Shown here: one piece after another, positions 1-64,000 of the stretch
Numbering within the stretch: the stretch's first letter is position 1
Layout of the letters: each line of letters begins with the position of its first letter
NCBI RefSeq assembly: GCF_008801935.1
Contig: NZ_VZOT01000001.1
Coordinates: 310,001-374,000, forward strand
DNA length: 64,000 bases
Direction of reading: 5' to 3'
Source: Comamonas kerstersii
GTDB lineage: Bacteria > Pseudomonadota > Gammaproteobacteria > Burkholderiales > Burkholderiaceae_C
Notes under the pieces: generated by a model
What the model was told of the DNA's origin: nothing
Seen by the model: the letters and a program-made list of their open reading frames with translations, nothing else
Database searches by the model: none
Position numbers and translations under genes: made by a program

Positions 1-66
1 CTGGACATCAACGAGTTCCGCGGTGAGCGCAAGGTGCAGTTTCTGGTCGAAGGTGCGCAAGCATAA
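1..66 (+). CDS. recJ: RecJ single-stranded-DNA exonuclease, C-terminal end (partial)
   Basis: Only the last 21 codons and the TAA stop are in the window. The tail reads LDINEFRGERKVQFLVEG, which resembles the end of the C-terminal domain of bacterial RecJ, the 5'-3' single-strand DNA exonuclease of recombination and mismatch repair. No catalytic DHH motif is visible because the rest of the gene lies upstream. The assignment rests on this short tail alone, so it is probable rather than certain. Confidence 0.6.
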   Translation: MDINEFRGERKVQFLVEGAQA

Positions 67-73
67 AAACAAG

Positions 74-149
74 AGCTGCCAGCGCTGACAAATCAAGCAT
101 TTCAGATAGTTTTCTATTTGAAGTGCTTGATACATCAGCGCAAGCAGCT
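74..149. repeat. 76-bp palindromic intergenic repeat, copy 1
   Basis: The element starts AGCTGCCAGCGCT and ends AGCGCAAGCAGCT. A second, inner inverted repeat (CAAGCATTTCAGATAG against CTATTTGAAGTGCTTG) surrounds a TTTT centre. It lies directly after the recJ stop. Six further copies of the same 76-bp length occur in this window. Confidence 0.85.
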
Positions 150-158
150 ATCAAAAAC

Positions 159-181
159 AAAGGCCTGCAATGCAGGCCTTT
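159..181. terminator. Bidirectional Rho-independent terminator between recJ and the chemoreceptor
   Basis: A perfect 10-bp stem (AAAGGCCTGC / GCAGGCCTTT) encloses a 3-nt loop. It is A-rich on one side and T-rich on the other, and it lies between the convergent ends of recJ and the chemoreceptor gene, so it could serve both. Confidence 0.7.
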
Positions 182-207
182 GCTGTATGCGCTATCTGAG
201 CACGTAC

Positions 208-2025
208 TCAGAAGCTTTCCCAGTCATCATCGGCAGCGGCCTTGGTGGAAGTTGCAGGTTTGGCTGCTGCGGGTGCGGCCAGGCTGGCTGCAGGCCTTGC
301 CTTGGCTGGTGTGGAAGCCGCCGACGCCACAGGTGAAGCAGCGACAGGCTTGCGCACTGGCTCAACCTTGTCCTTGGCAGGTTGAGGTGCAGGCACGGCC
401 GCAGGCGCGCTGCGCACGGCATTCACGGCCGCAGCTGCTGGGCTCACCGGATGCTGGTAGGACATGGACAGTCCGCCCGCATTCCCTACATTGAACACCG
501 CCACCACCTGCGCCAGGCGCTGGGCCTGCTCATTCATGGCCGTGGCAGCTGCCGAAGACTCTTCCACCAGCGCGGCGTTTTGCTGGGTCATCTGGTCCAG
601 ATTGCTCACCGCCTGATTGACCTGGGCAAAGCCATCGTGCTGCTCATGCACCGCAGCGCTGATCTCACCAATCAGATCGGTCACGCGGCGCACGCTCTCG
701 ACGATTTCCTGCATGCTCTTGCCCGCTTCTGCGACCTGGGACGAGCCTGCATCCACATTGGCCACGCTGGCCGTAATCAGGGACTTGATTTCCTTGGCCG
801 CCTCGGCACTGCGCTGCGCCAGCGCCCGCACCTCACCGGCCACCACGGCAAAGCCACGCCCCTGCTCGCCCGCACGTGCGGCTTCCACCGCGGCGTTCAG
901 CGCCAGGATGTTGGTCTGGAAGGCAATGCCATCGATCACGCTGATGATGTCGGCAATCTTGTGGCTGCTGCTGGTGATCTGCTGCATGCTGCTCACCACC
1001 TGCTGCACCACGCTGCCGCCGCGCTCCGCAGCCTGCACTGCTGTGCTGGCCAGCTGGTTGGCCTGGCGTGCCGTATCGGCAGACTGCGAGGCGCTCGCCG
1101 TCAGCTCTTCAATGCTGGATGCGGTTTCTTCCAGGTTGGCTGCGGTCTGCTCCGTGCGGCTGGACAGATCCTGATTACCCGTAGCAATCTGCGATGCTGC
1201 TGAGGAGACAGAGTCCACACCGTTGCGCACTTCCAGCACCACGCTGCGCAGGCGCTGGGTCATGGCGCTCAGGCTTTGCAGCAGTTTGCCCAGCTCATCC
1301 CTGCGGTCAGACTGCAGGCTGGCCGTCAGATCACCTGCAGCAATGGTCTCGGCCAGCTGCACGGCTTCGTCCAGCGGACGGGTGATCTGGCGAATCACAT
1401 AGAGGGACAGCAACACAGCCAGCACTGCCACCAGCAGCAGTGCGGCGCCGCCCACCAGCAAGGCGGAATTGCGCTTTTGCAGGCCCTGCTCAATCATGCG
1501 GTCACGCATGCGCTCCTGCAGGCGCACCAGATCGGTCTGCGCCTGGTTATAGGCCGCGACGGCAGGCATCATCTGCTGGTCGAGCAGTTCACGGGCCTGC
1601 TCGTAGCGATAGGCATTGCGCGCCTGCGCAATCTGCCCGTTCAGCTCCAGCACCTTGGCGCGCGCCTGTGCAATCTTGGCCAGTTGCTGCTGGCCTTCAG
1701 GGCTGGTCAGCGCCTGCTCCAGCTGTTTCTGGATGGCCGATGCCCCCTCTACGCCCTCACGGGTTTTGTTCTGGGCATAAGCGCTCAGGCTGCTCTCGGT
1801 GGTCATGGCGCCCATCACCACGTGAGCCACTGCATGGTCAGTAATGCCGCGCCACTGCTCGGCCAGCCGGATGCGCTGCTCATAGTCCTGCAGTTCAGCG
1901 CGCAAGTGCGTCTCTACCCCATTGATGTAGCGCAGCATGGCCCCCCCTGCGCACACGGCCAGCACCAGCACCCCCAGCATCAGCCCCCATATCTTTGTAG
2001 ATACCGACCAGTTCTTAAATTGCAT
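208..2025 (-). CDS. Methyl-accepting chemotaxis protein with C-terminal CheR/CheB-type tether
   Basis: This 605-residue transmembrane chemoreceptor has a first membrane helix at about residues 13-32, a periplasmic four-helix-type sensor domain to about 190, a second helix at about 190-212, a HAMP domain, and the MCP signalling hairpin with [20 protein letters not shown]. It would signal through CheA/CheW to the flagellar motor. The C-terminus, after an Ala/Pro/Lys linker, is DDDWESF, which resembles the NWETF-type pentapeptide that tethers CheR and CheB on high-abundance receptors. The start has a strong upstream GGGAGGGAG Shine-Dalgarno. The ligand cannot be read from sequence. No chemotaxis operon adjoins it. 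Confidence 0.93.
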
Positions 2026-2194
2026 CTTCTCCCTCCCGATTTAATACTTTTCGCGTAAATTTGAAACATTTTGTGCAGGCATCAGAAAAACGCCTGATAC
2101 AAACATAGCAGCTTCAAGGGGATTTTGCGCAAAAGCAACTCCCGTCGAGAATCAGCACTTGCCTGTTGTTTTTAAACGGCAGCGCCGCTGACCT

Positions 2195-3067
2195 ATGCCC
2201 CATCCCATGCCTTCCTCCCTCCCCTTCCAGGCCGACCTGCATTGCCACTCCACCTATTCCGACGGCACCCTGTCTCCACAGGCACTGGCGCAGCGTGCCA
2301 GAGCGTGCGGCGTGACGCTGTGGGCACTGACCGACCATGACGAAATCAGCGGACTGCCCCTGGCCCATGCAGCCGCGCAGGAGCAGGGGCTGTCCTTTCT
2401 GACGGGCGTGGAAATTTCTGTCAGCTTTGCCAGCACCACCGTACACATCGTGGGTCTGGGTTTTGATCCGGACGATGCACAGCTGCGCGATGGCCTGCAC
2501 AGCGTGCGCCACAGCCGCGGTCCGCGCGCCAGAGAAATGGCGCAGCAGCTGGCGGTTGCGGGCATTTCTGGCGCTTACGAAGGGGCGCTTAAATACGTGG
2601 GCAATCCGGAGCTGATCTCGCGCACCCACTTTGCACGCTATCTGGTGGAAATCGGGGCCTGCCGCAGCACGCAGGAAGTGTTTCAGCGCTATCTGGTGCC
2701 AGGCAAACCTGGCTATGTGCCGCAACGCTGGGCATCGCTGGAAGACGCTGTGCGCTGGATCACCGATGCTCAGGGCGTGGCCGTGGTGGCCCACCCTGCG
2801 CGCTACCACTTCAGCCCCATGGAGGAGTACGCCTTTTTCTGCCGCTTCAAGGAGCTGGGCGGTCAGGCTGTGGAAGTGGTCTGCGGCAGCCACACACCGC
2901 ACGAATACGAACACTATGCGGATCTGGCCCAGGAGCTGAACCTGGCCATCTCACGCGGCAGTGACTTTCACAGCCCGCAAGAGTCCTCCATCGACCTTGG
3001 CGGCCTGCCACCTGACCCTGCACGGCTGACCGGCGTGTGGGAGCTGCTGCAGCACCGTATCTGCTAG
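2195..3067 (+). CDS. rnm: PHP-domain 3',5'-nucleoside bisphosphate phosphatase / 5'-3' RNase (RNase AM, YciV type)
   Basis: This 290-residue protein starts its PHP fold with DLHCHSTYSDGTLSP and continues with ALTDHDEISG, the His/Asp metal-ligand motifs of the PHP phosphoesterase family. GSDFH near the C-terminus supplies further ligands. Relatives hydrolyse pAp and trim 5' ends of RNA. It is followed by yciO, the same pairing (yciV-yciO) seen in enterobacteria, which supports the subfamily. Translation could start at codon 1 or at the Met four codons later (MPSSLPF). Confidence 0.88.
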   Translation: MPHPMPSSLPFQADLHCHSTYSDGTLSPQALAQRARACGVTLWALTDHDEISGLPLAHAAAQEQGLSFLTGVEISVSFASTTVHIVGLGFDPDDAQLRDGLHSVRHSRGPRAREMAQQLAVAGISGAYEGALKYVGNPELISRTHFARYLVEIGACRSTQEVFQRYLVPGKPGYVPQRWASLEDAVRWITDAQGVAVVAHPARYHFSPMEEYAFFCRFKELGGQAVEVVCGSHTPHEYEHYADLAQELNLAISRGSDFHSPQESSIDLGGLPPDPARLTGVWELLQHRIC

Positions 3068-3161
3068 GTTGCCCCCACATTTTGTGAGCATCTGACCTGC
3101 ATGCAGCAGCGCCAGAGACGGCGCACAATGCGCATACCGCGCACAAGATCAAGGAAGCACC

Positions 3162-3797
3162 ATGGCCCAGTACTTTGAAATCTATCCGGACAACCCGCAG
3201 CCACGCCTGCTCAAGCAGGCCGTCGCGCTGCTGCAAAAAGGCGGAGTCATTGCCCTGCCGACCGACTCCAGCTATGCCCTGGTCTGCCAGCTGGATGACA
3301 AGAATGCCGTGGAACGCCTGCGCCGCATTCGCCAGGTCAATGACAAGCACCACCTCACCCTGCTGTGCCGTGATCTGTCCGAACTGGCCAACTACGCCCT
3401 GGTCGATAACCAGCAGTACCGCCTCATGAAGCTGGGCACCCCCGGCCCCTACACCTTTATCCTGGATGCCACCAAGGAAGTACCACGCCGCGTGAGCCAC
3501 CCTTCGCGCAAGACCATTGGCCTGCGTGTACCGGACCGCAAAGGCACGCAGATGCTGCTGGAACTCATGGGGGCACCGCTGCTGGCCACCACGCTGATTC
3601 CTCCGGGCGAAGAGCTGCCCATGAACGACCCGGAAGCCATCCGCGAACGCTTTGAGCACGAGATCGACGCCATTGTCGATGCCGGTGCCTGCCCGCTGGA
3701 GCCCACGACGGTGATTGACCTCACGCCCATGCGTCTGGGCAACCCGCCCGTGTGTGTGCGTGAAGGCGCAGGCCCGCTGTCTGCAATTGGCCTGTAA
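3162..3797 (+). CDS. yciO: Sua5/YciO/YrdC-family protein, YciO type
   Basis: This 211-residue single-domain protein belongs to the Sua5/YciO/YrdC fold that makes threonylcarbamoyl-AMP for tRNA t6A37. The N-terminus (AQYFEIYPDNPQPRLL), the segment PTDSSYALVCQLDDKNA and the C-terminal PTTVIDLTPM closely match the E. coli YciO layout rather than TsaC. The KxR-type nucleotide-binding features look intact. YciO proteins may not be the main t6A enzyme of the cell, so the exact role is uncertain. It sits between rnm and the M50 protease gene on the same strand, probably in one transcription unit. Confidence 0.9.
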   Translation: MAQYFEIYPDNPQPRLLKQAVALLQKGGVIALPTDSSYALVCQLDDKNAVERLRRIRQVNDKHHLTLLCRDLSELANYALVDNQQYRLMKLGTPGPYTFILDATKEVPRRVSHPSRKTIGLRVPDRKGTQMLLELMGAPLLATTLIPPGEELPMNDPEAIRERFEHEIDAIVDAGACPLEPTTVIDLTPMRLGNPPVCVREGAGPLSAIGL

Positions 3798-3852
3798 AAC
3801 GGGCTGCAATGGCAAACCACCGCAAGCGGTGGATGTTTGAGACAATGACACC

Positions 3853-4515
3853 GTGAACGATCTGATACAAACCGTCCTTATCTACGCCCTTCCTGTGCTG
3901 TTTTCCATCACAGTGCACGAAGCTGCCCACGGCTATGCCGCGCGCTACTTTGGTGACTACACCGCCACCATGCTGGGCCGCGTCACGCTCAACCCCATCA
4001 AGCACATTGACCCCATCGGCACCATTCTGATGCCGCTGCTGCTGTACTTTTCGACCTCGGGTGCCTTCCTGTTTGGCTACGCCAAGCCCGTGCCCGTGAA
4101 CTTCAGCCATCTGCGCCGCCCCAAGCGCGACATGATCTGGGTCGCACTGGCGGGCCCTGCCTCCAACTTCGTGCAGGCCATTGCCTGGGCCTTGCTGCTG
4201 GTCGTGCTGGTTGCCACCAATGTGGAAGAGCGCTTTTTCATGGAAATGGCACGCGCCGGTGTGCTGGTGAACCTGGTGATGTGGGCCTTCAACCTGTTTC
4301 CGCTGCCGCCGCTGGACGGTGGCCGCATTCTGGTGGGGCTGCTGCCTACCAAGGCAGCCATCACCTTCTCGCGCATTGAGCCCTATGGCTTTTTCATCGT
4401 GCTGGCGCTGGTCCTGCTGGGCATTGTGGGCACGGTCTGGCTGCGCCCGCTGATGGACATTGGCTACAGCGTGATCAACACCCTCATCAGCCCCCTGCTG
4501 TCTGCGCTGCAGTAA
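3853..4515 (+). CDS. Site-2 protease family (M50) integral membrane metalloprotease
   Basis: This 220-residue polytopic membrane protein has the zinc motif HEAAH at residues 22-26 inside the first membrane helix, and the third-ligand motif LPPLDGGR near residue 156, in the usual M50 arrangement. There is no PDZ domain, so it belongs to the short Rip-like group rather than RseP. Translation starts at a GTG. The substrate is unknown. Proteins of this group commonly neighbour trpS or yciO in betaproteobacteria, as here. Confidence 0.9.
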   Translation: MNDLIQTVLIYALPVLFSITVHEAAHGYAARYFGDYTATMLGRVTLNPIKHIDPIGTILMPLLLYFSTSGAFLFGYAKPVPVNFSHLRRPKRDMIWVALAGPASNFVQAIAWALLLVVLVATNVEERFFMEMARAGVLVNLVMWAFNLFPLPPLDGGRILVGLLPTKAAITFSRIEPYGFFIVLALVLLGIVGTVWLRPLMDIGYSVINTLISPLLSALQ

Positions 4516-4538
4516 ACACACAAAGCTTTGACTGATTC

Positions 4539-4565
4539 AGGCTGCCTGCGTGCAGCCTCTTTTGA
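4539..4565 (+). terminator. Probable terminator between the M50 protease gene and trpS
   Basis: The stem AGGCTGC / GCAGCCT with loop CTGCGT is followed by CTCTTTT. It lies 24 bases after the protease stop and just upstream of trpS. It could also act as a leader attenuator. Confidence 0.45.
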
Positions 4566-4581
4566 TAACTTGGTTTGAGAT

Positions 4582-5892
4582 ATGAGCACCACCCGTTTTC
4601 TGACTGGCATTACGCCCTCCGGCACACCTCACCTGGGCAATTACGCAGGCGCCATTCGCCCTGCCGTGGCCGCCAGTCGCACCCCCGGCATGGAAAGTTT
4701 TTATTTCCTGGCCGACTACCACGCCCTGATCAAGTGCCAGGACCCTGCCCGTGTGCACCGCTCCACGCTGGAAATTGCCGCCAGCTGGCTGGCCTGTGGT
4801 CTGGACCCCGAGCATGTGGTGTTCTACCGCCAGTCGGATGTGCCCGAGATTCCCGAGCTGAACTGGTTCCTCTCCTGCGTGACCGGCAAGGGCCTGCTCA
4901 ACCGTGCCCACGCCTACAAGGCGTCGCAGGACAAGAATGCCGAAGCAGGCAAGGAACTGGACGACGGTGTGACCGCTGGCCTGTTCATGTACCCCGTGCT
5001 GATGGCCGCTGACATCTTGATGTTCAACGCGCACAAAGTGCCTGTGGGGCGCGATCAGATCCAGCACATCGAAATGGCGCGCGACATTGCCTCCAGCTTC
5101 AACCACCTGTATGGCGAGCACTTTGTGCTGCCCGAGGCTGCTATTGAAGAAAACGTAGCCACGCTGCCAGGTCTGGACGGCCGCAAGATGAGCAAGAGCT
5201 ACGACAACACGATTCCGCTGTTTGCTCCCCGCAATGAACTGAAAAAGCTCATCAACAGCATCGTGACGGACTCGCGCGCCCCCGGGGAGCCCAAGGACAC
5301 CGAAGGCTCTGCCCTGTTCCAGCTGTACCAGGCCTTTGCCACCGCCGAGGAAACCGAAGCCATGCGCAAGGCCTTTGCCGAAGGCATTGCCTGGGGTGAT
5401 GCGAAAAACATGCTGTTCGAGCGCATCGATGCCGAAATCGCACCCAAGCGCGCCATCTATGAAGACCTGATGGCCCATCCCGAGAAGGTGGAAGCCGCTT
5501 TGCAGATCGGTGCCGAACGTGCCCGTGCGCTCAGCCGCCCCTTCATCACCAAGCTGCGCGCCGCCGTGGGCCTGCGCAGCCTGGCCAGCCAGGACGGTCA
5601 TGCCAAGAAGGCCAAGGCCGCCAAGGTGGCACTGCCCAGCTTCAAGCAGTACCGCGAAGCCGATGGCAAGTTCTACTTCAAGTTCATGGCTGCCGACGGA
5701 AGCCTGCTGCTGCAAAGCACAGGGTTTGAGCAACCCAAACAGGCCGGCCAGAGCATTGCGCAACTGCAGCAGCAGGGTGCCGATGCACTGCGTGCCCTGC
5801 AGGCCTGCGTCCAGCTGGGCGAAGGTGTTTCGGATACCGATGTACTGCAGGCGCTGCAGACACTGCAGGAAGCAGCAAACAATAAAGGCTGA
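4582..5892 (+). CDS. trpS: Tryptophanyl-tRNA synthetase, long form
   Basis: This class I synthetase charges tRNA-Trp. The HIGH-equivalent HLGN begins at residue 17 within TPSGTPHLGNYAGA, and the KMSKS loop is present as GRKMSKSYDN near residue 200. At 436 residues it is about 100 longer than E. coli TrpS. The extra C-terminal segment begins around LPSFKQYREADGKFYFKF and is typical of the longer form found in Burkholderiales-type bacteria. A hairpin precedes the gene, so it may have its own promoter. Confidence 0.95.
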   Translation: MSTTRFLTGITPSGTPHLGNYAGAIRPAVAASRTPGMESFYFLADYHALIKCQDPARVHRSTLEIAASWLACGLDPEHVVFYRQSDVPEIPELNWFLSCVTGKGLLNRAHAYKASQDKNAEAGKELDDGVTAGLFMYPVLMAADILMFNAHKVPVGRDQIQHIEMARDIASSFNHLYGEHFVLPEAAIEENVATLPGLDGRKMSKSYDNTIPLFAPRNELKKLINSIVTDSRAPGEPKDTEGSALFQLYQAFATAEETEAMRKAFAEGIAWGDAKNMLFERIDAEIAPKRAIYEDLMAHPEKVEAALQIGAERARALSRPFITKLRAAVGLRSLASQDGHAKKAKAAKVALPSFKQYREADGKFYFKFMAADGSLLLQSTGFEQPKQAGQSIAQLQQQGADALRALQACVQLGEGVSDTDVLQALQTLQEAANNKG

Positions 5893-5928
5893 CACAGACT
5901 GATTGCAAAAAAAGGGGGAGGTGCCGCT

Positions 5929-6615
5929 ATGCGCATTGCCGTTTTGGATGACGATCCCGCACAGCTGGCCATGATTGAGCGCGTGGCCCAGGAGATGGGC
6001 CACAGTTGCGCGCTGTTTTCAGAAGGTCAGGCGCTGATGCTGGCGCTGCGCCGCGACACGTTTGACCTGCTGGTCGTCGACTGGGAACTGCCCGACACCA
6101 GCGGCCCTGAGGTGGTGCGCTGGGCGCGGCAGCATCTGGAGTCCCAGCTGCCGATTCTGTTCATCACCCACCGCAGCGAAGAACGCGATGTGGTGGAGGG
6201 GCTGCAGAGCGGGGCGGATGACTTCATGATCAAGCCGCTGCGTGTGGCCGAGCTGCAGGCACGCATTCAGGCCCTGCTGCGCCGCGCCTATCCGTTTCCC
6301 AGCGACGATGTACAGCACTTCGGCCCCTATATCTTTACGCGCTCACAGCTGACGGTCAGCTTTCAGGACAAGCATGTGGCGCTGACGCACCGCGAGTTCG
6401 CCCTGGCCCTGCTGCTGTTCCAGAACGCAGGCCGCCTGCTGTCACGCGACTATCTGCGTGAGGCGGTCTGGGGCCAGAACGCCGAAGTGCTGTCGCGTTC
6501 GCTGGACACCCATGTGTCCCGCCTGCGGCAAGTCCTGCAACTGCGGCCCGGCAATGCGTATTCCATTGCTGCGGTCTACGGTCTGGGCTACCGCCTGGAC
6601 AGCCACCTCAGCTAA
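5929..6615 (+). CDS. OmpR/PhoB-family response regulator of the FecR/CHASE2 unit
   Basis: This 228-residue regulator has a receiver domain (acidic cluster DDD at residues 7-9, phospho-acceptor Asp51 in LLVVDWELPD, lysine in MIKPLR) followed by a winged-helix DNA-binding domain that ends with YSIAAVYGLGYRLDSH. A very strong AAGGGGGAGG ribosome-binding site precedes the ATG. It is 27 bp upstream of the LysM/FecR gene and two genes upstream of a CHASE2 histidine kinase, its likely partner. The target promoters are unknown. Confidence 0.9.
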   Translation: MRIAVLDDDPAQLAMIERVAQEMGHSCALFSEGQALMLALRRDTFDLLVVDWELPDTSGPEVVRWARQHLESQLPILFITHRSEERDVVEGLQSGADDFMIKPLRVAELQARIQALLRRAYPFPSDDVQHFGPYIFTRSQLTVSFQDKHVALTHREFALALLLFQNAGRLLSRDYLREAVWGQNAEVLSRSLDTHVSRLRQVLQLRPGNAYSIAAVYGLGYRLDSHLS

Positions 6616-6642
6616 ACAGCCACCACACTTTCCGCCGTCACC

Positions 6643-8379
6643 ATGCTCCCTCGCACTGCCTTCTGCATTTCCGCATCGTCCTGCGCCGTGGCCCTGTGCA
6701 GCACCCTGGTGCTGCTGCCTGCTGCTGCGCAGCAGACGTCGCAACCGCAGCAGGTCATTGCCCACCGCATCGTGACTGGCGACACGCTGACCCAGATTGC
6801 CCAGCGCTATCTGGGCGATGCCACGCTCTGGCAGGCCCTGCAAAGCCACAACAAGGTGGGCAGCCCTTACCGCCTGCAGCCCGGCTCCATGCTGGAAGTG
6901 CCCATGTGGCTGATGCGCAAGGCTACGGCTTCGGTGGACTTTGTGCAGGGCAATGCCCAGCTGCGCAACCGCAGCACCACAGCCGCCGTGCCTGTGCAGC
7001 CTGGCATGCCGCTTGAGGAAGGTGACCAGCTGCAGCTCTCGCCCGATGCATTCGTCACCGTCAAGCTGGCCGACGGCAGCCTGATTCAGGTGCGCGCGGC
7101 TTCCTCCGTGCAGCTGAACCAGCTGCGCCGCCGTGGCCGTGCGGGCAGCCTGCAGTCCGTCCTCGAACTGCAGCAAGGCGGTGTAGATATACAGGTGCCC
7201 GGCAAGCCGGATGCCCAGCGCCATCTGGACATACGCACGCCCGTTGCTGCCACCAGTGTGCGCGGCACCCGCTTTGACGTGCAGCTGCAGCCCGACGGCA
7301 GCACCACAGCCGCTGTACTGCAGGGCCAGGTGGCCATGCAGTCGCTGACCGGCGCTCAGTCCGCCGTGCAGACGCTCCCCCCTCACTTTGGCATGGCCGT
7401 GGCGGCCAATGGCCAGCCCGGCCCTGTCACGGCACTGCTGCCCGCGCCCAGTGCACAGTCCCTGCCCAGCCTGTATGAAGACGCGCAGTGGCTGGACATT
7501 CCCCTGCCTGCCATGCCACAGGCACAGGGCTGGCTGGTGAGCATCAGCAGCGATGCGCAGGGCCACAAGGTGCTGCGCAATGCCCAGGTGCAGGGCCAGC
7601 AGGCACGCTTTGCCGCCCTGCCTGATGGCGGCTACTACCTGCATGTACGGGCGCTGGACCCGTACGGCATCAGCGGTCTGCCGCGCACGCTGCCGATCCG
7701 CGTCAAAGCCCACCCCGTGCCACCGCTGGTGCAAACGCCTGCCCCCGGAGCCACGCTGGCCCTGGGTGAAGCCCAGCTGCTGTGCACCCCCGTGGATGGC
7801 GCTGACAGCTACCGCCACCAGATCATTGCCCTGCCTGCAGCAGATGCAGACATTGCCACCAGTGCGTTTGCACAGCCTGCTCTGCAAAGCAGCAGCCCTG
7901 CGCAGGACTGCCGCATCGACCTGCAAAACCTGCCCGCTGGTGACTACGCATGGCGCGCTGCCAGTGTGCGCAGCATGGCCGGGCAGCCCGACCGCGGGCC
8001 ATTTGCCGATCCGCACCGCTTCCGCATTGCGCCCCGGCCAGCCACGCTCTCCGCAGCAAATATGCAGGAGCACACCGTCGCCGGCCTGAGCACCATCCAC
8101 TGGCCCGGCGAGCCTGGTCAGCGCTACCGCCTGCAGGCCTTTGCCACGCCCGATGGCACAGCACCAGCACTGGATACACTGCTCGACAGCCCACGCTGGG
8201 CGGCCGCAGGCCTACCTGCAGGCACCTGGCATGTGCGCATTCAGGTGCAGGACCCATCGGGGCTGAACAGCGCCTTCTCGCCACCACGCAGCGTGCAGGT
8301 GCGCGATCTGCTGCTCGATGGCACGGGCCAGCCCGTGCAGTCCGGCACAGGCCTGGGTATTGAACGCTGGGACAGATAA
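6643..8379 (+). CDS. Secreted LysM- and FecR-domain protein
   Basis: This 578-residue exported protein has a signal peptide of about 28 residues ending near LLPAAAQ, then a LysM domain (HRIVTGDTLTQIAQRYLGD, residues about 42-90) expected to bind peptidoglycan. A FecR-like beta domain follows at about residues 110-260, including the signature VAATSVRGTRFDV. The C-terminal half holds repeated Ig/fibronectin-like beta modules. The gene lies between a response regulator and a CHASE2 histidine kinase, suggesting it is an envelope-side sensor or accessory of that pair. There are no membrane helices beyond the signal peptide. The function is inferred from context. Confidence 0.85.
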   Translation: MLPRTAFCISASSCAVALCSTLVLLPAAAQQTSQPQQVIAHRIVTGDTLTQIAQRYLGDATLWQALQSHNKVGSPYRLQPGSMLEVPMWLMRKATASVDFVQGNAQLRNRSTTAAVPVQPGMPLEEGDQLQLSPDAFVTVKLADGSLIQVRAASSVQLNQLRRRGRAGSLQSVLELQQGGVDIQVPGKPDAQRHLDIRTPVAATSVRGTRFDVQLQPDGSTTAAVLQGQVAMQSLTGAQSAVQTLPPHFGMAVAANGQPGPVTALLPAPSAQSLPSLYEDAQWLDIPLPAMPQAQGWLVSISSDAQGHKVLRNAQVQGQQARFAALPDGGYYLHVRALDPYGISGLPRTLPIRVKAHPVPPLVQTPAPGATLALGEAQLLCTPVDGADSYRHQIIALPAADADIATSAFAQPALQSSSPAQDCRIDLQNLPAGDYAWRAASVRSMAGQPDRGPFADPHRFRIAPRPATLSAANMQEHTVAGLSTIHWPGEPGQRYRLQAFATPDGTAPALDTLLDSPRWAAAGLPAGTWHVRIQVQDPSGLNSAFSPPRSVQVRDLLLDGTGQPVQSGTGLGIERWDR

Positions 8380-8386
8380 AAAAGAG

Positions 8387-8462
8387 AGCTGCTAGCGCTT
8401 ATCCATCAAGGTTTTTCAATGCAATTAACTTTCAAATCATTGAAAGATAAGCGCAAGCAGCT
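8387..8462. repeat. 76-bp palindromic repeat, copy 2, inside the FecR/CHASE2 operon
   Basis: The element starts AGCTGCTAGCGCTTATC and ends GATAAGCGCAAGCAGCT, with an inner TTTCAAT/ATTGAAA-type pairing. It fills most of the 104-bp gap between the FecR-protein stop and the kinase start. As RNA it would fold into a long hairpin followed by a T-rich stretch and could lower kinase expression relative to the upstream genes. Confidence 0.85.
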
Positions 8463-8483
8463 CCTTTTTTTGATATTTTCCGC

Positions 8484-10784
8484 ATGAAACGCTCGCTCAC
8501 GCTGGAATGGCTGCTGATGTCACTGGGCCTGCTGGCGCTGGTGTTCTGGCTGTCCGGCCCCCTGCAGTTTCCCCGGGCCAATCTGTGGTTCAAAGACCTG
8601 GCGCTGCGGCTGCACAGCCCCGAGCCATCGCCCGATGTGGTCCTGATCGCCGTGGACGAGCGCAGCCTTGCCAGCATTGGCCGCTGGCCCTGGCGCCGCG
8701 CCCTGCATGCACACCTGATCGACTTCGTCAGCATGGGCCAGCCACGCTCCATTGGGCTGGACATTCTGCTGGCCGAAGCCGATCTGGACTACCCCGAAGA
8801 CGACGCCCTGCTGGCCCACAGCATGGTGCGCAGCGGGCGCGTGGTTCTGCCGCTGGTCAGCAGCGGCAACGCCCAGACCACCAGCCTGCCGCTGCCACTG
8901 TTTGCCCAGACCGCTGCACGGCTGGGCCACGTTCACCTGCCGCTGGACCCGGACGGTGGCGTGCGCAGCTTCTATGCCAGAGAAGGCTTTGCCCAGCACC
9001 AGTGGCTGCACCTGGGCCTGTCCATGCTCTGCCTGAGTCAGCCACAGGGCCCGGACTGCCGCAGCACCGCCCAGACCGATGCGCCATCTGCCTCCGGCCC
9101 ATGGCTGCGCAGCCAGCCGATCCGGATTGCCTTTGCCAGGGGCGAGGCACCTTTCATCACCTACTCCTATATCGACGTGCTGCGGGGCAAGATTCCAGCC
9201 AGCGCCTTTCGCAACAAGCATGTGCTGATCGGTGCGACCGCCACCGGCCTTGGTGCCACGGTGCTGCCACCGAGCGGCGCCAGCCCCAGCGCCTTGCACA
9301 ATGTGAAAATGCTGGCCCACATCGTCAGCGGCGCACTGCAGCAGCAACACGTGAGCACTGCCAGCCCCTGGGCCAACCGCATCTTCAACCTGCTTCCCGT
9401 GGCACTGGGACTGGCCGCACTGTCCGTGCTGGGCCCGTCTGCAGCCCTGCTCACCTGCCTGGGGCTGGCACTGCTGACGCTGCTGCTGCACGCTCTGGCC
9501 CCCACCCTCACCCACACCGTATTCAGCCCGGCGGCCGCCTTGCTGGTGCTGCTGCTGGCCTACCCGCTGTGGAGCTGGCGCAGGCTCAGTACCGCAGCCC
9601 AGTTTCTGAACCAGGAAATGCAGCATCTGCGCGTGCAGGGGCTGAACACAGCGCCTGCCGCTGTGCCGCGGCGAGGCGACTTTCTGCAAGGCCGCATTCT
9701 GGCCGTGGAGCAGGCTACGCAGCAGCTGCGCCAGCTGCATGAGTTTGTGACCGACACCCTGCTGCAGCTGCCATCGCCCACCATGGTCTGCAACCGCCAG
9801 GGGCAGATCGTGCTGGCCAACAGGGCGGCCCACCGCTATGCCCAGCAGCTGCAGCGTCCGCTGCAGGAGCTGCAGCCCATCGCCGAACTGCTGGAGGGGG
9901 CGGTAGAACGTGGCAGCCTGCAGCCGCTGTGGAGCAGCGAGCAGCCTCCGCCACTGGACAAGACCATGCAGCGCGAAGGCATAGACCTGCAGCAACGCAG
10001 CCTGCTGATGCTGAGCAAGCCGTTTTCCGTGGCTGGTGACACCGGCTGGCTGGTCAGTCTGGTGGACATCAGCGAACTGCGTGCCGCCATGGCCCAGCGC
10101 GACCAGGCCCTGCACTTCATCTCACACGATATTCGCGCGCCCATAGGTGCCATCCTCACGGCCATTGAGATGGAGCAGCACTTTGGGCAGGAGGACACCT
10201 CTTCCGTCCTCATCGAGCGCATCCAGCGCTACGCACGCAACGGACTGTCCCTGGCTGACGACTTTGTCTACCTGGCCCGTGCCCAGCACACCACGGCCCA
10301 GCGTGTGCCGGTGGAACTGGGGGCCATCATTGACCAGGCACTGGACGACACCTGGGCAGCCGCCAACGCACGCCTGGTCGAGCTGGACTGGATGCCCCAG
10401 GAAGAAGAGGCCTGGGTGCTGGGAGACGCCAGCATGCTGCGCCGCGCCTGTGTGAACCTGATCAGCAATGCCATCAAGTACGGCCCTGTGGAAGGCACGG
10501 TGTACTGCAGCCTGGCCCAGGATGGCGATGCCTGGTGCATCACCGTGCGCGATGAGGGCGATGGCATCAGCGCCAAAGAGCAGGAACGCCTGTTTGCCCC
10601 CTTTACCCGGCAGGCACAGCACGAGGCACAAAAGATCCAGGGCTTTGGCCTGGGCCTGGCCTATGTGCACACCACGGCCCAGCAGCATGGCGGCAGCATC
10701 AGCGTGGTCAGCGAAGTCGGCCACGGCGCCAGCTTTATCCTGCGCCTGCCCAAGGCGCCGGTACCAGCACTGCAGCCCAGCTGA
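8484..10784 (+). CDS. CHASE2-domain sensor histidine kinase
   Basis: This 766-residue membrane kinase has one N-terminal helix (about residues 11-28), a large extracytoplasmic CHASE2 domain (about 30-290, with DVVLIAVDERSLASIGRWPW), then a cluster of three helices (about 305-375). A short coiled segment, a PAS-like region (about 425-545), a HisKA domain with phospho-acceptor His548 in HFISHDIRAP, and an HATPase domain (NLISNAIKYGP, DEGDGIS, GFGLGLAYV) follow. This is the canonical CHASE2-3TM architecture. It is co-directional with the OmpR-type regulator and the LysM/FecR protein, which should form one signalling unit. The stimulus is unknown. Confidence 0.92.
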   Translation: MKRSLTLEWLLMSLGLLALVFWLSGPLQFPRANLWFKDLALRLHSPEPSPDVVLIAVDERSLASIGRWPWRRALHAHLIDFVSMGQPRSIGLDILLAEADLDYPEDDALLAHSMVRSGRVVLPLVSSGNAQTTSLPLPLFAQTAARLGHVHLPLDPDGGVRSFYAREGFAQHQWLHLGLSMLCLSQPQGPDCRSTAQTDAPSASGPWLRSQPIRIAFARGEAPFITYSYIDVLRGKIPASAFRNKHVLIGATATGLGATVLPPSGASPSALHNVKMLAHIVSGALQQQHVSTASPWANRIFNLLPVALGLAALSVLGPSAALLTCLGLALLTLLLHALAPTLTHTVFSPAAALLVLLLAYPLWSWRRLSTAAQFLNQEMQHLRVQGLNTAPAAVPRRGDFLQGRILAVEQATQQLRQLHEFVTDTLLQLPSPTMVCNRQGQIVLANRAAHRYAQQLQRPLQELQPIAELLEGAVERGSLQPLWSSEQPPPLDKTMQREGIDLQQRSLLMLSKPFSVAGDTGWLVSLVDISELRAAMAQRDQALHFISHDIRAPIGAILTAIEMEQHFGQEDTSSVLIERIQRYARNGLSLADDFVYLARAQHTTAQRVPVELGAIIDQALDDTWAAANARLVELDWMPQEEEAWVLGDASMLRRACVNLISNAIKYGPVEGTVYCSLAQDGDAWCITVRDEGDGISAKEQERLFAPFTRQAQHEAQKIQGFGLGLAYVHTTAQQHGGSISVVSEVGHGASFILRLPKAPVPALQPS

Positions 10785-10820
10785 GCGCCTCAGGCGCATT
10801 AGCAGCTGGGAAAAACGAAA

Positions 10821-10850
10821 AAGCCCCAGAACTTTGCAGTTCTGGGGCTT
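10821..10850. terminator. Bidirectional terminator between the CHASE2 kinase gene and tRNA-Arg
   Basis: The stem AAGCCCCAGAACT / AGTTCTGGGGCTT (13 bp) encloses a 4-nt loop and is flanked by an A-rich stretch. It sits between the convergent kinase and tRNA-Arg genes. Confidence 0.75.
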
Positions 10851-10856
10851 GTCGTT

Positions 10857-10933
10857 TGGTGCGGCTGGCAGGAATCGAACCCACGACCCCTTGGTTCGTA
10901 GCCAAGTACTCTATCCAGCTGAGCTACAGCCGC
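10857..10933 (-). tRNA. tRNA-Arg(ACG)
   Basis: The reverse strand folds as a complete 77-nt cloverleaf: acceptor GCGGCTG / CAGCCGC, D arm with AGCTCAGCTGG, anticodon stem CTTGG / CCAAG around loop CTACGAA (anticodon ACG, wobble base normally edited to inosine), T arm GTGGGTTCGATTCCTGC, discriminator A and an encoded CCA. Confidence 0.96.
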
Positions 10934-11007
10934 TGAAGCTACGAATTATAGGCACATTTTTCACATCTTTTTTGAAATTGCGCATTTTTTCCAAAAAATC
11001 TCAGTCA

Positions 11008-11023
11008 CTGTATTTACATACAG
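11008..11023. promoter_or_regulatory. LexA-like SOS box
   Basis: CTGTATTTACATACAG is a 16-bp CTGT-N8-ACAG site whose outer six bases on each side form a perfect inverted repeat. It matches the E. coli-type LexA consensus also used by betaproteobacteria. It lies 90 bp upstream of the unknown gene at 11114 and 75 bp upstream of tRNA-Arg on the other strand. Embedded TATTTA/TACATA could act as a -10 element. Confidence 0.55.
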
Positions 11024-11113
11024 ATTCTTTGCAGCATCAGCCCTGCTACGCCTTAAAATTCAAGCCCTGACTGCTCTTAAAACAGCAGCATTCGCGGCTG
11101 GGCTGCATGTTTC

Positions 11114-11434
11114 ATGGCAACGCGCAACAAAAAGTCATCCACTCCTGTCTCCTGGCTGCGCCGCATCTACCAGCGCCTGACCAGCCGCATGGCCTGCTTT
11201 GTCTGGGGTGCACTGTTCGGCAATGCCTTGCTGAGTCAGCCCGTAGAGCCGCTGAACCTGCTGCTGGCACCGCCGGAGTACATGCTCAGCAGCTCGGCGC
11301 AGGAAGGACTGGCCGCACTGCGCCAGAGCATGCGTGAGCTGGGTGCTGCGTTCACCGACGCGGTCTGGGAACGCGTACATGCACATATGCGCCCTGACGA
11401 CAGCGCTCCCGCGCAAGAGCGCACCGAGCACTGA
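11114..11434 (+). CDS. Small hypothetical protein, possibly SOS-regulated
   Basis: I do not recognise this 106-residue protein. It has a basic N-terminus (ATRNKKSS...RRIYQRLTSR), one short hydrophobic segment (MACFVWGALFGNALL, about residues 26-40) that could be a membrane helix, and a helical C-terminal half. A near-consensus LexA box lies 90 bp upstream, so it may be damage-inducible. No strong Shine-Dalgarno is visible. A hairpin follows at 11470. It is a plausible gene from codon use (CTG-rich), with no assignable function. Confidence 0.6.
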   Translation: MATRNKKSSTPVSWLRRIYQRLTSRMACFVWGALFGNALLSQPVEPLNLLLAPPEYMLSSSAQEGLAALRQSMRELGAAFTDAVWERVHAHMRPDDSAPAQERTEH

Positions 11435-11469
11435 TCCCCAACCGCCGTTCCAACCGCTACCAACAAAAA

Positions 11470-11490
11470 CGCCTGTCACAGGACAGGCGT
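11470..11490. terminator. Hairpin between two convergent hypothetical genes
   Basis: ACGCCTGTC / GACAGGCGT forms a 9-bp stem with a 3-nt loop. On the minus strand it is followed by TTTTTGTTG, so it best terminates the gene ending at 11514. Confidence 0.6.
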
Positions 11491-11513
11491 CTGGTGTGCA
11501 GCAACGCCTGAAA

Positions 11514-12047
11514 TCAGGCGGGGGCTTCCGTCTCCTGCAAGTGCTGCAGCTCTTCTTCGCCGCGAATGCGCACATGCATCCAGAAGCCGCGCGCCTCGTC
11601 CTGCTTGACCAGGCGGGTATCCAGCTTGACCTTGTGCGGCAGCGGTGTCTCGATGGAGTACAGCGAAGGGGTACGCAGGATGGCTTCCTGCGATGGCATC
11701 TTCCAGTACTGCTCGTAGCCCGCGTGGTAGGCCACGGCATCGCACAGGCCTTTGCGCTGCAGGTCCTGCATCATCTTGGGCGTCAGCTCTTCGCCCGTAC
11801 CTATGCCAAGCTCGGGCACCAGCAGCAGACGCTGTGTGGCGGGCTGCACATGCAGCCAGACCTCGGAGGGGCCATCAAAGCCTTTTTCTTCTACAACAGG
11901 TGCTGTTTGATGAGCTTCCACGCCTTCACGCCCCATGAAGCGCCGCTTCTGCCCTTCACTTTCAGCGGCAGCTGCGGAGGCAGAGGCCGGCGCATCTTGG
12001 GCACCACTCCCTGACAACGTAGAAATCAATCGATCAAAAATGCTCAC
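11514..12047 (-). CDS. Hypothetical acidic cytoplasmic protein
   Basis: This 177-residue protein from a GTG start (VSIFDRLISTLSGSG) is of unknown family. The chosen start gives the reading VSIFDRL directly after a purine-rich stretch (AGAAAGAAAAGA). The frame stays open a further 27 codons upstream without a better start. After a low-complexity Ala/Ser/Glu stretch it has a compact region with VWLHVQPATQRLLLVPELGIGTGEEL and a C-terminal FWMHVRIRGEEE. There is no signal peptide or membrane helix. It is followed by a terminator-like hairpin at 11470. Confidence 0.65.
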   Translation of the reverse strand: MSIFDRLISTLSGSGAQDAPASASAAAAESEGQKRRFMGREGVEAHQTAPVVEEKGFDGPSEVWLHVQPATQRLLLVPELGIGTGEELTPKMMQDLQRKGLCDAVAYHAGYEQYWKMPSQEAILRTPSLYSIETPLPHKVKLDTRLVKQDEARGFWMHVRIRGEEELQHLQETEAPA

Positions 12048-12289
12048 TGCGTCTTTTCTTTCTGGTCTACCTGCACCATGCAGATATTCATCACCTTCAC
12101 CAGCACTGCTGGCAGCCTGCCACTGCACAGGCAGCAGCCAGACTTTGCAACAGGCATGCAGGCTGTGAAACCGGGTTCAAGCCCGGTATTGTCGCAAAAA
12201 GCAGCAAATCACGTTGTTGTCTAGGCGCAGATAAGCTTTCCATTCCCGTCTTTCTTTGCTCCATTGGCACTGCGCCCAGCGCACCGTCA

Positions 12290-13896
<1,607 letters not shown>

Positions 13897-13972
13897 AGCA
13901 GCTAGCGCTTGAATATCAAGCACTTCAAATAGTTTTCATATTGAAGTGCTTGATTCATCAGCGCTAGCAGCT
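13897..13972. repeat. 76-bp palindromic repeat, copy 3, between modA and modB
   Basis: It begins at the modA stop region with AGCAGCTAGCGCTTGA and ends with TCAGCGCTAGCAGCT. The inner arms CAAGCACTTCAAATA and TATTGAAGTGCTTG pair around GTTTTCA. Its position between the binding-protein gene and the permease gene is where REP-type hairpins in other operons stabilise the upstream message. Confidence 0.88.
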
Positions 13973-14000
13973 CATTTTTTTAATTCTTCACACGCTGGGC

Positions 14001-14675
14001 ATGCTATCTACCGAAGATTGGGCCGCCATCAGGCTGACACTGGAGCTGGCCACGGTCACCACCGTGCTGCTGCTGGTGCTGTGCACCCCGCTGGCATGGT
14101 GGCTGGCACACACGGCTTCACGCTGGAAGGGACCGGTGGGCGCAGTCGTGGCCCTGCCTCTGGTGCTGCCGCCCACGGTGATTGGTTTTTATCTGCTGGT
14201 CACCATGGGCCCCAGCGGCCCGGTAGGCCAGTTCACCGAATGGCTGGGGCTGGGCTATCTGCCATTTACGTTTCCGGGGCTGGTCGTGGGCTCCATCATT
14301 TATTCCCTGCCCTTTGCCGTACAGCCCCTGCAACGTGCCTTTGAAAGCCTGGGGCAGCGTCCGCTGGAAGTGGCGGCCACGCTGGGGGCCAGCAAGCTCG
14401 ATACTTTTTTTACCGTGGTGCTGCCCATGGCGCGCACCGGCTTTGTCACCGCTGCCGTGCTGAGCTTTGCGCACACCGTGGGCGAGTTTGGCGTGGTGCT
14501 CATGATTGGCGGCAACATCCCGGGCGTGACGCGCGTGGTGTCCGTGCAGATCTACGACCATGTAGAAGCCATGGACTACGCCAGCGCCCACTGGCTGGCG
14601 GGTGGCATGGTGGTCTTCAGCTTTGTGGTGCTGATGCTGCTGCACTGGCTGCAACCCAGCAAGGAGCGCGCATGA
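14001..14675 (+). CDS. modB: Molybdate ABC transporter permease
   Basis: This 224-residue inner-membrane permease has about five helices. It carries the ABC-permease EAA loop near [20 protein letters not shown], and [20 protein letters not shown], which is highly characteristic of ModB. It is probably cotranscribed with modA despite the 104-bp gap holding a repeat. It overlaps modC by 4 bp (ATGA), indicating translational coupling. Confidence 0.95.
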
Positions 14676-15742
14676 TCGAAGCCCAACTGGCACTGCAGCG
14701 TGCCGACTTCACGCTGGATGTGCATCTGCAGCTGCCCGGCCGAGGCATTACCGCGCTGTTTGGCCCATCGGGCTGCGGCAAGACCACGGTGCTGCGCAGC
14801 ATGGCCGGGCTGGAACGTGCCCGGGGTCGCGTCACCATCAACGGCCAGGTCTGGCAGGACGAGGCCACACGCCAGTGGCTGCCCACACACCAGCGTGCGC
14901 TGGGCTATGTGTTTCAGGAAGCCAGCCTGTTCCCCCACCTGAGCGTGCACGGCAATCTGGCCTATGGCCTCAAGCGCACCCCGGCAGCCCGCCGCAAGGT
15001 GCAGCTGGAGCAGGCGGTGGAGCTGCTGGGCATTGGCCATCTGCTGGAGCGCAGCCCGGCCACGCTCTCTGGCGGTGAACGCCAGCGCGTAGCCATTGCA
15101 CGGGCGCTGGCTACCAGCCCGCAACTGCTGTTGATGGACGAGCCCCTGTCTGCCCTGGATGCCCAGCGCAAGGCCGAGGTGCTGCCCTATCTGGAAAGTC
15201 TGCAAAAAAACCTCGACATGCCCGTGCTCTACGTGAGCCACGCGCAGGACGAAGTCGCGCGGCTGGCCCACCATGTCGTGCTGCTGCAGGCCGGGCGCGC
15301 CGTGTTTGCGGGCGACACGGCCAGCGCCATGGCCCAGAGCGAACACCCCATGGCACCGGCTGCCGAAGCTGCCAGCCTGGTGCAAGGCCAGATCACGGCC
15401 TATGACGCGCAGGACCACCTGAGCACCGTGCATTTTGACGGTGGCCAGCTCCTGATCAGCGGCGCTGCCAACCGCCGCTTGGGGGACGCCGTACGCCTGC
15501 GCGTGCTGGCGCGGGACGTGAGCATTGCGCTGCAGGCACCGCAGGGCAGCAGCATTCTGAACCGCATCCCCGCCACGCTCACGACGCTGCATGAGGACAG
15601 CCCCGGCCAGGTCATGCTCAGCCTGCAGGCGGGCAGCACCACGCTACTGGCACGCGTATCAGCACGTTCAGCACGCGAGCTGGGCTTGCACCAAGGCCAG
15701 TCTGTGATTGCGCAAATCAAAAGCGTGGCCCTGCTGGATTAA
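14672..15742 (+). CDS. modC: Molybdate ABC transporter ATP-binding protein
   Basis: This 356-residue ABC ATPase energises molybdate import. Walker A is GPSGCGKTT, the signature motif is [15 protein letters not shown], and Walker B with switch is [11 protein letters not shown]. The C-terminal about 120 residues form a mop/TOBE domain ([19 protein letters not shown]), diagnostic of ModC. The start overlaps the modB stop. Confidence 0.95.
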
Positions 15743-15766
15743 ACGCAGCGGCCTATCATCCGCTGT

Positions 15767-16657
15767 ATGACTGATGCCAGCGCCTGCTCTCTTGAAACTC
15801 CCGATGTCCCTGCACTGACCCGCTGCGACGTGCGCTTTCACCACGCCGAGCGCGGCGTGCAGGCCGAGCAGCGCGTGCTGGCCAACGAAGTGCCAATTGC
15901 CCTGGTGTTCAACGGCATCGCCCATGCGGTGATGATGGGCACGCCACTGGACCTGGAAGACTTTGCCATCGGCTTTGCGCTCAGCGAAGGCATCATCGAC
16001 AGCGCCGCCGACTGCTATGGCGTGGACGTGCGCCCGGTCTCTGCCACCGCAGCCGGTTTGCCTGTTGGCATGGATGGCATGGAAGTGCAGCTGGAAATTG
16101 CTTCGCGCTGCTTCATGCGCCTCAAAGACCACCGCCGCAGCATGAGTGGCCGCACAGGCTGCGGGGTCTGCGGGGTGGAGAGCTTTGCGGCACTCGATCT
16201 GACATTCGACGCCCTGCCTGCTCGCGACTGGGTGGCACAGGTGGACCTGCCCACCGTGTTGAAAGCCATAGACCACCTGCCGCCCAAGCAAGTGCTCAAT
16301 GCCGAAGCCGGCGCCATCCACGCCGCTGGCTGGGCCACGCTGGACGGACAGGTGCACGATGTGATCGAAGACGTGGGCCGCCACAATGCGCTGGACAAGC
16401 TGCTGGGCCGCCTAGCACGCACGGGCCGCCTCAGTGAGCCGGGCTTTGTGGTGCTCTCCAGCCGTGGCAGCCATGAGCTGGTGCGCAAATGCGCCAAGCT
16501 CGGCATTGCTGCGCTGGCCACTATTTCTGCCCCCACGGCCATGGGCGTGCGCATGGCGGAACTCACTGGGCTGCGCTTCTGGGGCCTGGCGCGCCCACCC
16601 AAGGCCACGCTGTATGCCCCAGGTGCTGGCCTGCATCTGGATGCCCCGCAAGCCTGA
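15767..16657 (+). CDS. fdhD: FdhD, sulfurtransferase for formate dehydrogenase
   Basis: This 296-residue FdhD-family protein carries the CxxC motif in GRTGCGVCGVESF (about residue 125-137), plus the characteristic LGRLARTGRL and VLSSRGSHELVRKCAKLGI. FdhD transfers sulfur from IscS to the bis-MGD cofactor of formate dehydrogenases. Its position 24 bp after modC ties molybdate uptake to maturation of a molybdoenzyme. No formate dehydrogenase structural gene is in the window. Confidence 0.95.
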   Translation: MTDASACSLETPDVPALTRCDVRFHHAERGVQAEQRVLANEVPIALVFNGIAHAVMMGTPLDLEDFAIGFALSEGIIDSAADCYGVDVRPVSATAAGLPVGMDGMEVQLEIASRCFMRLKDHRRSMSGRTGCGVCGVESFAALDLTFDALPARDWVAQVDLPTVLKAIDHLPPKQVLNAEAGAIHAAGWATLDGQVHDVIEDVGRHNALDKLLGRLARTGRLSEPGFVVLSSRGSHELVRKCAKLGIAALATISAPTAMGVRMAELTGLRFWGLARPPKATLYAPGAGLHLDAPQA

Positions 16658-16713
16658 GCAAGGCACTGCCTGCGTACACATTGCGTAGAATGCGCCGGTC
16701 TGTCAGCCCCTGG

Positions 16714-17103
16714 ATGAACACCATGACCCGCTGCTTGCTTGCATCTGTCTTTCTGGCCCCTGTGCTTGCCATGGCTCTGCCTGGCCAGGCACAGACGACG
16801 CTGTCCGCAGTGCAGACTGCGCCTTCGACCATTCCCAAGGCCAGCTACCGCAATTTCCCTAGCCATGTGCAATACGGCGTGCTGCGCATTGAGCAGATTC
16901 CACGCGCCGAAATCAATGGCAAGCCTGTGCGCACTGCACCGGGCTTCAGGCTTTTCGCTCCTGACAACAAGCTGATATTTGCCCACACCGTGCAGAACGA
17001 AGCATTGCGTGTGGCCTATGTCCGGGAAGCCAGCACCCAGTGGCTGCTCACCGCCTGGATTCTCACGCCGGAAGAAGCGGCCAGCGCCTTCAAAAAGCGC
17101 TGA
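16714..17103 (+). CDS. Small exported protein of unknown function
   Basis: This 129-residue protein, from the chosen ATG, has a signal peptide (TRCLLASVFLAPVLAMALPGQAQ, cleavage after QA). The mature part contains VQYGVLRIEQIPRAEINGKP and APGFRLFAPDNKLIF. A Met eight codons upstream is an alternative start, but it would make a poor signal peptide N-region. Similar small periplasmic proteins occur in Comamonadaceae, but I cannot assign a role. It sits between fdhD and miaB on the same strand. Confidence 0.75.
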   Translation: MNTMTRCLLASVFLAPVLAMALPGQAQTTLSAVQTAPSTIPKASYRNFPSHVQYGVLRIEQIPRAEINGKPVRTAPGFRLFAPDNKLIFAHTVQNEALRVAYVREASTQWLLTAWILTPEEAASAFKKR

Positions 17104-17216
17104 CAGATACGCCCCCACCCCATTGAACTGCAACGCCGCACAGCCTGCTGGCGGCGCTGCGCTCTTTTCCCCTTTTCCCATATGCAGCAGTCCTGCGCGA
17201 CTGCATGGCACACACG

Positions 17217-18545
17217 ATGAGCAAAAAAGTATTTATCAAGACCTTTGGCTGCCAGATGAACGAGTACGACTCGGACAAGATGGCCGACGTGCTGAACGCC
17301 GCCCAGGGCTATGAACCCACGGACAACCCCGACGAGGCCGACCTGATTCTGTTCAACACCTGCTCCGTGCGCGAAAAGGCACAGGAAAAAGTGTTCTCCG
17401 ACCTGGGCCGTATCAAGCACCTCAAGGAAAAAGGCGTACTCATTGGCGTGGGCGGCTGCGTGGCCAGCCAAGAGGGTGACGAAATCATCAAGCGTGCCCC
17501 ATTCGTGGACGTGGTGTTTGGCCCCCAGACCCTGCACCGCCTGCCCGAGCTGCTCAACGCACGCCAGAGCAAGGCCAAGCCCCAGGTGGACATCTCCTTC
17601 CCCGAGATTGAAAAGTTTGACCACCTGCCCCCCGCACGCGTGGAAGGTGCATCGGCCTTCGTGTCCATCATGGAAGGCTGCTCCAAGTACTGCAGCTACT
17701 GCGTGGTGCCCTACACCCGTGGTGAAGAAGTCAGCCGCCCCTTTGAAGACGTACTGGTAGAAGTGGCCGGCCTGGCCGACCAGGGCGTCAAGGAAGTGAC
17801 GCTGCTGGGCCAGAACGTGAATGCCTATCAGGGCAAGATGGGTGACACCAGCGAGATCGCCGACTTTGCCCTGCTGCTGGAATACGTGGCGGAAATCCCC
17901 GGCATTGAGCGCATTCGCTTCACCACCAGCCACCCCAATGAGTTCACCCCCCGCCTGATCGAGGCCTACGCCAAGATTCCACAGCTGGTGTCCCACCTGC
18001 ACCTGCCCGTGCAGCACGGCTCGGACAAGATTTTGATGGCCATGAAGCGCGGCTACACCGCTATGGAATACAAGAGCACGGTGCGCAAGCTGCGTGCGAT
18101 TCGCCCCGATATGGCCATGAGCTCGGACTTCATCGTCGGCTTCCCCGGCGAGACGGAAGAAGACTTCCAGAAGATGATGAAGCTGATCCACGACATCCGC
18201 TTTGACAACAGCTTCAGCTTTATCTTCAGCCCCCGCCCCGGCACGCCTGCCGCCAACCTGCAGGACGACACCCCGCACGAGGTGAAGCTGCGCCGTCTGC
18301 AGGAGCTGCAGGCTGTGATCAACCAGAACATCAAGGACATCAGCCTGGAGCGCGTGGGCACCGTGCAAAAGCTGCTGGTTGAAGGCTTCAGCAAGCGCGA
18401 CAAGAGCGAACTCATGGGCCGCACGGAGTGCAACCGCGTGGTGAACTTCCCTGGCAACGAGCGCCTGATTGGTCAGATGGTGGATGTAAAAATCACCGAA
18501 GCCATGACCTACACCCTGCGCGGTGAAGTCGCCATCAAGGAATAA
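17217..18545 (+). CDS. miaB: tRNA-2-methylthio-N6-dimethylallyladenosine synthase
   Basis: This 442-residue radical-SAM methylthiotransferase converts i6A37 to ms2i6A37 in tRNA. It has the N-terminal UPF0004 domain ([20 protein letters not shown], with cysteines also in [12 protein letters not shown] and GVGGCVA binding the auxiliary 4Fe-4S cluster), the radical-SAM motif [16 protein letters not shown], and a C-terminal TRAM domain. The start [10 protein letters not shown] is preferred over a Met four codons upstream because it matches the usual MiaB N-terminus. Confidence 0.96.
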
Positions 18546-18635
18546 GCCACCGACAGTTCAGGCGCTGGCTGTGCATGCAATAAACATAGCTTCCAGCGCT
18601 TGTGTAGTAAGCCTCTGAGGCATATTTGACCCACA

Positions 18636-18663
18636 AAAAAGCCAACCGGAAGGTTGGCTTTTT
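18636..18663. terminator. Rho-independent terminator after miaB
   Basis: AAAAAGCCAACC / GGTTGGCTTTTT with a GGAA tetraloop, symmetrical in A and T runs. It can terminate miaB and the convergent lipoprotein gene. Confidence 0.85.
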
Positions 18664-18684
18664 GCTGTCCACGGCAAGCGCGAA

Positions 18685-18990
18685 TTACTTGGCAAGGCGC
18701 GGCTTGCACTGCAGCTGCAGCAGGCGGTGCGTAGCGCTGTCCACATCGCTGCCGGGCTCGCGTAGGGGGCGAATGCGCAGGTCCAGGAAACCGCGCTTGC
18801 CGCACAGGGCCTTCAGCGCATCTTCGCACTTGCGCAGGTCGTCATAGCGTGTATCGCAGACCATGGCATGGTCATAGTCAGGTGTGACCACATAGGGCGC
18901 ACCCTCCTTGGCCATGGGGTCGTTGGCTGTCTGTGTGGCACAGCCCGCCAGAGTGAGAGCAGCCGTGGCTGCCAGCAGCATGTATTTCAT
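18685..18990 (-). CDS. Small putative lipoprotein
   Basis: This 101-residue protein has a type II signal peptide and lipobox (LTLAGC, Cys17), so it should be a lipid-anchored envelope protein. The mature part has four more cysteines (VCDTRYDDLRKCEDALKALC... and QCKPRL), which could pair as disulfides. No family is recognised. A purine-rich GGAGGA precedes the start. Confidence 0.8.
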   Translation of the reverse strand: MKYMLLAATAALTLAGCATQTANDPMAKEGAPYVVTPDYDHAMVCDTRYDDLRKCEDALKALCGKRGFLDLRIRPLREPGSDVDSATHRLLQLQCKPRLAK

Positions 18991-19041
18991 GGATGTACTC
19001 CTCCAAAGTTGAACGGCATCTTAACGAAGATGCACCGCGGT

Positions 19042-19929
19042 TCAATCAAACTTCAGCTGGCCGCCTACAGTCTGCCCCACCTGCAGCATCTGCCCGGCGC
19101 CCTGCGCCACCACGGCATTCATGCCAAAGGTGATGGCACCATCCAGCCGTGCATCCTGCCGGTACTGGGCGATGGTGTCCCCTACTTCGGGGCTGAAGGT
19201 GGCCGTGCGCGGATCAATGTTCGGAATCGGGCAGCGCGAGCAAGGCTTGCCCAGACGAATGGCAACCGGCGCTGCCGCCTGCACCCAGACGGCGTCGATA
19301 AAGTCTTCCTCATGCTCAGCCAGCCCGTCGAGCACGATGTTGGCGCGAAAACGCAGGCCATCTACGGCCGCATGCCCCTGCGCCTGCAGTCGGGCGTTGA
19401 GCCCTTCAAACGCTGCGCTGGTGGTGACCAGCAAAGGATAGCCATCGGAAAACTGATTCGGTGCCTCAATGCCCCCCGTCCATTTGAGGTTGGACAGGCG
19501 CTGCTGCGCAGGATCGAAGCGCACCAGACGGCAAGCCCGGCCCAGCGCCTGGCTGAACCACTGTGCGGCTGCATCCCCCATATCCCATGCCAGCACCTGG
19601 CTCTTCCACACCTGCACCATGCGCTGCGGTGCAGTCTCCATCCAAGGCAACGCCAGTGGCACGGACAGCGTCTCCTGCCCGGCATGTGCCACCAGCAGCT
19701 GACCATTGGCCACATCCAGCCGTGGCTGAATCAAGGCCATCTGCGGCACCTCACGCTGGGTGATGAAGCGCCCCTGCGCATCTACCACCATCCAGGCGCG
19801 ATCCCACTCCAGCCCGCTGGCCAGCAAGCGTGCCTGCTGCACCGCAATACCGGCACAGGACTTGATCGGAAATACCCACAGCGCGCCTATGGTGCCTGTG
19901 ACATCGAAATCGGTCTGCAACTCTGTCAT
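19042..19929 (-). CDS. MOSC-domain protein with MOSC N-terminal beta barrel
   Basis: This 295-residue protein begins GTIGALWVFPIKSCAGIAV, the hallmark of the MOSC_N domain, followed by the MOSC fold of molybdenum-cofactor sulfurase-type proteins. FRANIVLDGLAEHEEDFIDA and RPCSRC-like KPCSRCPIPNID supply the conserved Cys. Related proteins such as YcbX/mARC use Moco to reduce N-hydroxylated compounds. The frame is open for another 320 codons upstream, but that stretch is antisense to the hydroxylase gene, so the Met at 19929 is taken as the start. Confidence 0.9.
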   Translation of the reverse strand: MTELQTDFDVTGTIGALWVFPIKSCAGIAVQQARLLASGLEWDRAWMVVDAQGRFITQREVPQMALIQPRLDVANGQLLVAHAGQETLSVPLALPWMETAPQRMVQVWKSQVLAWDMGDAAAQWFSQALGRACRLVRFDPAQQRLSNLKWTGGIEAPNQFSDGYPLLVTTSAAFEGLNARLQAQGHAAVDGLRFRANIVLDGLAEHEEDFIDAVWVQAAAPVAIRLGKPCSRCPIPNIDPRTATFSPEVGDTIAQYRQDARLDGAITFGMNAVVAQGAGQMLQVGQTVGGQLKFD

Positions 19930-20031
19930 CTCACCATTGTGCGGCCCCGATAGCAGATTGCCTACAAGCGCCCCTTCTTGTTTGCAGAGGTCTCTCCGCA
20001 GACGGGCTGCCCTGCCTACAATGTGCAACCT

Positions 20032-21171
20032 ATGGCGCAAACCTTTGATGTATGTATTCGCGGGGCTGGCATTGTCGGCCGCACTCTGGCTCTCCTTCTG
20101 GCACGAGAGCGGCTGTGTGTTGCTCTGGTGGCAGCACCGCGTGCGGCATCGGCACAGGCCGATGTCAGGGCCTATGCACTCAATGCCAACTCCAGGCAGA
20201 TGCTCGAGTCTTTGCGTGCCTGGCCGGATGCTTCTTGCGCCACTGCGGTACGCCATATGGAAGTGCATGGCGACCAGGACGGCAGCGTGCACTTTGATGC
20301 GCAAGTGCAGGACGTAGATGCACTGGCCTGGATTGTGGATGTCCCCGCACTGGAGCAGCGCCTGGCCGAGGCCGTGCGCTACCAGCCCCAGGTCGAGGTG
20401 GTGGACGCCCCTGTGGATGCCCCGCTGACCGCCATCTGCGAAGGCCGAGCCAGCGCCACCCGTGCTGAGTTCGGCGTGGACTTTGACGTCACCCCCTACG
20501 ACCAGCATGCGATTGCCACACGCCTGCAGTGCGAGCTGCCCCACGGCCAGGTGGCGCGTCAGTGGTTCTCCCCCCAGGGCATTCTGGCGCTGCTGCCGCT
20601 CGACGGTGCCGATGGCCGCAGCGTGGCTGTGGTGTGGTCGGTGGCACAGGCCGATGCCGCCTACTGGCAGACAGCCGATGAAGCTGAATTTGTTCAAGCC
20701 CTGACTGATATCAGCCAGGGCGGCCTGGGCCAGCTGACACTGCAAGGCCCGCGCATGAGCTGGCCGCTGCAGCAGGCCGTGGCCAAACGCTGGTGTGGCC
20801 CTGTGCCCGGCAGCAGCGATGCCCGCACCCCCACCAGCTGGGTGCTGGCAGGTGACGCCGCACACACGGTACACCCTCTGGCAGGACAAGGACTGAACAT
20901 TGGCCTGGCCGATGTGCAGACGCTCTCGCGCATCCTGCAGGCACGCGGCGAATGGCGCAGCCCCGGTGACCTCAAGCTGCTGCGCCGCTATGAGCGCGAA
21001 CGCAAGGCAGGTCTGGCTCCGCTGGGTCTGGCCATGGATGGCCTGCAGCAGCTGTTCACCCGTACCGAAGCGCCCTTGCAGACACTGCGTAACTGGGGCA
21101 TGCGCAACTTTGAACGCAGCGGCCTGCTCAAGGACTGGGCTGCCCGTCAGGCCATGGGGCTCATGCGCTGA
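20032..21171 (+). CDS. UbiH/UbiF/COQ6-family FAD-dependent monooxygenase
   Basis: This 379-residue flavin hydroxylase begins with a Rossmann FAD motif (DVCIRGAGIVGRTLALLLA). It has the second FAD motif GDAAHTVHPLAGQGLNIGLADV (shown in part as GDAAHTVHPLAGQG) that defines the ubiquinone-biosynthesis hydroxylases. It probably hydroxylates a ring position of the ubiquinone precursor. Which position cannot be read from sequence. It is divergent from the MOSC gene, and dsbC follows 83 bp downstream. Confidence 0.9.
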   Translation: MAQTFDVCIRGAGIVGRTLALLLARERLCVALVAAPRAASAQADVRAYALNANSRQMLESLRAWPDASCATAVRHMEVHGDQDGSVHFDAQVQDVDALAWIVDVPALEQRLAEAVRYQPQVEVVDAPVDAPLTAICEGRASATRAEFGVDFDVTPYDQHAIATRLQCELPHGQVARQWFSPQGILALLPLDGADGRSVAVVWSVAQADAAYWQTADEAEFVQALTDISQGGLGQLTLQGPRMSWPLQQAVAKRWCGPVPGSSDARTPTSWVLAGDAAHTVHPLAGQGLNIGLADVQTLSRILQARGEWRSPGDLKLLRRYERERKAGLAPLGLAMDGLQQLFTRTEAPLQTLRNWGMRNFERSGLLKDWAARQAMGLMR

Positions 21172-21254
21172 CCTGCAAAGCTTCTTTCAGGAACCTTTTG
21201 CACGCTTCGAGCCCCAACCACCATTTACTTCTTTTTTGCATTGGAATCTTTGCC

Positions 21255-21968
21255 ATGAAATTCTTTGTGACGGCTTTGATGGCGACCGCAGCCTGGAGTT
21301 GTGCCATGGCTGCCCAGCCTCAGGACACAATTGCCAAAACCCTGGCAGAGCGTATTCCGCAGCTGCAGACCGTGGACGAAATCACTGCAACCCCCATGAA
21401 GGGGCTGTATGAAGTGCGTATTGGCAATGACGTGTTCTATTCCAATGCCACCGGTGACTACCTGATTCAGGGCGAGCTGATTGACACCAAGGCCCAGCGC
21501 AACCTGACCGAAGACCGCATCAACCAGCTCACAGCCATTGATTTCAAGCAACTGCCGCTGGAGGACTCCATCAAGATCGTGCGCGGCAATGGCGAGCGCC
21601 AAATCGCCGTGTTCGAAGACCCCAACTGCGGCTACTGCAAGCGCTTTGAGCGTGATCTGCAGAATGTGGACAACGTTACCATCCACATGTTCCTCTACCC
21701 CATCCTGAGCCGTGACTCCGTCGAGAAGTCGCGCAACATCTGGTGTGCCAAGGACCAGAACCAGGCCTGGCATGACTACATGCTCAAGGACAAGGCCCCC
21801 GCTGCCGCCAGCTGTGACATTGATGCCATCCAGCGCAATCTGGCACTGGGCCGCAAGCACAAGATCACTGGCACACCGACCCTGATCTTTGCCGACAACA
21901 CACGTGTGCCCGGCGCCATTCCCGCGGCCGAGGTCGAAAAATACCTCGCCGCAGCGCACAAACAATAA
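21255..21968 (+). CDS. dsbC: Periplasmic disulfide isomerase DsbC
   Basis: This 237-residue exported protein has a signal peptide (FVTALMATAAWSCAMAA) and an N-terminal dimerisation domain. A linker and a thioredoxin fold follow, with active site CGYC at residues 125-128 in EDPNCGYCKRFE and the cis-Pro loop ITGTPTLIF. The DsbC/DsbG family reshuffles wrong disulfides in the periplasm. The CGYC active site favours DsbC. The Met at 21255 gives a normal signal peptide, so longer readings upstream were not used. Confidence 0.95.
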   Translation: MKFFVTALMATAAWSCAMAAQPQDTIAKTLAERIPQLQTVDEITATPMKGLYEVRIGNDVFYSNATGDYLIQGELIDTKAQRNLTEDRINQLTAIDFKQLPLEDSIKIVRGNGERQIAVFEDPNCGYCKRFERDLQNVDNVTIHMFLYPILSRDSVEKSRNIWCAKDQNQAWHDYMLKDKAPAAASCDIDAIQRNLALGRKHKITGTPTLIFADNTRVPGAIPAAEVEKYLAAAHKQ

Positions 21969-21974
21969 ACCCGC

Positions 21975-22000
21975 AACAGGCTGCCCAGGCAGCCTGTTTT
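21975..22000 (+). terminator. Terminator after dsbC
   Basis: An 11-bp stem AACAGGCTGCC / GGCAGCCTGTT with a 2-nt apex is followed by TTTGCTTT. Confidence 0.75.
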
Positions 22001-22039
22001 GCTTTCAATACCTCTGTTTTGTTCTGACTTCAGACCTTC

Positions 22040-23788
22040 ATGCCCACACTGACCGCCAGCCTGCACTACCACGTTGAACTGCACCACCTGCATGCCCACC
22101 AGTACCGCGTCACGCTGCGCATTGCTACACCTGCCGCGCAACAGCTGGTGTCACTGCCCGTCTGGATTCCCGGCAGCTATCTGGTGCGTGAATTTGCCAA
22201 GAACCTGCAGGAGCTGAACGCCCGCCAAAACGGCCAGCCCATTGCCGTGCAGCAACTGAGCAAGCACCAGTGGCAGCTGGACTGCAGCGCAAATGCGCCT
22301 GTGGAGCTGAGCTATCTGGTCAATGCCTACGACACTTCCGTGCGTACCGCCTGGCTGGACCAGCGCCGTGGTTTTTTCAACGGCACCAGCCTGCTGCTGC
22401 GCGTGCATGGCCAGGAGGCACAACCCCACCAGCTGCGCATCAGCCCATCGGCCCAGGTGCCGGACTGGAAGCTGGCTACCGGCCTGAGCGCTGTGGAGGT
22501 CGATGCACAGGGCTTTGGCACCTACACCGCAGGAAACTACGACGAGCTGGTGGACTGCCCCGTAGAGATGGGCAACTTCTGGAGCAGCAGCTTCACCGCA
22601 CGCGGAGTGCCGCACCGCTTCGTGGTTGCTGGTGCCCCTGCATCCTTTGACGGCGAGCGCCTGCTGCGTGATACCCAGAAGATCTGTGAGGCAGAAATCG
22701 ACTTCTGGGGCGTAGCGCCACACAGCAGCTATGTCTTCATGCTCAATGTCACGCATGATGGCTACGGAGGTCTGGAGCACTGCAATTCCACCGCCCTGAT
22801 CTGCAGCCGCAGCGATCTGCCGCGCCAGGGCGTGGACAAAGCCAGCGACGGCTACGTACAGCTGCTGGGCCTGATCAGCCACGAGTATTTCCACACCTGG
22901 AACGTCAAGCGCCTGCGCCCTGCAGAGCTGGTGCCCTACAACTACGATCAGGAGAACTACACCGAGCTGCTGTGGTTCTTCGAAGGCTTTACCAGCTACT
23001 ACGACGACCTGCTACTGCGCCGCGCAGGGCTGATCGACAACGCCACCTACCTCAAGCTCATCACCAAGACGCTCAACCAGGTACAGCAGACCCCGGGCCG
23101 TAAGGTGCAGTCCGTCGCCCAGTCCAGCTTTGATGCCTGGGTGAAGTATTACCGCCAGGACGAAAATACGGCCAATGCCACGGTGAGCTACTACACCAAG
23201 GGCGCACTGGTCGCCATGAGTCTGGACCTGAAGCTGCGCCAGGAAGGTCAGACCACGCTGGACGCCGTGATGCGTGCCCTGTGGCAGCGCTGCCAGGGCA
23301 GTGCCATGAGCGAGGCCGATGTGCTGACCGTGCTGCAGGCACTGACTGGCCGCAGCTGGGAAACCGAACTCCAAGCCTGGGTGCACGGCACGCAGGAGCT
23401 GCCTGTCACCGAGCTGCTGGCTGCCCACGGCGTAGCCGCAGATGCCGACCAGCCCGTGCCGGCACAGGCGCTGGGCCTGCGTGTTCAGGAGAGCCATAGC
23501 GTGCTGATCAAGCAGGTGCTGCGCGGCGGCCTGGCCGAGCAGGCCGGCATGATGGCAGGCGACGAATGGTACGGCATCGAGATCGGAGGCCAGGGCTGGC
23601 GTCTGGGCAAGCTCGAAGAGCTGGCCATGTATGCGCCCCAGGGCACGACCTCCATCACGGCGCTGGTCGCACGCGACAGACAGCTGCTGCGTCTGACGCT
23701 GCCCCTGCCGCAGGCCAGTGCACCGCTGTCCAATTACAAACTCCGTGTGCAGGACGAAGCGGCTGTGAACCGCTGGCTGTCAGCGTAA
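22040..23788 (+). CDS. M61-family metallopeptidase with PDZ domain
   Basis: This 582-residue protein of the glycyl-aminopeptidase (M61) family has an N-terminal beta domain (residues 1-170) and a zinc motif HEYFH at residues 281-285 followed by TWNVKRLRP. The downstream ligand region LLWFFEGFTSYYDDLLLRRAGL and a C-terminal PDZ domain (about 470-560) follow. The motif order is as expected for the family. There is no signal peptide, so it is presumably cytoplasmic. It lies after the dsbC terminator. Confidence 0.92.
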   Translation: MPTLTASLHYHVELHHLHAHQYRVTLRIATPAAQQLVSLPVWIPGSYLVREFAKNLQELNARQNGQPIAVQQLSKHQWQLDCSANAPVELSYLVNAYDTSVRTAWLDQRRGFFNGTSLLLRVHGQEAQPHQLRISPSAQVPDWKLATGLSAVEVDAQGFGTYTAGNYDELVDCPVEMGNFWSSSFTARGVPHRFVVAGAPASFDGERLLRDTQKICEAEIDFWGVAPHSSYVFMLNVTHDGYGGLEHCNSTALICSRSDLPRQGVDKASDGYVQLLGLISHEYFHTWNVKRLRPAELVPYNYDQENYTELLWFFEGFTSYYDDLLLRRAGLIDNATYLKLITKTLNQVQQTPGRKVQSVAQSSFDAWVKYYRQDENTANATVSYYTKGALVAMSLDLKLRQEGQTTLDAVMRALWQRCQGSAMSEADVLTVLQALTGRSWETELQAWVHGTQELPVTELLAAHGVAADADQPVPAQALGLRVQESHSVLIKQVLRGGLAEQAGMMAGDEWYGIEIGGQGWRLGKLEELAMYAPQGTTSITALVARDRQLLRLTLPLPQASAPLSNYKLRVQDEAAVNRWLSA

Positions 23789-23869
23789 ACCGTAAGCCAG
23801 TCTGCGGGCTTGCTTGGGTATAGTCATGTGCTGGTTTTGCACACACAAGACGACAAGGAGAACAAGCCC

Positions 23870-24649
23870 ATGGCATACGAAACCATCGAAGTCCGCGTGG
23901 AGGCGGACAAGGTCGGCATCATCACCCTGAACCGCCCCAAACAGCTCAATGCGCTGAATGACCAGCTCATGAACGAGCTGGGCGAGGCACTCAAGGCCTT
24001 TGATGCCGACGAAAACATTGGCTGCATGATCATCACCGGCAGCGAGCGCGCCTTTGCTGCGGGTGCTGACATCGGTGCCATGGCCAAGTACAGCTTTGCT
24101 GATGCCTACAAGGGCGACTACATCACCCGCAACTGGGAAGCCATCCGCAGCATCCGCAAGCCCGTGATTGCAGCTGTCAGCGGTTTTGCACTGGGTGGTG
24201 GCTGCGAACTGGCCATGATGTGCGACTTCATCATTGCGGCGGACAACGCCAGATTTGGCCAGCCTGAAATCAAGCTGGGCGTGATTCCCGGCGCTGGTGG
24301 CACACAGCGCCTGCCCCGCGCTGTGGGCAAGGCCAAGGCCATGGACATGGCACTGACTGCGCGCATGATGGATGCCACCGAGGCCGAGCGCGCTGGCCTG
24401 GTCAGCCGCGTCGTGTCCTACGACAAGATGATGGAAGAAGCCCTTGGTGCAGCCATCACCATCTGTGGCTTCTCGCAGATTGCCGTCATGGCTGCCAAGG
24501 AATCGGTCAACCGTGCCTTTGAGGGCAGCTTGAGCGATGGCGTCATGTTCGAGCGCCGCCTGTTCCATGCGCTGTTCGCCACCCAGGACCAGAAGGAAGG
24601 CATGGACGCCTTCATCAACAAACGTCCTGCAGTTTTTTCCAACCAGTAA
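23870..24649 (+). CDS. Enoyl-CoA hydratase
   Basis: This 259-residue crotonase-fold protein adds water to trans-2-enoyl-CoA. Both catalytic glutamates of classical hydratases are present, in [12 protein letters not shown] and [20 protein letters not shown], as is the oxyanion-hole segment [17 protein letters not shown] precedes the ATG with good spacing, which decides the start over an upstream in-frame Met. It could serve fatty-acid or phenylacetate-type degradation. No pathway neighbours are present. Confidence 0.93.
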
Positions 24650-24676
24650 AAAATTGATATACAATATCGGTCTCTT

Positions 24677-24753
24677 GGTCGTATAGCTCAGTTGGTTAGA
24701 GCGCAGCATTCATAATGCTGATGTCGTAGGTTCAAGTCCCACTACGACCACCA
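24677..24753 (+). tRNA. tRNA-Met(CAT), copy 1
   Basis: A complete 77-nt cloverleaf: acceptor GGTCGTA / TACGACC, anticodon stem CAGCA / TGCTG around loop TTCATAA (anticodon CAT), T arm with GGTTCAAGTCC, discriminator A and encoded CCA. The CAT anticodon could belong to elongator Met or to lysidine-modified Ile2. The first acceptor pair (G-C) rules out initiator tRNA. Confidence 0.95.
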
Positions 24754-24759
24754 GAGTTC

Positions 24760-24836
24760 GGTCGTATAGCTCAGTTGGTTAGAGCGCAGCATTCATAATG
24801 CTGATGTCGTAGGTTCAAGTCCCACTACGACCACCA
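24760..24836 (+). tRNA. tRNA-Met(CAT), copy 2 (identical)
   Basis: Identical in all 77 bases to the tRNA at 24677 and separated from it by only 6 bp (GAGTTC). The tandem identity points to a recent duplication. Both should come from one precursor transcript that ends at the terminator at 24843. Confidence 0.95.
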
Positions 24837-24842
24837 AAATTC

Positions 24843-24876
24843 AAAACCCCGCAGCACGCAAGTGCTACGGGGTTTT
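24843..24876. terminator. Terminator after the tandem tRNA-Met genes
   Basis: AAACCCCG-CAGCAC / GTGCT-A-CGGGGTTT with a GCAA loop is followed by TTTCTTT. It could also end the convergent lipoprotein gene. Confidence 0.8.
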
Positions 24877-24909
24877 TCTTTGGTGCATCAAGGCCTGTAC
24901 TTGTAACAG

Positions 24910-25314
24910 CTACTGGGACTTGCCACCATCGAGCTGATTTTTCTCCCCATCACCTTGCGCACTGGTAATGCCCTGCGCCATGCCCGATGCAGGGTTGGCT
25001 CCGCCCTGGGTTTCTGCTGCCTCGCCCGTACTGGCATCAGGCTGAATCACCTCGATATTGGCCTGTACCACGGTCAAGAGCACGGCAGGCGGCAAGGGCT
25101 CACCCAGATCGGGTTTGGACGGCGGCATGACATCATGGCTGCGCAGGTACTGATCGGATCCAAACAGCGGCTGCTTGGGAGGAGGCTGGTCAAAGCGTGA
25201 GATTTCAGCCATAGGAAACGCATTACTCTGCGGACTGCCATCACAGCCAGCCAGCAGCAGCAAAGCCGCTGCAGCACCACACAGAGACAGACGAAACGCT
25301 GGTTGCACAGACAT
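24910..25314 (-). CDS. Putative lipoprotein, hypothetical
   Basis: This 134-residue protein has a type II signal peptide and lipobox LLLLAGC (Cys about 23), followed by a proline-rich, low-complexity mature part (QPPPKQPLF, PPSKPDLGEPLPPAV) and a Gly/Gln/Asp-rich tail. The Met at 25314 is chosen because GGAGGA lies 8 nt upstream. Longer readings exist. No known family is recognised. Confidence 0.75.
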   Translation of the reverse strand: MSVQPAFRLSLCGAAAALLLLAGCDGSPQSNAFPMAEISRFDQPPPKQPLFGSDQYLRSHDVMPPSKPDLGEPLPPAVLLTVVQANIEVIQPDASTGEAAETQGGANPASGMAQGITSAQGDGEKNQLDGGKSQ

Positions 25315-25417
25315 GGCAATGTCCTCCATCAAAACATGCCGCCATGGTGCGTGACACTTCTGGCTGTGTCTATCAGGCAAAACCTACAGCACACGCAAGC
25401 ACTGAAACGCGCACGCT

Positions 25418-26017
25418 CTAGGCAAAAATGCTGCGCGCCTCGGTAAAGCGTTTGGCGAAATATGGGTTGTCCATGCGCACGCGCTGCACGGTGCCGCCCT
25501 TGGATGGCGCATGCACAAACTGGCCATTGCCCACAAAAATGCCCATGTGCGAATAGCGCCCGCCCATGGTGTTGAAGAACACAAAGTCTCCGCGCTCCAG
25601 CCTGCGGCCTTTGACAGGCACGCTGGACTGCGCCCACTGCGCCGTGGTGCGCGGCAGGCGCCCTTCATGAATGCCACGCACGGCCCACTGGATCAGCCCA
25701 CTGCAGTCAAAACCGCCTTCAGGCGTATTGCCGCCATAGGTATAAGGCGTATTGACCACCAGCATGGCGCGCGCCAGCAGGGCTTCGCGCAAGTCGCCTT
25801 GCAGGCGCAAGGGCTGAACCGGTGCCACGCTGCCTCCCCCACCACCACTGCCGCGTGGCGCACTGACTGCACTGCTGCGTGAACTGGAAGCAGAGCGCGG
25901 TGCGCTGGAGCAGCCAGCCAGCACGACGGCAGCAGCGGCAGCGACCGCCAGCCCCAGCCAGGCCCGGCGCGCCTGCAGTTCAGAAGAAAACGAAGAAGTG
26001 GTGGTAGATGCACGCAT
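25418..26017 (-). CDS. NlpC/P60-family (C40) cell-wall hydrolase, lipoprotein
   Basis: This protein of about 199 residues has a hydrophobic signal segment ending in lipobox VVLAGC, a Ser/Gly-rich linker, and an NlpC/P60 domain with catalytic Cys in GGFDCSGLIQWA and His in RYSHMGIFVG. Such enzymes cleave gamma-D-Glu-DAP or related peptide bonds in peptidoglycan (Spr/MepS-like). The start is uncertain: in-frame ATGs at 26017 and 26035 and a GTG at 26050 are all possible, none with a clear Shine-Dalgarno. It sits next to another lipoprotein gene on the same strand. Confidence 0.9.
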   Translation of the reverse strand: MRASTTTSSFSSELQARRAWLGLAVAAAAAVVLAGCSSAPRSASSSRSSAVSAPRGSGGGGGSVAPVQPLRLQGDLREALLARAMLVVNTPYTYGGNTPEGGFDCSGLIQWAVRGIHEGRLPRTTAQWAQSSVPVKGRRLERGDFVFFNTMGGRYSHMGIFVGNGQFVHAPSKGGTVQRVRMDNPYFAKRFTEARSIFA

Positions 26018-26059
26018 AGGCCGGATTATGTGCATGTTGTGCGTGCTCACAAAAAGATG

Positions 26060-26135
26060 AGCTGCCTGCGCTCATCAATGCTTGATTTGAAGGTTATTTA
26101 TATTTGAAATGCTTATAAATCAAGCGCAAAAAGCT
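26060..26135. repeat. 76-bp palindromic repeat, copy 4
   Basis: It starts AGCTGCCTGCGCTCATCAA and ends AAATCAAGCGCAAAAAGCT. It is the most diverged intergenic copy but has the same length and outer arms. It lies between the NlpC/P60 gene start and the ffh terminator, i.e. upstream of the former and downstream of the latter. Confidence 0.75.
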
Positions 26136-26157
26136 ATATTTTTCATAGTTTCAGAAC

Positions 26158-26189
26158 ATAAAAAACCGCATGGCCTGAGGCTCATGCGG
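26158..26189 (-). terminator. Terminator after ffh
   Basis: Stem ACCGCATG / CATGCGGT with a 10-nt loop. On the minus strand it is followed by TTTTTTATG. Confidence 0.7.
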
Positions 26190-26215
26190 TGGTTTCATGC
26201 ACTGCAGCGCAGACT

Positions 26216-27607
26216 TCAGAACGGCAGCTTGGGCATGCCACCGCCACCCATCATGCCCTTCATGGCTTTCATGCCGCCCATGCGCTTCATCATCTTCATC
26301 AGACCGCCGCCCTTCATCTTCTTCATCATGGTCTGCATCTGCTCAAACTCCTTGAGCAGGCGGTTCACGTCCTGCACCTGCACACCTGCGCCGTCGGCAA
26401 TACGCTTTTTGCGCGTCGCCTTGATGAGGGCGGGGTGCTTGCGCTCCTTGAGCGTCATGGAGCAGATGATGCCCTCCTTGCGGCGGATTTCGCGCTCGGC
26501 CTTGTCCATGTCCACCTGACCGGCCTTGGCCGTCAGCTCAGTAGGCAGCTTGTCCATCAGCGTGGACAGCCCGCCCATTTGCTTCATCTGCTGCAGCTGG
26601 GCCAGGAAGTCATTCAGGTCAAAGCCGTCACCGCTCTTGAGCTTTTCAGCCATCTTCTGCGCGGCTTCCATGTCCACGCCCTTGGTGACCTGCTCCACCA
26701 GCGCCACGATGTCCCCCATACCCAGCACGCGCTGTGCGTGGCGGTTGGCATCGAATACCTCCAGGCCATCGAGCTTTTCGGAAACACCGGCAAACTTGAT
26801 GGGCGCGCCCGTGATCTGGCGCACGGACAGTGCCGCACCACCGCGCGAGTCACCGTCGAGCTTGGTCAGCACGATACCCGTGAGCGGCAGTGCTTCCTTG
26901 AAGGCCTTGGCCGTATTGATCGCGTCCTGACCCTGCATGGCATCGACCACAAACAGGGTTTCCACCGGATTGAGCGTGGCGTGCAGGTCTTTGATTTCCT
27001 GCATCAGCACTTCGTCAATCGCCAGACGACCGGCCGTGTCCACCAGCAGCACGTCAAAGTAGTGCTTCTTGGCATAGTCCAGCGCCGCCAGCGCGATATC
27101 GCGTGGCTTCTGGTCTGGGGTGGATGGGAACCACTCCGCACCCGCTTGCGCGGTCACGGTTTTGAGCTGCTCAATCGCCGCAGGGCGGTACACGTCACCC
27201 GATACGGTCAGCACCTTCTTCTTGCGCTTTTCAATCAGGTGTTTGGCCAGCTTGGCAGTGGTGGTGGTTTTACCCGCACCTTGCAGACCAGCCATCAGGA
27301 TGATCGCTGGGGGCTGCGCATTCAGATTGATGTCTGCTACGCCTTCGCCCATGGTGGCGGCCAGCTCCGCATTCACAATGCCGACCAGCGCCTGACCGGG
27401 CTTGAGGCTGCCCAGCACCTCCTGGCCCAGCGCCTTTTCCTTCACCCGCGCGATGAAGTCACGCACAACGGGCAGGGCCACGTCGGCTTCCAGCAATGCC
27501 ATGCGCACTTCGCGCAGCATGTCCTGCACATTGGATTCAGTGATGCGGGCCTGGCCACGCATCTCCTTGACGAGTCGCGAGAGTTTGTCGGTAAGTGCGG
27601 ATGCCAT
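26216..27607 (-). CDS. ffh: Signal recognition particle protein Ffh
   Basis: This 463-residue SRP54-type GTPase targets nascent membrane proteins to FtsY/SecYEG. It has an N domain (residues 1-90), a G domain with P-loop GLQGAGKTTTTAKLA, DTAGR in LLVDTAGRLAIDE and TKLDGDSRGG, then a methionine-rich M domain (residues 310-463) that binds 4.5S RNA and signal sequences, ending in a Met/Gly-rich tail. Its length and domain order are normal. It is divergent from the YpjD-like gene. Confidence 0.97.
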   Translation of the reverse strand: MASALTDKLSRLVKEMRGQARITESNVQDMLREVRMALLEADVALPVVRDFIARVKEKALGQEVLGSLKPGQALVGIVNAELAATMGEGVADINLNAQPPAIILMAGLQGAGKTTTTAKLAKHLIEKRKKKVLTVSGDVYRPAAIEQLKTVTAQAGAEWFPSTPDQKPRDIALAALDYAKKHYFDVLLVDTAGRLAIDEVLMQEIKDLHATLNPVETLFVVDAMQGQDAINTAKAFKEALPLTGIVLTKLDGDSRGGAALSVRQITGAPIKFAGVSEKLDGLEVFDANRHAQRVLGMGDIVALVEQVTKGVDMEAAQKMAEKLKSGDGFDLNDFLAQLQQMKQMGGLSTLMDKLPTELTAKAGQVDMDKAEREIRRKEGIICSMTLKERKHPALIKATRKKRIADGAGVQVQDVNRLLKEFEQMQTMMKKMKGGGLMKMMKRMGGMKAMKGMMGGGGMPKLPF

Positions 27608-27853
27608 AAGCAGGTGTGTCCGATGAGAGAAGCTGCGCCGATTGCGGCTTGGCCTGTACAGGCCCGGCGCTTGGATCAGGGGGCGGCACTGCTGCCTGCC
27701 CGTGCTGCGTGCCGCGTGCAGCCCTGTACAAACGAGGCGTTCATTCTACCTGCTGTGCACATGCTGCGCCCCTTCAACGCCAAGAGCACACAAGCACTGA
27801 CAAGGCGCAAGGATGGACGGCCGCAGCGCCGCCATGCCACAGGGCAGACCGCT

Positions 27854-28681
27854 ATGATTGCGGACATGGAGTCTTCCACCCATTTTTTTGCAGGCACACC
27901 GGTCTGGACCTTGGCGCTGGCCCTGGCTGCCATCGTGGCCTATCTCATTCCCGCCTTGGGCGCGCATCGGCTCAGCGATGCACGCATTCGCCTGGCCATG
28001 CGCGCTGCATGGTTCCTGCATCTGCTGACGCTGGCCGATGGTCTGCTGGCCGAGCCCGCACGCTTTGGTTTTGCGCCCGCACTGTCCATGACGGCATGGC
28101 TGATGCTGACCGTCTATGCCATCGAGCAGCAGCTCTACCCCAAGATGCGCGTGGTGGGCGTGCTGTCCATGCTGGGGGCACTGGCCGTACTGCTGGCACA
28201 GCTGTTTCCGGGCAAGCCCATGGCCGTCTCGGCATCGGCATGGCTGCCGCTGCACCTGGCGCTGGGCATTGCCTCTTACGGTCTGTGTGCCGCCGCCGTG
28301 GTGCATGCCGGGCTGATGTCCCGTGCGGAGCGCCGCATGCGCAGCGCCAGCCAGGAGGAAAACGGCATGCCGCTGCTGATGCTCGAGCGCCTGACTTTCC
28401 GCTTTGTCACCGCCAGCTTTGTGCTGCTGACGGCCACCTTGCTCGCCGGCTGGTTCTTTGGCGAAGTCCTCTATGGCCGCGCCTGGCACTGGGACCATAA
28501 AACCGTGTTCTCGCTGCTGGCCTGGTTTGCCTTTGCGGGCCTGCTGATTGCACGCTCACGCTTTGGTCTGCGTGGCCGCCATGCCGTGCACCTGATCTAT
28601 GCAGGTGCTGCCCTGCTGCTGCTGGCTTATGCAGGTTCCCGTTTTGTGCTCGAAGTGGTGTTGCTGGGTCGTCATCTATGA
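27854..28681 (+). CDS. CcsA/YpjD-family cytochrome c assembly-type membrane protein
   Basis: This 275-residue polytopic protein has about eight helices and the heme-handling region LPLHLALGIASYGLCAAAVVHAG and GRAWHWDHKTVFSLLAW (WDHK motif) of the CcsA/HemX/YpjD family. Stand-alone YpjD-type members are often beside ffh, as here. The exact role in heme or magnesium physiology is unclear. The Met at 27854 is used. The same frame is open upstream across ffh antisense but has no coding support there. Confidence 0.85.
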   Translation: MIADMESSTHFFAGTPVWTLALALAAIVAYLIPALGAHRLSDARIRLAMRAAWFLHLLTLADGLLAEPARFGFAPALSMTAWLMLTVYAIEQQLYPKMRVVGVLSMLGALAVLLAQLFPGKPMAVSASAWLPLHLALGIASYGLCAAAVVHAGLMSRAERRMRSASQEENGMPLLMLERLTFRFVTASFVLLTATLLAGWFFGEVLYGRAWHWDHKTVFSLLAWFAFAGLLIARSRFGLRGRHAVHLIYAGAALLLLAYAGSRFVLEVVLLGRHL

Positions 28682-28908
28682 AGTATTTGCTCGTCGCCCT
28701 GGTCGTCATGATTGCCATTGGCATCTGGCGCAACAACCGCCGCAAGGCAGACGATGCTCCGCCACCACGCCGCAGCAAACAGCGCCAGGTGGAGCAGATG
28801 GTGACCTGCGCACACTGTGGCCTGCACCTGCCTGCCAGCGATGCCGTCGCCAGCAAGGATCAGCTGCACTACTGCTGCAGCGAGCACCGCCGCCTCGGTC
28901 CCCACTAG
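28678..28908 (+). CDS. PP0621-family small protein with Cys/His metal-site motif
   Basis: This 76-residue protein has one N-terminal membrane helix (KYLLVALVVMIAIGIW) and a C-terminal CAHCGLHLP...HYCCSEH cluster that looks like a treble-clef zinc site. It overlaps the YpjD-like stop by 4 bp and is followed by pilS. This arrangement recurs in Burkholderiales and suggests co-translation. The function is unknown. Confidence 0.85.
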   Translation: MKYLLVALVVMIAIGIWRNNRRKADDAPPPRRSKQRQVEQMVTCAHCGLHLPASDAVASKDQLHYCCSEHRRLGPH

Positions 28909-28935
28909 AGATCCACTCCATGCTCCCTGCCTGAC

Positions 28936-30636
28936 GTGACCACACTTCCCCATCACAGTGCACGCCGGCTCTGGCAGGCCTTTCTTTCGATCCGCATTCT
29001 GGTGGCAGTGTTCTTTATTGCACTGCTGGCCACACAGACCTGGAAGTCCAACGGGCTGCAGCCCAACTCCTACTGGCTGTGGCTGTGCCTGGGCTGCTAT
29101 CTGCTGGTTGCATTCTTTGGCTGGGTGCTGCTGCACAACAAGACACCGGACAAGTTCTGGCACCAGCCATGGCTGCTGCTGCTGGCTTCTGACGTCTTTG
29201 TCGTCTGTTTTCTGCAGGAAGCACAGACCGGCAAGATGCAGTTCACACCATTGCTGGCGCTGCCGATTCTCACGGTCTCCGTGCTTGGCACCATGCGACT
29301 GGCGCTGGCCACCACAGCCAGCATCACCTTGATTTTGCTCGGCATCGATGTGGTCCACGCCTGGTACGGCCACCCCATTCCCAGTGACGACTTTGTGCAG
29401 ACCGCACTGGTGTGCGTCGTGTTCTTTGTGGTGGCCTACCTGACGCACCAGCTGTCACTACGCCTGGCACAGCAGGAACTGCAGGCCCAGCAGCACCGGC
29501 AGGCAGCGCGCATGCAGGCGCTGGTCAACAGCCTGATCATTGATCACCTGTCCGAAGGCGTGGTTGTGGTCGGCCAGGACTATCAGGTACGCATGACCAA
29601 CCCAGCAGCCTGCGAGCTGCTGGGCCTGCCTCAGCCTCTGGGCCTGTACGACCTGCACCATCCAGACTGGCAGGCGCTGCGGGACCTGGTCGACCAGACC
29701 TATGCCAGCGGTCAGCCTCAGTGCCAGCAGCTGCAGATCATGACCCTGAACCAGAGCAGCGCAGGGCTGCATGTACGCACCTGTCTGGCCTCGCACCAGG
29801 AGCAGGATGCCGCCGCGGCACTGGCCCACAAGCTGGCTGAGCAACAGCCCACCGACACCTGGCTGTGCGTGATGTTTCTGCATGATCTGCGCGAAGAAGA
29901 AGCACGCATTCGCACCGAAAAAATGGCGGCCATGGGGCGCATGTCTGCCGCTGTGGCCCATGAAATCCGCAACCCGCTGGCTGCCATCATGCAGGCCAAT
30001 GCCCTGCTGGCAGAAGACCTCAGCCACCCGGCCCAGCAACGTCTGAGCCAGATGGTGGAGCAGAACGCCCAGCGCCTGGCACGCATTGCCGAAGATGTGC
30101 TGGACATTGCCCGTGCACAGCAGCAGCAGCTCTCACACGGTGAGGCGCGGCTGCTGCCACTGGATGCAGAGCTGCAGCACATCTGGCAAGAATGGCGTGC
30201 GCAGAACGCCACCGTGCAGCAAGGCTGCTTCCAGCCTGACTGCGCGCACACCCACATTGCGTTTGACAGTGAACACCTGCGCCGCATCGTCATCAATCTG
30301 CTGGACAATGCCGCGCGCCACTGCCAGGGCTGCCATGAAGATGCGCTGCAGCTGCTGTCCGGCACCGACAAGCAGCAGGCCTGGCTGCAGGTCTGGAATG
30401 AAGGCCCGCCGCTGGAAGCTTCTGTGCACAAGCACCTGTTTGAGCCTTTTTTCTCTTCCCAAAGCCGCTCTACAGGGCTTGGCCTTTATATCTGCCGTGA
30501 ACTCTGCCAGCGCCATGGGGCCACCATCGAGTACTCGCGCTGCGAACGCTGGACCGCACGCGGCATGCAGATGGGCCATGCCTTCACCGTGCGTTTTCGC
30601 AGCCAGCAGCTGCCATCCAGCCCTTCCTTGTTCTAG
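28936..30636 (+). CDS. pilS: PilS, sensor histidine kinase for type IV pili
   Basis: This 566-residue kinase starts at a GTG. About six N-terminal helices lie in the first 180 residues, then a PAS-type region ([22 protein letters not shown]). A HisKA box follows with the phospho-acceptor in [17 protein letters not shown], then an HATPase domain ([21 protein letters not shown]). Identity as PilS rests on architecture and on pilR directly downstream (23 bp). In other bacteria PilS senses pilin levels and controls PilR-driven pilA transcription. No pilin gene is in the window. Confidence 0.93.
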
Positions 30637-30659
30637 CCAATTGTGATCTGATCACGCCT

Positions 30660-32111
30660 ATGGGAACCTCTGTTGCATCTATTTTGGTGGTCGATGACGA
30701 GCCAGATCTGCGCATGCTCTACGAGCTGACCTTGCTGCGCGAAGGTCACCGCGTGGAGACTGCTGGCTCGCTGGCCGAAGCACGCGCGCATCTGCAAGTC
30801 TGCCGTTTTGATGTGCTGATCACCGACATGCGCCTGCCCGACGGGCTGGGCATGGAGCTGCTGCATGATCTGCGCAGTCAGCAGCGCAAGGAACGCGCCA
30901 TTGTCATGACCGCGTATGGCTCTGCAGAAAATGCGGTGGAAGCCTTGCGCTACGGGGCTTTTGACTATCTGACCAAGCCAGTGGACCTCAAGCAGTTCCG
31001 CGCCGTGGTGGCTTCTGCGATGGAGCAGCAGCCCTCGTCTGCCGCCCCCGGACTGCGCAGCGCAGCGCCTGCCTCCATGGGCGGTAGTTCCCAGCTGCTC
31101 AATGCATCTGCTGCACTGGATCGACTGGTGGGCACATCCGCCGTCATGCAGCAGGTCAAGCAGCGTATCCAGAAAGTAGCCCCCAGCATGGCGCCTGTGC
31201 TCATCACAGGCGAATCCGGCACAGGCAAGGAACTGGTGGCACGCGCGCTGCATGCCTGCAGCCATCGCGCCAATGCCCCTTGGGTCGCAGTGAACTGTGG
31301 CGCCATTCCTGAGCACCTGCTCGAAGCCGAATTCTTTGGCGCCCGCAAAGGTGCCTACACCGGCGCTACAGCAGACCGCGAAGGTTTTTTCAGTGCTGCA
31401 CGCGGCGGCACGCTGTTTCTGGATGAAATTGGTGAGTTGCCGCTGTCCATGCAAGCCAAGCTGCTGCGCGCCATTCAGGAGCGCTGCATCCGCCCCCTCG
31501 GTGCTACACAGGAAGAGGCTGTAGATGTGCGCATCGTCAGCGCCACACACCGTAATCTGGCGGTGGATGTACAAAGCGGCCGTTTCCGCCAGGATCTGTA
31601 CTACCGCCTCAATGTGATCGACATTCCCATTCCTCCGCTGCGTGAACGCAGGGAAGATATTCCCGCGCTCTGTCATGCCCTGCTCCAGCGTATTGCAGGG
31701 GAAAGCATGAGCAGCGTGCCTGCCCTGTCGCCACACGTGCTGCAGCAGCTGCAGCAGCACCCACTGCATGGCAATGTACGTGAACTGGAAAATCTGCTGC
31801 ACCGTGCGATTGCACTGAATGACGAGCTGGAACCCACACCTGCTGCATGCTGTGACGACAGCGATCCCGCCCATGCGCAGCTGAGCAACGATGAGCTGCC
31901 GCATGACCTGCAGGCCTGGCTGGACCAGCAGGAGCGCTGCATGCTGATTCGCGCCCTGCAGGCCTATGGCTACAACCGCACCGCAGCCGCCGCGCGTCTG
32001 GGCATCAGCTTGCGCCAGATGCGCTACCGCATCGAACGCCTGCAGATTCCTCTGTCACCCGAAGAGATACACAGCCACAGCGACAATGTGCTGTATGACG
32101 CACAGCACTGA
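30660..32111 (+). CDS. pilR: PilR, sigma-54-dependent response regulator
   Basis: This 483-residue NtrC-type activator has a receiver domain with Asp56 in [10 protein letters not shown]. The AAA+ domain has Walker A GESGTGKE, the sigma-54 contact loop as GAYTGAT (Tyr replacing the usual Phe, a common tolerated variant) and Walker [16 protein letters not shown]-terminal Fis-type helix-turn-helix ([20 protein letters not shown]) follows. With pilS upstream it should activate sigma-54 promoters of type IV pilus genes. Confidence 0.95.
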
Positions 32112-32676
32112 TTTTTCCGCAGCTACCTGGCATCAGGGCTGGCTGTCCTGCGCACGCCAGCAGCCCTCCCCCAACTTTGGCCCACGCCCAGCTGATACGC
32201 CCATCACGCTGGCCGTGGTGCACTCCATCAGTCTGCCTCCCGGCCAATACGGCACTGGCTGCGTGCAGCAGCTGTTCACCAACCAGCTCAACTGGGATGC
32301 GCACCCCTACTTTCAAGGCATTCGCGGGCTTGAAGTTTCCTCGCACTTTTTCATCACCCGCGAAGGTGAGCTCTGGCAGTTTGTCAGCTGTGACGACCGT
32401 GCCTGGCATGCCGGCAAATCGCAATGGTGTGGCCGTGAAAACTGCAATGACTATTCCATCGGCATCGAGCTGGAAGGGCTTGAAGGCCTGCACTTTGAAG
32501 CTCCGCAATACCAGACCCTGAGCCAGCTTTGCATGCAGCTTGCAGCACACTATCCACTCACGCACATCGCAGGGCATGAACACATTGCACCGGGCCGCAA
32601 ACAAGACCCCGGTGCAGGCTTTGCCTGGGAGTTGCTGCATGCACAGCTGCAGCACCTGCCATTGCAGTTTCCATAG
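32095..32676 (+). CDS. ampD: 1,6-anhydro-N-acetylmuramyl-L-alanine amidase AmpD
   Basis: This 193-residue zinc amidase recycles anhydro-muropeptides in the cytoplasm and, where AmpR/AmpC exist, limits beta-lactamase induction. The metal ligands are in [12 protein letters not shown] and [14 protein letters not shown] (His and Asp), and conserved [16 protein letters not shown] and [12 protein letters not shown] are intact. It overlaps the end of pilR by 17 bp in another frame. No signal peptide is present, as expected for AmpD. Confidence 0.95.
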
Positions 32677-33004
32677 ATGGTTTTTCTGCATGCACAGACA
32701 TGGCACCGCAACTGCATCACACAGCATGCACGGACCATGAATGAGAGAGAACGTAACTTCTTGGAGACAAGGGTGATCGAATACCCATGCAACGGCTTAC
32801 TTTCTGGGGGTTAGTCACCACAAAGCCTCGCAAACTCTCTCAATGGAATTCATAATGCGCCCCATGCCATCACAAATATTTTTCTGTGCTGGCATGGGGC
32901 GTTTGTATGTCCATGCGTCGAACTACTCCACGTCGCAATGGCCAGTGATCGCACTTCGGTGAGAACACGAAAACGCTGTGTACAAACCGATAAAGGAGAA
33001 AACG
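32677..33004 (+). promoter_or_regulatory. 328-bp leader region upstream of the H1-like gene, with a 12-bp inverted repeat
   Basis: No convincing gene is seen here. It holds a perfect inverted repeat CGCCCCATGCCA (32858-32869) / TGGCATGGGGCG (32890-32901) around a 20-nt loop, and a strong AAAGGAG Shine-Dalgarno just before the H1-like ATG. The hairpin lacks a T run, so it may be an operator or a leader structure rather than a terminator. Confidence 0.45.
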
Positions 33005-33907
33005 ATGGCAACTGCAAAAAAAGCGGCTGATAAAAAAGCCACCCCAGCAAGCAAGGCTGATACCGCCAAGACCGAAACAACCAAAAAAGTAGCTGCAGCC
33101 ACCAAGACTGCAACTGCTGCCAAGAAGACAAGCACAGCCACCGCCAAGAAGGCTGCTGCTCCTGCCAAGAAAGCTGCAGCAAGCACTGCCAAGGCTGCAA
33201 CTACTGCTGCCAAGAAGCCAGCAAGCACCACCGCCAAGAAGGCTGCCGCTCCTGCCAAGAAGGCTGAGGCAAGCACCGCCAAGGCTGCAACCACTGCGGC
33301 CAAGAAGCCAGCAAGCACCACCGCCAAGAAGGCTGCTGCTCCTGCCAAGAAGGCTGCAGCAAGCACTGCCAAGGCTGCAGCAAGCACTGCCAAGGCTGCA
33401 ACCACTGCGGCCAAGAAGCCAGCAAGCACCACCGCCAAGAAGGCTGCTGCTCCTGCCAAGAAAGCTGCAGCAAGCACTGCCAAGGCTGCGACCACTACAG
33501 CCAAGAAGGCTGCTGCTCCCGCCAAGAAGGCCGCTGCCCCTGCAAAGAAAGCTGCTGCTCCCGCCAAGAAGGCCGCTGCCCCTGCAAAGAAAGCTGCTGC
33601 TCCCGCCAAGAAGGCCGCTGCTCCTGCGAAGAAAGCTGCAGCCCCCACCAAGAAGGCCGCTGCCCCCGCCAAGAAGGCCGCTGCCCCCGCCAAGAAGGCC
33701 GCTGCCCCTGCAAAGAAAGCTGCTGCTCCCGCCAAGAAGGCCGCTGCTCCTGCGAAGAAAGCTGCAGCCCCCGCCAAGAAGGCCGCTGCTCCTGCAAAGA
33801 AAGCTGCGGTTCCCGCCAAGAAGACCGCTGCAACCACTGCACCTGTCGCACAAACTGTGCTGGCACCTCAAGCGGCATGGCCATTCCCTACCGGCAACAA
33901 GCCCTGA
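33005..33907 (+). CDS. Histone H1-like Lys/Ala/Pro-rich repeat protein
   Basis: This 300-residue protein is built almost wholly of Lys-Ala-Pro-Thr repeats. The first half has units of about 30 residues (90-bp DNA periods near 33140, 33230 and 33320, then one of 111 bp). The second half is runs of the 7-residue unit AAAPAKK, arranged at DNA level as a 42-bp double unit. The repeats match bacterial H1/AlgP-like nucleoid proteins expected to bind DNA non-specifically through lysines. A non-repetitive C-terminus, LAPQAAWPFPTGNKP, stands out. A strong ribosome-binding site suggests high expression. The repeat number is likely to vary between strains. Confidence 0.88.
   Translation: MATAKKAADKKATPASKADTAKTETTKKVAAATKTATAAKKTSTATAKKAAAPAKKAAASTAKAATTAAKKPASTTAKKAAAPAKKAEASTAKAATTAAKKPASTTAKKAAAPAKKAAASTAKAAASTAKAATTAAKKPASTTAKKAAAPAKKAAASTAKAATTTAKKAAAPAKKAAAPAKKAAAPAKKAAAPAKKAAAPAKKAAAPAKKAAAPTKKAAAPAKKAAAPAKKAAAPAKKAAAPAKKAAAPAKKAAAPAKKAAAPAKKAAVPAKKTAATTAPVAQTVLAPQAAWPFPTGNKP
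33139..33835 (+). repeat. In-gene tandem repeats of the H1-like protein
   Basis: Direct repeats keep the frame. Long units start with ACCGCCAAGAAGGCTG at about 33140, 33230, 33320 and 33431 (periods 90, 90 and 111 bp, the last gaining one 21-bp subunit). From about 33510 a 42-bp unit (two AAAPAKK heptads with alternating codons) repeats to about 33800. Such runs are prone to slippage and recombination in multiples of three. Confidence 0.85.
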
Positions 33908-33928
33908 ACAGGCCTGGTCTGCTGACAT

Positions 33929-33958
33929 AAAAAAACCGGCTGCGTGCCGGTTTTTTTT
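33929..33958. terminator. Terminator shared by the H1-like gene and the convergent orphan gene
   Basis: AAAAAACCGGC / GCCGGTTTTTTTT with loop TGCGT. The T run on the plus strand contains the stop codon of the minus-strand gene ending at 33957. Confidence 0.85.
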
Positions 33959-36269
33959 ATGTGCGCTGCGCAGCCGGAGGCTGGGGCTTGTTCCACGGCC
34001 AATCATCACGCAGCACGATGGCATCGGCATAGACCGCATCCTGCTTTCTGACCCACAGCCCCACAGGGCTTTGCTTGAGTACCTCCAGCTGAGCCTCTTC
34101 CCAGCGCATGGGAGCTATCACCTGTTCACTGCTGGGCAAGTGCGGGCTGGCTGTGGCGTCATCTGTCTGGGTATCAGGCGCAGGCAAACCTGTGTCTATC
34201 CACGTCACGCCTTGCTGTGCATTCCAGGATTGCAGCACTGGCAGATAGGCACGCAGCTCCAACGTCAGCACCTCATGTTTTTTGGGCCGCAGCCAGTGCA
34301 CCTTCCAGTGATTGGCTTCATCATTCTGACCGCGAGCCAGCCACTCCAGCACCAGCCAGCCATCACCCGCATAGTGCGGGCAAATGCTAGGACCAACCCC
34401 ACAGAGCACGGCCCCGGACTGCGTCACCAGCACACCTTCACAACGCGGTGCCTTAGGGCGCCACTGGCTGCTCATGGTGTTATGCAAGCCACCCCACCAC
34501 CACACGGCATCACGCACTGCTGGATAGCGCCAGACATAGTCTCCGTCTGCGCTGGGGTGCTGAATCTGCTGCACCTCCCGCCAGCGAGGCAGCAGCTGCC
34601 AGATGCCCTGTGCATTGACAGCCAGATCGCGCCACTCATAGGCCGGCATCCAGCCCTGTTTGCTCAGATTGGTGGCATCGGCCAACTGCAGGGGCCAGCG
34701 CCACAGACCACTGCTGCTCAGATTGCTGTTGTCGGGGCCACACCCCACAATCACCAGCGCCTGTGCATGCCCTGGCTTGACATGTGGGCGCATGCGCAGC
34801 ACAGGCCAGTTCATTTCAATGGTGTTGAGCTGTTTGCCATCCCAGACCCAGGGCACAGGCTTGCCACCCTTGAGGGGTGACTCCCCCCATGGGCACAGCA
34901 GCGCCCAGCGGCCATCCACCACCACATGTTCCAGCTCCCACAGGCCTGGCAGCTGCTGCTCTCCCCACTGCACGGTATAGGCCGCCGTCGCACCCCGTTC
35001 ATCCTGCGCGTCGTGCACCAGCGTCCACAGCAGCGGCAAGCCTGCGACGGGCTCACTCTGCGCTACCCAGTTATTCGGGTGATGCAGATCCCTGCGCCAG
35101 AGAAACTGGCGTGCAGGAATGGGCTTGAGCCTGACACGCCCGTCATCAAGGTGTCTGGACGTTGCATACAGCTGAGACATGACACAGCTCAGATGCCTGC
35201 CGTCATGCAGCCGCTCCAGTTCCGGCGTATCCATTTCCACGCGCTGCAGCAGCTCGCCGACATCCCACATCAGGGCAGGCAATGCCTGCTCGGTTTCCGT
35301 TTCTGCTGGCAGGCATGGCATCACAGCCCAGGGCTTGCGATCCTGAGGTAGCCATTCCGACCATTGCTGCCCACCAAATGCCTGGCTCCACACCCCCAGA
35401 CGCAGACTGGGTTTTCGCCCATCCTTGGTGATGGGATAGCCATAGCAGGCAAAGGCCTGACCATCGGGACGCCATACACAGGGGCTCTTGCAGTCAATCA
35501 CCCACGATTGCGTCTCGCCATTGATCTGCAGCTGCCAGTAAGGAGTAAACAAGGGCTCCAGCGGATGCTCCAGCTCGCGCAGGGAAGCAGGCCAGAATCG
35601 CTGTACCGTCACCTGCACCACGGCATTGTCTGGCTGTGGAATCTGCAGTGCGGGGGCCTGTGCCTCGTCAGGGATGTATTCCACAGGCACCCACAGATCA
35701 CACACTGGCACCAGTGCCTGAGCTTTCTGGCTGACATGCTTGCTCAGCCATGCTTCAAAGGCGGTATCCGTCAGCACACTGTGCGTATCTGCAGCAATGC
35801 CATTGCCCCCTTCGCTTTCTCCACTCCAGCGCGGCAGGCGCCAGTGCAGATCGTCCACCAGCGCAGCTTCTGCCACACTGAGCTGCCAGGAACGACGGCT
35901 TTTGCGATCGAGCAGGCGCGGCGTTGCCCCGCCGTACGAGCCTGTACGAATCCAGCGTCCATCAAAGGAAGTGTGGAAATCAGACTCCCAAACCTGTGGC
36001 AGATACACCCCATCGCTGCACAGCACATCACCATAGACAGGGCCGCCCATACCGCGCTCACCCTGCATGCGAAACTTCACATCGGCAGGCATGCTGCTGG
36101 GCTCTTCAGGCTCCGGCGCCGAGGCTGCAGCGTCCTCAGTCTCTGATTTCTGGATTAGAGGCTGTTTTGCCTGGGTCTGAGCTGTGCCCTGCTTGCTGTG
36201 GCGACGAAGTTGCCTCCAGCCCCACAGCAGCAAAACAATGATCGCCAGAACAATAAACAAAACTTGCAT
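33957..36269 (-). CDS. Large orphan membrane-anchored protein, unknown function
   Basis: I do not recognise this 770-residue protein. It starts with one hydrophobic helix (residues 2-20, VLFIVLAIIVLLLWGW) followed by RQLRRHSK. The positive-inside rule therefore puts the large C-terminal part in the cytoplasm. The rest is tryptophan-rich (many W-x-W patches such as LHWRLPRWSG, WRWPLQL, DAVWWWGGLHN) with beta-type sequence that may form repeated propeller-like blades. The codon use is native, CTG/CAG-rich. Its neighbours are the H1-like gene and an Aer-like receptor, neither of which suggests a role. Confidence 0.8.
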   Translation of the reverse strand: MQVLFIVLAIIVLLLWGWRQLRRHSKQGTAQTQAKQPLIQKSETEDAAASAPEPEEPSSMPADVKFRMQGERGMGGPVYGDVLCSDGVYLPQVWESDFHTSFDGRWIRTGSYGGATPRLLDRKSRRSWQLSVAEAALVDDLHWRLPRWSGESEGGNGIAADTHSVLTDTAFEAWLSKHVSQKAQALVPVCDLWVPVEYIPDEAQAPALQIPQPDNAVVQVTVQRFWPASLRELEHPLEPLFTPYWQLQINGETQSWVIDCKSPCVWRPDGQAFACYGYPITKDGRKPSLRLGVWSQAFGGQQWSEWLPQDRKPWAVMPCLPAETETEQALPALMWDVGELLQRVEMDTPELERLHDGRHLSCVMSQLYATSRHLDDGRVRLKPIPARQFLWRRDLHHPNNWVAQSEPVAGLPLLWTLVHDAQDERGATAAYTVQWGEQQLPGLWELEHVVVDGRWALLCPWGESPLKGGKPVPWVWDGKQLNTIEMNWPVLRMRPHVKPGHAQALVIVGCGPDNSNLSSSGLWRWPLQLADATNLSKQGWMPAYEWRDLAVNAQGIWQLLPRWREVQQIQHPSADGDYVWRYPAVRDAVWWWGGLHNTMSSQWRPKAPRCEGVLVTQSGAVLCGVGPSICPHYAGDGWLVLEWLARGQNDEANHWKVHWLRPKKHEVLTLELRAYLPVLQSWNAQQGVTWIDTGLPAPDTQTDDATASPHLPSSEQVIAPMRWEEAQLEVLKQSPVGLWVRKQDAVYADAIVLRDDWPWNKPQPPAAQRT

Positions 36270-36379
36270 CCCTGCATGCTAACCAAGCTGGACCTTTGTG
36301 CACGATAAGCTGTTGCACAAATAGGCCATTACCCATACCAGTGCCCATGCACACCACGAAGGTGGCGGGACGCTGCCAT

Positions 36380-36414
36380 AAAAAATGCCGCTCACCCCGC
36401 GGAGTGAACGGCAT
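36380..36414 (-). terminator. Terminator after the Aer-like receptor gene
   Basis: ATGCCG-C-TCAC / GTGA-A-CGGCAT with loop CCCGCGGA. On the minus strand it is followed by TTTTTATGG. Confidence 0.7.
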
Positions 36415-36445
36415 GTCATGTCTGCGCATTGCGCACATCTGCTGC

Positions 36446-38038
36446 TTATGAGGCTGTCAGGTTGAAGAAAGCTACCGACCGCTGCAGGCTTTGTGCCCGT
36501 GCATTCAGTGCTTCCGCCGAGCTGGTGGACTCTTCCACCAGCGCCGTGTTCTGCTGTGTCATCACCTCGAGCGAAGCCACAGCCTCATTCACATGCGAAA
36601 TACCCAGTGACTGCTCGCGCGTGGCCAGGCTGATCTGGTGCACCAGCTCCCCCACACGCTCCACCGCTTCGACCATGCCTTCAATGGTCTTGCCCGCAGC
36701 CTGCATGCGTGCATTGCCGTCATTGATGCCGTCTACCGTATGGTTGATCAGCGCCCCAATTTCCTTGGCTGCGCTGGCGCTGCGCTGCGCCAGTGCGCGC
36801 ACTTCCCCGGCCACCACGGCAAAGCCACGGCCTTGCTCGCCAGCACGCGCCGCTTCCACCGCGGCGTTGAGCGCCAGCAGGTTGGTCTGGAAGGCAATGC
36901 TTTCAATCACACCAATGATTTCGCGCATGCGGGTCGAGGACTGGCGAATACGCTCCATGGCCACGCCCACTTCCTGAATGGCTTCGCCGCTGCGGCTGAC
37001 CACTTCTTTGCTCTGGTTACTTTCCTGCTCCATCTGCTGCGCCATGTCAGCCGTATGCAGTACGGTGCCAGCAATCTGTTCCATCGAGGCAGCGGTTTCT
37101 TCCAGATCAGAGGCCTGCGCTTCCGTGCGCTTGGCCAGATCCTGGTTGCTGCTACTCATCTCATGGGACATGGCCGTAAAGCCACGCACTTCGGAGAGCA
37201 CATCCCCCACCACGGCCAGCAGGTTGATCTGAATCTGCTGCAGGCGCGCCATCAAGGTGCCTACCGCGCCGGTGTAGTTATGGTCGTAGCTGCTCGTCAG
37301 ATTACAGCTGGCCATCTGTGCGGCCCAGGCATTGGCCTTTTCAATGCCATCTACACAGCGGGACTTGAAGCGCCATGCAATCCATGCGCTGCCCAGCACC
37401 AGTGCCGCTAGGCGCAGCCCCCATGCCTGCACACCCTGCCAGCCCAGCAGGTCTGGCAGCATGGTCACCAGCGCCATGATGGCCAGCATGAGCACCATGC
37501 GTGGCAACAGATCGATATCGCTGAGCTGTGCGCCCAGCCCCGCCAGCCCCAGTCGCCGCACCTTGCCAGCACGCAGGCGCATGGTCAGATGGCCGGACTT
37601 GGCCTCTTCATTCATATGTGCATACAGCGCCTGCGCGGCCTGCACTTCCTCTACCGCAGGCTTGGTTCGCACCGACAGATAGCCCTTGGGCTTGCCGTTT
37701 TCCATGATGGGGGTGACATTGGCCTTGACCCAGTAGTGATCACCGTTTTTGCGACGGTTCTTCACAATGCCCGACCAGGGATAGCCATGCGCAATGGTGC
37801 GCCACATGTCCTTGAAGGCAGCCTCCGGCATGTCTGGATGCCGGATCATGTTATGGGGCTGCCCGATCAGCTCTTCATACTGATAGCCGCTGACGCGAAT
37901 GAACGCGGGGTTGCAGTGGGTAATTTCGCCTTTGGTGTTTGTCACGGACACCAGCAATTCATCGCCCGGGAAATCGTAATTATTTTGGGTTACGGGGAGG
38001 TTCAAACGCACACACATCTCCAAGCTAACGGCGTTCAT
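36446..38038 (-). CDS. PAS-containing methyl-accepting chemotaxis protein, Aer-like
   Basis: This receptor of about 530 residues has an N-terminal PAS domain starting [19 protein letters not shown] and with [19 protein letters not shown] and [18 protein letters not shown], the layout of Aer-type energy-taxis receptors. A short hydrophobic hairpin at about residues 190-230 ([18 protein letters not shown]), a HAMP-like linker and an MCP hairpin with [20 protein letters not shown] follow. It lacks a periplasmic domain and the CheR/CheB pentapeptide. Possible starts are 38038 (used) or the Met at 38017, which fits family N-termini but has its GGAG too close. Confidence 0.9.
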
Positions 38039-38239
38039 GCATCGCAAAGATGCAATCGGCAAGGCCGCAGATCATCCCATAAACAAAGACACATTCGCTC
38101 ACAAGCCTTCATTCCCGGATACCTCACTAGCTTTCTGCACAAACCAGCAGGAAATACCCACAAACCATACTAAGAGCAATGGATGTGAGGAGGCGATCGC
38201 CAAGCCCTGTGCAGACTGGCCCAGCGCCATCTGCCAGCA

Positions 38240-39490
38240 TCAATGCTCGTCAAACAGCGGCAAAGTCAGCGGATCGGTTTTTCCTGCAGTTCTGCGGCTT
38301 GCGGTGGCCACTTCGCCCTCAGCCTGCTGCGTGTGCGCATTCCAGTGCACGAGGCTGCCTACGCGCACGCCCAGCAGCCGGATGCTTTGCTCCAGTGGCA
38401 CACGCTTGAGACACTGGCCTGCCACCTGGCGGATCAGGCGCGCATCCTGCGTGAAGGTATCGATGCTGATCTCCCGCGTCACACTCTTGAAGCTGGCATA
38501 GCGCAGCTTCACACCAATGGTGCGCCCGGCATAGCCCTTGCGCTGTAAGTCTTCGGCCACGCGTTCGCACAGGTGGGTAAAGATGGTGCCCAACTCTGCC
38601 CTGTCGTGCACGGCATGCAAGTTCCGCGCAAACGTGGTTTCACGACTCATGCTGACGGGCTCGCTCTCCGTCACCACGGGGCGCGCATCCTGGCCATGGG
38701 CTGCCGCATGCAACCAGGCACCGTAGGACTTGCCAAAGTGCTGCACCAGCCAGGGCAAGCTGCACTGGGCCAGCTGCCCAATGGTGCCAATGCCCAGCGC
38801 CTGCAGCTTGGCCCCGGCCTTGGGGCCTATGCCGTTGATCTTGCGGCACGGCAGCGGCCAGATCAGCGTTTCCAGATCCTGCGGCTGCACGATGGAAATA
38901 CCGCGCGGCTTGTTGAACTCGCTGGCCATTTTGGCCAGCAGCTTGTTTGGTGCAACACCAACGGAGCAGGTCAACTGGGTACGCGCATGAATGGCCTGCT
39001 GGATACGCGCTGCCAGCACGCGGCCGCCTTCCTCCTGCCCGCCGGGTACATGGGTGAAGTCGATATAGACCTCATCAATGCCGCGATCTTCCATGAGCGG
39101 TGCCATGGACAGAATCACGTCCTTGAACGCGCGTGAATACTGGCGGTAGCGCACAAAGTCGATGGGCAGCAGGATGGCCTGTGGGCACAGCTGTGCTGCC
39201 TTCATCATGCCCATGGCCGAGCCCACACCAAACTGGCGGGCGGCATAGGTGGCGGTGGTGATGACGCCGCGCCCCACATAGCTGCCCAGCTTTGGAAAGG
39301 CTTGCACCGGAATGCGATCCAGCGCCCCCCAGCGCGCTATCAACTCCGCTTCGTGCTCAGGCGTGTGGCGGCTGCCGCCAATGACCACGGGCAGGCCCTG
39401 CAGCTGCGGATAGCGCAGTAGTTCCACGGATGCAAAAAAAGCATCCATGTCCAGATGGGCAATGCGGCGGGGCAGATCAGGCAGGGTCAC
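38240..39490 (-). CDS. dinB: DNA polymerase IV
   Basis: This 416-residue Y-family translesion polymerase has catalytic carboxylates in AHLDMDAFFASVE and RGIDEVYIDFTH, the thumb helix-hairpin-helix near INGIGPKAGAKLQALG, a little-finger domain, and a C-terminal LTLPLFDEH that resembles a beta-clamp-binding peptide. It is longer than E. coli DinB (351), as is common in Burkholderiales. The start has no LexA box of the CTGT-N8-ACAG type in the short gap to the upstream gene. Confidence 0.95.
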   Translation of the reverse strand: MTLPDLPRRIAHLDMDAFFASVELLRYPQLQGLPVVIGGSRHTPEHEAELIARWGALDRIPVQAFPKLGSYVGRGVITTATYAARQFGVGSAMGMMKAAQLCPQAILLPIDFVRYRQYSRAFKDVILSMAPLMEDRGIDEVYIDFTHVPGGQEEGGRVLAARIQQAIHARTQLTCSVGVAPNKLLAKMASEFNKPRGISIVQPQDLETLIWPLPCRKINGIGPKAGAKLQALGIGTIGQLAQCSLPWLVQHFGKSYGAWLHAAAHGQDARPVVTESEPVSMSRETTFARNLHAVHDRAELGTIFTHLCERVAEDLQRKGYAGRTIGVKLRYASFKSVTREISIDTFTQDARLIRQVAGQCLKRVPLEQSIRLLGVRVGSLVHWNAHTQQAEGEVATASRRTAGKTDPLTLPLFDEH

Positions 39491-39508
39491 GCTGCCTATT
39501 GTCTTGCC

Positions 39509-40444
39509 TTAGCCCCAGCCCTGCAGGCAGATGAGCACCAGGCCCAGCACCATCAGCCCCATGCCCAGCTTTTCGGCCAGGCTGAAGCTTTCGCTGAAGA
39601 TGCGCCGCGACACGATGTAGCTGAACAGCACTTCCACCATGCCCAGTGTGCGCACCACGGCGGCATCCTGCATGGCATAGGCCGTAAACCAGGCGAGCGA
39701 CGCCGCTGCGCCCATGGAGCCAGCGAGCAGCGACACCTTCCAGGCACGCAGCACGGGGCGTATGCCCTGCGGCGTCTTCCACGCAACCCACACGCCCAGC
39801 ACCACACTTTGCATGGCCTGCGCCACCGTCACGCCCCAAGCGCCAGACAGCCAGGGCGTTTCGGCCTGCAGCGCCAGCGCTGCACCGCGAAAACCAATCA
39901 CGGCAATGGCAAAGCAGGCCCCGCACACCAGACCATACAGGGCCGATTTGCTCAGCCACGCCTGCAGCGAAAGCAGCTGGCCACGTGGCGGCAGTGACAG
40001 CAGCAACACACCCACGGTGGCGACGACCATGGCCAGCAAGGCCAGTTGGCTGGGCAGCTCACCCAGAAAGACCGCGCCGAACAGCGCCACCTGCAGGATT
40101 TCGGTCTTGGAAAAGGTCACGGCCACGGCAAAGTTGCGCTCTTTCATGGCCAGCAGCAGGGCTGCCGTGGCCGCCACCTGAAACAGCGCACCTATGCTGA
40201 TCCACCACGCATAAGCCAGGCTGAAATGCGGCACAGCCGGAGGCTGATCCGGCACGGCATACAGCAGCACCAGCACCAGTGCCGCAAACGGCAGACCAAA
40301 GAGAAAACGTACCCAGGTGGCAGAGAGCGTGCCCACCTCCGCCGTCAGCGAACGCTGCGCGGTGTTGCGCACCGTCTGCGCCAGCGCCGCAAATACGGTG
40401 AAGGGCACCCACAGCCATGCCCACGAAACCATTGCATCAGTCAT
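39509..40444 (-). CDS. EamA/DMT-superfamily transporter
   Basis: This protein of about 311 residues has ten predicted membrane helices in two EamA repeats, typical of drug/metabolite exporters. The Met at 40444 (TDAMVSWAWLWVPFTVFAALAQ) is chosen as the start, and upstream in-frame Mets precede a hydrophilic stretch that overlaps no known motif. The substrate is unknown. It is 18 bp upstream of dinB on the same strand and may be cotranscribed with it. Confidence 0.87.
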   Translation of the reverse strand: MTDAMVSWAWLWVPFTVFAALAQTVRNTAQRSLTAEVGTLSATWVRFLFGLPFAALVLVLLYAVPDQPPAVPHFSLAYAWWISIGALFQVAATAALLLAMKERNFAVAVTFSKTEILQVALFGAVFLGELPSQLALLAMVVATVGVLLLSLPPRGQLLSLQAWLSKSALYGLVCGACFAIAVIGFRGAALALQAETPWLSGAWGVTVAQAMQSVVLGVWVAWKTPQGIRPVLRAWKVSLLAGSMGAAASLAWFTAYAMQDAAVVRTLGMVEVLFSYIVSRRIFSESFSLAEKLGMGLMVLGLVLICLQGWG

Positions 40445-40531
40445 GTCCAGCAGCATACGAAGCCCGTGCGCCAGCGTCTCGCGCTGAATGGCGAAGATAG
40501 GGGCTCTGGCTGACGATGCAAACAAAACAAT

Positions 40532-40607
40532 AGCTGCCAGAGCTTGAATTTCAATGAATTCAGATAGAAAACTATCTGAAATCCATATATTTCAAGCGCT
40601 GGCAGCT
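40532..40607. repeat. 76-bp palindromic repeat, copy 5
   Basis: It starts AGCTGCCAGAGCTTGAA and ends TTCAAGCGCTGGCAGCT, with inner arms ATTCAGATAG / CTATCTGAAAT around AAAA. It lies between the EamA gene start side and the phnE terminator. Confidence 0.88.
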
Positions 40608-40610
40608 ATA

Positions 40611-40642
40611 AAAAAAGCCACAGCCTTGACGGACTGTGGCTT
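40611..40642 (-). terminator. Terminator at the end of the phnDCEE operon
   Basis: Stem AAGCCACAG / CTGTGGCTT with a 10-nt loop, followed on the minus strand by TTTTTATAG. It abuts repeat copy 5. Confidence 0.75.
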
Positions 40643-40673
40643 GCTGCATGCAGCGATCAGACGCCCAATCCGT

Positions 40674-41495
40674 TCACAGCAGACGCTTGCGGATTTGCAG
40701 CACCACGATTTCTGCCAGTGCCACCACGGCAAAAATCGAAATCAGCACCAGTGCCACGCGGTCCCACTGGAACAGGTCGATGCAGGTGTTGAGCACCACA
40801 CCGATACCCCCCGCACCGACCAGACCCAGCACGCCGGACTCACGCACATTGATGTCCCAGCGCAGCAGCGTGACCGACCAGAAGGCGGGTTTGATCTGGG
40901 GCCAGTAGCCATACCACAGCTGCGAGAACTTGCTGGCACCGGCGGCCTGCAGGGCTTCGATAGGGCCCTTGGGCATTTGCTCCAGCGCCTCACCGACCAG
41001 CTTGCCCACAAAGCCCACAGAGCGCAGCGCGATGGCAAACATGCCGGCCAGAGGACCGGGGCCGAAAATAGCCACAAACAGCATGGCCCAGACCAGCGAA
41101 TTCACCGAGCGGCTGGTCACCAGAATCACGCGGGCAATCACGTTCAGCAGCTTGCTGCGCGTGACATTGGGAGCCACCATCACGCCCAGCGGCAGCGCCA
41201 TGACCAGCGACAAAATCGTGCCCAGCGTGGCCATCTGGATGGTTTCCATCAGGCCGATGTGCACGTCCGGCTGGTAGTACGCCCAGTCCACGGGCCACAT
41301 GCGGCTGAGCATGTCCGCCATCTGTTCCGGCGCGTCGTACAGGAACTCTGGGATGATTTCGATCGAAGCGGCTGACTGCACGATGGCCCAGACGCAGAAG
41401 ATCCATAGCGCATAACGCAACATGCGCTGACCGAAGGTAAAGCGCTCCCACTTCACGGGAGCGGTGGCAGCAGCCAAAGTGGGCATCTCAGACAT
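40674..41495 (-). CDS. phnE: Phosphonate-type ABC transporter permease PhnE (second)
   Basis: This 273-residue permease has about six helices and a PhnE-like EAA loop (PIEALQAAGASKFSQLWYGYWPQI). The GAGGIG motif in VGAGGIGVVLNT is typical of phosphonate/phosphite-type importers. Its start overlaps the end of the upstream permease gene by 8 bp. The pair would form a heterodimeric channel. Phosphonate, phosphite or related phosphorus esters are likely substrates, but the exact one cannot be told. Confidence 0.92.
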   Translation of the reverse strand: MSEMPTLAAATAPVKWERFTFGQRMLRYALWIFCVWAIVQSAASIEIIPEFLYDAPEQMADMLSRMWPVDWAYYQPDVHIGLMETIQMATLGTILSLVMALPLGVMVAPNVTRSKLLNVIARVILVTSRSVNSLVWAMLFVAIFGPGPLAGMFAIALRSVGFVGKLVGEALEQMPKGPIEALQAAGASKFSQLWYGYWPQIKPAFWSVTLLRWDINVRESGVLGLVGAGGIGVVLNTCIDLFQWDRVALVLISIFAVVALAEIVVLQIRKRLL

Positions 41496-42285
41496 TGAGG
41501 GCCTTTCGCACAGCGCCCACCACCAGTTCGCCCACCACAATGATGGCGATCACGGTGAACAAAATGGTGAACACAAAGTTGTATTCGTAACGCAGGAAGG
41601 CGGCAAACAGCACGCCACCAATACCACCGGCACCCACGATGCCGACCATGGTGGAGTTGCGCAGGTTGGAGTCGAGCTGGTAGGTAGAGAAACCCACAAA
41701 GCGGCTGATCACCTGGGGCAGCACACCAAACAGCACCACGTTCATGAAGGAAGCGCCCGTCGCACGGATGGCTTCAATGGGCTTGGGCGAGATTTCCTCA
41801 ATGGCATCCGCAAACAGCTTGCCCACAAAACCCACGGTCGCCACCACCAGCGCCAGAATGCCGGCCAGCGGACCAAAGCCCACGGCCTTCACAAACAGAA
41901 TGGCGCTGATCACAGGGTGCAGCGCGCGGCACACGGCAATGATGGTGCGGCCCACGGCACGCACAGGGGCGGGAGCCATATTCGAGGCTGACATCAGGCC
42001 CACAGGCAGACTCAGCAGCAGACCGATGACGGTGGCCAGCACAGCAATCTGCAGGGTTTCCTTGATGCCCTGCCACAGCTCCTCCATCTTGCCCATCTCA
42101 GGCGGAAACATCTGCGCGATAAAACGCGCACCCTGCGCCCAGCCTGCAGACAGACGTTCTGCCGACACGCCCATGGTGGACAGCGACCACAGCACATAGA
42201 CCACAGTCAGCGCAATCAGCACCTTCTGGCTCCAGCCCAGCGTAAAGGCCTTGCGGCCGGTATCGTGACGACTTACTCCAGCCAT
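41488..42285 (-). CDS. phnE: Phosphonate-type ABC transporter permease PhnE (first)
   Basis: This 265-residue permease is paralogous to the next gene. The EAA loop is [24 protein letters not shown] and the C-terminal [20 protein letters not shown] motif is conserved. Its start overlaps phnC by 13 bp, so phnC, phnE and phnE are translationally coupled. Tandem permeases of this kind are usual in phnCDEE-type operons. Confidence 0.93.
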
Positions 42286-43058
42286 GCTTTGCCACCGTAA
42301 ATGGTTGTCAGGTGATCTTCGGTCAGACCTTCTGGTGCACCGTCATAGACCACATGGCCGCCTGTCATGCCGACAATGCGGTCCGAGTACTTGCGTGCCA
42401 ATTCCACGTCGTGGATATTGACCATGACGGGGATGTTGCGCTGCACGCCCTGCTCACGCAGCAGCTGAATGATTTCGATGGAAGTCTTGGGGTCCAGCGA
42501 CGAAGTAGGCTCGTCCGCCAGCAGCACGGAGGGGCGTTGCATCAGCGCACGGGCAATGCCCACGCGCTGGCGCTGGCCGCCACTCAGGGCATCGGCACGG
42601 CGGTTGATGAAGTCGCCCAGGCCCACTTCCTGGAGCAGCTGCTCGGCATCGGCAAAGTCCTGCTCGTCAAATTTGCGGCGCCATGCGCGCCAGGCCGACA
42701 GATAGCCCAGGCGGCCGGTCAGCACGTTTTCCATCACCGTAAGGCGGTCCACCAGGTTGTACTCCTGGAACACCATGCCGATATGGCGGCGTGCCTGGCG
42801 CAGTTCCTTGCCCCTGAGCTGAGCCATATCTACGCGCTGGCCATTGAGGTTCAGCCAGATGCTGCCCGAGGTGGGATCCACCAGGCGGTTGATACAGCGC
42901 AGCATGGTGGACTTACCCGTGCCCGAGGGGCCAATGATGCTGGTCAGGCCGGTGTTGGGAATGGTCAGGTCAATGGACTTGAGCACGGGCTGGCCGCTGC
43001 GGTATTCCTTGACCAGGCGCTGGATTTCAATCGCGCCGGAAGCTTGGGAGGGGGACAT
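42273..43058 (-). CDS. phnC: Phosphonate-type ABC transporter ATP-binding protein PhnC
   Basis: This 261-residue ABC ATPase has Walker [18 protein letters not shown], the signature [15 protein letters not shown], Walker [14 protein letters not shown] and the H-loop [29 protein letters not shown]-like text is typical of PhnC. It is 100 bp downstream of phnD, across a strong hairpin, and overlaps the first permease. Confidence 0.94.
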
Positions 43059-43109
43059 AGCAATTTTCTCTGGGGCAGGTGCTCACAGGCACCCTGACAA
43101 AAACGACAA

Positions 43110-43142
43110 AGCGGGCCGACGCGCTGGAGACGTCGGCCCGCT
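43110..43142 (-). terminator. Intra-operon hairpin between phnD and phnC, attenuator-like
   Basis: A perfect 12-bp GC-rich stem AGCGGGCCGACG / CGTCGGCCCGCT with a 9-nt loop, followed on the transcribed minus strand by TTTGTCGTTTTTGTC. It looks like a partial terminator that would give more PhnD than PhnCEE. Confidence 0.7.
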
Positions 43143-43158
43143 GACAAGCTGTCAAAAA

Positions 43159-44151
43159 TTATTTTTTCTTGGCCGACTTGTCGAAGGCTTCACGGGTGAA
43201 AGATTCGCCCGAAGCTTGCGCCACGGTACGCACCAGTTCCCAGTCCTTCTGGTAGGTAATAGGCAGGAAGCGGTCGCCACCCAGGCCCTTGGCCATCTCG
43301 GCGGGTACCTTGTATTCAAAGAAGCAGGACTTGATCTTGTCCTGCAGCTCAGGCGCCAGGTTGTGGGCGTAAGCGTAGGCGTCGGTCGGGAACATCTCGC
43401 TGGTGTAGAGCACGCGGAACTCGTCCTTGCCCACCACGCCGCGCTCGGTCATGTGGCCCAGCACGTCGCTGGCCACAGGAGCGGCGTCGTAGTCACCGGT
43501 CTTCACACCCAGAATGGACTGGTCGTGCTTGCCCGAGTACACCACCTTGTAGTCGGTATCAGGTGTCAGGCCCAGCTTGGGGAACAGCGCACGAGGTGCC
43601 AGGTTGCCGGAGTTGGACGAAGGCGATGTGTGCGCAATGCGCTTGCCCTTCAGGTCTTCCAGCGACTGGTAGGGGCTGTCCTTCTTGACGATCATCTTCA
43701 GGTGCATGCCCACGGGGCCTTGCTCATTGCCACGGATGGCAAAAGGCACAGCGCCAGACAGGTTCACGGCAAAGTTCACGGGGCCGGGCGAGAAAGCCGC
43801 AATGTGCAGACGGCCCGAGCGCATGGCTTCAATCTGCGCAGCATTGGACTGCACAGGGAAGAACACGACCTTCTTGCCCACACACTGCGACAGGTGGCTC
43901 ATGAAGGGGCGGAACAGCTTTTCGTAGATCGCGGGGTCTTCCACGGGGGTGAAAGCAAACACCAGCGTGCTGGGGTTCTTGAGCTTCTTGGGATCGGTAG
44001 GGGTGTCGGCAACCAGATCCTTGTTGGCGTCGCAATACTGCGCGTCCAGATCACCACGGTTGGGGCAGGCATCCTCGGCCGCGTAGGCCGCGAAAGAAGC
44101 CAGCACAGCTGCTGCGGCCAGAGCACCACGTGTCGTAGATTTGAGGGTCAT
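43159..44151 (-). CDS. phnD: Phosphate/phosphite/phosphonate-type periplasmic binding protein PhnD
   Basis: This 330-residue exported protein has a signal peptide ending LASFAAYAA, then a type II binding-protein fold. TLVFAFTPVEDPAIYEKLFRPF, HTSPSSNSGNLAPRALF and VKTGDYDAAPVASDVL are typical of PhnD/PtxB-like receptors. Two cysteines (ACPNRGD, QYCDAN) are near the mature N-terminus. The Met at 44151 gives a normal signal peptide. The phosphorus substrate is not determined, and no C-P lyase genes are nearby. Confidence 0.92.
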   Translation of the reverse strand: MTLKSTTRGALAAAAVLASFAAYAAEDACPNRGDLDAQYCDANKDLVADTPTDPKKLKNPSTLVFAFTPVEDPAIYEKLFRPFMSHLSQCVGKKVVFFPVQSNAAQIEAMRSGRLHIAAFSPGPVNFAVNLSGAVPFAIRGNEQGPVGMHLKMIVKKDSPYQSLEDLKGKRIAHTSPSSNSGNLAPRALFPKLGLTPDTDYKVVYSGKHDQSILGVKTGDYDAAPVASDVLGHMTERGVVGKDEFRVLYTSEMFPTDAYAYAHNLAPELQDKIKSCFFEYKVPAEMAKGLGGDRFLPITYQKDWELVRTVAQASGESFTREAFDKSAKKK

Positions 44152-44248
44152 CACTATGCGCTTTGAGCGGGTGGTTTTGAAACTGCCGCAACTATAAAAA
44201 GGACAATCCGTTCTGAAATGCTCTTGCTTTCCCTCTGCCTTCACCAAA

Positions 44249-44265
44249 CTTTCAGATTACTTTCA
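44249..44265. promoter_or_regulatory. Direct repeat with 11-bp period, OmpR-type site (CTTTCA pair)
   Basis: CTTTCA-GATTA-CTTTCA: two identical hexamers spaced 11 bp apart in the phnD-regulator intergenic region, the geometry bound by OmpR/PhoB-family dimers. It is nearer to phnD. Confidence 0.5.
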
Positions 44266-44301
44266 AAATACCTGTTTTCACCTTTTTGGGCGGCTTTCCC
44301 G

Positions 44302-44318
44302 GTAACTTCTCTGTAACT
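44302..44318. promoter_or_regulatory. Direct repeat with 11-bp period, OmpR-type site (GTAACT pair)
   Basis: GTAACT-TCTCT-GTAACT: two identical hexamers 11 bp apart, 46 bp before the regulator ATG. It probably binds the TctD-like regulator encoded next to it (autoregulation). Confidence 0.5.
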
Positions 44319-44364
44319 ACGCAACGGGAACGATACAGTCTCTGCCCAGCCCTCTGTGCCCCCC

Positions 44365-45051
44365 ATGAAAGTTTTACTGGTCGAAGATGATCTGGACCTC
44401 AGCACAGCCTTGCTGCGCGTGCTCACCCGCCGAGGCATGGTAGTTGAGCACTGCAGCGACGGTGCCCAGGCGCTGGAACGGCTGGCCACCGAACAGTTCG
44501 ATGTGCTCATGCTGGATCTGGGGCTCCCTGTCGTTGATGGTTTGCACTTACTCCTGCGCATTCGTGCGCGGGGATTGAATCTTCCCGTGCTGGTAGTGAC
44601 CGCACGCGGTGGTGTGGGTGACAAGGTAGCAGGCCTGAATGCAGGCGCTGATGACTACCTGGCCAAGCCCTTTGACCTGGATGAACTGGAAGCGCGCCTG
44701 CGTGCCCTGTGCCGCCGCGCGGGCTCTGGCTCGGCCCATGCCAACTGCGGCCCCCTGCGCCTGGACCGTGCCACGGGTGTGTGCTATGTGAACGATTTGC
44801 CCCTGCAGCTGACCCCGCGCGAGAACGCTTTGCTCTGCGCCCTGATGGAGCGCCCCGGTTACGCAGTGACCAAGGAGCGCCTGACCGCCCTGGTCTTTCC
44901 CGCAGGCCACTACCCACAGACCGATGCCGTCGAAGTCGTCGTCCACCGGCTGCGCAAAAAGCTGGACGGCACCGGCGTGCAGCTGACCACCTTGCGCGGC
45001 CTGGGCTATCTGCTGCAAGCCACCACACCAGGCGCCGCTGTCCATGCCTGA
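44365..45051 (+). CDS. TctD/QseB-like response regulator
   Basis: This 228-residue OmpR-family regulator has receiver acidic residues EDD at 7-9, phospho-acceptor Asp51 in LMLDLGLPVVDG and KPFDLDELEARLRAL. A winged-helix domain ending VQLTTLRGLGYLLQA follows. A GTG three codons upstream is an alternative start. It is divergent from phnD across paired 11-bp repeats and overlaps the kinase gene by 8 bp. It may regulate the phnDCEE importer. Confidence 0.92.
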   Translation: MKVLLVEDDLDLSTALLRVLTRRGMVVEHCSDGAQALERLATEQFDVLMLDLGLPVVDGLHLLLRIRARGLNLPVLVVTARGGVGDKVAGLNAGADDYLAKPFDLDELEARLRALCRRAGSGSAHANCGPLRLDRATGVCYVNDLPLQLTPRENALLCALMERPGYAVTKERLTALVFPAGHYPQTDAVEVVVHRLRKKLDGTGVQLTTLRGLGYLLQATTPGAAVHA

Positions 45052-46459
45052 GCGCACGCCCAGCATGCGCCAGCGCCTGCTGGTGTGGGTGGCCATTCCT
45101 TTGCTGGCGCTGGTACTGATCAATGCCTGGGCCTCATACCGCGCAGCCTTGCAAACAGCCCAGACAGCGTATGACCGCCTGCTGGTGACAGCCGCCCATG
45201 CGCTGGCAGACCTGATCTGGCTCGAAGATGGAGAACTGCAAGTCACCCTGCCCCATGCCGCGCTGGAGATGTATGCCGATGCCCTGCCCGGCAACACGGC
45301 CGCTGCGGAGCGCAGCCCGCTGATCTACCGCGTGAGTTTTCTGGATGGCAGTTTTCTGGCCGGTGAAGCCGCCATTCCGCCCTATCAGGGACTGCCTGCG
45401 TTTGACAATGGCCACGCCGCACGCCTGAAGCTGTACGACACCGAGCTGCATGAGCAGCCCATGCGCATGGCCGCACTGTGGCAACCGGTGGAATCGGCCC
45501 AGGGTCTGCAATATGTGGTGGTGCAAGTGGGCGAGTACGCGGCACACCGCTATGCCATCGGGCGGCAAATTCTCTGGCAGAACCTGTGGCAGCAAAGCGC
45601 ATTGCTGCTGCTGGTGCTGCTGACGCTGTGGGTGGGTAGTACCATGACGCTGCGCCCCCTGCACCAGCTGGCGCGTCGGCTAGAGCAGCGCAAGGCCGAT
45701 GACATCACCCCGCTGCCCGAGCAGCAAGCCCCACGGGAAATGCAGCCCATGGTGCAGGCTTTCAATGGCCTGATTGCCCGCATCGGGCTGGCGCGCCAGC
45801 AGCAGCAGCGCTTTGTGGCCGATGCCTCGCACCAGATGCGTACACCGCTGGCCGTGCTGCAGCTGCATGCGGAAGCAGGCCTTAAGGGCGATATTTCCGC
45901 CCAGGAAGCCCTGCAGGACATTGCCAGAACCACACAGCGCACCACCCGCCTGATTCACCAGCTGCTGATGTGGAACCGCGCCCAGCAAACCGCGCACGCG
46001 GCAGCCGACACCGTGGATCTGTGCGCCCTGCTGCAGGATGTGGTGGTGGAACAATCCCCCCTGCTGGCCCAGAAAGGGCTGGATTTTGCGCTCGATGCAC
46101 AGCCTGTCACATGGCATGGAGAGGAATGGATGCTGCAGGAGATAGTGATGAACCTGCTGCGCAATGCCATCACGCACACCCCTGCACAGGGTGCGCTGGG
46201 CATACGCCTGACCCTGCAGGAAAAGGCCGTTGCAATTTGCGTGTGGGACAGTGGCCCCGGCCTGTCCCCTCAGATGCAGCAGGAACTGTTCACACCCTTT
46301 GTGAGCGAAAGCCACCAAGGCGTGGGGCTGGGCCTGACCATCAGCCGTGATCTGGCGCAGGCCTGCGGCGGCAGCCTGGTGATTCGCAACCGCGTGGTGC
46401 AGGGCAAAATCGCAGGCGTCGATGCCCTGCTCTGGCTGCCCCATACCGCACGGGCTTAA
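45044..46459 (+). CDS. TctE-like sensor histidine kinase
   Basis: This 471-residue kinase has helix 1 (residues about 12-30), a periplasmic 2CSK_N-type domain (about 30-170), helix 2 (about 180-200), a HAMP-like linker, a HisKA box with His in FVADASHQMRTPLAVLQLHAE (shown in part as DASHQMRTPLAVLQ) and an HATPase domain (NLLRNAITHTP, DSGPGLS, GVGLGLTISRDL). This architecture is shared by TctE/QseC-type kinases that sense organic acids or similar. It ends in a stop that overlaps the convergent lldD stop. Confidence 0.92.
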   Translation: MPERTPSMRQRLLVWVAIPLLALVLINAWASYRAALQTAQTAYDRLLVTAAHALADLIWLEDGELQVTLPHAALEMYADALPGNTAAAERSPLIYRVSFLDGSFLAGEAAIPPYQGLPAFDNGHAARLKLYDTELHEQPMRMAALWQPVESAQGLQYVVVQVGEYAAHRYAIGRQILWQNLWQQSALLLLVLLTLWVGSTMTLRPLHQLARRLEQRKADDITPLPEQQAPREMQPMVQAFNGLIARIGLARQQQQRFVADASHQMRTPLAVLQLHAEAGLKGDISAQEALQDIARTTQRTTRLIHQLLMWNRAQQTAHAAADTVDLCALLQDVVVEQSPLLAQKGLDFALDAQPVTWHGEEWMLQEIVMNLLRNAITHTPAQGALGIRLTLQEKAVAICVWDSGPGLSPQMQQELFTPFVSESHQGVGLGLTISRDLAQACGGSLVIRNRVVQGKIAGVDALLWLPHTARA

Positions 46460-47634
46460 CGTGCTTCAAACGGGGTGGGGTAGGTACCCGGCACCAAGAT
46501 GTTCTTATCTACCGTATTGATGTTGGTATGGCCACAGAAAGCCATGGAGGTATCAAGCTCCTTCTGGATGATCTGCAGCGCCTTGCTCACGCCCGCCTGA
46601 CCAAAGGCACCGAGACCGTAGAGGAAACTGCGCCCGATCAGCACCCCCTGCGCACCCAGTGCACGGGCCTTGAGCACATCCTGCCCGCTGCGAACGCCGC
46701 CATCCATCCAGACTTCCAGGTGCTGACCTGCCGCTTCCACCATGCTGGGCAGGGCATCAATCGAAGCCGGTGCGCCATCCAGCTGGCGACCACCATGGTT
46801 GCTCACCACCATCGCATCCGCTCCGCTCTGCGCGGCCAGGCGTGCGTCCTCAGCATCCATCAACCCCTTGAGGATAAGCTTGCCGCCCCAGCGCTGCTTG
46901 ATCCACTCCACATCGTTCCAGTTGAGGGTGGGGTCGAACTGATCCGCCGTCCAGGACGAGAGTGAGCTCATGTCTTCCACACCGTCTACGTGACCCACGA
47001 TGTTCCCGAAGCTGCGACGCTTGGTGCCCAGCATGCCCAGACACCAGCGGGGCTTGGTGGCCAGGTTGATGAGGTTTTTCAGTGTGGGCTTAGGCGGCGT
47101 GGTCAGGCCGTTCTTGATGTCCTTGTGGCGCTGCCCCAGGATCTGCAGGTCCAGCGTCAACTGCAGTGCCGAGCAGTTCGCAGCCTTGGCACGGTCAATC
47201 AGGCGCTCCATGAAAGCCTTGTCGCGCATCACGTACAACTGAAACCAGAAGGGGTGGCGATCTGTGTGCTCGGCAATATCTTCCAGCGAGCAAATGCTCA
47301 TGGTGGACAGGGTGAAAGGAATGCCAAATTCCTTGGCCGCTTTGGCCGCCAGAATCTCTCCATCCGCATGCTGCATGCCGGTCAGCCCTGTGGGCGCTAT
47401 GGCCACGGGCATGGCCACGTCTTGACCAATCATGGTGGTGCGGGTGGTACGTCCTTCCATGTTCACGGCCACACGCTGGCGCAGCTTGATCTTTTGGAAC
47501 TGTGCTTCGTTTTCGCGGTAAGTGCCTTGGGTGTAGGAGCCCGAGTCCGCATAGTCATAAAACATGCGCGGCACGCGGCGCTTGGCAATCACGCGCAGAT
47601 CTTCAATACAGGTAATTTTGGACAAGTCAGCCAC
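46456..47634 (-). CDS. lldD: FMN-dependent alpha-hydroxy-acid dehydrogenase (LldD-like), paralogue 1
   Basis: This 392-residue member of the FMN alpha-hydroxy-acid dehydrogenase family has active-site histidine in [17 protein letters not shown], the FMN motif PVAIAPTGLTGM and FQLYVMRDKAFMERLIDRA. These enzymes oxidise L-lactate or related 2-hydroxy acids and feed electrons to the respiratory chain. It is divergent from lldP and shares the LldR-type operator region. The second paralogue, in the lldPRD cluster, is only moderately similar, so the two may differ in substrate. Confidence 0.9.
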   Translation of the reverse strand: MADLSKITCIEDLRVIAKRRVPRMFYDYADSGSYTQGTYRENEAQFQKIKLRQRVAVNMEGRTTRTTMIGQDVAMPVAIAPTGLTGMQHADGEILAAKAAKEFGIPFTLSTMSICSLEDIAEHTDRHPFWFQLYVMRDKAFMERLIDRAKAANCSALQLTLDLQILGQRHKDIKNGLTTPPKPTLKNLINLATKPRWCLGMLGTKRRSFGNIVGHVDGVEDMSSLSSWTADQFDPTLNWNDVEWIKQRWGGKLILKGLMDAEDARLAAQSGADAMVVSNHGGRQLDGAPASIDALPSMVEAAGQHLEVWMDGGVRSGQDVLKARALGAQGVLIGRSFLYGLGAFGQAGVSKALQIIQKELDTSMAFCGHTNINTVDKNILVPGTYPTPFEAR

Positions 47635-47834
47635 AGTGCCATCCCTCGCTCATGGTTCAAGCTGCATATCGTAGTACGGCCTAAGGCGGCCTCTTTGCGT
47701 GCAGCCACACCAAAGCATGAAATTTGCAAGCACCGGCCTGCGCGCATCAGCATGCCTCTCTTCACCGATCAGAACACCGGCTTGACTCACGCAAGGAACA
47801 ACTGCGATCTATTGCCTCGGCAACCGCTCTTCTG

Positions 47835-47851
47835 AATTGGTACGACCAATT
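47835..47851. promoter_or_regulatory. LldR-type operator O1
   Basis: AATTGGTACGACCAATT is a perfect 17-bp palindrome about ACG that fits the TTGGT-N3-ACCAA operator of FadR-family lactate regulators. It lies upstream of the putative -35 hexamer. Confidence 0.75.
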
Positions 47852-47932
47852 TAATAGACAAAACCGGGGAAAACCCGATACATATGTCAGCACAAGCGAA
47901 TTGACAATCGGCGCTTCGGCATTTTTCAAAAA

Positions 47933-47947
47933 TTTGGTAATACCAAT
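47933..47947. promoter_or_regulatory. LldR-type operator O2
   Basis: TTGGTAATACCAA is a palindrome about AAT. Its centre is 97 bp from the centre of O1 and just downstream of the putative promoter. Paired operators are also present at E. coli lldPRD, where LldR looping has been proposed. Confidence 0.75.
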
Positions 47948-48014
47948 CAGATGATGGCAGCTTGCCACGCTTCTTAGCCGCGCCAAGCTTGTCCATTGAG
48001 AGGAGACAAACGAC

Positions 48015-49784
48015 ATGAATCTCGGACATACGCTTTTAGCGCTCACCCCGATTGCGGTGGTGTTCTTGTTAATGGTGGTTTTGGAAAGGTCAGCCAAGCT
48101 ATCCATGAGCGTGGCTTACATCGTGACAGCTTTGCTGGCACTGTTTGTCTGGCAAGCGCCCGGCGCCGTTGTGGCAGCGGCTTCCGTCAATGGTGTGGTG
48201 ACGGCCATCACCCTGCTTTTCATCGTGTTTGGTGCTGTGTTGTTGCTCAACACGCTCAAAGAAAGCGGCGCTCTGTCGGCGATTCGCCGTGGTTTCACCG
48301 ATATCTCCCCTGACCGCCGCGTGCAAGTCATCATCGTGGCATGGCTGTTTGGCTCGCTGATTGAAGGCTCCTCGGGCTTCGGCACCCCGTCCGCCGTGGG
48401 CGCTCCTTTGCTGCTGGCGCTGGGCTTTCCTGCCATGGCTGCCGTGATGTCGGTGCTGGTGATCCAATCCACCCCTGTGTCCTTCGGCGCTGTGGGCACT
48501 CCCATGTTGGTCGGTGTGCGCTCTGGCATCGACAACAAAACCGATGTCGCTGAATTGCTGGCTCCCATACAGCCTTGGGACTACCTGCTGCACATCGTCA
48601 ATGACGTTGCTCTGATCCATGCCTTGGTAGGCGTGGTGATCCCGCTGTTCCTGAGCGGTTTGCTCACACGCTTTTTTGGCGCGCGCCAATCCTTCACAGA
48701 AGGTTTGAAGGCTTGGAAGTTTGCGCTGTTTGCCGGTTTGGCATTCACCGTGCCTTACCTGCTGATCGCCCGTACGCTAGGCCCTGAGTTCCCATCGATG
48801 GTGGGCGCCATGATCGGCCTGTTCATCGTGGTGACCGCTGCGAAGAAGGGCTTGTTCCTGCCCAAGGAAACCTTTGACTTCCCTCCTCGCGCTCAGTGGG
48901 AGAAGAACTGGCTGGGTACTTTGGCCGACACCGACGACAGTGCGGCAGCCACTGCCCCCAAGTTTTCGGTACTGCGTGCCTTCTCTCCCTATGTGCTGGT
49001 GATTGCGCTGCTGATCTTGACTCGCACCGTGGCTCCCCTGAAGGCCTTCTTGACTGGCCCCATGACCACGCTGCGTTTCTCTGAGTTGTTTGGCACCAAG
49101 ATCGCTGCAACTGCACAGTTCTTGTACTCGCCCGGCTTCATCCTGATCTTGGCCTCTTTGGCGTGTATCTTCATCTTCGGCATGAAGCAAGGTCAGTACG
49201 GTCGCGCGGTGAAGTCTTCCGCTTCTACCATGGTGGACGCAGCCCCTGCCCTGCTGCTGGCTGTGCCCATGGTGCAAGTGTTTGTGAACTCTGGCTCGGC
49301 CGACGGCTCGATGGTCAGCATGCCTGTGATGCTGGCGCAAGGCGCAGCAGCTTTGGCAGGCAGTGCTTGGCCTAACGTATCACCATGGGTGGGTAGCTTG
49401 GGTGCGTTCATCGCAGGCTCGAACACCGTCAGCAACATGATGTTTGCTTACTTCCAGTTCTCGACTGCCCAGCAAATTGGCCTGAATCTGGACCAATCTG
49501 CCATCGTGGTGGCACTGCAAGCCGTAGGCGGCGCTGCAGGCAACATGATCTGCGTGCACAACGTGGTGGCAGCTGGCGCTGTGGTGGGTCTGATGAACCG
49601 CGAAGGCGAAGTGATTCGCAAGACCTTGGTGCCCATGACTTACTACTGCGTGCAAGCTGGTCTGATTGGCCAAGCGCTGATCACAGGCAACGTGCTGTGG
49701 TGGGCTGCTGCTGCGGCTTGGCTGGTCATCGTGTTTGGCGTGTTGGGCGCATCCAAGGGCAAGCCTTTGGCTGCTGCCCACTAA
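48015..49784 (+). CDS. lldP: L-lactate permease
   Basis: This 589-residue protein of the lactate permease family has about 14 membrane helices and the family motifs [16 protein letters not shown] and [19 protein letters not shown] (including the characteristic GFGTP motif). It imports L-lactate, and often D-lactate and glycolate, with protons. A GAGAGGAGA Shine-Dalgarno precedes the ATG. Two operators lie upstream. Codon use has more TTG and CAA than most of the window. It is followed by lldR. Confidence 0.95.
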
Positions 49785-49855
49785 AGAGCAGCCTCGGCGC
49801 TCGAACAAGGTCACTCATTTCGCCGCTGTGCAAGCTCTTGTGTGAAGCCACTCCT

Positions 49856-50614
49856 ATGCGAATTTCTGATCAGATCGCCGAGCAGCTGTATCAACTGGTG
49901 CAACAGCGTCAGTTGCAACCCGGCCAGCGTTTGCCCGCAGAGCGGCAGCTGGCCGAAGAAATGAAGGTTTCACGCACCGCGCTGCGTGAAGCCATCCAAA
50001 AGCTCTCAAGCCAGGGTATTTTGGTCAGCCGTGCTGGGGCTGGCACCTTTGTGCAAACCACAGTTCCTCACCCCATAGGCGGCACCTTACAAGCGATCTC
50101 GGCACTAGAGCCCTTGATCCGCACAGATGCGCAGTACCTGTATGACGTGCTGGAGACGCGAGAGAGCCTGGAAGTGAGCACTGCATGGTATGCCGCACAA
50201 CGCGCGACCGATGAAGACAAGCAGCGCCTGCAACGCCGTTTTGATGAACTGCTGCATTACCAAAGCATCCAAGACACTGAAAGCGCTGCCCGTGCAGATG
50301 CACGCTTTCATTTGTGCATAGCCCAGGCTTCGCACAACGCCGTGATTGTGCAGGTCATGGGCAGCTTGTTTGAGCTGGTGCTGGGCACCGTGGCTGAAAA
50401 CCGCCAACGCATGTTTGCGCAAGACAGCAGCGATGTTTTGGAGCACCTCACCCAGCATCACTACGACCTCATGCAAGCCATCCTCGCCGGTGAAGCCCAG
50501 CAAGCACGCAGTGTGATGCTGGTACACCTGAATTTTGTGCGCGACAAGCTCATGCAAGCCGATGCAGATGCCGCACGGCAGCAGCGCTTGAATCGCCTGT
50601 CACTTCCCCATTAG
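49856..50614 (+). CDS. lldR: LldR/FadR-family GntR lactate-responsive regulator
   Basis: This 252-residue regulator has an N-terminal GntR winged helix ([27 protein letters not shown], in part [16 protein letters not shown]) and a FadR-type all-helical FCD domain with the metal-binding region [17 protein letters not shown]. Gene position and palindromic operators upstream of lldP point to a lactate-responsive regulator. In enterobacteria LldR represses without lactate and activates with it. The Met at 49856 fits the HTH start. It lies 71 bp after lldP and 10 bp before lldD2. Confidence 0.92.
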
Positions 50615-50624
50615 AGCCATTGTC

Positions 50625-51764
50625 ATGATCATCTCTTCGACCACCGACTACCGCGCCGCAGCCCAAAAGCGCCTGCCGCCTTTTTTGTTTCACTACATCG
50701 ACGGCGGTGCTTACGCTGAAAAAACGCTGGCACGCAATGTGGATGACTTGGCGGACGTGGCATTGCGCCAGCGCGTGCTCAAAGACATGAGCCAGCTAGA
50801 CACCAGCATTGAGCTGTTTGGCGAAAAGCTGGCCCTGCCCGTGGCGCTCTCGCCCGTGGGTTTGACGGGCATGTACGCCCGCCGCGGTGAAGTGCAAGCC
50901 GCCACGGCAGCGGATGCCAAGGGCATTCCGTTCACCATGTCCAGCGTCTCGGTCTGCCCGATTGAAGAAGTGGCGCCCAAGCTAGGCCGCCCCATGTGGT
51001 TTCAGCTGTACGTGCTCAAAGACCGCGGCTTTATGAAAAACGCCTTGGAGCGTGCGCAGGCAGCGGGCGTCTCGACCTTGGTGTTCACCGTCGATATGCC
51101 GGTGCCCGGCGCGCGCTACCGCGATGCGCATTCGGGCATGAGCGGCCCCAACGCTGCCATGCGCCGCTACCTGCAATCGGTCACGCACCCGCAGTGGGCT
51201 TTGGATGTGGGCCTGCTGGGCCGCCCCCACACGCTGGGCAATATCTCGACCTATCTGAGTAAAAACGTGAGCCTCGAAGACTACATGGGCTATCTGGGCG
51301 CGAACTTTGACCCTTCCATTTCTTGGAAAGACTTGGAGTGGATTCGCGACTTCTGGAAAGGGCCCATGGTCATCAAAGGCATTCTCGACCCTGAAGACGC
51401 CAAAGACGCGGTGCGCTTTGGCGCGGACGGCATCATCGTCTCCAACCACGGCGGCCGCCAGCTCGATGGCGTTCTATCCTCGGCCCGCGCGCTGCCAGCG
51501 ATTGCCGATGCGGTCAAAGGCCAGATCAAAATCTTGGCGGACTCCGGCATTCGCAATGGTTTGGACATCGTGCGCATGCTGGCCTTGGGGGCAGACTGCA
51601 CCATGATTGGCCGCGCCTACATCTACGCCTTGGCAGCAGAAGGCGGCGCTGGCGTGACCAACCTGTTAAACCTGCTGGAAAAAGAAATGCGCGTGGCCAT
51701 GACGCTGACCAGTGTGAAAAACGTGGCTGAAATTACTGGCGACCTGTTGGTGCGCGAGGGCTAA
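50625..51764 (+). CDS. lldD: L-lactate dehydrogenase (FMN), paralogue 2
   Basis: This 379-residue FMN-dependent dehydrogenase has active-site His in [20 protein letters not shown]-binding [15 protein letters not shown] and an [12 protein letters not shown] segment, closest in arrangement to E. coli LldD. It forms lldP-lldR-lldD, the same gene order as the E. coli lldPRD operon. It converts L-lactate to pyruvate and passes electrons to quinone at the inner membrane. Confidence 0.95.
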
Positions 51765-51777
51765 CAAGCTGCAGCCT

Positions 51778-54099
51778 TTACGGTGCTGCACGGGCTGCAG
51801 CACCGCGCACTTCCAGTTCTACGCTGTCAAGCACGCGGCCTGCAGCATCTTGCAACTCCAAACGATGCCGCCCCGGCCACGGCAACCAATCGACGGAGTT
51901 GCCGCGCCCAATCTCTTGGCGCGCAGGCTGCGGCTGGCGCGTCACCAGCACCCAACGCACACGTTGGCTCCCCGTCTGCGGTGCTTGGGCAGCGCCCAAC
52001 CAACGCAGCTGCAATGGCACGCGCTGGTGCTGCGGTGGAATGTCTGGGTCCAGCGCCAAAATCGTGCCGCTCACAGGTTGCGTGATCTGCGCGCGCAAGA
52101 GGCTACTATCTTTTTTAATAGCTGCTCTGGCTGACACATGCTGGTTTTCAGCTACAAAACCATTTGAATTCCTTGATGATGCAGCGCTAGCAGCTTTTTT
52201 ATTAATAGCAAATACCGACTGCTGTGTACCGTCAATGAACCACTCTTGGCGCGCTGGCTCCAGTGCTTGGGCATGGCTGTCACTGACAAAACGCACCGCT
52301 TCGCGGCGCACGCTTTGCGGCGCTTGAGGCGCGTGGCTGCCCTGCTTGGCATGCAGCCCGGCCATGATGTCGGCCCAAATGGGCGCTGCGCCGCTGCTGC
52401 CACTCACGCCATGCATGGCTGCGCCCGAGGCATTGCCCACCCACACGCCCACCGTGTAGCGCTGCGACCAACCTACCGCCCAGTTGTCGCGCATATCCTT
52501 GCTGGTGCCCGTCTTCACGGCAGTCCAAAAGCGTGTTGCCAGCACACTGTCCAGCCCAAACGTCGGCGCGCGTGCGTGCGGGTCCGACAAGATATCGGCG
52601 ACGATAAATGCTGCTTGTGGCGACACAGCTTTCACCGCTGGTGCCTGCGTACCCAGCCCTTGCAACGCTGGCGCTACCGCAGAAAACTGCCCGCCATTGG
52701 CCAGCGCCCGGTAGGCATTGGTCAGGTGCAACAGCGGCACCTCGGCACTGCCCAGCGCCAAGCTGTAGCCATAAAAACCCGCGCTCTCACGCAGCGGCAG
52801 CCCCAGCGCTTGCAGTTGCTCAAAGAAAGCATCGGGCGTCACCATCACCAGCGTGCGCACGGCCGGCACATTCAACGACGATGCCAGCGCCATGCGCACC
52901 GACACCCAGCCCTTGAAGCGCCGGTCATAGTTCTGCGGGATGTACAGCCCAGCGCCTGTCGCAATCTGGGCTGCCGAGTCTTCCAGCAAGGACGCGGCGG
53001 TCAGGCGCTGCTCATCGAGCGCCTGTGCGTACAGAAAGGGCTTGAGCGTTGAGCCAGGCTGACGCCAGGCCAGTACACCATCGACTTCCATTGCCTGACT
53101 CAGGCCGCCCGAAGAGCCCACCCATGCCAGCACTTCGCCACTGCGGTTGTCCAGCACCACCGCCGCTGCATCTTCCACATTGCGGCCCTGCAGCTCACGC
53201 AGATGGCGCTGCACACTCTCCAGCGCCAGGCTCTGTACCGCGGCACTGACGGTGGTGCGCATGCCCGATGCGGGCTGCGGCGCTGCTGAATCACGCGCCG
53301 CCCAGACGCGCTGCGCCCAGTGTGGAGCCATGCCTTCGCTGGCAGGCCAGCGCCTGGCCTGCAGCAGCTGTGGTGTGCGCCACTGCAAGGCGGCACAGTC
53401 TGCCTGAGACACGATCAGCTTTTGCGTCACCAGCTCCTGCCACACCTGGCAGGCACGCTGTGCCACCACCTGTGCACTGGCATTGGGGCCTCGCACCAGT
53501 GCTGCGGCGATGGACGCTTCCATGGCATCCAGCCCATGCACGGCCTTGCCAAACAGGGTACGACTCAGCGCATCAATTCCCACCAGCTCACCACGAAACG
53601 GCAGCAGATTGAGATAGGCCTCCAGAATTTCATCCTTGCGCCACTGGCGCTCCAGCTGCGTGGCTCCCCAGGCCTGGCTGATTTTTTGTCCTACGCTGCG
53701 CCCTTGATTGCGCGCACGCAAGTCCTCTTGCAGCAGCCCGACCAGCTGCATGGTGATGGTGCTCGCCCCCCGCGTTTTCTGGTGCCAGACATTGGCCCAC
53801 GCAGCAGCGGATACCGACTTCCAGTCCACCCCGCTGTGGGCATAAAAACGCTGGTCTTCACTCACCAGCAGTGCCAACAGCAAGGCTGGAGATACATCCT
53901 GGAGTGCGATCCACTGTCCACGGCGCACACTGAAGTCCGTGCGCTGTCGCTGCAGCACCTCGCCTTCTCGCGAAAGAAACAGTGTTTCGGAGGACTGATG
54001 GCTGCTGCGAACCTCTTGGAACGATGGCAGCGCACTCACCAGCAAAGGCCAGCACAGGCCAATGACCAGAGCAAGGCGGCGCATTGCCATCCCCCCCAT
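51778..54099 (-). CDS. pbpC: Penicillin-binding protein 1C, with an in-frame repeat insertion
   Basis: This 773-residue bifunctional peptidoglycan synthase has a signal anchor (LALVIGLCWPLLVSA), a GT51 glycosyltransferase domain (VSEDQRFYAHSGVDW), a transpeptidase with catalytic Ser in QPGSTLKPF, SLN in ASSLNVPAV and KTGTSKDMRDNW, and a C-terminal PBP1C-type beta domain. At about residues 634-660 an unusual stretch (NKKAASAASSRNSNGFVAEN) is encoded by a copy of the 76-bp repeat. The reading frame stays open. The start is 54099 (TGAATG junction) or an inner Met at 54084 behind a G-rich sequence. Confidence 0.93.
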   Translation of the reverse strand: MGGMAMRRLALVIGLCWPLLVSALPSFQEVRSSHQSSETLFLSREGEVLQRQRTDFSVRRGQWIALQDVSPALLLALLVSEDQRFYAHSGVDWKSVSAAAWANVWHQKTRGASTITMQLVGLLQEDLRARNQGRSVGQKISQAWGATQLERQWRKDEILEAYLNLLPFRGELVGIDALSRTLFGKAVHGLDAMEASIAAALVRGPNASAQVVAQRACQVWQELVTQKLIVSQADCAALQWRTPQLLQARRWPASEGMAPHWAQRVWAARDSAAPQPASGMRTTVSAAVQSLALESVQRHLRELQGRNVEDAAAVVLDNRSGEVLAWVGSSGGLSQAMEVDGVLAWRQPGSTLKPFLYAQALDEQRLTAASLLEDSAAQIATGAGLYIPQNYDRRFKGWVSVRMALASSLNVPAVRTLVMVTPDAFFEQLQALGLPLRESAGFYGYSLALGSAEVPLLHLTNAYRALANGGQFSAVAPALQGLGTQAPAVKAVSPQAAFIVADILSDPHARAPTFGLDSVLATRFWTAVKTGTSKDMRDNWAVGWSQRYTVGVWVGNASGAAMHGVSGSSGAAPIWADIMAGLHAKQGSHAPQAPQSVRREAVRFVSDSHAQALEPARQEWFIDGTQQSVFAINKKAASAASSRNSNGFVAENQHVSARAAIKKDSSLLRAQITQPVSGTILALDPDIPPQHQRVPLQLRWLGAAQAPQTGSQRVRWVLVTRQPQPARQEIGRGNSVDWLPWPGRHRLELQDAAGRVLDSVELEVRGAAARAAP
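52120..52195. repeat. 76-bp palindromic repeat, copy 7, inside the pbpC reading frame
   Basis: Plus-strand reading starts AGCTGCTCTGGCTGACACA and ends GATGCAGCGCTAGCAGCT. The right half (TTGAATTCCTTGATGATGCAGCGCTAGCAGC) matches the intergenic copies well and the left half is worn, as expected for an older coding insertion. It lies between the transpeptidase and C-terminal domains of pbpC. Confidence 0.8.
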
Positions 54100-54984
54100 T
54101 CAGCCGCCGATCACCACGCGAATAGGCTGATGGTCCGAAGCCTGTGTCTGCGTATCGACCTGCATGCTGCGAATCTGGCTGCGCAGGCTGTCGCTGAGCC
54201 AGACAAAATCACAGGCCATGGGCTCAGGCGCATACGTGTTGTCATACACACCAAAAGTCGGTGCATGAGGCTGCTGCGCATGCAGCACCGTCCATGCATC
54301 GTGCCAGCGTGCGCCCACCACGCGCTCCGGCCAGCCTGCTTCCAGACACTCCATGGGCTGCGCCTTGGCCATGAGCGCTTCGTATTCAGCTTGCCCCACC
54401 CCAAAGTTAAAGTCGCCGCACAGTACGGCATGACCGGTATGCGCCTTGGCCTGATAGGGCGAGCCATCCTGCGCAAACTGCGGCTGGGAATAAGTGTGTG
54501 ACAGCGCTTCAAAATGCATGCGTCGCAGGTAGCGAGCCTGAGCCAGACGCTGGCACTGCGAGTGGTATTCCAGATGCGTGGTCATCACACGCACCGGGCC
54601 AAGTTTGGGGTCTTGTACGGTCACCACCGTGCACATGCGCGGCATGCTGCGAATGTTTTCGTCCGCGGGATATGGCAGAGGATAGTGCTGCACCTGCAGT
54701 ACGGGCAACTGCGTAGCAATCAGATTGCCGAACTGCTGCTCGCCTGCGGCAGTCCACTCATGTACAGAGGGACCAAAGCAGAACGACCAGCCGGGCAGCA
54801 AGTCCTGCAACTGCTGCAGCTGGTGCTCAGGACCGCCTTGCAGCTTGGGGTAGTTGACAGCTATCTCCTGCAAGCACAGCACATCAAACGCACCCATTGC
54901 CTGTGCGGTTTGCACAATACGCTCTGGGCTGACGACTCCGTCCACTCCACAGCACCATTGCGTATTCCATGTGACCAGTTGCAT
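54100..54984 (-). CDS. Endonuclease/exonuclease/phosphatase-family protein
   Basis: This 294-residue DNase I-like fold protein begins QLVTWNTQWCCGVDGVVSPERI with the usual Asn, and VLCLQEI supplies the metal-binding Glu. GDFNFG carries the Asp/Asn pair, and SDHQPI at the C-terminus is the catalytic Asp-His. The family spans AP nucleases, phospholipases and inositol phosphatases, so the substrate is open. There is no signal peptide. Its stop directly abuts the pbpC ATG, placing it between the alpha-2-macroglobulin gene and pbpC in one likely transcript. Confidence 0.9.
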   Translation of the reverse strand: MQLVTWNTQWCCGVDGVVSPERIVQTAQAMGAFDVLCLQEIAVNYPKLQGGPEHQLQQLQDLLPGWSFCFGPSVHEWTAAGEQQFGNLIATQLPVLQVQHYPLPYPADENIRSMPRMCTVVTVQDPKLGPVRVMTTHLEYHSQCQRLAQARYLRRMHFEALSHTYSQPQFAQDGSPYQAKAHTGHAVLCGDFNFGVGQAEYEALMAKAQPMECLEAGWPERVVGARWHDAWTVLHAQQPHAPTFGVYDNTYAPEPMACDFVWLSDSLRSQIRSMQVDTQTQASDHQPIRVVIGG

Positions 54985-55217
54985 GAAAAGAGCCTTCTAG
55001 AAAAGATTCCTACAGAGCATCAGTAATTTCTGACAAGAGCGCCAAAGATAGCGGCTCTTTTGCGCAATCCCAAGTGTTAAGCCTTTATCTGCATAATTTT
55101 TCACAATTTACCTACAGGCTCTAAATATAGAGCCACCAACCCTCACATAATCAAAAGTTTGCCTGCATCTTCAGCAAGCACCAAATATTGCTGAAGTGCA
55201 AACATTTGCACACAAGC
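54985..55217. other. 233-bp AT-rich gap downstream of the alpha-2-macroglobulin gene
   Basis: No gene is recognised here. There are several small inverted repeats, including GGCTCTAAATATAGAGCC (55117-55134) and TTCAGCA...TGCTGAA (about 55171-55197), but no hairpin with a clear T run on the minus strand. It may carry the promoter of the nuclease-pbpC pair. Confidence 0.4.
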
Positions 55218-58200
55218 TTACTGTGCGTCCTCAACTTTCCAGCGTGCATTGGGCAACTCGCCAAACATCTCCGGGGCATACAGCGCTTCTGCACGCGTAG
55301 GCGGCAGCACAAAATCGCCCGCATTATTCAGACGCATGGTGTATTGCACCACTGTCGTGCCTTGTGGCAGATAGTCCCAGTACACGCGATAGCCATCCTG
55401 CGCACGCTCCACAAATGTGGGACTCACCCCTTGCCCATCGCTGCGTTCCTGCGCCTGCAATGCGATGGCGGAATCCCGCCCCAGGCCACCGCCCAGAATG
55501 CTGGCTCCTGCCGGGATGGGGTCATTGAGCACCACCCAGGTCATGTCAGCGCTGGCCTGCAGCTCCAGGCGTACATGCACGATATCGCCGCGCTGCCAGC
55601 GCCCTGCTTGCGCCCCCGGCCCCGCCGTCAAAGTCTTGCGGATGGCATAGCCCGCCTGCACAGGCTGTGTGCGAGGAACAGCCGCTACAGACTGGAAAGC
55701 CATCCAAGGCTGACCTGCCCCACGGTGCTGCACGCTCAATGACGCGGTGCGTCCTTCACCCCACGGAAAGAACAGACTGCGCTGCGGCTCTATGGGCTGC
55801 TGCAGTGCACTGCTACTGGCAGATCCCTCCTGCGTGGACACCTCTGCCCAGTGCACGGTCTGTGTTGCAGTTTCCAGCAATGCCGTGGTGTTACCAGTCA
55901 CGGCATCACGCTCATAGCGCTGCGAGAACTGCCGCAATGCCAACCCTGCCCAGGTGTTGGCCACCGTGGTCTGCCAGCTGCCCTGTTTTTGGCGTGCCAG
56001 CAGGCCTGTGACCAGACGTGCCCGCTCGGCCGCCCACTCCGGCTCCTCCATGGTGGTCAGCAGCAGCCTGGCCACATTCACATCCGTGCCCTGCATCAGC
56101 CACCACCAGTGGTCGCTGGCATCAGTGCGAAAACCTACTTGTGAGCCGGTATAGAAAAGGCGCGTCTTGAGCACCTGCTGCGCTTGCGCCAGATGCTCTG
56201 CCTGTCCGGGCAATTGCGGCATGCGCTGCAGGATGCGCAGCCAGTCAATCACCGCATGGGTCGGCCAGTCCTGAGGGGCAATACGGATGCTCTCCAGCAT
56301 GGCAGGGCGGGCCTTGCCGCTGTCAGCCAGTGCGGCAATGGCGGCGAGCTTGCGTACATCCAGATCCTGACGCGGGCTCCAGAAATCGCGCTCAATACGG
56401 CCTTGCACAAAAGCCACCAGCCCAGCCTCCATACGGTCTCGCTCGGCCTGCGGCAACTGGAACCGCGGGTCTATGGACTGCAGACTGCGATCCACTGCCA
56501 GCAAGTAGGCGGTGAGACTGTCGCTACCCCGCGCCTGATGCGCACGCTGCGGCGGGAAGTACATGGCCAGCCCGTCATCGTCCAGATAGGTGGGCAGCGC
56601 AGCCATGGTGCGCTCCCACAGCGCCATATCCCCCAGACCAATGGCCTTGCCCACGGTCTGCTCCAGACACACATAGGGGTAAGCTGCCCACCAGTCACGC
56701 AAACCGGGCACGCCCTGCACAGGGTCGGCCAGCTTGTCGCTGAAGGTCAGGCGCACGCCACCCTGCCTGGGCAGTGCCTCTCTGGGCCACTCGAGCTGCT
56801 GCATCCAGTGCCCGTCAATCTGCACCAACGCCGCCTGTTGCACTCCCAGCGGCACGGCAGGCAACAGACGCAGGCTCAGGGCCAGGCTGTCCTGTGCACC
56901 AGAGACGGTATCTCTGGCATCCAGCTGCCACGACCATTCACCCTGCGCAGCCTGCTCCAGCAGCGTAGGCACGGTCACTTCCCAGTTCAGCGCACGCGCT
57001 GCATGCGGGGGAATCTCCACCGTCTGTTCCGTCAGGCTCACGCCTGTGGCCTTGGGCTGCAGCTGCACACGCATGAGGGCGTCCGTGCTGTTGCGCAGCG
57101 TCAACATGGCCTGGAACTGATCGCCCTCGCGCACCACAGGCGGCAGACCGCTGATGAGCTGCAGATCCTGGGTGGTTGCAATGTCTACACTGCCGGTGCC
57201 AAAGCGTTGCACACCGTCATCCGCCACGGCCACGATGGTGAAACTGCTCAGTGCGTCATTGAGCGGTACCTCGATCTCTGCTCGCCCCTGGGCATCAAGC
57301 TGCACACGCGGCTGCCACAGCAGCAAGGTGTCCAGCAGCTCACGCGTAGGAGCACCAACCCCACCACCACCGCCCGGCGCTGCCGCCTTGCGCCCGTAGT
57401 GGCGACGGCCCACCACTTCCATCTGCGCAGTGGCCGTTTCCACGCCCCAGTCGCGGCGCTGCCACATGGCATCACGCAGCTGCCAGCTCAGATTGGGCGA
57501 CAGTTCCAGCAAAGCCTTGTCCACCGCCGCCACCGCCACTTCGGCATGGGCAGCCGGAGACCCATCAGGCAGCGTGGCACGGATGGTGACCTTGGCCTTG
57601 TCCCGGATCTGGTAGCGCGGCTTGTCTGCTTCTACGCTGACCGCCAGCTGCTGCGACTTGTCTTGCACCTGCAGCTCTGCCACGCCAAAGCGGAACGAGG
57701 GCTTGCTCAAGTCCACCATGGCCGTAGGCGCCACATATTCCTTGCCGCCATGCCAGAAAGCATTCCACCACTGGCGCGGTGCCTTGTAGCCCCAGGTGAA
57801 GAAGCTGTACCACGGCACTTCATAGAGCCGCCCACGCAGCGCCAGCACACTCACATAGACGTTTGGCCCCCAGCCAGGCTGCACTTTCAGCTCGATGGTG
57901 GGGTCCTTGCCCTGCAGCTGCACCACTTCCGTGTGCAGCACGCCTTCGCGCTCCACGCTCACCAGCGCCGTAGCTTCACGGAAAGGCATGCGCACCTGCA
58001 GCCTGGCGATGTCGCCCGGTGCATAGCTGGGCTTTTCTGCCAGCACATCCATGCGGTCATGGTCCTGACCACCAAACCACAGCTCGCCCTGGCCAGTCAC
58101 CCAGACCGTGTCGGCCGCCTGCGATGTACGGCCCTTGCTGTCTTCGGCAGAGACAATCAGCTCGACCTCTCCAGCCTCCAGCACCTGCACTTCGCACAGC

Positions 58201-61121
58201 AACAGGCCGCGCGCATCGCTCTTGCCGCTGCACACCTGGCCCAGCGATTTGCTGCTGCGCTGGTTGTCATAGCTGTAAAAACCGCCTACCAGGCGCTTGC
58301 GTGTGCTGGTGGTGGTGTGGTGAATCGCCTCCACCTTCAGTGGCACATGGGCCTGCGGATTGCCAGCCACGTCCACGGCCAGCGCCTGCATGCGCATCTT
58401 GCGTCCCACAGACATCCAGCCCTCCGTGCGCAAGCCTGCCACCACCGCCGCAGGCCAGACGGTGTGCGTGCTGCGCAGGGTCTGAATTTCACCGTTAGGA
58501 TCCGAAAAACTCGCCTCCAGCAGCAATTGCTGTGCGGCTTTGATGGCGGGAAAGTGCTGCAGCACCACCTGGCCCTGCCCCTGCTTGTCCAGCGTCAGTG
58601 GCAGCTTGTCGGCAATCAGGCGGGAGCTGTCGCTGGCAGCTTCTGCCTCACGGTCTGCCTGCTCGGGTGCACGCGGTGCGCTGAAGCTGTAGCCACTCCA
58701 GCGTGCAAAGGACACGTCCTGCGTGCGCAGCAAGGCACTGAGCTGCACCGGCGTACCGCTGGCTGCACCGCCGTTGATAAAGCTCAGGTGCACATCCACA
58801 GCGAGCTGCTGCGGTGCAATCAATGCACCCTTGCTGAGCGGCTGCACGCTGCCCTGGAACACGGGCAGGCGGAAAGCCTCTACGCGGAAGCTGCCGGACT
58901 GCTGCACACGCTGGCCGCCATCGGCCGACTCAGGCCAGCGCAGCTCCACCGTGTACTGTCCCAGCTTCGCCGCAGGCGGTACGTCAAAACTGCTGGTGGC
59001 ATTGCGGCCACCGTTGTGGGTATCGCTCCACTGCAGGCGCTGTCTGTACTGCTGGTTGCTGCCCACGTGGGTGATCAGCACTTCCACCGGCCAGTCTTCA
59101 GGGAGCGCCAGCCCCTGCAAAGTCTGGGCACGCACAAAATGCTTCATGGACACGGTCTCGCCCGCACGCACCAGATTGCGGTCCAGCACGGTGTGTGCCA
59201 CCAGCTCCGGCCCACTGCCCCAGGATGTGGGCAGATTGAAGCGCCAGGGCTCAATGCCACGCTGCCAGTCGCTCCACACAAAAGCCACATCCTGCACGCC
59301 GTCGTCAGTATGGCGCGCGCTCACAAACCACTGGCCGCTGCCTTCATGGCCATCACAGCGCGGCGCTTCCTTGTCCAGATTGGGCAACAGCAGCACACCA
59401 TCAGCACCCGTGATGCCAGAAGCGTGCACACGCCCTCTGCAGTCCGACACCTGTACTTTGGCACCTGCCACAGGCTGGCCTTTGTCCAGCGACGTCACCC
59501 ACACGGCCGAACCTTCGCGCCCGAGCTTCAGATGCACCGCCAGATTGGTCACCAGCGCAGAGGTACGTACAAACATGCTGCGTGGCGAGCCCAGTCGCTC
59601 GTCCAGCAGCGCTGCCCCCAGCCGGGGAGACTCAGCCTCCACCACATAAAAGCCCGGCGCAGCCAGCGGAATGCCTACCACCTCAAAAGGACGTGGATCA
59701 CCAGCATCCGCCCTGGGCAGCTGCTGATCCTGAACCTGAGGCTTGCCTTTGAGCAGCGACAGCATGCGCGTTTCCACGGAACTGCTGTCCTGCTCCAGCC
59801 GGGGTGGCAGTGCCGCGGACAGTTCTCGCTGCGCCTGCTTGCGGCCGATCCAGCCACGGTCATAGCGCTGCACCAGATCCCACCAGTGGATGATGTCGGC
59901 GTCACTCTCCAGCCGCAATGTGCGCAGCTTTGCCTTGCCATCCTGCGCCTGATGCTGACCGTCCATGGCCTCCACCTTGCGCACGGTCACGGGCAAGACC
60001 GCCACGCCATCCTCACCCTCGGCAAAGCGCTCCAGCACACCGAAGGGGGCTGCAGCAAATTTGAACAGTGGCGGTGTGTCACCCATCTTTACCTGCAAGG
60101 GGAAAGAAGCCGCATTGGCCAGGCGCCGCTGCGCGTCGTCCTCCAGGTCTGCAGGAAGCACCAACTGGTAGGTGGCCAAAGGCACAAAAGGCTGCTTGAA
60201 GCGCAGTTCGCTGACGGCGTCTGTCGTCTCCTGCGTCAGGTCTGGTGCGATCTTTTTGCCATCGTGCTGCAGATACACCTGCGCTGCCTGCGCCTTGGGC
60301 ACGGGGGCAGTGAAAGACAGCAGCACATCGCGAACAGGCAGACAGCCCGCATTCGCACGCTCGCGCTGGCATTGCAGCTGGGCGGTAAAGGCTTCGCGCA
60401 CCTGGAAGTCAAAGGTCTGCGTGCTGCCATTGCGCACGCCATTGGCCATGGCCACACCTTCGCCGTAGACCAGCTGCATGTCCGTGCCTGCCGTCAGGCG
60501 GCGGTTGCAGCTCAGTGCGATGTAGTGGCCGCGCTCCTCGATCTGCAGCGCCTGAAGCAGCTGCTGGGTCTGCGCGGCATCCTGCACCCGCACGGGGATG
60601 CGCTCGCCCACATCCTGCGCGCGGCAGTAGACATGCTGCTGCAGGCTTTCTGTCGTCGGCTGACCATTGAGCTGCAGCACAAAGGTCTGCACCTCATCAA
60701 TGGCGGCATATGTGCCAGGCCAGGTGTTGAGCACCGCAGGCCCAGGCACAAAAAACTGATAGCTGCCAGCGCCCGTCAATGCTGCGCCAGAGGGCAATTT
60801 AAAGCCTGAATTACGCGCTACGGTACAGCGCGAACCCGCAGGCAGCGGCTGCGCAAACTGCCAGACCCACTCCCGCGCATCATTCCAGCGGCCACTGCCT
60901 TGGGCAGCAGCTTCTGGCGTGCACTGGATCTGCACGGGCGCGGTGGCTTGCGGGTTGCCCAGGCGCACGGCATCTGCACTGGTCTGTACCACCACCTGCT
61001 GCACATCCGGACTCGCCCCCTGGGGTGTCACTTGCGAGATGCTGGCTGCATGCACAGCGCAGGCTCCCACCATCCCCCCGAGACCCAGCCACCACGATCG
61101 AGATAAAGAAAACTGCGCCAC
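55218..61121 (-). CDS. Bacterial alpha-2-macroglobulin (YfhM-like)
   Basis: This giant exported protein of 1967 residues has a signal peptide (WWLGLGGMVGACAVHA), either ordinary or a lipoprotein type with VGAC. Repeated macroglobulin beta domains fill residues about 50-1300, including TYAAIDEVQTF and the FAQPLP start. The thioester motif CLEQ is at residues 1485-1488 (YPYVCLEQTVGKA), followed by an alpha-helical toroid and a receptor-like C-terminal domain. Relatives trap proteases in the periplasm and work with PBP1C, whose gene follows. The thioester Cys and Glu/Gln are all present. Confidence 0.95.
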   Translation of the reverse strand: MAQFSLSRSWWLGLGGMVGACAVHAASISQVTPQGASPDVQQVVVQTSADAVRLGNPQATAPVQIQCTPEAAAQGSGRWNDAREWVWQFAQPLPAGSRCTVARNSGFKLPSGAALTGAGSYQFFVPGPAVLNTWPGTYAAIDEVQTFVLQLNGQPTTESLQQHVYCRAQDVGERIPVRVQDAAQTQQLLQALQIEERGHYIALSCNRRLTAGTDMQLVYGEGVAMANGVRNGSTQTFDFQVREAFTAQLQCQRERANAGCLPVRDVLLSFTAPVPKAQAAQVYLQHDGKKIAPDLTQETTDAVSELRFKQPFVPLATYQLVLPADLEDDAQRRLANAASFPLQVKMGDTPPLFKFAAAPFGVLERFAEGEDGVAVLPVTVRKVEAMDGQHQAQDGKAKLRTLRLESDADIIHWWDLVQRYDRGWIGRKQAQRELSAALPPRLEQDSSSVETRMLSLLKGKPQVQDQQLPRADAGDPRPFEVVGIPLAAPGFYVVEAESPRLGAALLDERLGSPRSMFVRTSALVTNLAVHLKLGREGSAVWVTSLDKGQPVAGAKVQVSDCRGRVHASGITGADGVLLLPNLDKEAPRCDGHEGSGQWFVSARHTDDGVQDVAFVWSDWQRGIEPWRFNLPTSWGSGPELVAHTVLDRNLVRAGETVSMKHFVRAQTLQGLALPEDWPVEVLITHVGSNQQYRQRLQWSDTHNGGRNATSSFDVPPAAKLGQYTVELRWPESADGGQRVQQSGSFRVEAFRLPVFQGSVQPLSKGALIAPQQLAVDVHLSFINGGAASGTPVQLSALLRTQDVSFARWSGYSFSAPRAPEQADREAEAASDSSRLIADKLPLTLDKQGQGQVVLQHFPAIKAAQQLLLEASFSDPNGEIQTLRSTHTVWPAAVVAGLRTEGWMSVGRKMRMQALAVDVAGNPQAHVPLKVEAIHHTTTSTRKRLVGGFYSYDNQRSSKSLGQVCSGKSDARGLLLCEVQVLEAGEVELIVSAEDSKGRTSQAADTVWVTGQGELWFGGQDHDRMDVLAEKPSYAPGDIARLQVRMPFREATALVSVEREGVLHTEVVQLQGKDPTIELKVQPGWGPNVYVSVLALRGRLYEVPWYSFFTWGYKAPRQWWNAFWHGGKEYVAPTAMVDLSKPSFRFGVAELQVQDKSQQLAVSVEADKPRYQIRDKAKVTIRATLPDGSPAAHAEVAVAAVDKALLELSPNLSWQLRDAMWQRRDWGVETATAQMEVVGRRHYGRKAAAPGGGGGVGAPTRELLDTLLLWQPRVQLDAQGRAEIEVPLNDALSSFTIVAVADDGVQRFGTGSVDIATTQDLQLISGLPPVVREGDQFQAMLTLRNSTDALMRVQLQPKATGVSLTEQTVEIPPHAARALNWEVTVPTLLEQAAQGEWSWQLDARDTVSGAQDSLALSLRLLPAVPLGVQQAALVQIDGHWMQQLEWPREALPRQGGVRLTFSDKLADPVQGVPGLRDWWAAYPYVCLEQTVGKAIGLGDMALWERTMAALPTYLDDDGLAMYFPPQRAHQARGSDSLTAYLLAVDRSLQSIDPRFQLPQAERDRMEAGLVAFVQGRIERDFWSPRQDLDVRKLAAIAALADSGKARPAMLESIRIAPQDWPTHAVIDWLRILQRMPQLPGQAEHLAQAQQVLKTRLFYTGSQVGFRTDASDHWWWLMQGTDVNVARLLLTTMEEPEWAAERARLVTGLLARQKQGSWQTTVANTWAGLALRQFSQRYERDAVTGNTTALLETATQTVHWAEVSTQEGSASSSALQQPIEPQRSLFFPWGEGRTASLSVQHRGAGQPWMAFQSVAAVPRTQPVQAGYAIRKTLTAGPGAQAGRWQRGDIVHVRLELQASADMTWVVLNDPIPAGASILGGGLGRDSAIALQAQERSDGQGVSPTFVERAQDGYRVYWDYLPQGTTVVQYTMRLNNAGDFVLPPTRAEALYAPEMFGELPNARWKVEDAQ

Positions 61122-61330
61122 GCTGCAACCTCACGTCTGATGCGAATGCCACAAGCCTAACACTGCCTGCCAGCAGGCCTGTCATCAGGCAGGCGACACC
61201 CACCGCCAGATACCGCAGGCCGCCGTGCCGGTTTCTGCGTCATTTGCGTGCGCAGCACCTACACTGCGCACGCCAGCGTCTGTCGCGCTGGCGCATGGCT
61301 TGATGTTTTGACGCAATCGGAGGTTTTTGC
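61122..61330 (+). promoter_or_regulatory. Leader region upstream of tenA
   Basis: A 209-bp gap between divergent genes. It holds a hairpin-forming stretch CTGCCTGCCAGCAGGCCTG, a GC-rich GCCAGCG...CGCTGGC pair at about 61274-61294, and a CGGAGG Shine-Dalgarno before tenA. I found no conserved THI-box (CTGAGA and ACCTGATC together), so a TPP riboswitch is not supported. Confidence 0.5.
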
Positions 61331-62008
61331 ATGCAGCACCATACTGGCAGTTTTTGTGACCAAGCCTGGGAACGCAATCTGCTCCTGTTCCAGGCCACAC
61401 TGGATCTGCCCTTTAACCGCGAACTGGCCGCTGGCACGCTGCCGCGCGATGTCTTTCGCCACTACATGATTCAGGATGCGCACTACCTGGTGGCCTTTGG
61501 CCGTGCGCTGGCTGCCGCTGCCGCCAAGGCCGATGATGCCGACGGCGTGGTGCAGTTTGCCGCTGCTGCCCAGGAAGCCGTGGTGGCCGAACGCGAACTG
61601 CACCACAGCTTCATGCGTGAATACGCCATCACGCCCGAGGAATTTGCCAGCACGCCGCTGTCACCCACCTGCCACCACTACTGCCACTTTCTGCAGTCCG
61701 TCGCCTGGAGCCGCTCCTACCCCGTCGCACTGGCTGCCCTGCTGCCCTGCTTCTGGATTTATGCCGAAGTCGGCGTTGACCTGCAAAAGCGCACGGCCGC
61801 TGGCAACCCGTACCAGAGCTGGATTGATACCTATGGCGGCGAAGACTTCCATGCCCATGTGCACGCCGTGCGCAACACCATTGACGCTGTCGCCGCACAG
61901 GCCGATACGCGTACCCTGGCGGAAATGCATGCCGCCTACACCGATGCTGCGCGGCTGGAGTGGATGTTCTGGGACAGCGCCTACCGCATGCAGACCTGGG
62001 CCTGCTAA
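61331..62008 (+). CDS. tenA: TenA-family thiaminase II / aminopyrimidine aminohydrolase
   Basis: This 225-residue all-helical TenA protein hydrolyses aminopyrimidine for thiamine salvage. The family's catalytic Cys corresponds to Cys140 in LLPCFWIYAEVG, and Glu210 in RLEWMFWDSAY matches the conserved active-site Glu. A CGGAGG ribosome-binding site lies 8 nt upstream of the start. No thiamine genes adjoin it, so it probably works as a stand-alone salvage enzyme. Confidence 0.92.
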   Translation: MQHHTGSFCDQAWERNLLLFQATLDLPFNRELAAGTLPRDVFRHYMIQDAHYLVAFGRALAAAAAKADDADGVVQFAAAAQEAVVAERELHHSFMREYAITPEEFASTPLSPTCHHYCHFLQSVAWSRSYPVALAALLPCFWIYAEVGVDLQKRTAAGNPYQSWIDTYGGEDFHAHVHAVRNTIDAVAAQADTRTLAEMHAAYTDAARLEWMFWDSAYRMQTWAC

Positions 62009-62017
62009 ATAATTCAT

Positions 62018-62093
62018 AGCTGCTAGCGCATATATATAAAGGACTTCAGATAGTTTTCTATCTGAAGTCCTTATTTTTCAAGCGCTAACAGCT
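62018..62093. repeat. 76-bp palindromic repeat, copy 6
   Basis: It starts AGCTGCTAGCGCATATATA and ends TTCAAGCGCTAACAGCT. The inner arms GGACTTCAGATAG and CTATCTGAAGTCC pair perfectly around TTTT. It lies between the convergent tenA and Bug-receptor genes and probably acts in both as a terminator-like hairpin (TTGTTTTTT follows on the plus strand). Confidence 0.88.
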
Positions 62094-62112
62094 ATTGTTT
62101 TTTAATCGATGC

Positions 62113-63108
62113 TTACTGAGGCTGAAAACCACTTTCGACAATGATGCGCTTCCACACTGCCGTGTAATCACGCTCACGCTGGTGCAGCTGTGCAGGCGTC
62201 ATGGGGTCGACGACCAGCCCGATGGCTTCGAGCTGCTCACGGATATGGGGTTCCTGCACGCTGTCTGCCAGCGCGTGCGCAAAGCGCTGCTGAAACGCTG
62301 CAGGCACACCCTTGGGCGCGTAAATACCGTAGTACGGCATGTCTTCCAGCCCCTTCATACCCAGTTCGGCAAAGGTAGGCACTTCGGGCAGCAGGGGCTG
62401 GCGCTTGCCGCCCAGCACGGCCAGTACGCGCACCTTGCCTTCCTTGTGGTAGTTCACAAAGTCCTGCACCGAGCCAATGCCAGCCTCGATCTGGCGGCCC
62501 AGCATGTCACCAATCATGGGGCCACTGCCCTTGTAAGGCGCAGAGATCAGATCCAGCTGGTAACGCTGCGCCAGCTGCTTGACCAGAAACTCGGGCGTCG
62601 ATGCAGGTGCAGGAATGCCCACGGCGCTGCGGCCCTCCGCGTCTTTGCGCACCCATTGCAGATACTCCTCAAAGGTCTTGGCGGGGTGCATGCCGGAGAC
62701 GGCAAAGGTGTTCACGAACGAGGCAAAACCGCCCATGGGCGTGAAGTCCTGCTCGGGGTCAAAACCTGCATGGCGCACCACCTGCGGCAGGATGGAAATG
62801 CTGTGGTCGTGCGTCAAAAACAGCGTCGTGCCATCGGCCGGAGAACTTTTAAGCAACTGGGCAGCAATCTGGCCACCAGCGCCTGGTTTGTTTTCGATGA
62901 TGACCGTGCGGCCCAGGCGCTGGCTCAGCGGCTCCTGCAGCAGGCGCGCAATCACGTCCGTGCCACCACCGGGAGGAAAGCCCACCAGAATGCGAATCGG
63001 GCGCTCCGACGCCCACGACCAGCGCCAGCCTGCCACGCTGGCGGTAGCCAGCACTGCTGCTTGGGTGGCAGTTTGGGCGAGGAAGCGACGGCGGGAGGGA
63101 TGGGTCAC
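62113..63108 (-). CDS. Bug-family (TctC) tripartite-type substrate-binding protein
   Basis: This 331-residue exported protein begins with a twin-arginine-like signal (PSRRRFLAQTATQAAVLATAS) and has a mature Bug/TctC fold starting RPIRILVGFPPGGGTDVIARLL and NKPGAGGQIAAQLL. Bug receptors bind small carboxylates or amino acids and are very abundant in Comamonadaceae and Bordetella. No TctAB permease gene is adjacent, so it is an orphan receptor. It lies convergent to tenA. Confidence 0.9.
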   Translation of the reverse strand: MTHPSRRRFLAQTATQAAVLATASVAGWRWSWASERPIRILVGFPPGGGTDVIARLLQEPLSQRLGRTVIIENKPGAGGQIAAQLLKSSPADGTTLFLTHDHSISILPQVVRHAGFDPEQDFTPMGGFASFVNTFAVSGMHPAKTFEEYLQWVRKDAEGRSAVGIPAPASTPEFLVKQLAQRYQLDLISAPYKGSGPMIGDMLGRQIEAGIGSVQDFVNYHKEGKVRVLAVLGGKRQPLLPEVPTFAELGMKGLEDMPYYGIYAPKGVPAAFQQRFAHALADSVQEPHIREQLEAIGLVVDPMTPAQLHQRERDYTAVWKRIIVESGFQPQ

Positions 63109-63250
63109 AAATTACTCCGGTAGTGAAATAAAGAAAAAGCCATACACGGCCATCTGCCAGCCTACCGGACGAAATGCATCGAAAAATGAATAAACACCAA
63201 GCATATGGCGATGCATCACATCGTGAACACCGCAGAAAGACAAAGAAAAA

Positions 63251-63268
63251 GGGACGCCGAGGCGTCCC
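63251..63268 (-). terminator. Terminator after argH
   Basis: Stem GGGACGCC / GGCGTCCC with a 2-nt apex. On the minus strand it is followed by TTTTTCTTTG. Confidence 0.75.
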
Positions 63269-63302
63269 TTGATGGCGTGCAGCACAAGCTGCCAGAAGCA
63301 CT

Positions 63303-64000
63303 TTAGGCCAGGCGTGTGCGGTGCTTGGCCAGCTGGATACGCACCTGCGCAGGCGCAGTACCACCCAGCGTATTGCGCGCGTTCAGCGAGCCTTCCAGGC
63401 TCAGCACCTCAAACACATCGGCCTCTACATTGGGGTTGAACGATTGCAGCTCTTCCAGTGGCAGCTCGCTCAGGTCCACGCCCTTTTGGGTTGCCAGCTT
63501 CACGGCGTGCGCCACGGTTTCGTGGGCATCGCGGAAAGGCAAGCCCTTCTTGACCAGGTAGTCAGCCAGGTCGGTGGCCGTGGCATAGCCCTTGAGCGCA
63601 GCAGCGCGCATATTGGCGGCGTTGACGGTGATGCCGCCTTCCTTCTGGCCGGTGACAGGGTTGAACTGGCCGCCAATCATTTCCGCAAAGATGCGCAGGG
63701 TGTCCTTGAGCGTATCGACGGTGTCGAACAGCGGCTCTTTGTCTTCCTGGTTGTCCTTGTTGTAGGCCAACGGCTGGCCCTTCATCAGGGTGATCAGGCC
63801 CATCAGGTGACCCACCACACGGCCGGTCTTGCCGCGCGCCAGTTCAGGCACGTCGGGGTTCTTCTTCTGCGGCATGATGGACGAGCCGGTGGTGAAGCGG
63901 TCGGCAATCTTGATGAAGCCAAAGTTCTGGCTCATCCACACGATCAGCTCTTCCGACAGGCGCGAGATGTGCACCATGCACAGCGAGGCAGCCGAGGTGA
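63303..64000 (-). CDS. argH: Argininosuccinate lyase, C-terminal part (partial)
   Basis: The gene runs off the right edge. About 232 residues are visible. It carries the superfamily signature [12 protein letters not shown] (catalytic Ser loop) and an ending typical of ArgH ([22 protein letters not shown]). The enzyme makes arginine and fumarate from argininosuccinate. The start codon lies outside the window. A terminator follows at 63251. Confidence 0.96.

Follow-up and report, generated by a model that had tools for sequence, protein, structure and literature searches.

The locus considered here raises the question of what a FecR-domain protein, predicted to bind the cell wall, does between the two genes of a two-component system. 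It may be part of the sensor, an output of the pathway or simply a neighbour. The window is the whole analysed stretch of 64,000 nucleotides of Comamonas kerstersii DNA (contig NZ_VZOT01000001.1, positions 310,001 to 374,000).

Gene and domain content of the locus

Three co-directional ORFs downstream of trpS encode an OmpR-type response regulator (RR), a LysM + FecR protein and a CHASE2 histidine kinase (HK). The features are as follows (window coordinates, strand, description, basis).

5929..6615, + strand: OmpR/PhoB-type response regulator, 228 aa (ORF, Pfam)
6643..8379, + strand: LysM + FecR + FnIII-like protein, 578 aa (ORF, Pfam, predicted model)
6763..6903, + strand: LysM domain, residues 41-87 (Pfam)
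7039..7332, + strand: FecR domain, residues 133-230 (Pfam, predicted model)
7435..8310, + strand: FnIII-like domains, residues about 265-556 (predicted model)
8376..8472, no strand assigned: 97-nt palindromic repeat in the FecR-HK gap (repeat searches, folding)
8484..10784, + strand: CHASE2 sensor histidine kinase, 766 aa (ORF, Pfam, predicted model)
8532..9413, + strand: CHASE2 domain, residues 17-310 (Pfam)
10098..10289, + strand: HisKA, residues 539-602 (Pfam, alignment)
10422..10757, + strand: HATPase_c, residues 647-758 (Pfam)

ORF coordinates and, PAS aside, Pfam domains agree with the initial annotation, which had placed three consecutive co-directional genes at these positions. The intergenic gaps are 36 bp (trpS-RR), 27 bp (RR-FecR) and 104 bp (FecR-HK). 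Upstream on the same strand, Pfam identifies an M50 peptidase and a class I W/Y tRNA synthetase, the latter here called trpS, and there are also genes that we take, from labels given without a search, to be PHP-like and SUA5-like. The next feature after the kinase gene is a tRNA-Arg on the opposite strand.

The first gene had been called an OmpR-type regulator, and both its receiver domain (Response_reg, 3.2e-22) and its Trans_reg_C domain (2.4e-20) are found by Pfam. In the kinase, CHASE2 (1.4e-42) and HATPase_c (2.4e-25) are clear and HisKA falls just below its cut-off (7.2e-6, 26.4 bits, 0.5 bits under 26.9); with the phosphorylatable position H548 invariant, the earlier identification as a CHASE2 kinase holds. 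The catalytic residues that a working two-component pair would need are invariant by alignment in both proteins: the acceptor aspartate D51 (codon 6079-6081), T80 and K102 of the RR in 21/21 aligned sequences, and H548 and the N- and G-box residues in 21/21 aligned kinases. No Pfam match to PAS, also named in the initial annotation, is seen in the window kinase; in the predicted model, residues from about 433 to 528 form a mixed alpha/beta region. This model (pLDDT 77, pTM 0.50) is weaker than that of the LysM-FecR protein (mean pLDDT 85, pTM 0.59). Its PDB structure matches are all kinase cores, aligned to model residues 532-760, with the CHASE2 part outside them, and residues 1-420 are not covered in the best stretch by any of the best 60 of 83 PDB sequences. 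The CHASE2 domain is probably periplasmic. By eye, the kinases of three genus members (L035, L036 and L037) are about 120-130 aa shorter than that of the window and lack the stretch that links the transmembrane part to HisKA.

The middle protein had been described as a secreted LysM + FecR + Ig-like protein. Pfam bears out FecR (7e-14) and LysM (2e-8), both over the Pfam cut-offs, with a further, sub-threshold Ig_J match (E 0.001), and the part termed Ig-like (residues about 265-556) is best described from the predicted model as FnIII-like, read as three domains. The hydrophobic N-terminus is read by eye as a putative signal peptide. From its domain content, the protein would be exported, bind the wall and contact CHASE2. 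In a structural comparison, the modelled FecR region matches the periplasmic signalling domain of PupR (6ovk_R, a cell-surface-signalling domain solved in a complex; Z 17.3, rmsd 2.2, 132 aligned) as well as a putative anti-sigma factor of Parabacteroides (4m0n, Z 15.8). Thus the fold is shared with the periplasmic domain of FecR/PupR anti-sigma regulators. Those regulators classically carry a cytoplasmic anti-sigma N-terminus and have a sigma factor and a TonB-dependent receptor as neighbours, whereas no anti-sigma part is found by Pfam in the window FecR protein, and its neighbours are an RR and an HK.

Relationship to the BiofilmReg operon

In gene content and order the unit corresponds to BiofilmReg in its three-component form (Voronina et al. 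2016, PMC5192318), in which an RR, a LysM/FecR protein and a CHASE2 kinase are encoded in that order on a single strand, and the window unit is therefore already published as a kind. The RR-LysM/FecR-HK order and direction, the RR with receiver and wHTH, the middle protein with both LysM and FecR, and the CHASE2 protein with a kinase core are all found in the window. The two differ in that Burkholderia has a DUF4136 fourth gene, the three-gene form being described as ancestral (PMC5192318); the window locus is without it and has the tRNA-Arg there instead. The paper also describes a promoter region of 269 bp, whereas the window RR follows 36 bp behind trpS. Most, but not all, BiofilmReg RRs are assigned to the CreB subfamily (PMC5192318); on the window RR the CreB model comes third best, with 144 bits vs a cut-off of 273. 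The PAS domain of the BiofilmReg kinase is reported as variable and as absent in two species, and what CHASE2 recognises is stated there to be not known (PMC5192318).

B. contaminans lost its biofilm when the regulator gene received an insertion, but according to the authors transcription of the four genes was destroyed together (PMC5192318), so the biofilm loss can be attributed to no single one of them. Among the 45 genomes compared in the published account, orthologues were reported in none of the Comamonadaceae (PMC5192318). A plasmid of Variovorax boronicumulans (Comamonadaceae according to its record) carries genes annotated, in order, as response regulator, FecR domain protein and CHASE2 domain protein, and the same annotated order is found in Eleftheria terrae and Paraburkholderia largidicola. 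Cupriavidus metallidurans CH34 gives RR and FecR matches that may belong to the complete operon. The 2016 operon is hereby extended to a family where it was reported absent. PMC5192318 is the sole description of the operon found in a literature search on the LysM-FecR/CHASE2 pairing, the coverage of which left most subscription journals outside.

Conservation in the genus and the family

Conservation was surveyed in 41 genomes (the window's own plus 40 relatives), 25 of them in the window's genus. A match to the FecR protein is present in 36/41, several of those outside the genus being weak. The initial annotation treated the three genes as a unit, and that reading is not refuted by gene-neighbourhood comparison: the RR-FecR-CHASE2 order is kept on one strand in 25/25 genus genomes searched. 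The kinase core is seen in 24/25, the 25th (G015) ending at a contig end, and trpS lies upstream of the unit in 25/25. The FecR-HK gap, as called, ranges from 27 to 149 bp in 21 neighbourhoods. The unit is a well-conserved operon of published kind, and the conservation of its order across the genus is new here.

For the family, one genome per genus was taken from 100 genera. A LysM-FecR match at 1e-30 is found in 41/100 of these genomes, own included, and the best 32 of 46 non-own matches were examined. Directly downstream on the same strand there is a CHASE2 gene in 27/32 of these best loci, with an RR gene upstream in 13 of those 27; no CHASE2 gene lies within about 6 kb in the other 5/32. 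The CHASE2-less proteins (L154, L156, L157, L158 and L167) form one clade with support of 100/100. A MoCF_biosynth gene lies just upstream in the four of these five loci that were checked.

Pairing of FecR proteins and CHASE2 across outputs

The 27 family CHASE2 genes encode 15 kinases, 8 hybrid kinases with a receiver, 2 GGDEF-EAL proteins and 2 unclassed proteins, three hybrids and some kinases being assigned by custom profiles only. One of the unclassed (L127) is counted so because no kinase core is in frame; in the tree it is labelled kinase from its CHASE2 part. In a tree of 47 LysM-FecR proteins, those with GGDEF-EAL partners appear in two separate places: one (L161) lies within the hybrid-kinase clade (support 100/99), and the other three group elsewhere with the unclassed L163 (support 99/90). 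Clustering of the GGDEF-EAL label on the tree is not significant (49/500 shuffles as low).

CHASE2 is present in 105/150 sampled genomes of the order. From the best CHASE2 matches listed, every third row was taken to give 50 loci, four rows from an already-taken cluster being swapped for the next row; with L087 (genome G167) dropped, 49 loci were scored, some of their regions ending at contig ends. A FecR domain lies within 5 kb in 14/49, against 0.64 expected by chance. The association is stronger for kinases (7/8 CHASE2 kinases vs 7/41 other CHASE2 proteins; Fisher p 2.7e-4), and of the seven FecR-near kinases six are ordered RR-FecR-HK and one HK-RR-FecR. One kinase locus (L068) and 34/41 non-kinase CHASE2 loci are without FecR within 5 kb. 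A rule by which FecR accompanies every CHASE2 is thus rejected (35/49 sampled loci without FecR within 5 kb).

The non-kinase neighbours vary in closeness. In two (L099 and L065, the LysM of the latter read by eye) a LysM-FecR protein is encoded directly before a CHASE2-PAS-GGDEF-EAL protein. Upstream of a CHASE2-HD protein (L071) there is a short FecR protein, in which no LysM was seen, with one called ORF between. Four others (L057, L061, L069 and L075) have FecR 1.3-4.2 kb off, in three cases on the opposite strand, and this proximity may be chance.

Two CHASE2 ORFs occur in 19/50 sampled loci, including L059-L064; the pair at L078 is on opposite strands, and that at L061 has a protein kinase domain in one member and a cyclase domain in the other. 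On a Pseudomonas aeruginosa plasmid record (L116), the FecR gene has as neighbours aqpZ, mucE and a regulator gene on the opposite strand, and is followed by 2.7 kb without a listed gene.

Since the outputs differ while the CHASE2 neighbour stays, the wall protein appears to track the CHASE2 sensor rather than the output. It mostly follows CHASE2 across outputs, as a sensor partner would, and the persistence of the pairing across different outputs is a modest new result.

Role of the LysM-FecR protein

These data somewhat favour a three-gene two-component system of the BiofilmReg type, in which a wall-held LysM-FecR protein sets the activity of CHASE2. The LysM-FecR-FnIII protein would be exported and held to peptidoglycan through LysM, and its FecR/FnIII part would determine how active the CHASE2 domain is in the periplasm. 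Transmembrane helices would relay the state of CHASE2 to the kinase core (HisKA/HATPase), and this core would phosphorylate the RR at D51; the phosphorylated RR may then control envelope or biofilm genes. The analysis establishes the genes and their order, the domains, the conserved catalytic residues and the repeated LysM-FecR/CHASE2 pairing across outputs, whereas export, wall binding, FecR-CHASE2 contact, phosphotransfer, stimulus and targets are proposed.

FecR proteins accompany CHASE2 in two further systems, both with cyclic nucleotide cyclases. A Campylobacterota cluster with a CHASE2 adenylate cyclase includes a FecR-domain outer-membrane protein, a phosphodiesterase and a TPR protein (PMC9239204). 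It resembles the window locus in having the gene of a FecR-domain protein near that of a CHASE2 receptor, and differs in its cAMP output; a response regulator is unmentioned in the passage of that paper describing the cluster. In S. meliloti, SMc02177 (FecR) is beside CyaD1 (SMc02176, CHASE2), adjacency being taken from the consecutive locus tags (PMC5498481). The likeness to the window is again a FecR gene beside a CHASE2 gene, drawn from domains and locus tags, and the differences are the cyclase output and a FecR protein that is not needed for perception. SMc02177 is reported to be induced via CHASE2 cyclases outside the plant, to be required for infection control and to be dispensable for plant-signal perception, and mutating it gives the hyperinfection phenotype also seen in the cyaD1 cyaD2 cyaK triple mutant (PMC5498481). 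This result favours an effector role for the FecR protein there.

By analogy, the LysM-FecR protein of the window could be a co-regulated envelope output of the pathway rather than part of the sensor. The S. meliloti data (PMC5498481) speak for this, LysM plus FnIII-like domains would fit a structural wall protein, and the 5/32 family loci without a nearby CHASE2 gene agree with it. However, the LysM-FecR gene sits between the RR and CHASE2 genes throughout the genus, and it remains next to CHASE2 at loci with a GGDEF-EAL output or with no separate regulator gene in view, which counts against an output role because a regulator target need not do so. An output role is considered rather unlikely. 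That the three genes have nothing to do with one another in function and adjoin through vertical inheritance, the kinase sensing alone, is very improbable: the unit is also kept behind the functionally unrelated trpS in 25/25 genus genomes and a palindromic repeat parts genes 2 and 3 in 10/21 genomes, but the association is far above chance, and it is found in other families of the order too and on Variovorax and Paraburkholderia plasmid records with no trpS in the stretch shown.

The wall-held partner of CHASE2 is the reading retained. The initial annotation had called the protein a dedicated wall-bound accessory of envelope sensing. Pairing with CHASE2 across outputs supports this without proving it; the dispensability of SMc02177 for perception in the published account (PMC5498481) and the 5/32 CHASE2-less loci weigh against it. 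A wider version, in which LysM-FecR plus CHASE2 form a general periplasmic receptor module with a wall-anchored FecR ligand or gate and an exchangeable cytoplasmic output (histidine kinase, hybrid kinase or GGDEF-EAL), is put forward tentatively, as possible but short of probable. If true, the module would give CHASE2 a partner protein and the FecR fold a function unrelated to sigma factors. CHASE2 sensors are common, and a predicted wall-binding partner kept across outputs makes the question of what they recognise testable.

Palindromic repeat between the FecR and kinase genes

The repeat at 8376-8472 has an A-tract before it and a T-tract after it, and belongs to a family whose copies reach about 97 nt and share a conserved stem. 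Folding of the 110 nt across the FecR-HK gap gives -38.9 kcal/mol (z -6.66). A model built from six copies gives at least 150 matches over the two strands, which corresponds to at least 75 genomic places, and an 18-base arm of the repeat occurs 105 times in the genome at <=3 mismatches, against 0 for the reversed control. The model matches the FecR-HK gap in 10/21 genomes, the weakest being L049 (E 0.003). Over positions 1-16000 of the window, Rfam gave no family for the repeat at the gathering score, and a literature search on Comamonas and repetitive extragenic palindromes returned nothing relevant.

A sigma-70 scan of 2000-11300 found a sole promoter-like site at 10972, outside the operon, and is uninformative because shuffles have a mean of 1.5 such sites. 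Terminator-like sites in the same scan number 6, against 5.9 in shuffles. The FecR-HK hairpin is not among them because its loop exceeds the length allowed by the scan, and it is thus terminator-like by stem and tracts only. The repeat could uncouple transcription of genes 2 and 3. Repeats are found behind periplasmic-binding-protein genes, as in E. coli malE-malF, and by this analogy the repeat may, as a guess, raise the level of the FecR protein over that of the kinase.

Further copies lie in the window at 69-152, 13897-13972, 26049-26145, 40527-40610 and 62007-62104, with a weak one at 52111-52205. The copy at 13897-13972 is directly behind the gene of a putative periplasmic protein, presumably molybdate-binding-like, and before what is presumably its permease gene, both names being given without a search; its position resembles that of the copy behind the FecR gene.
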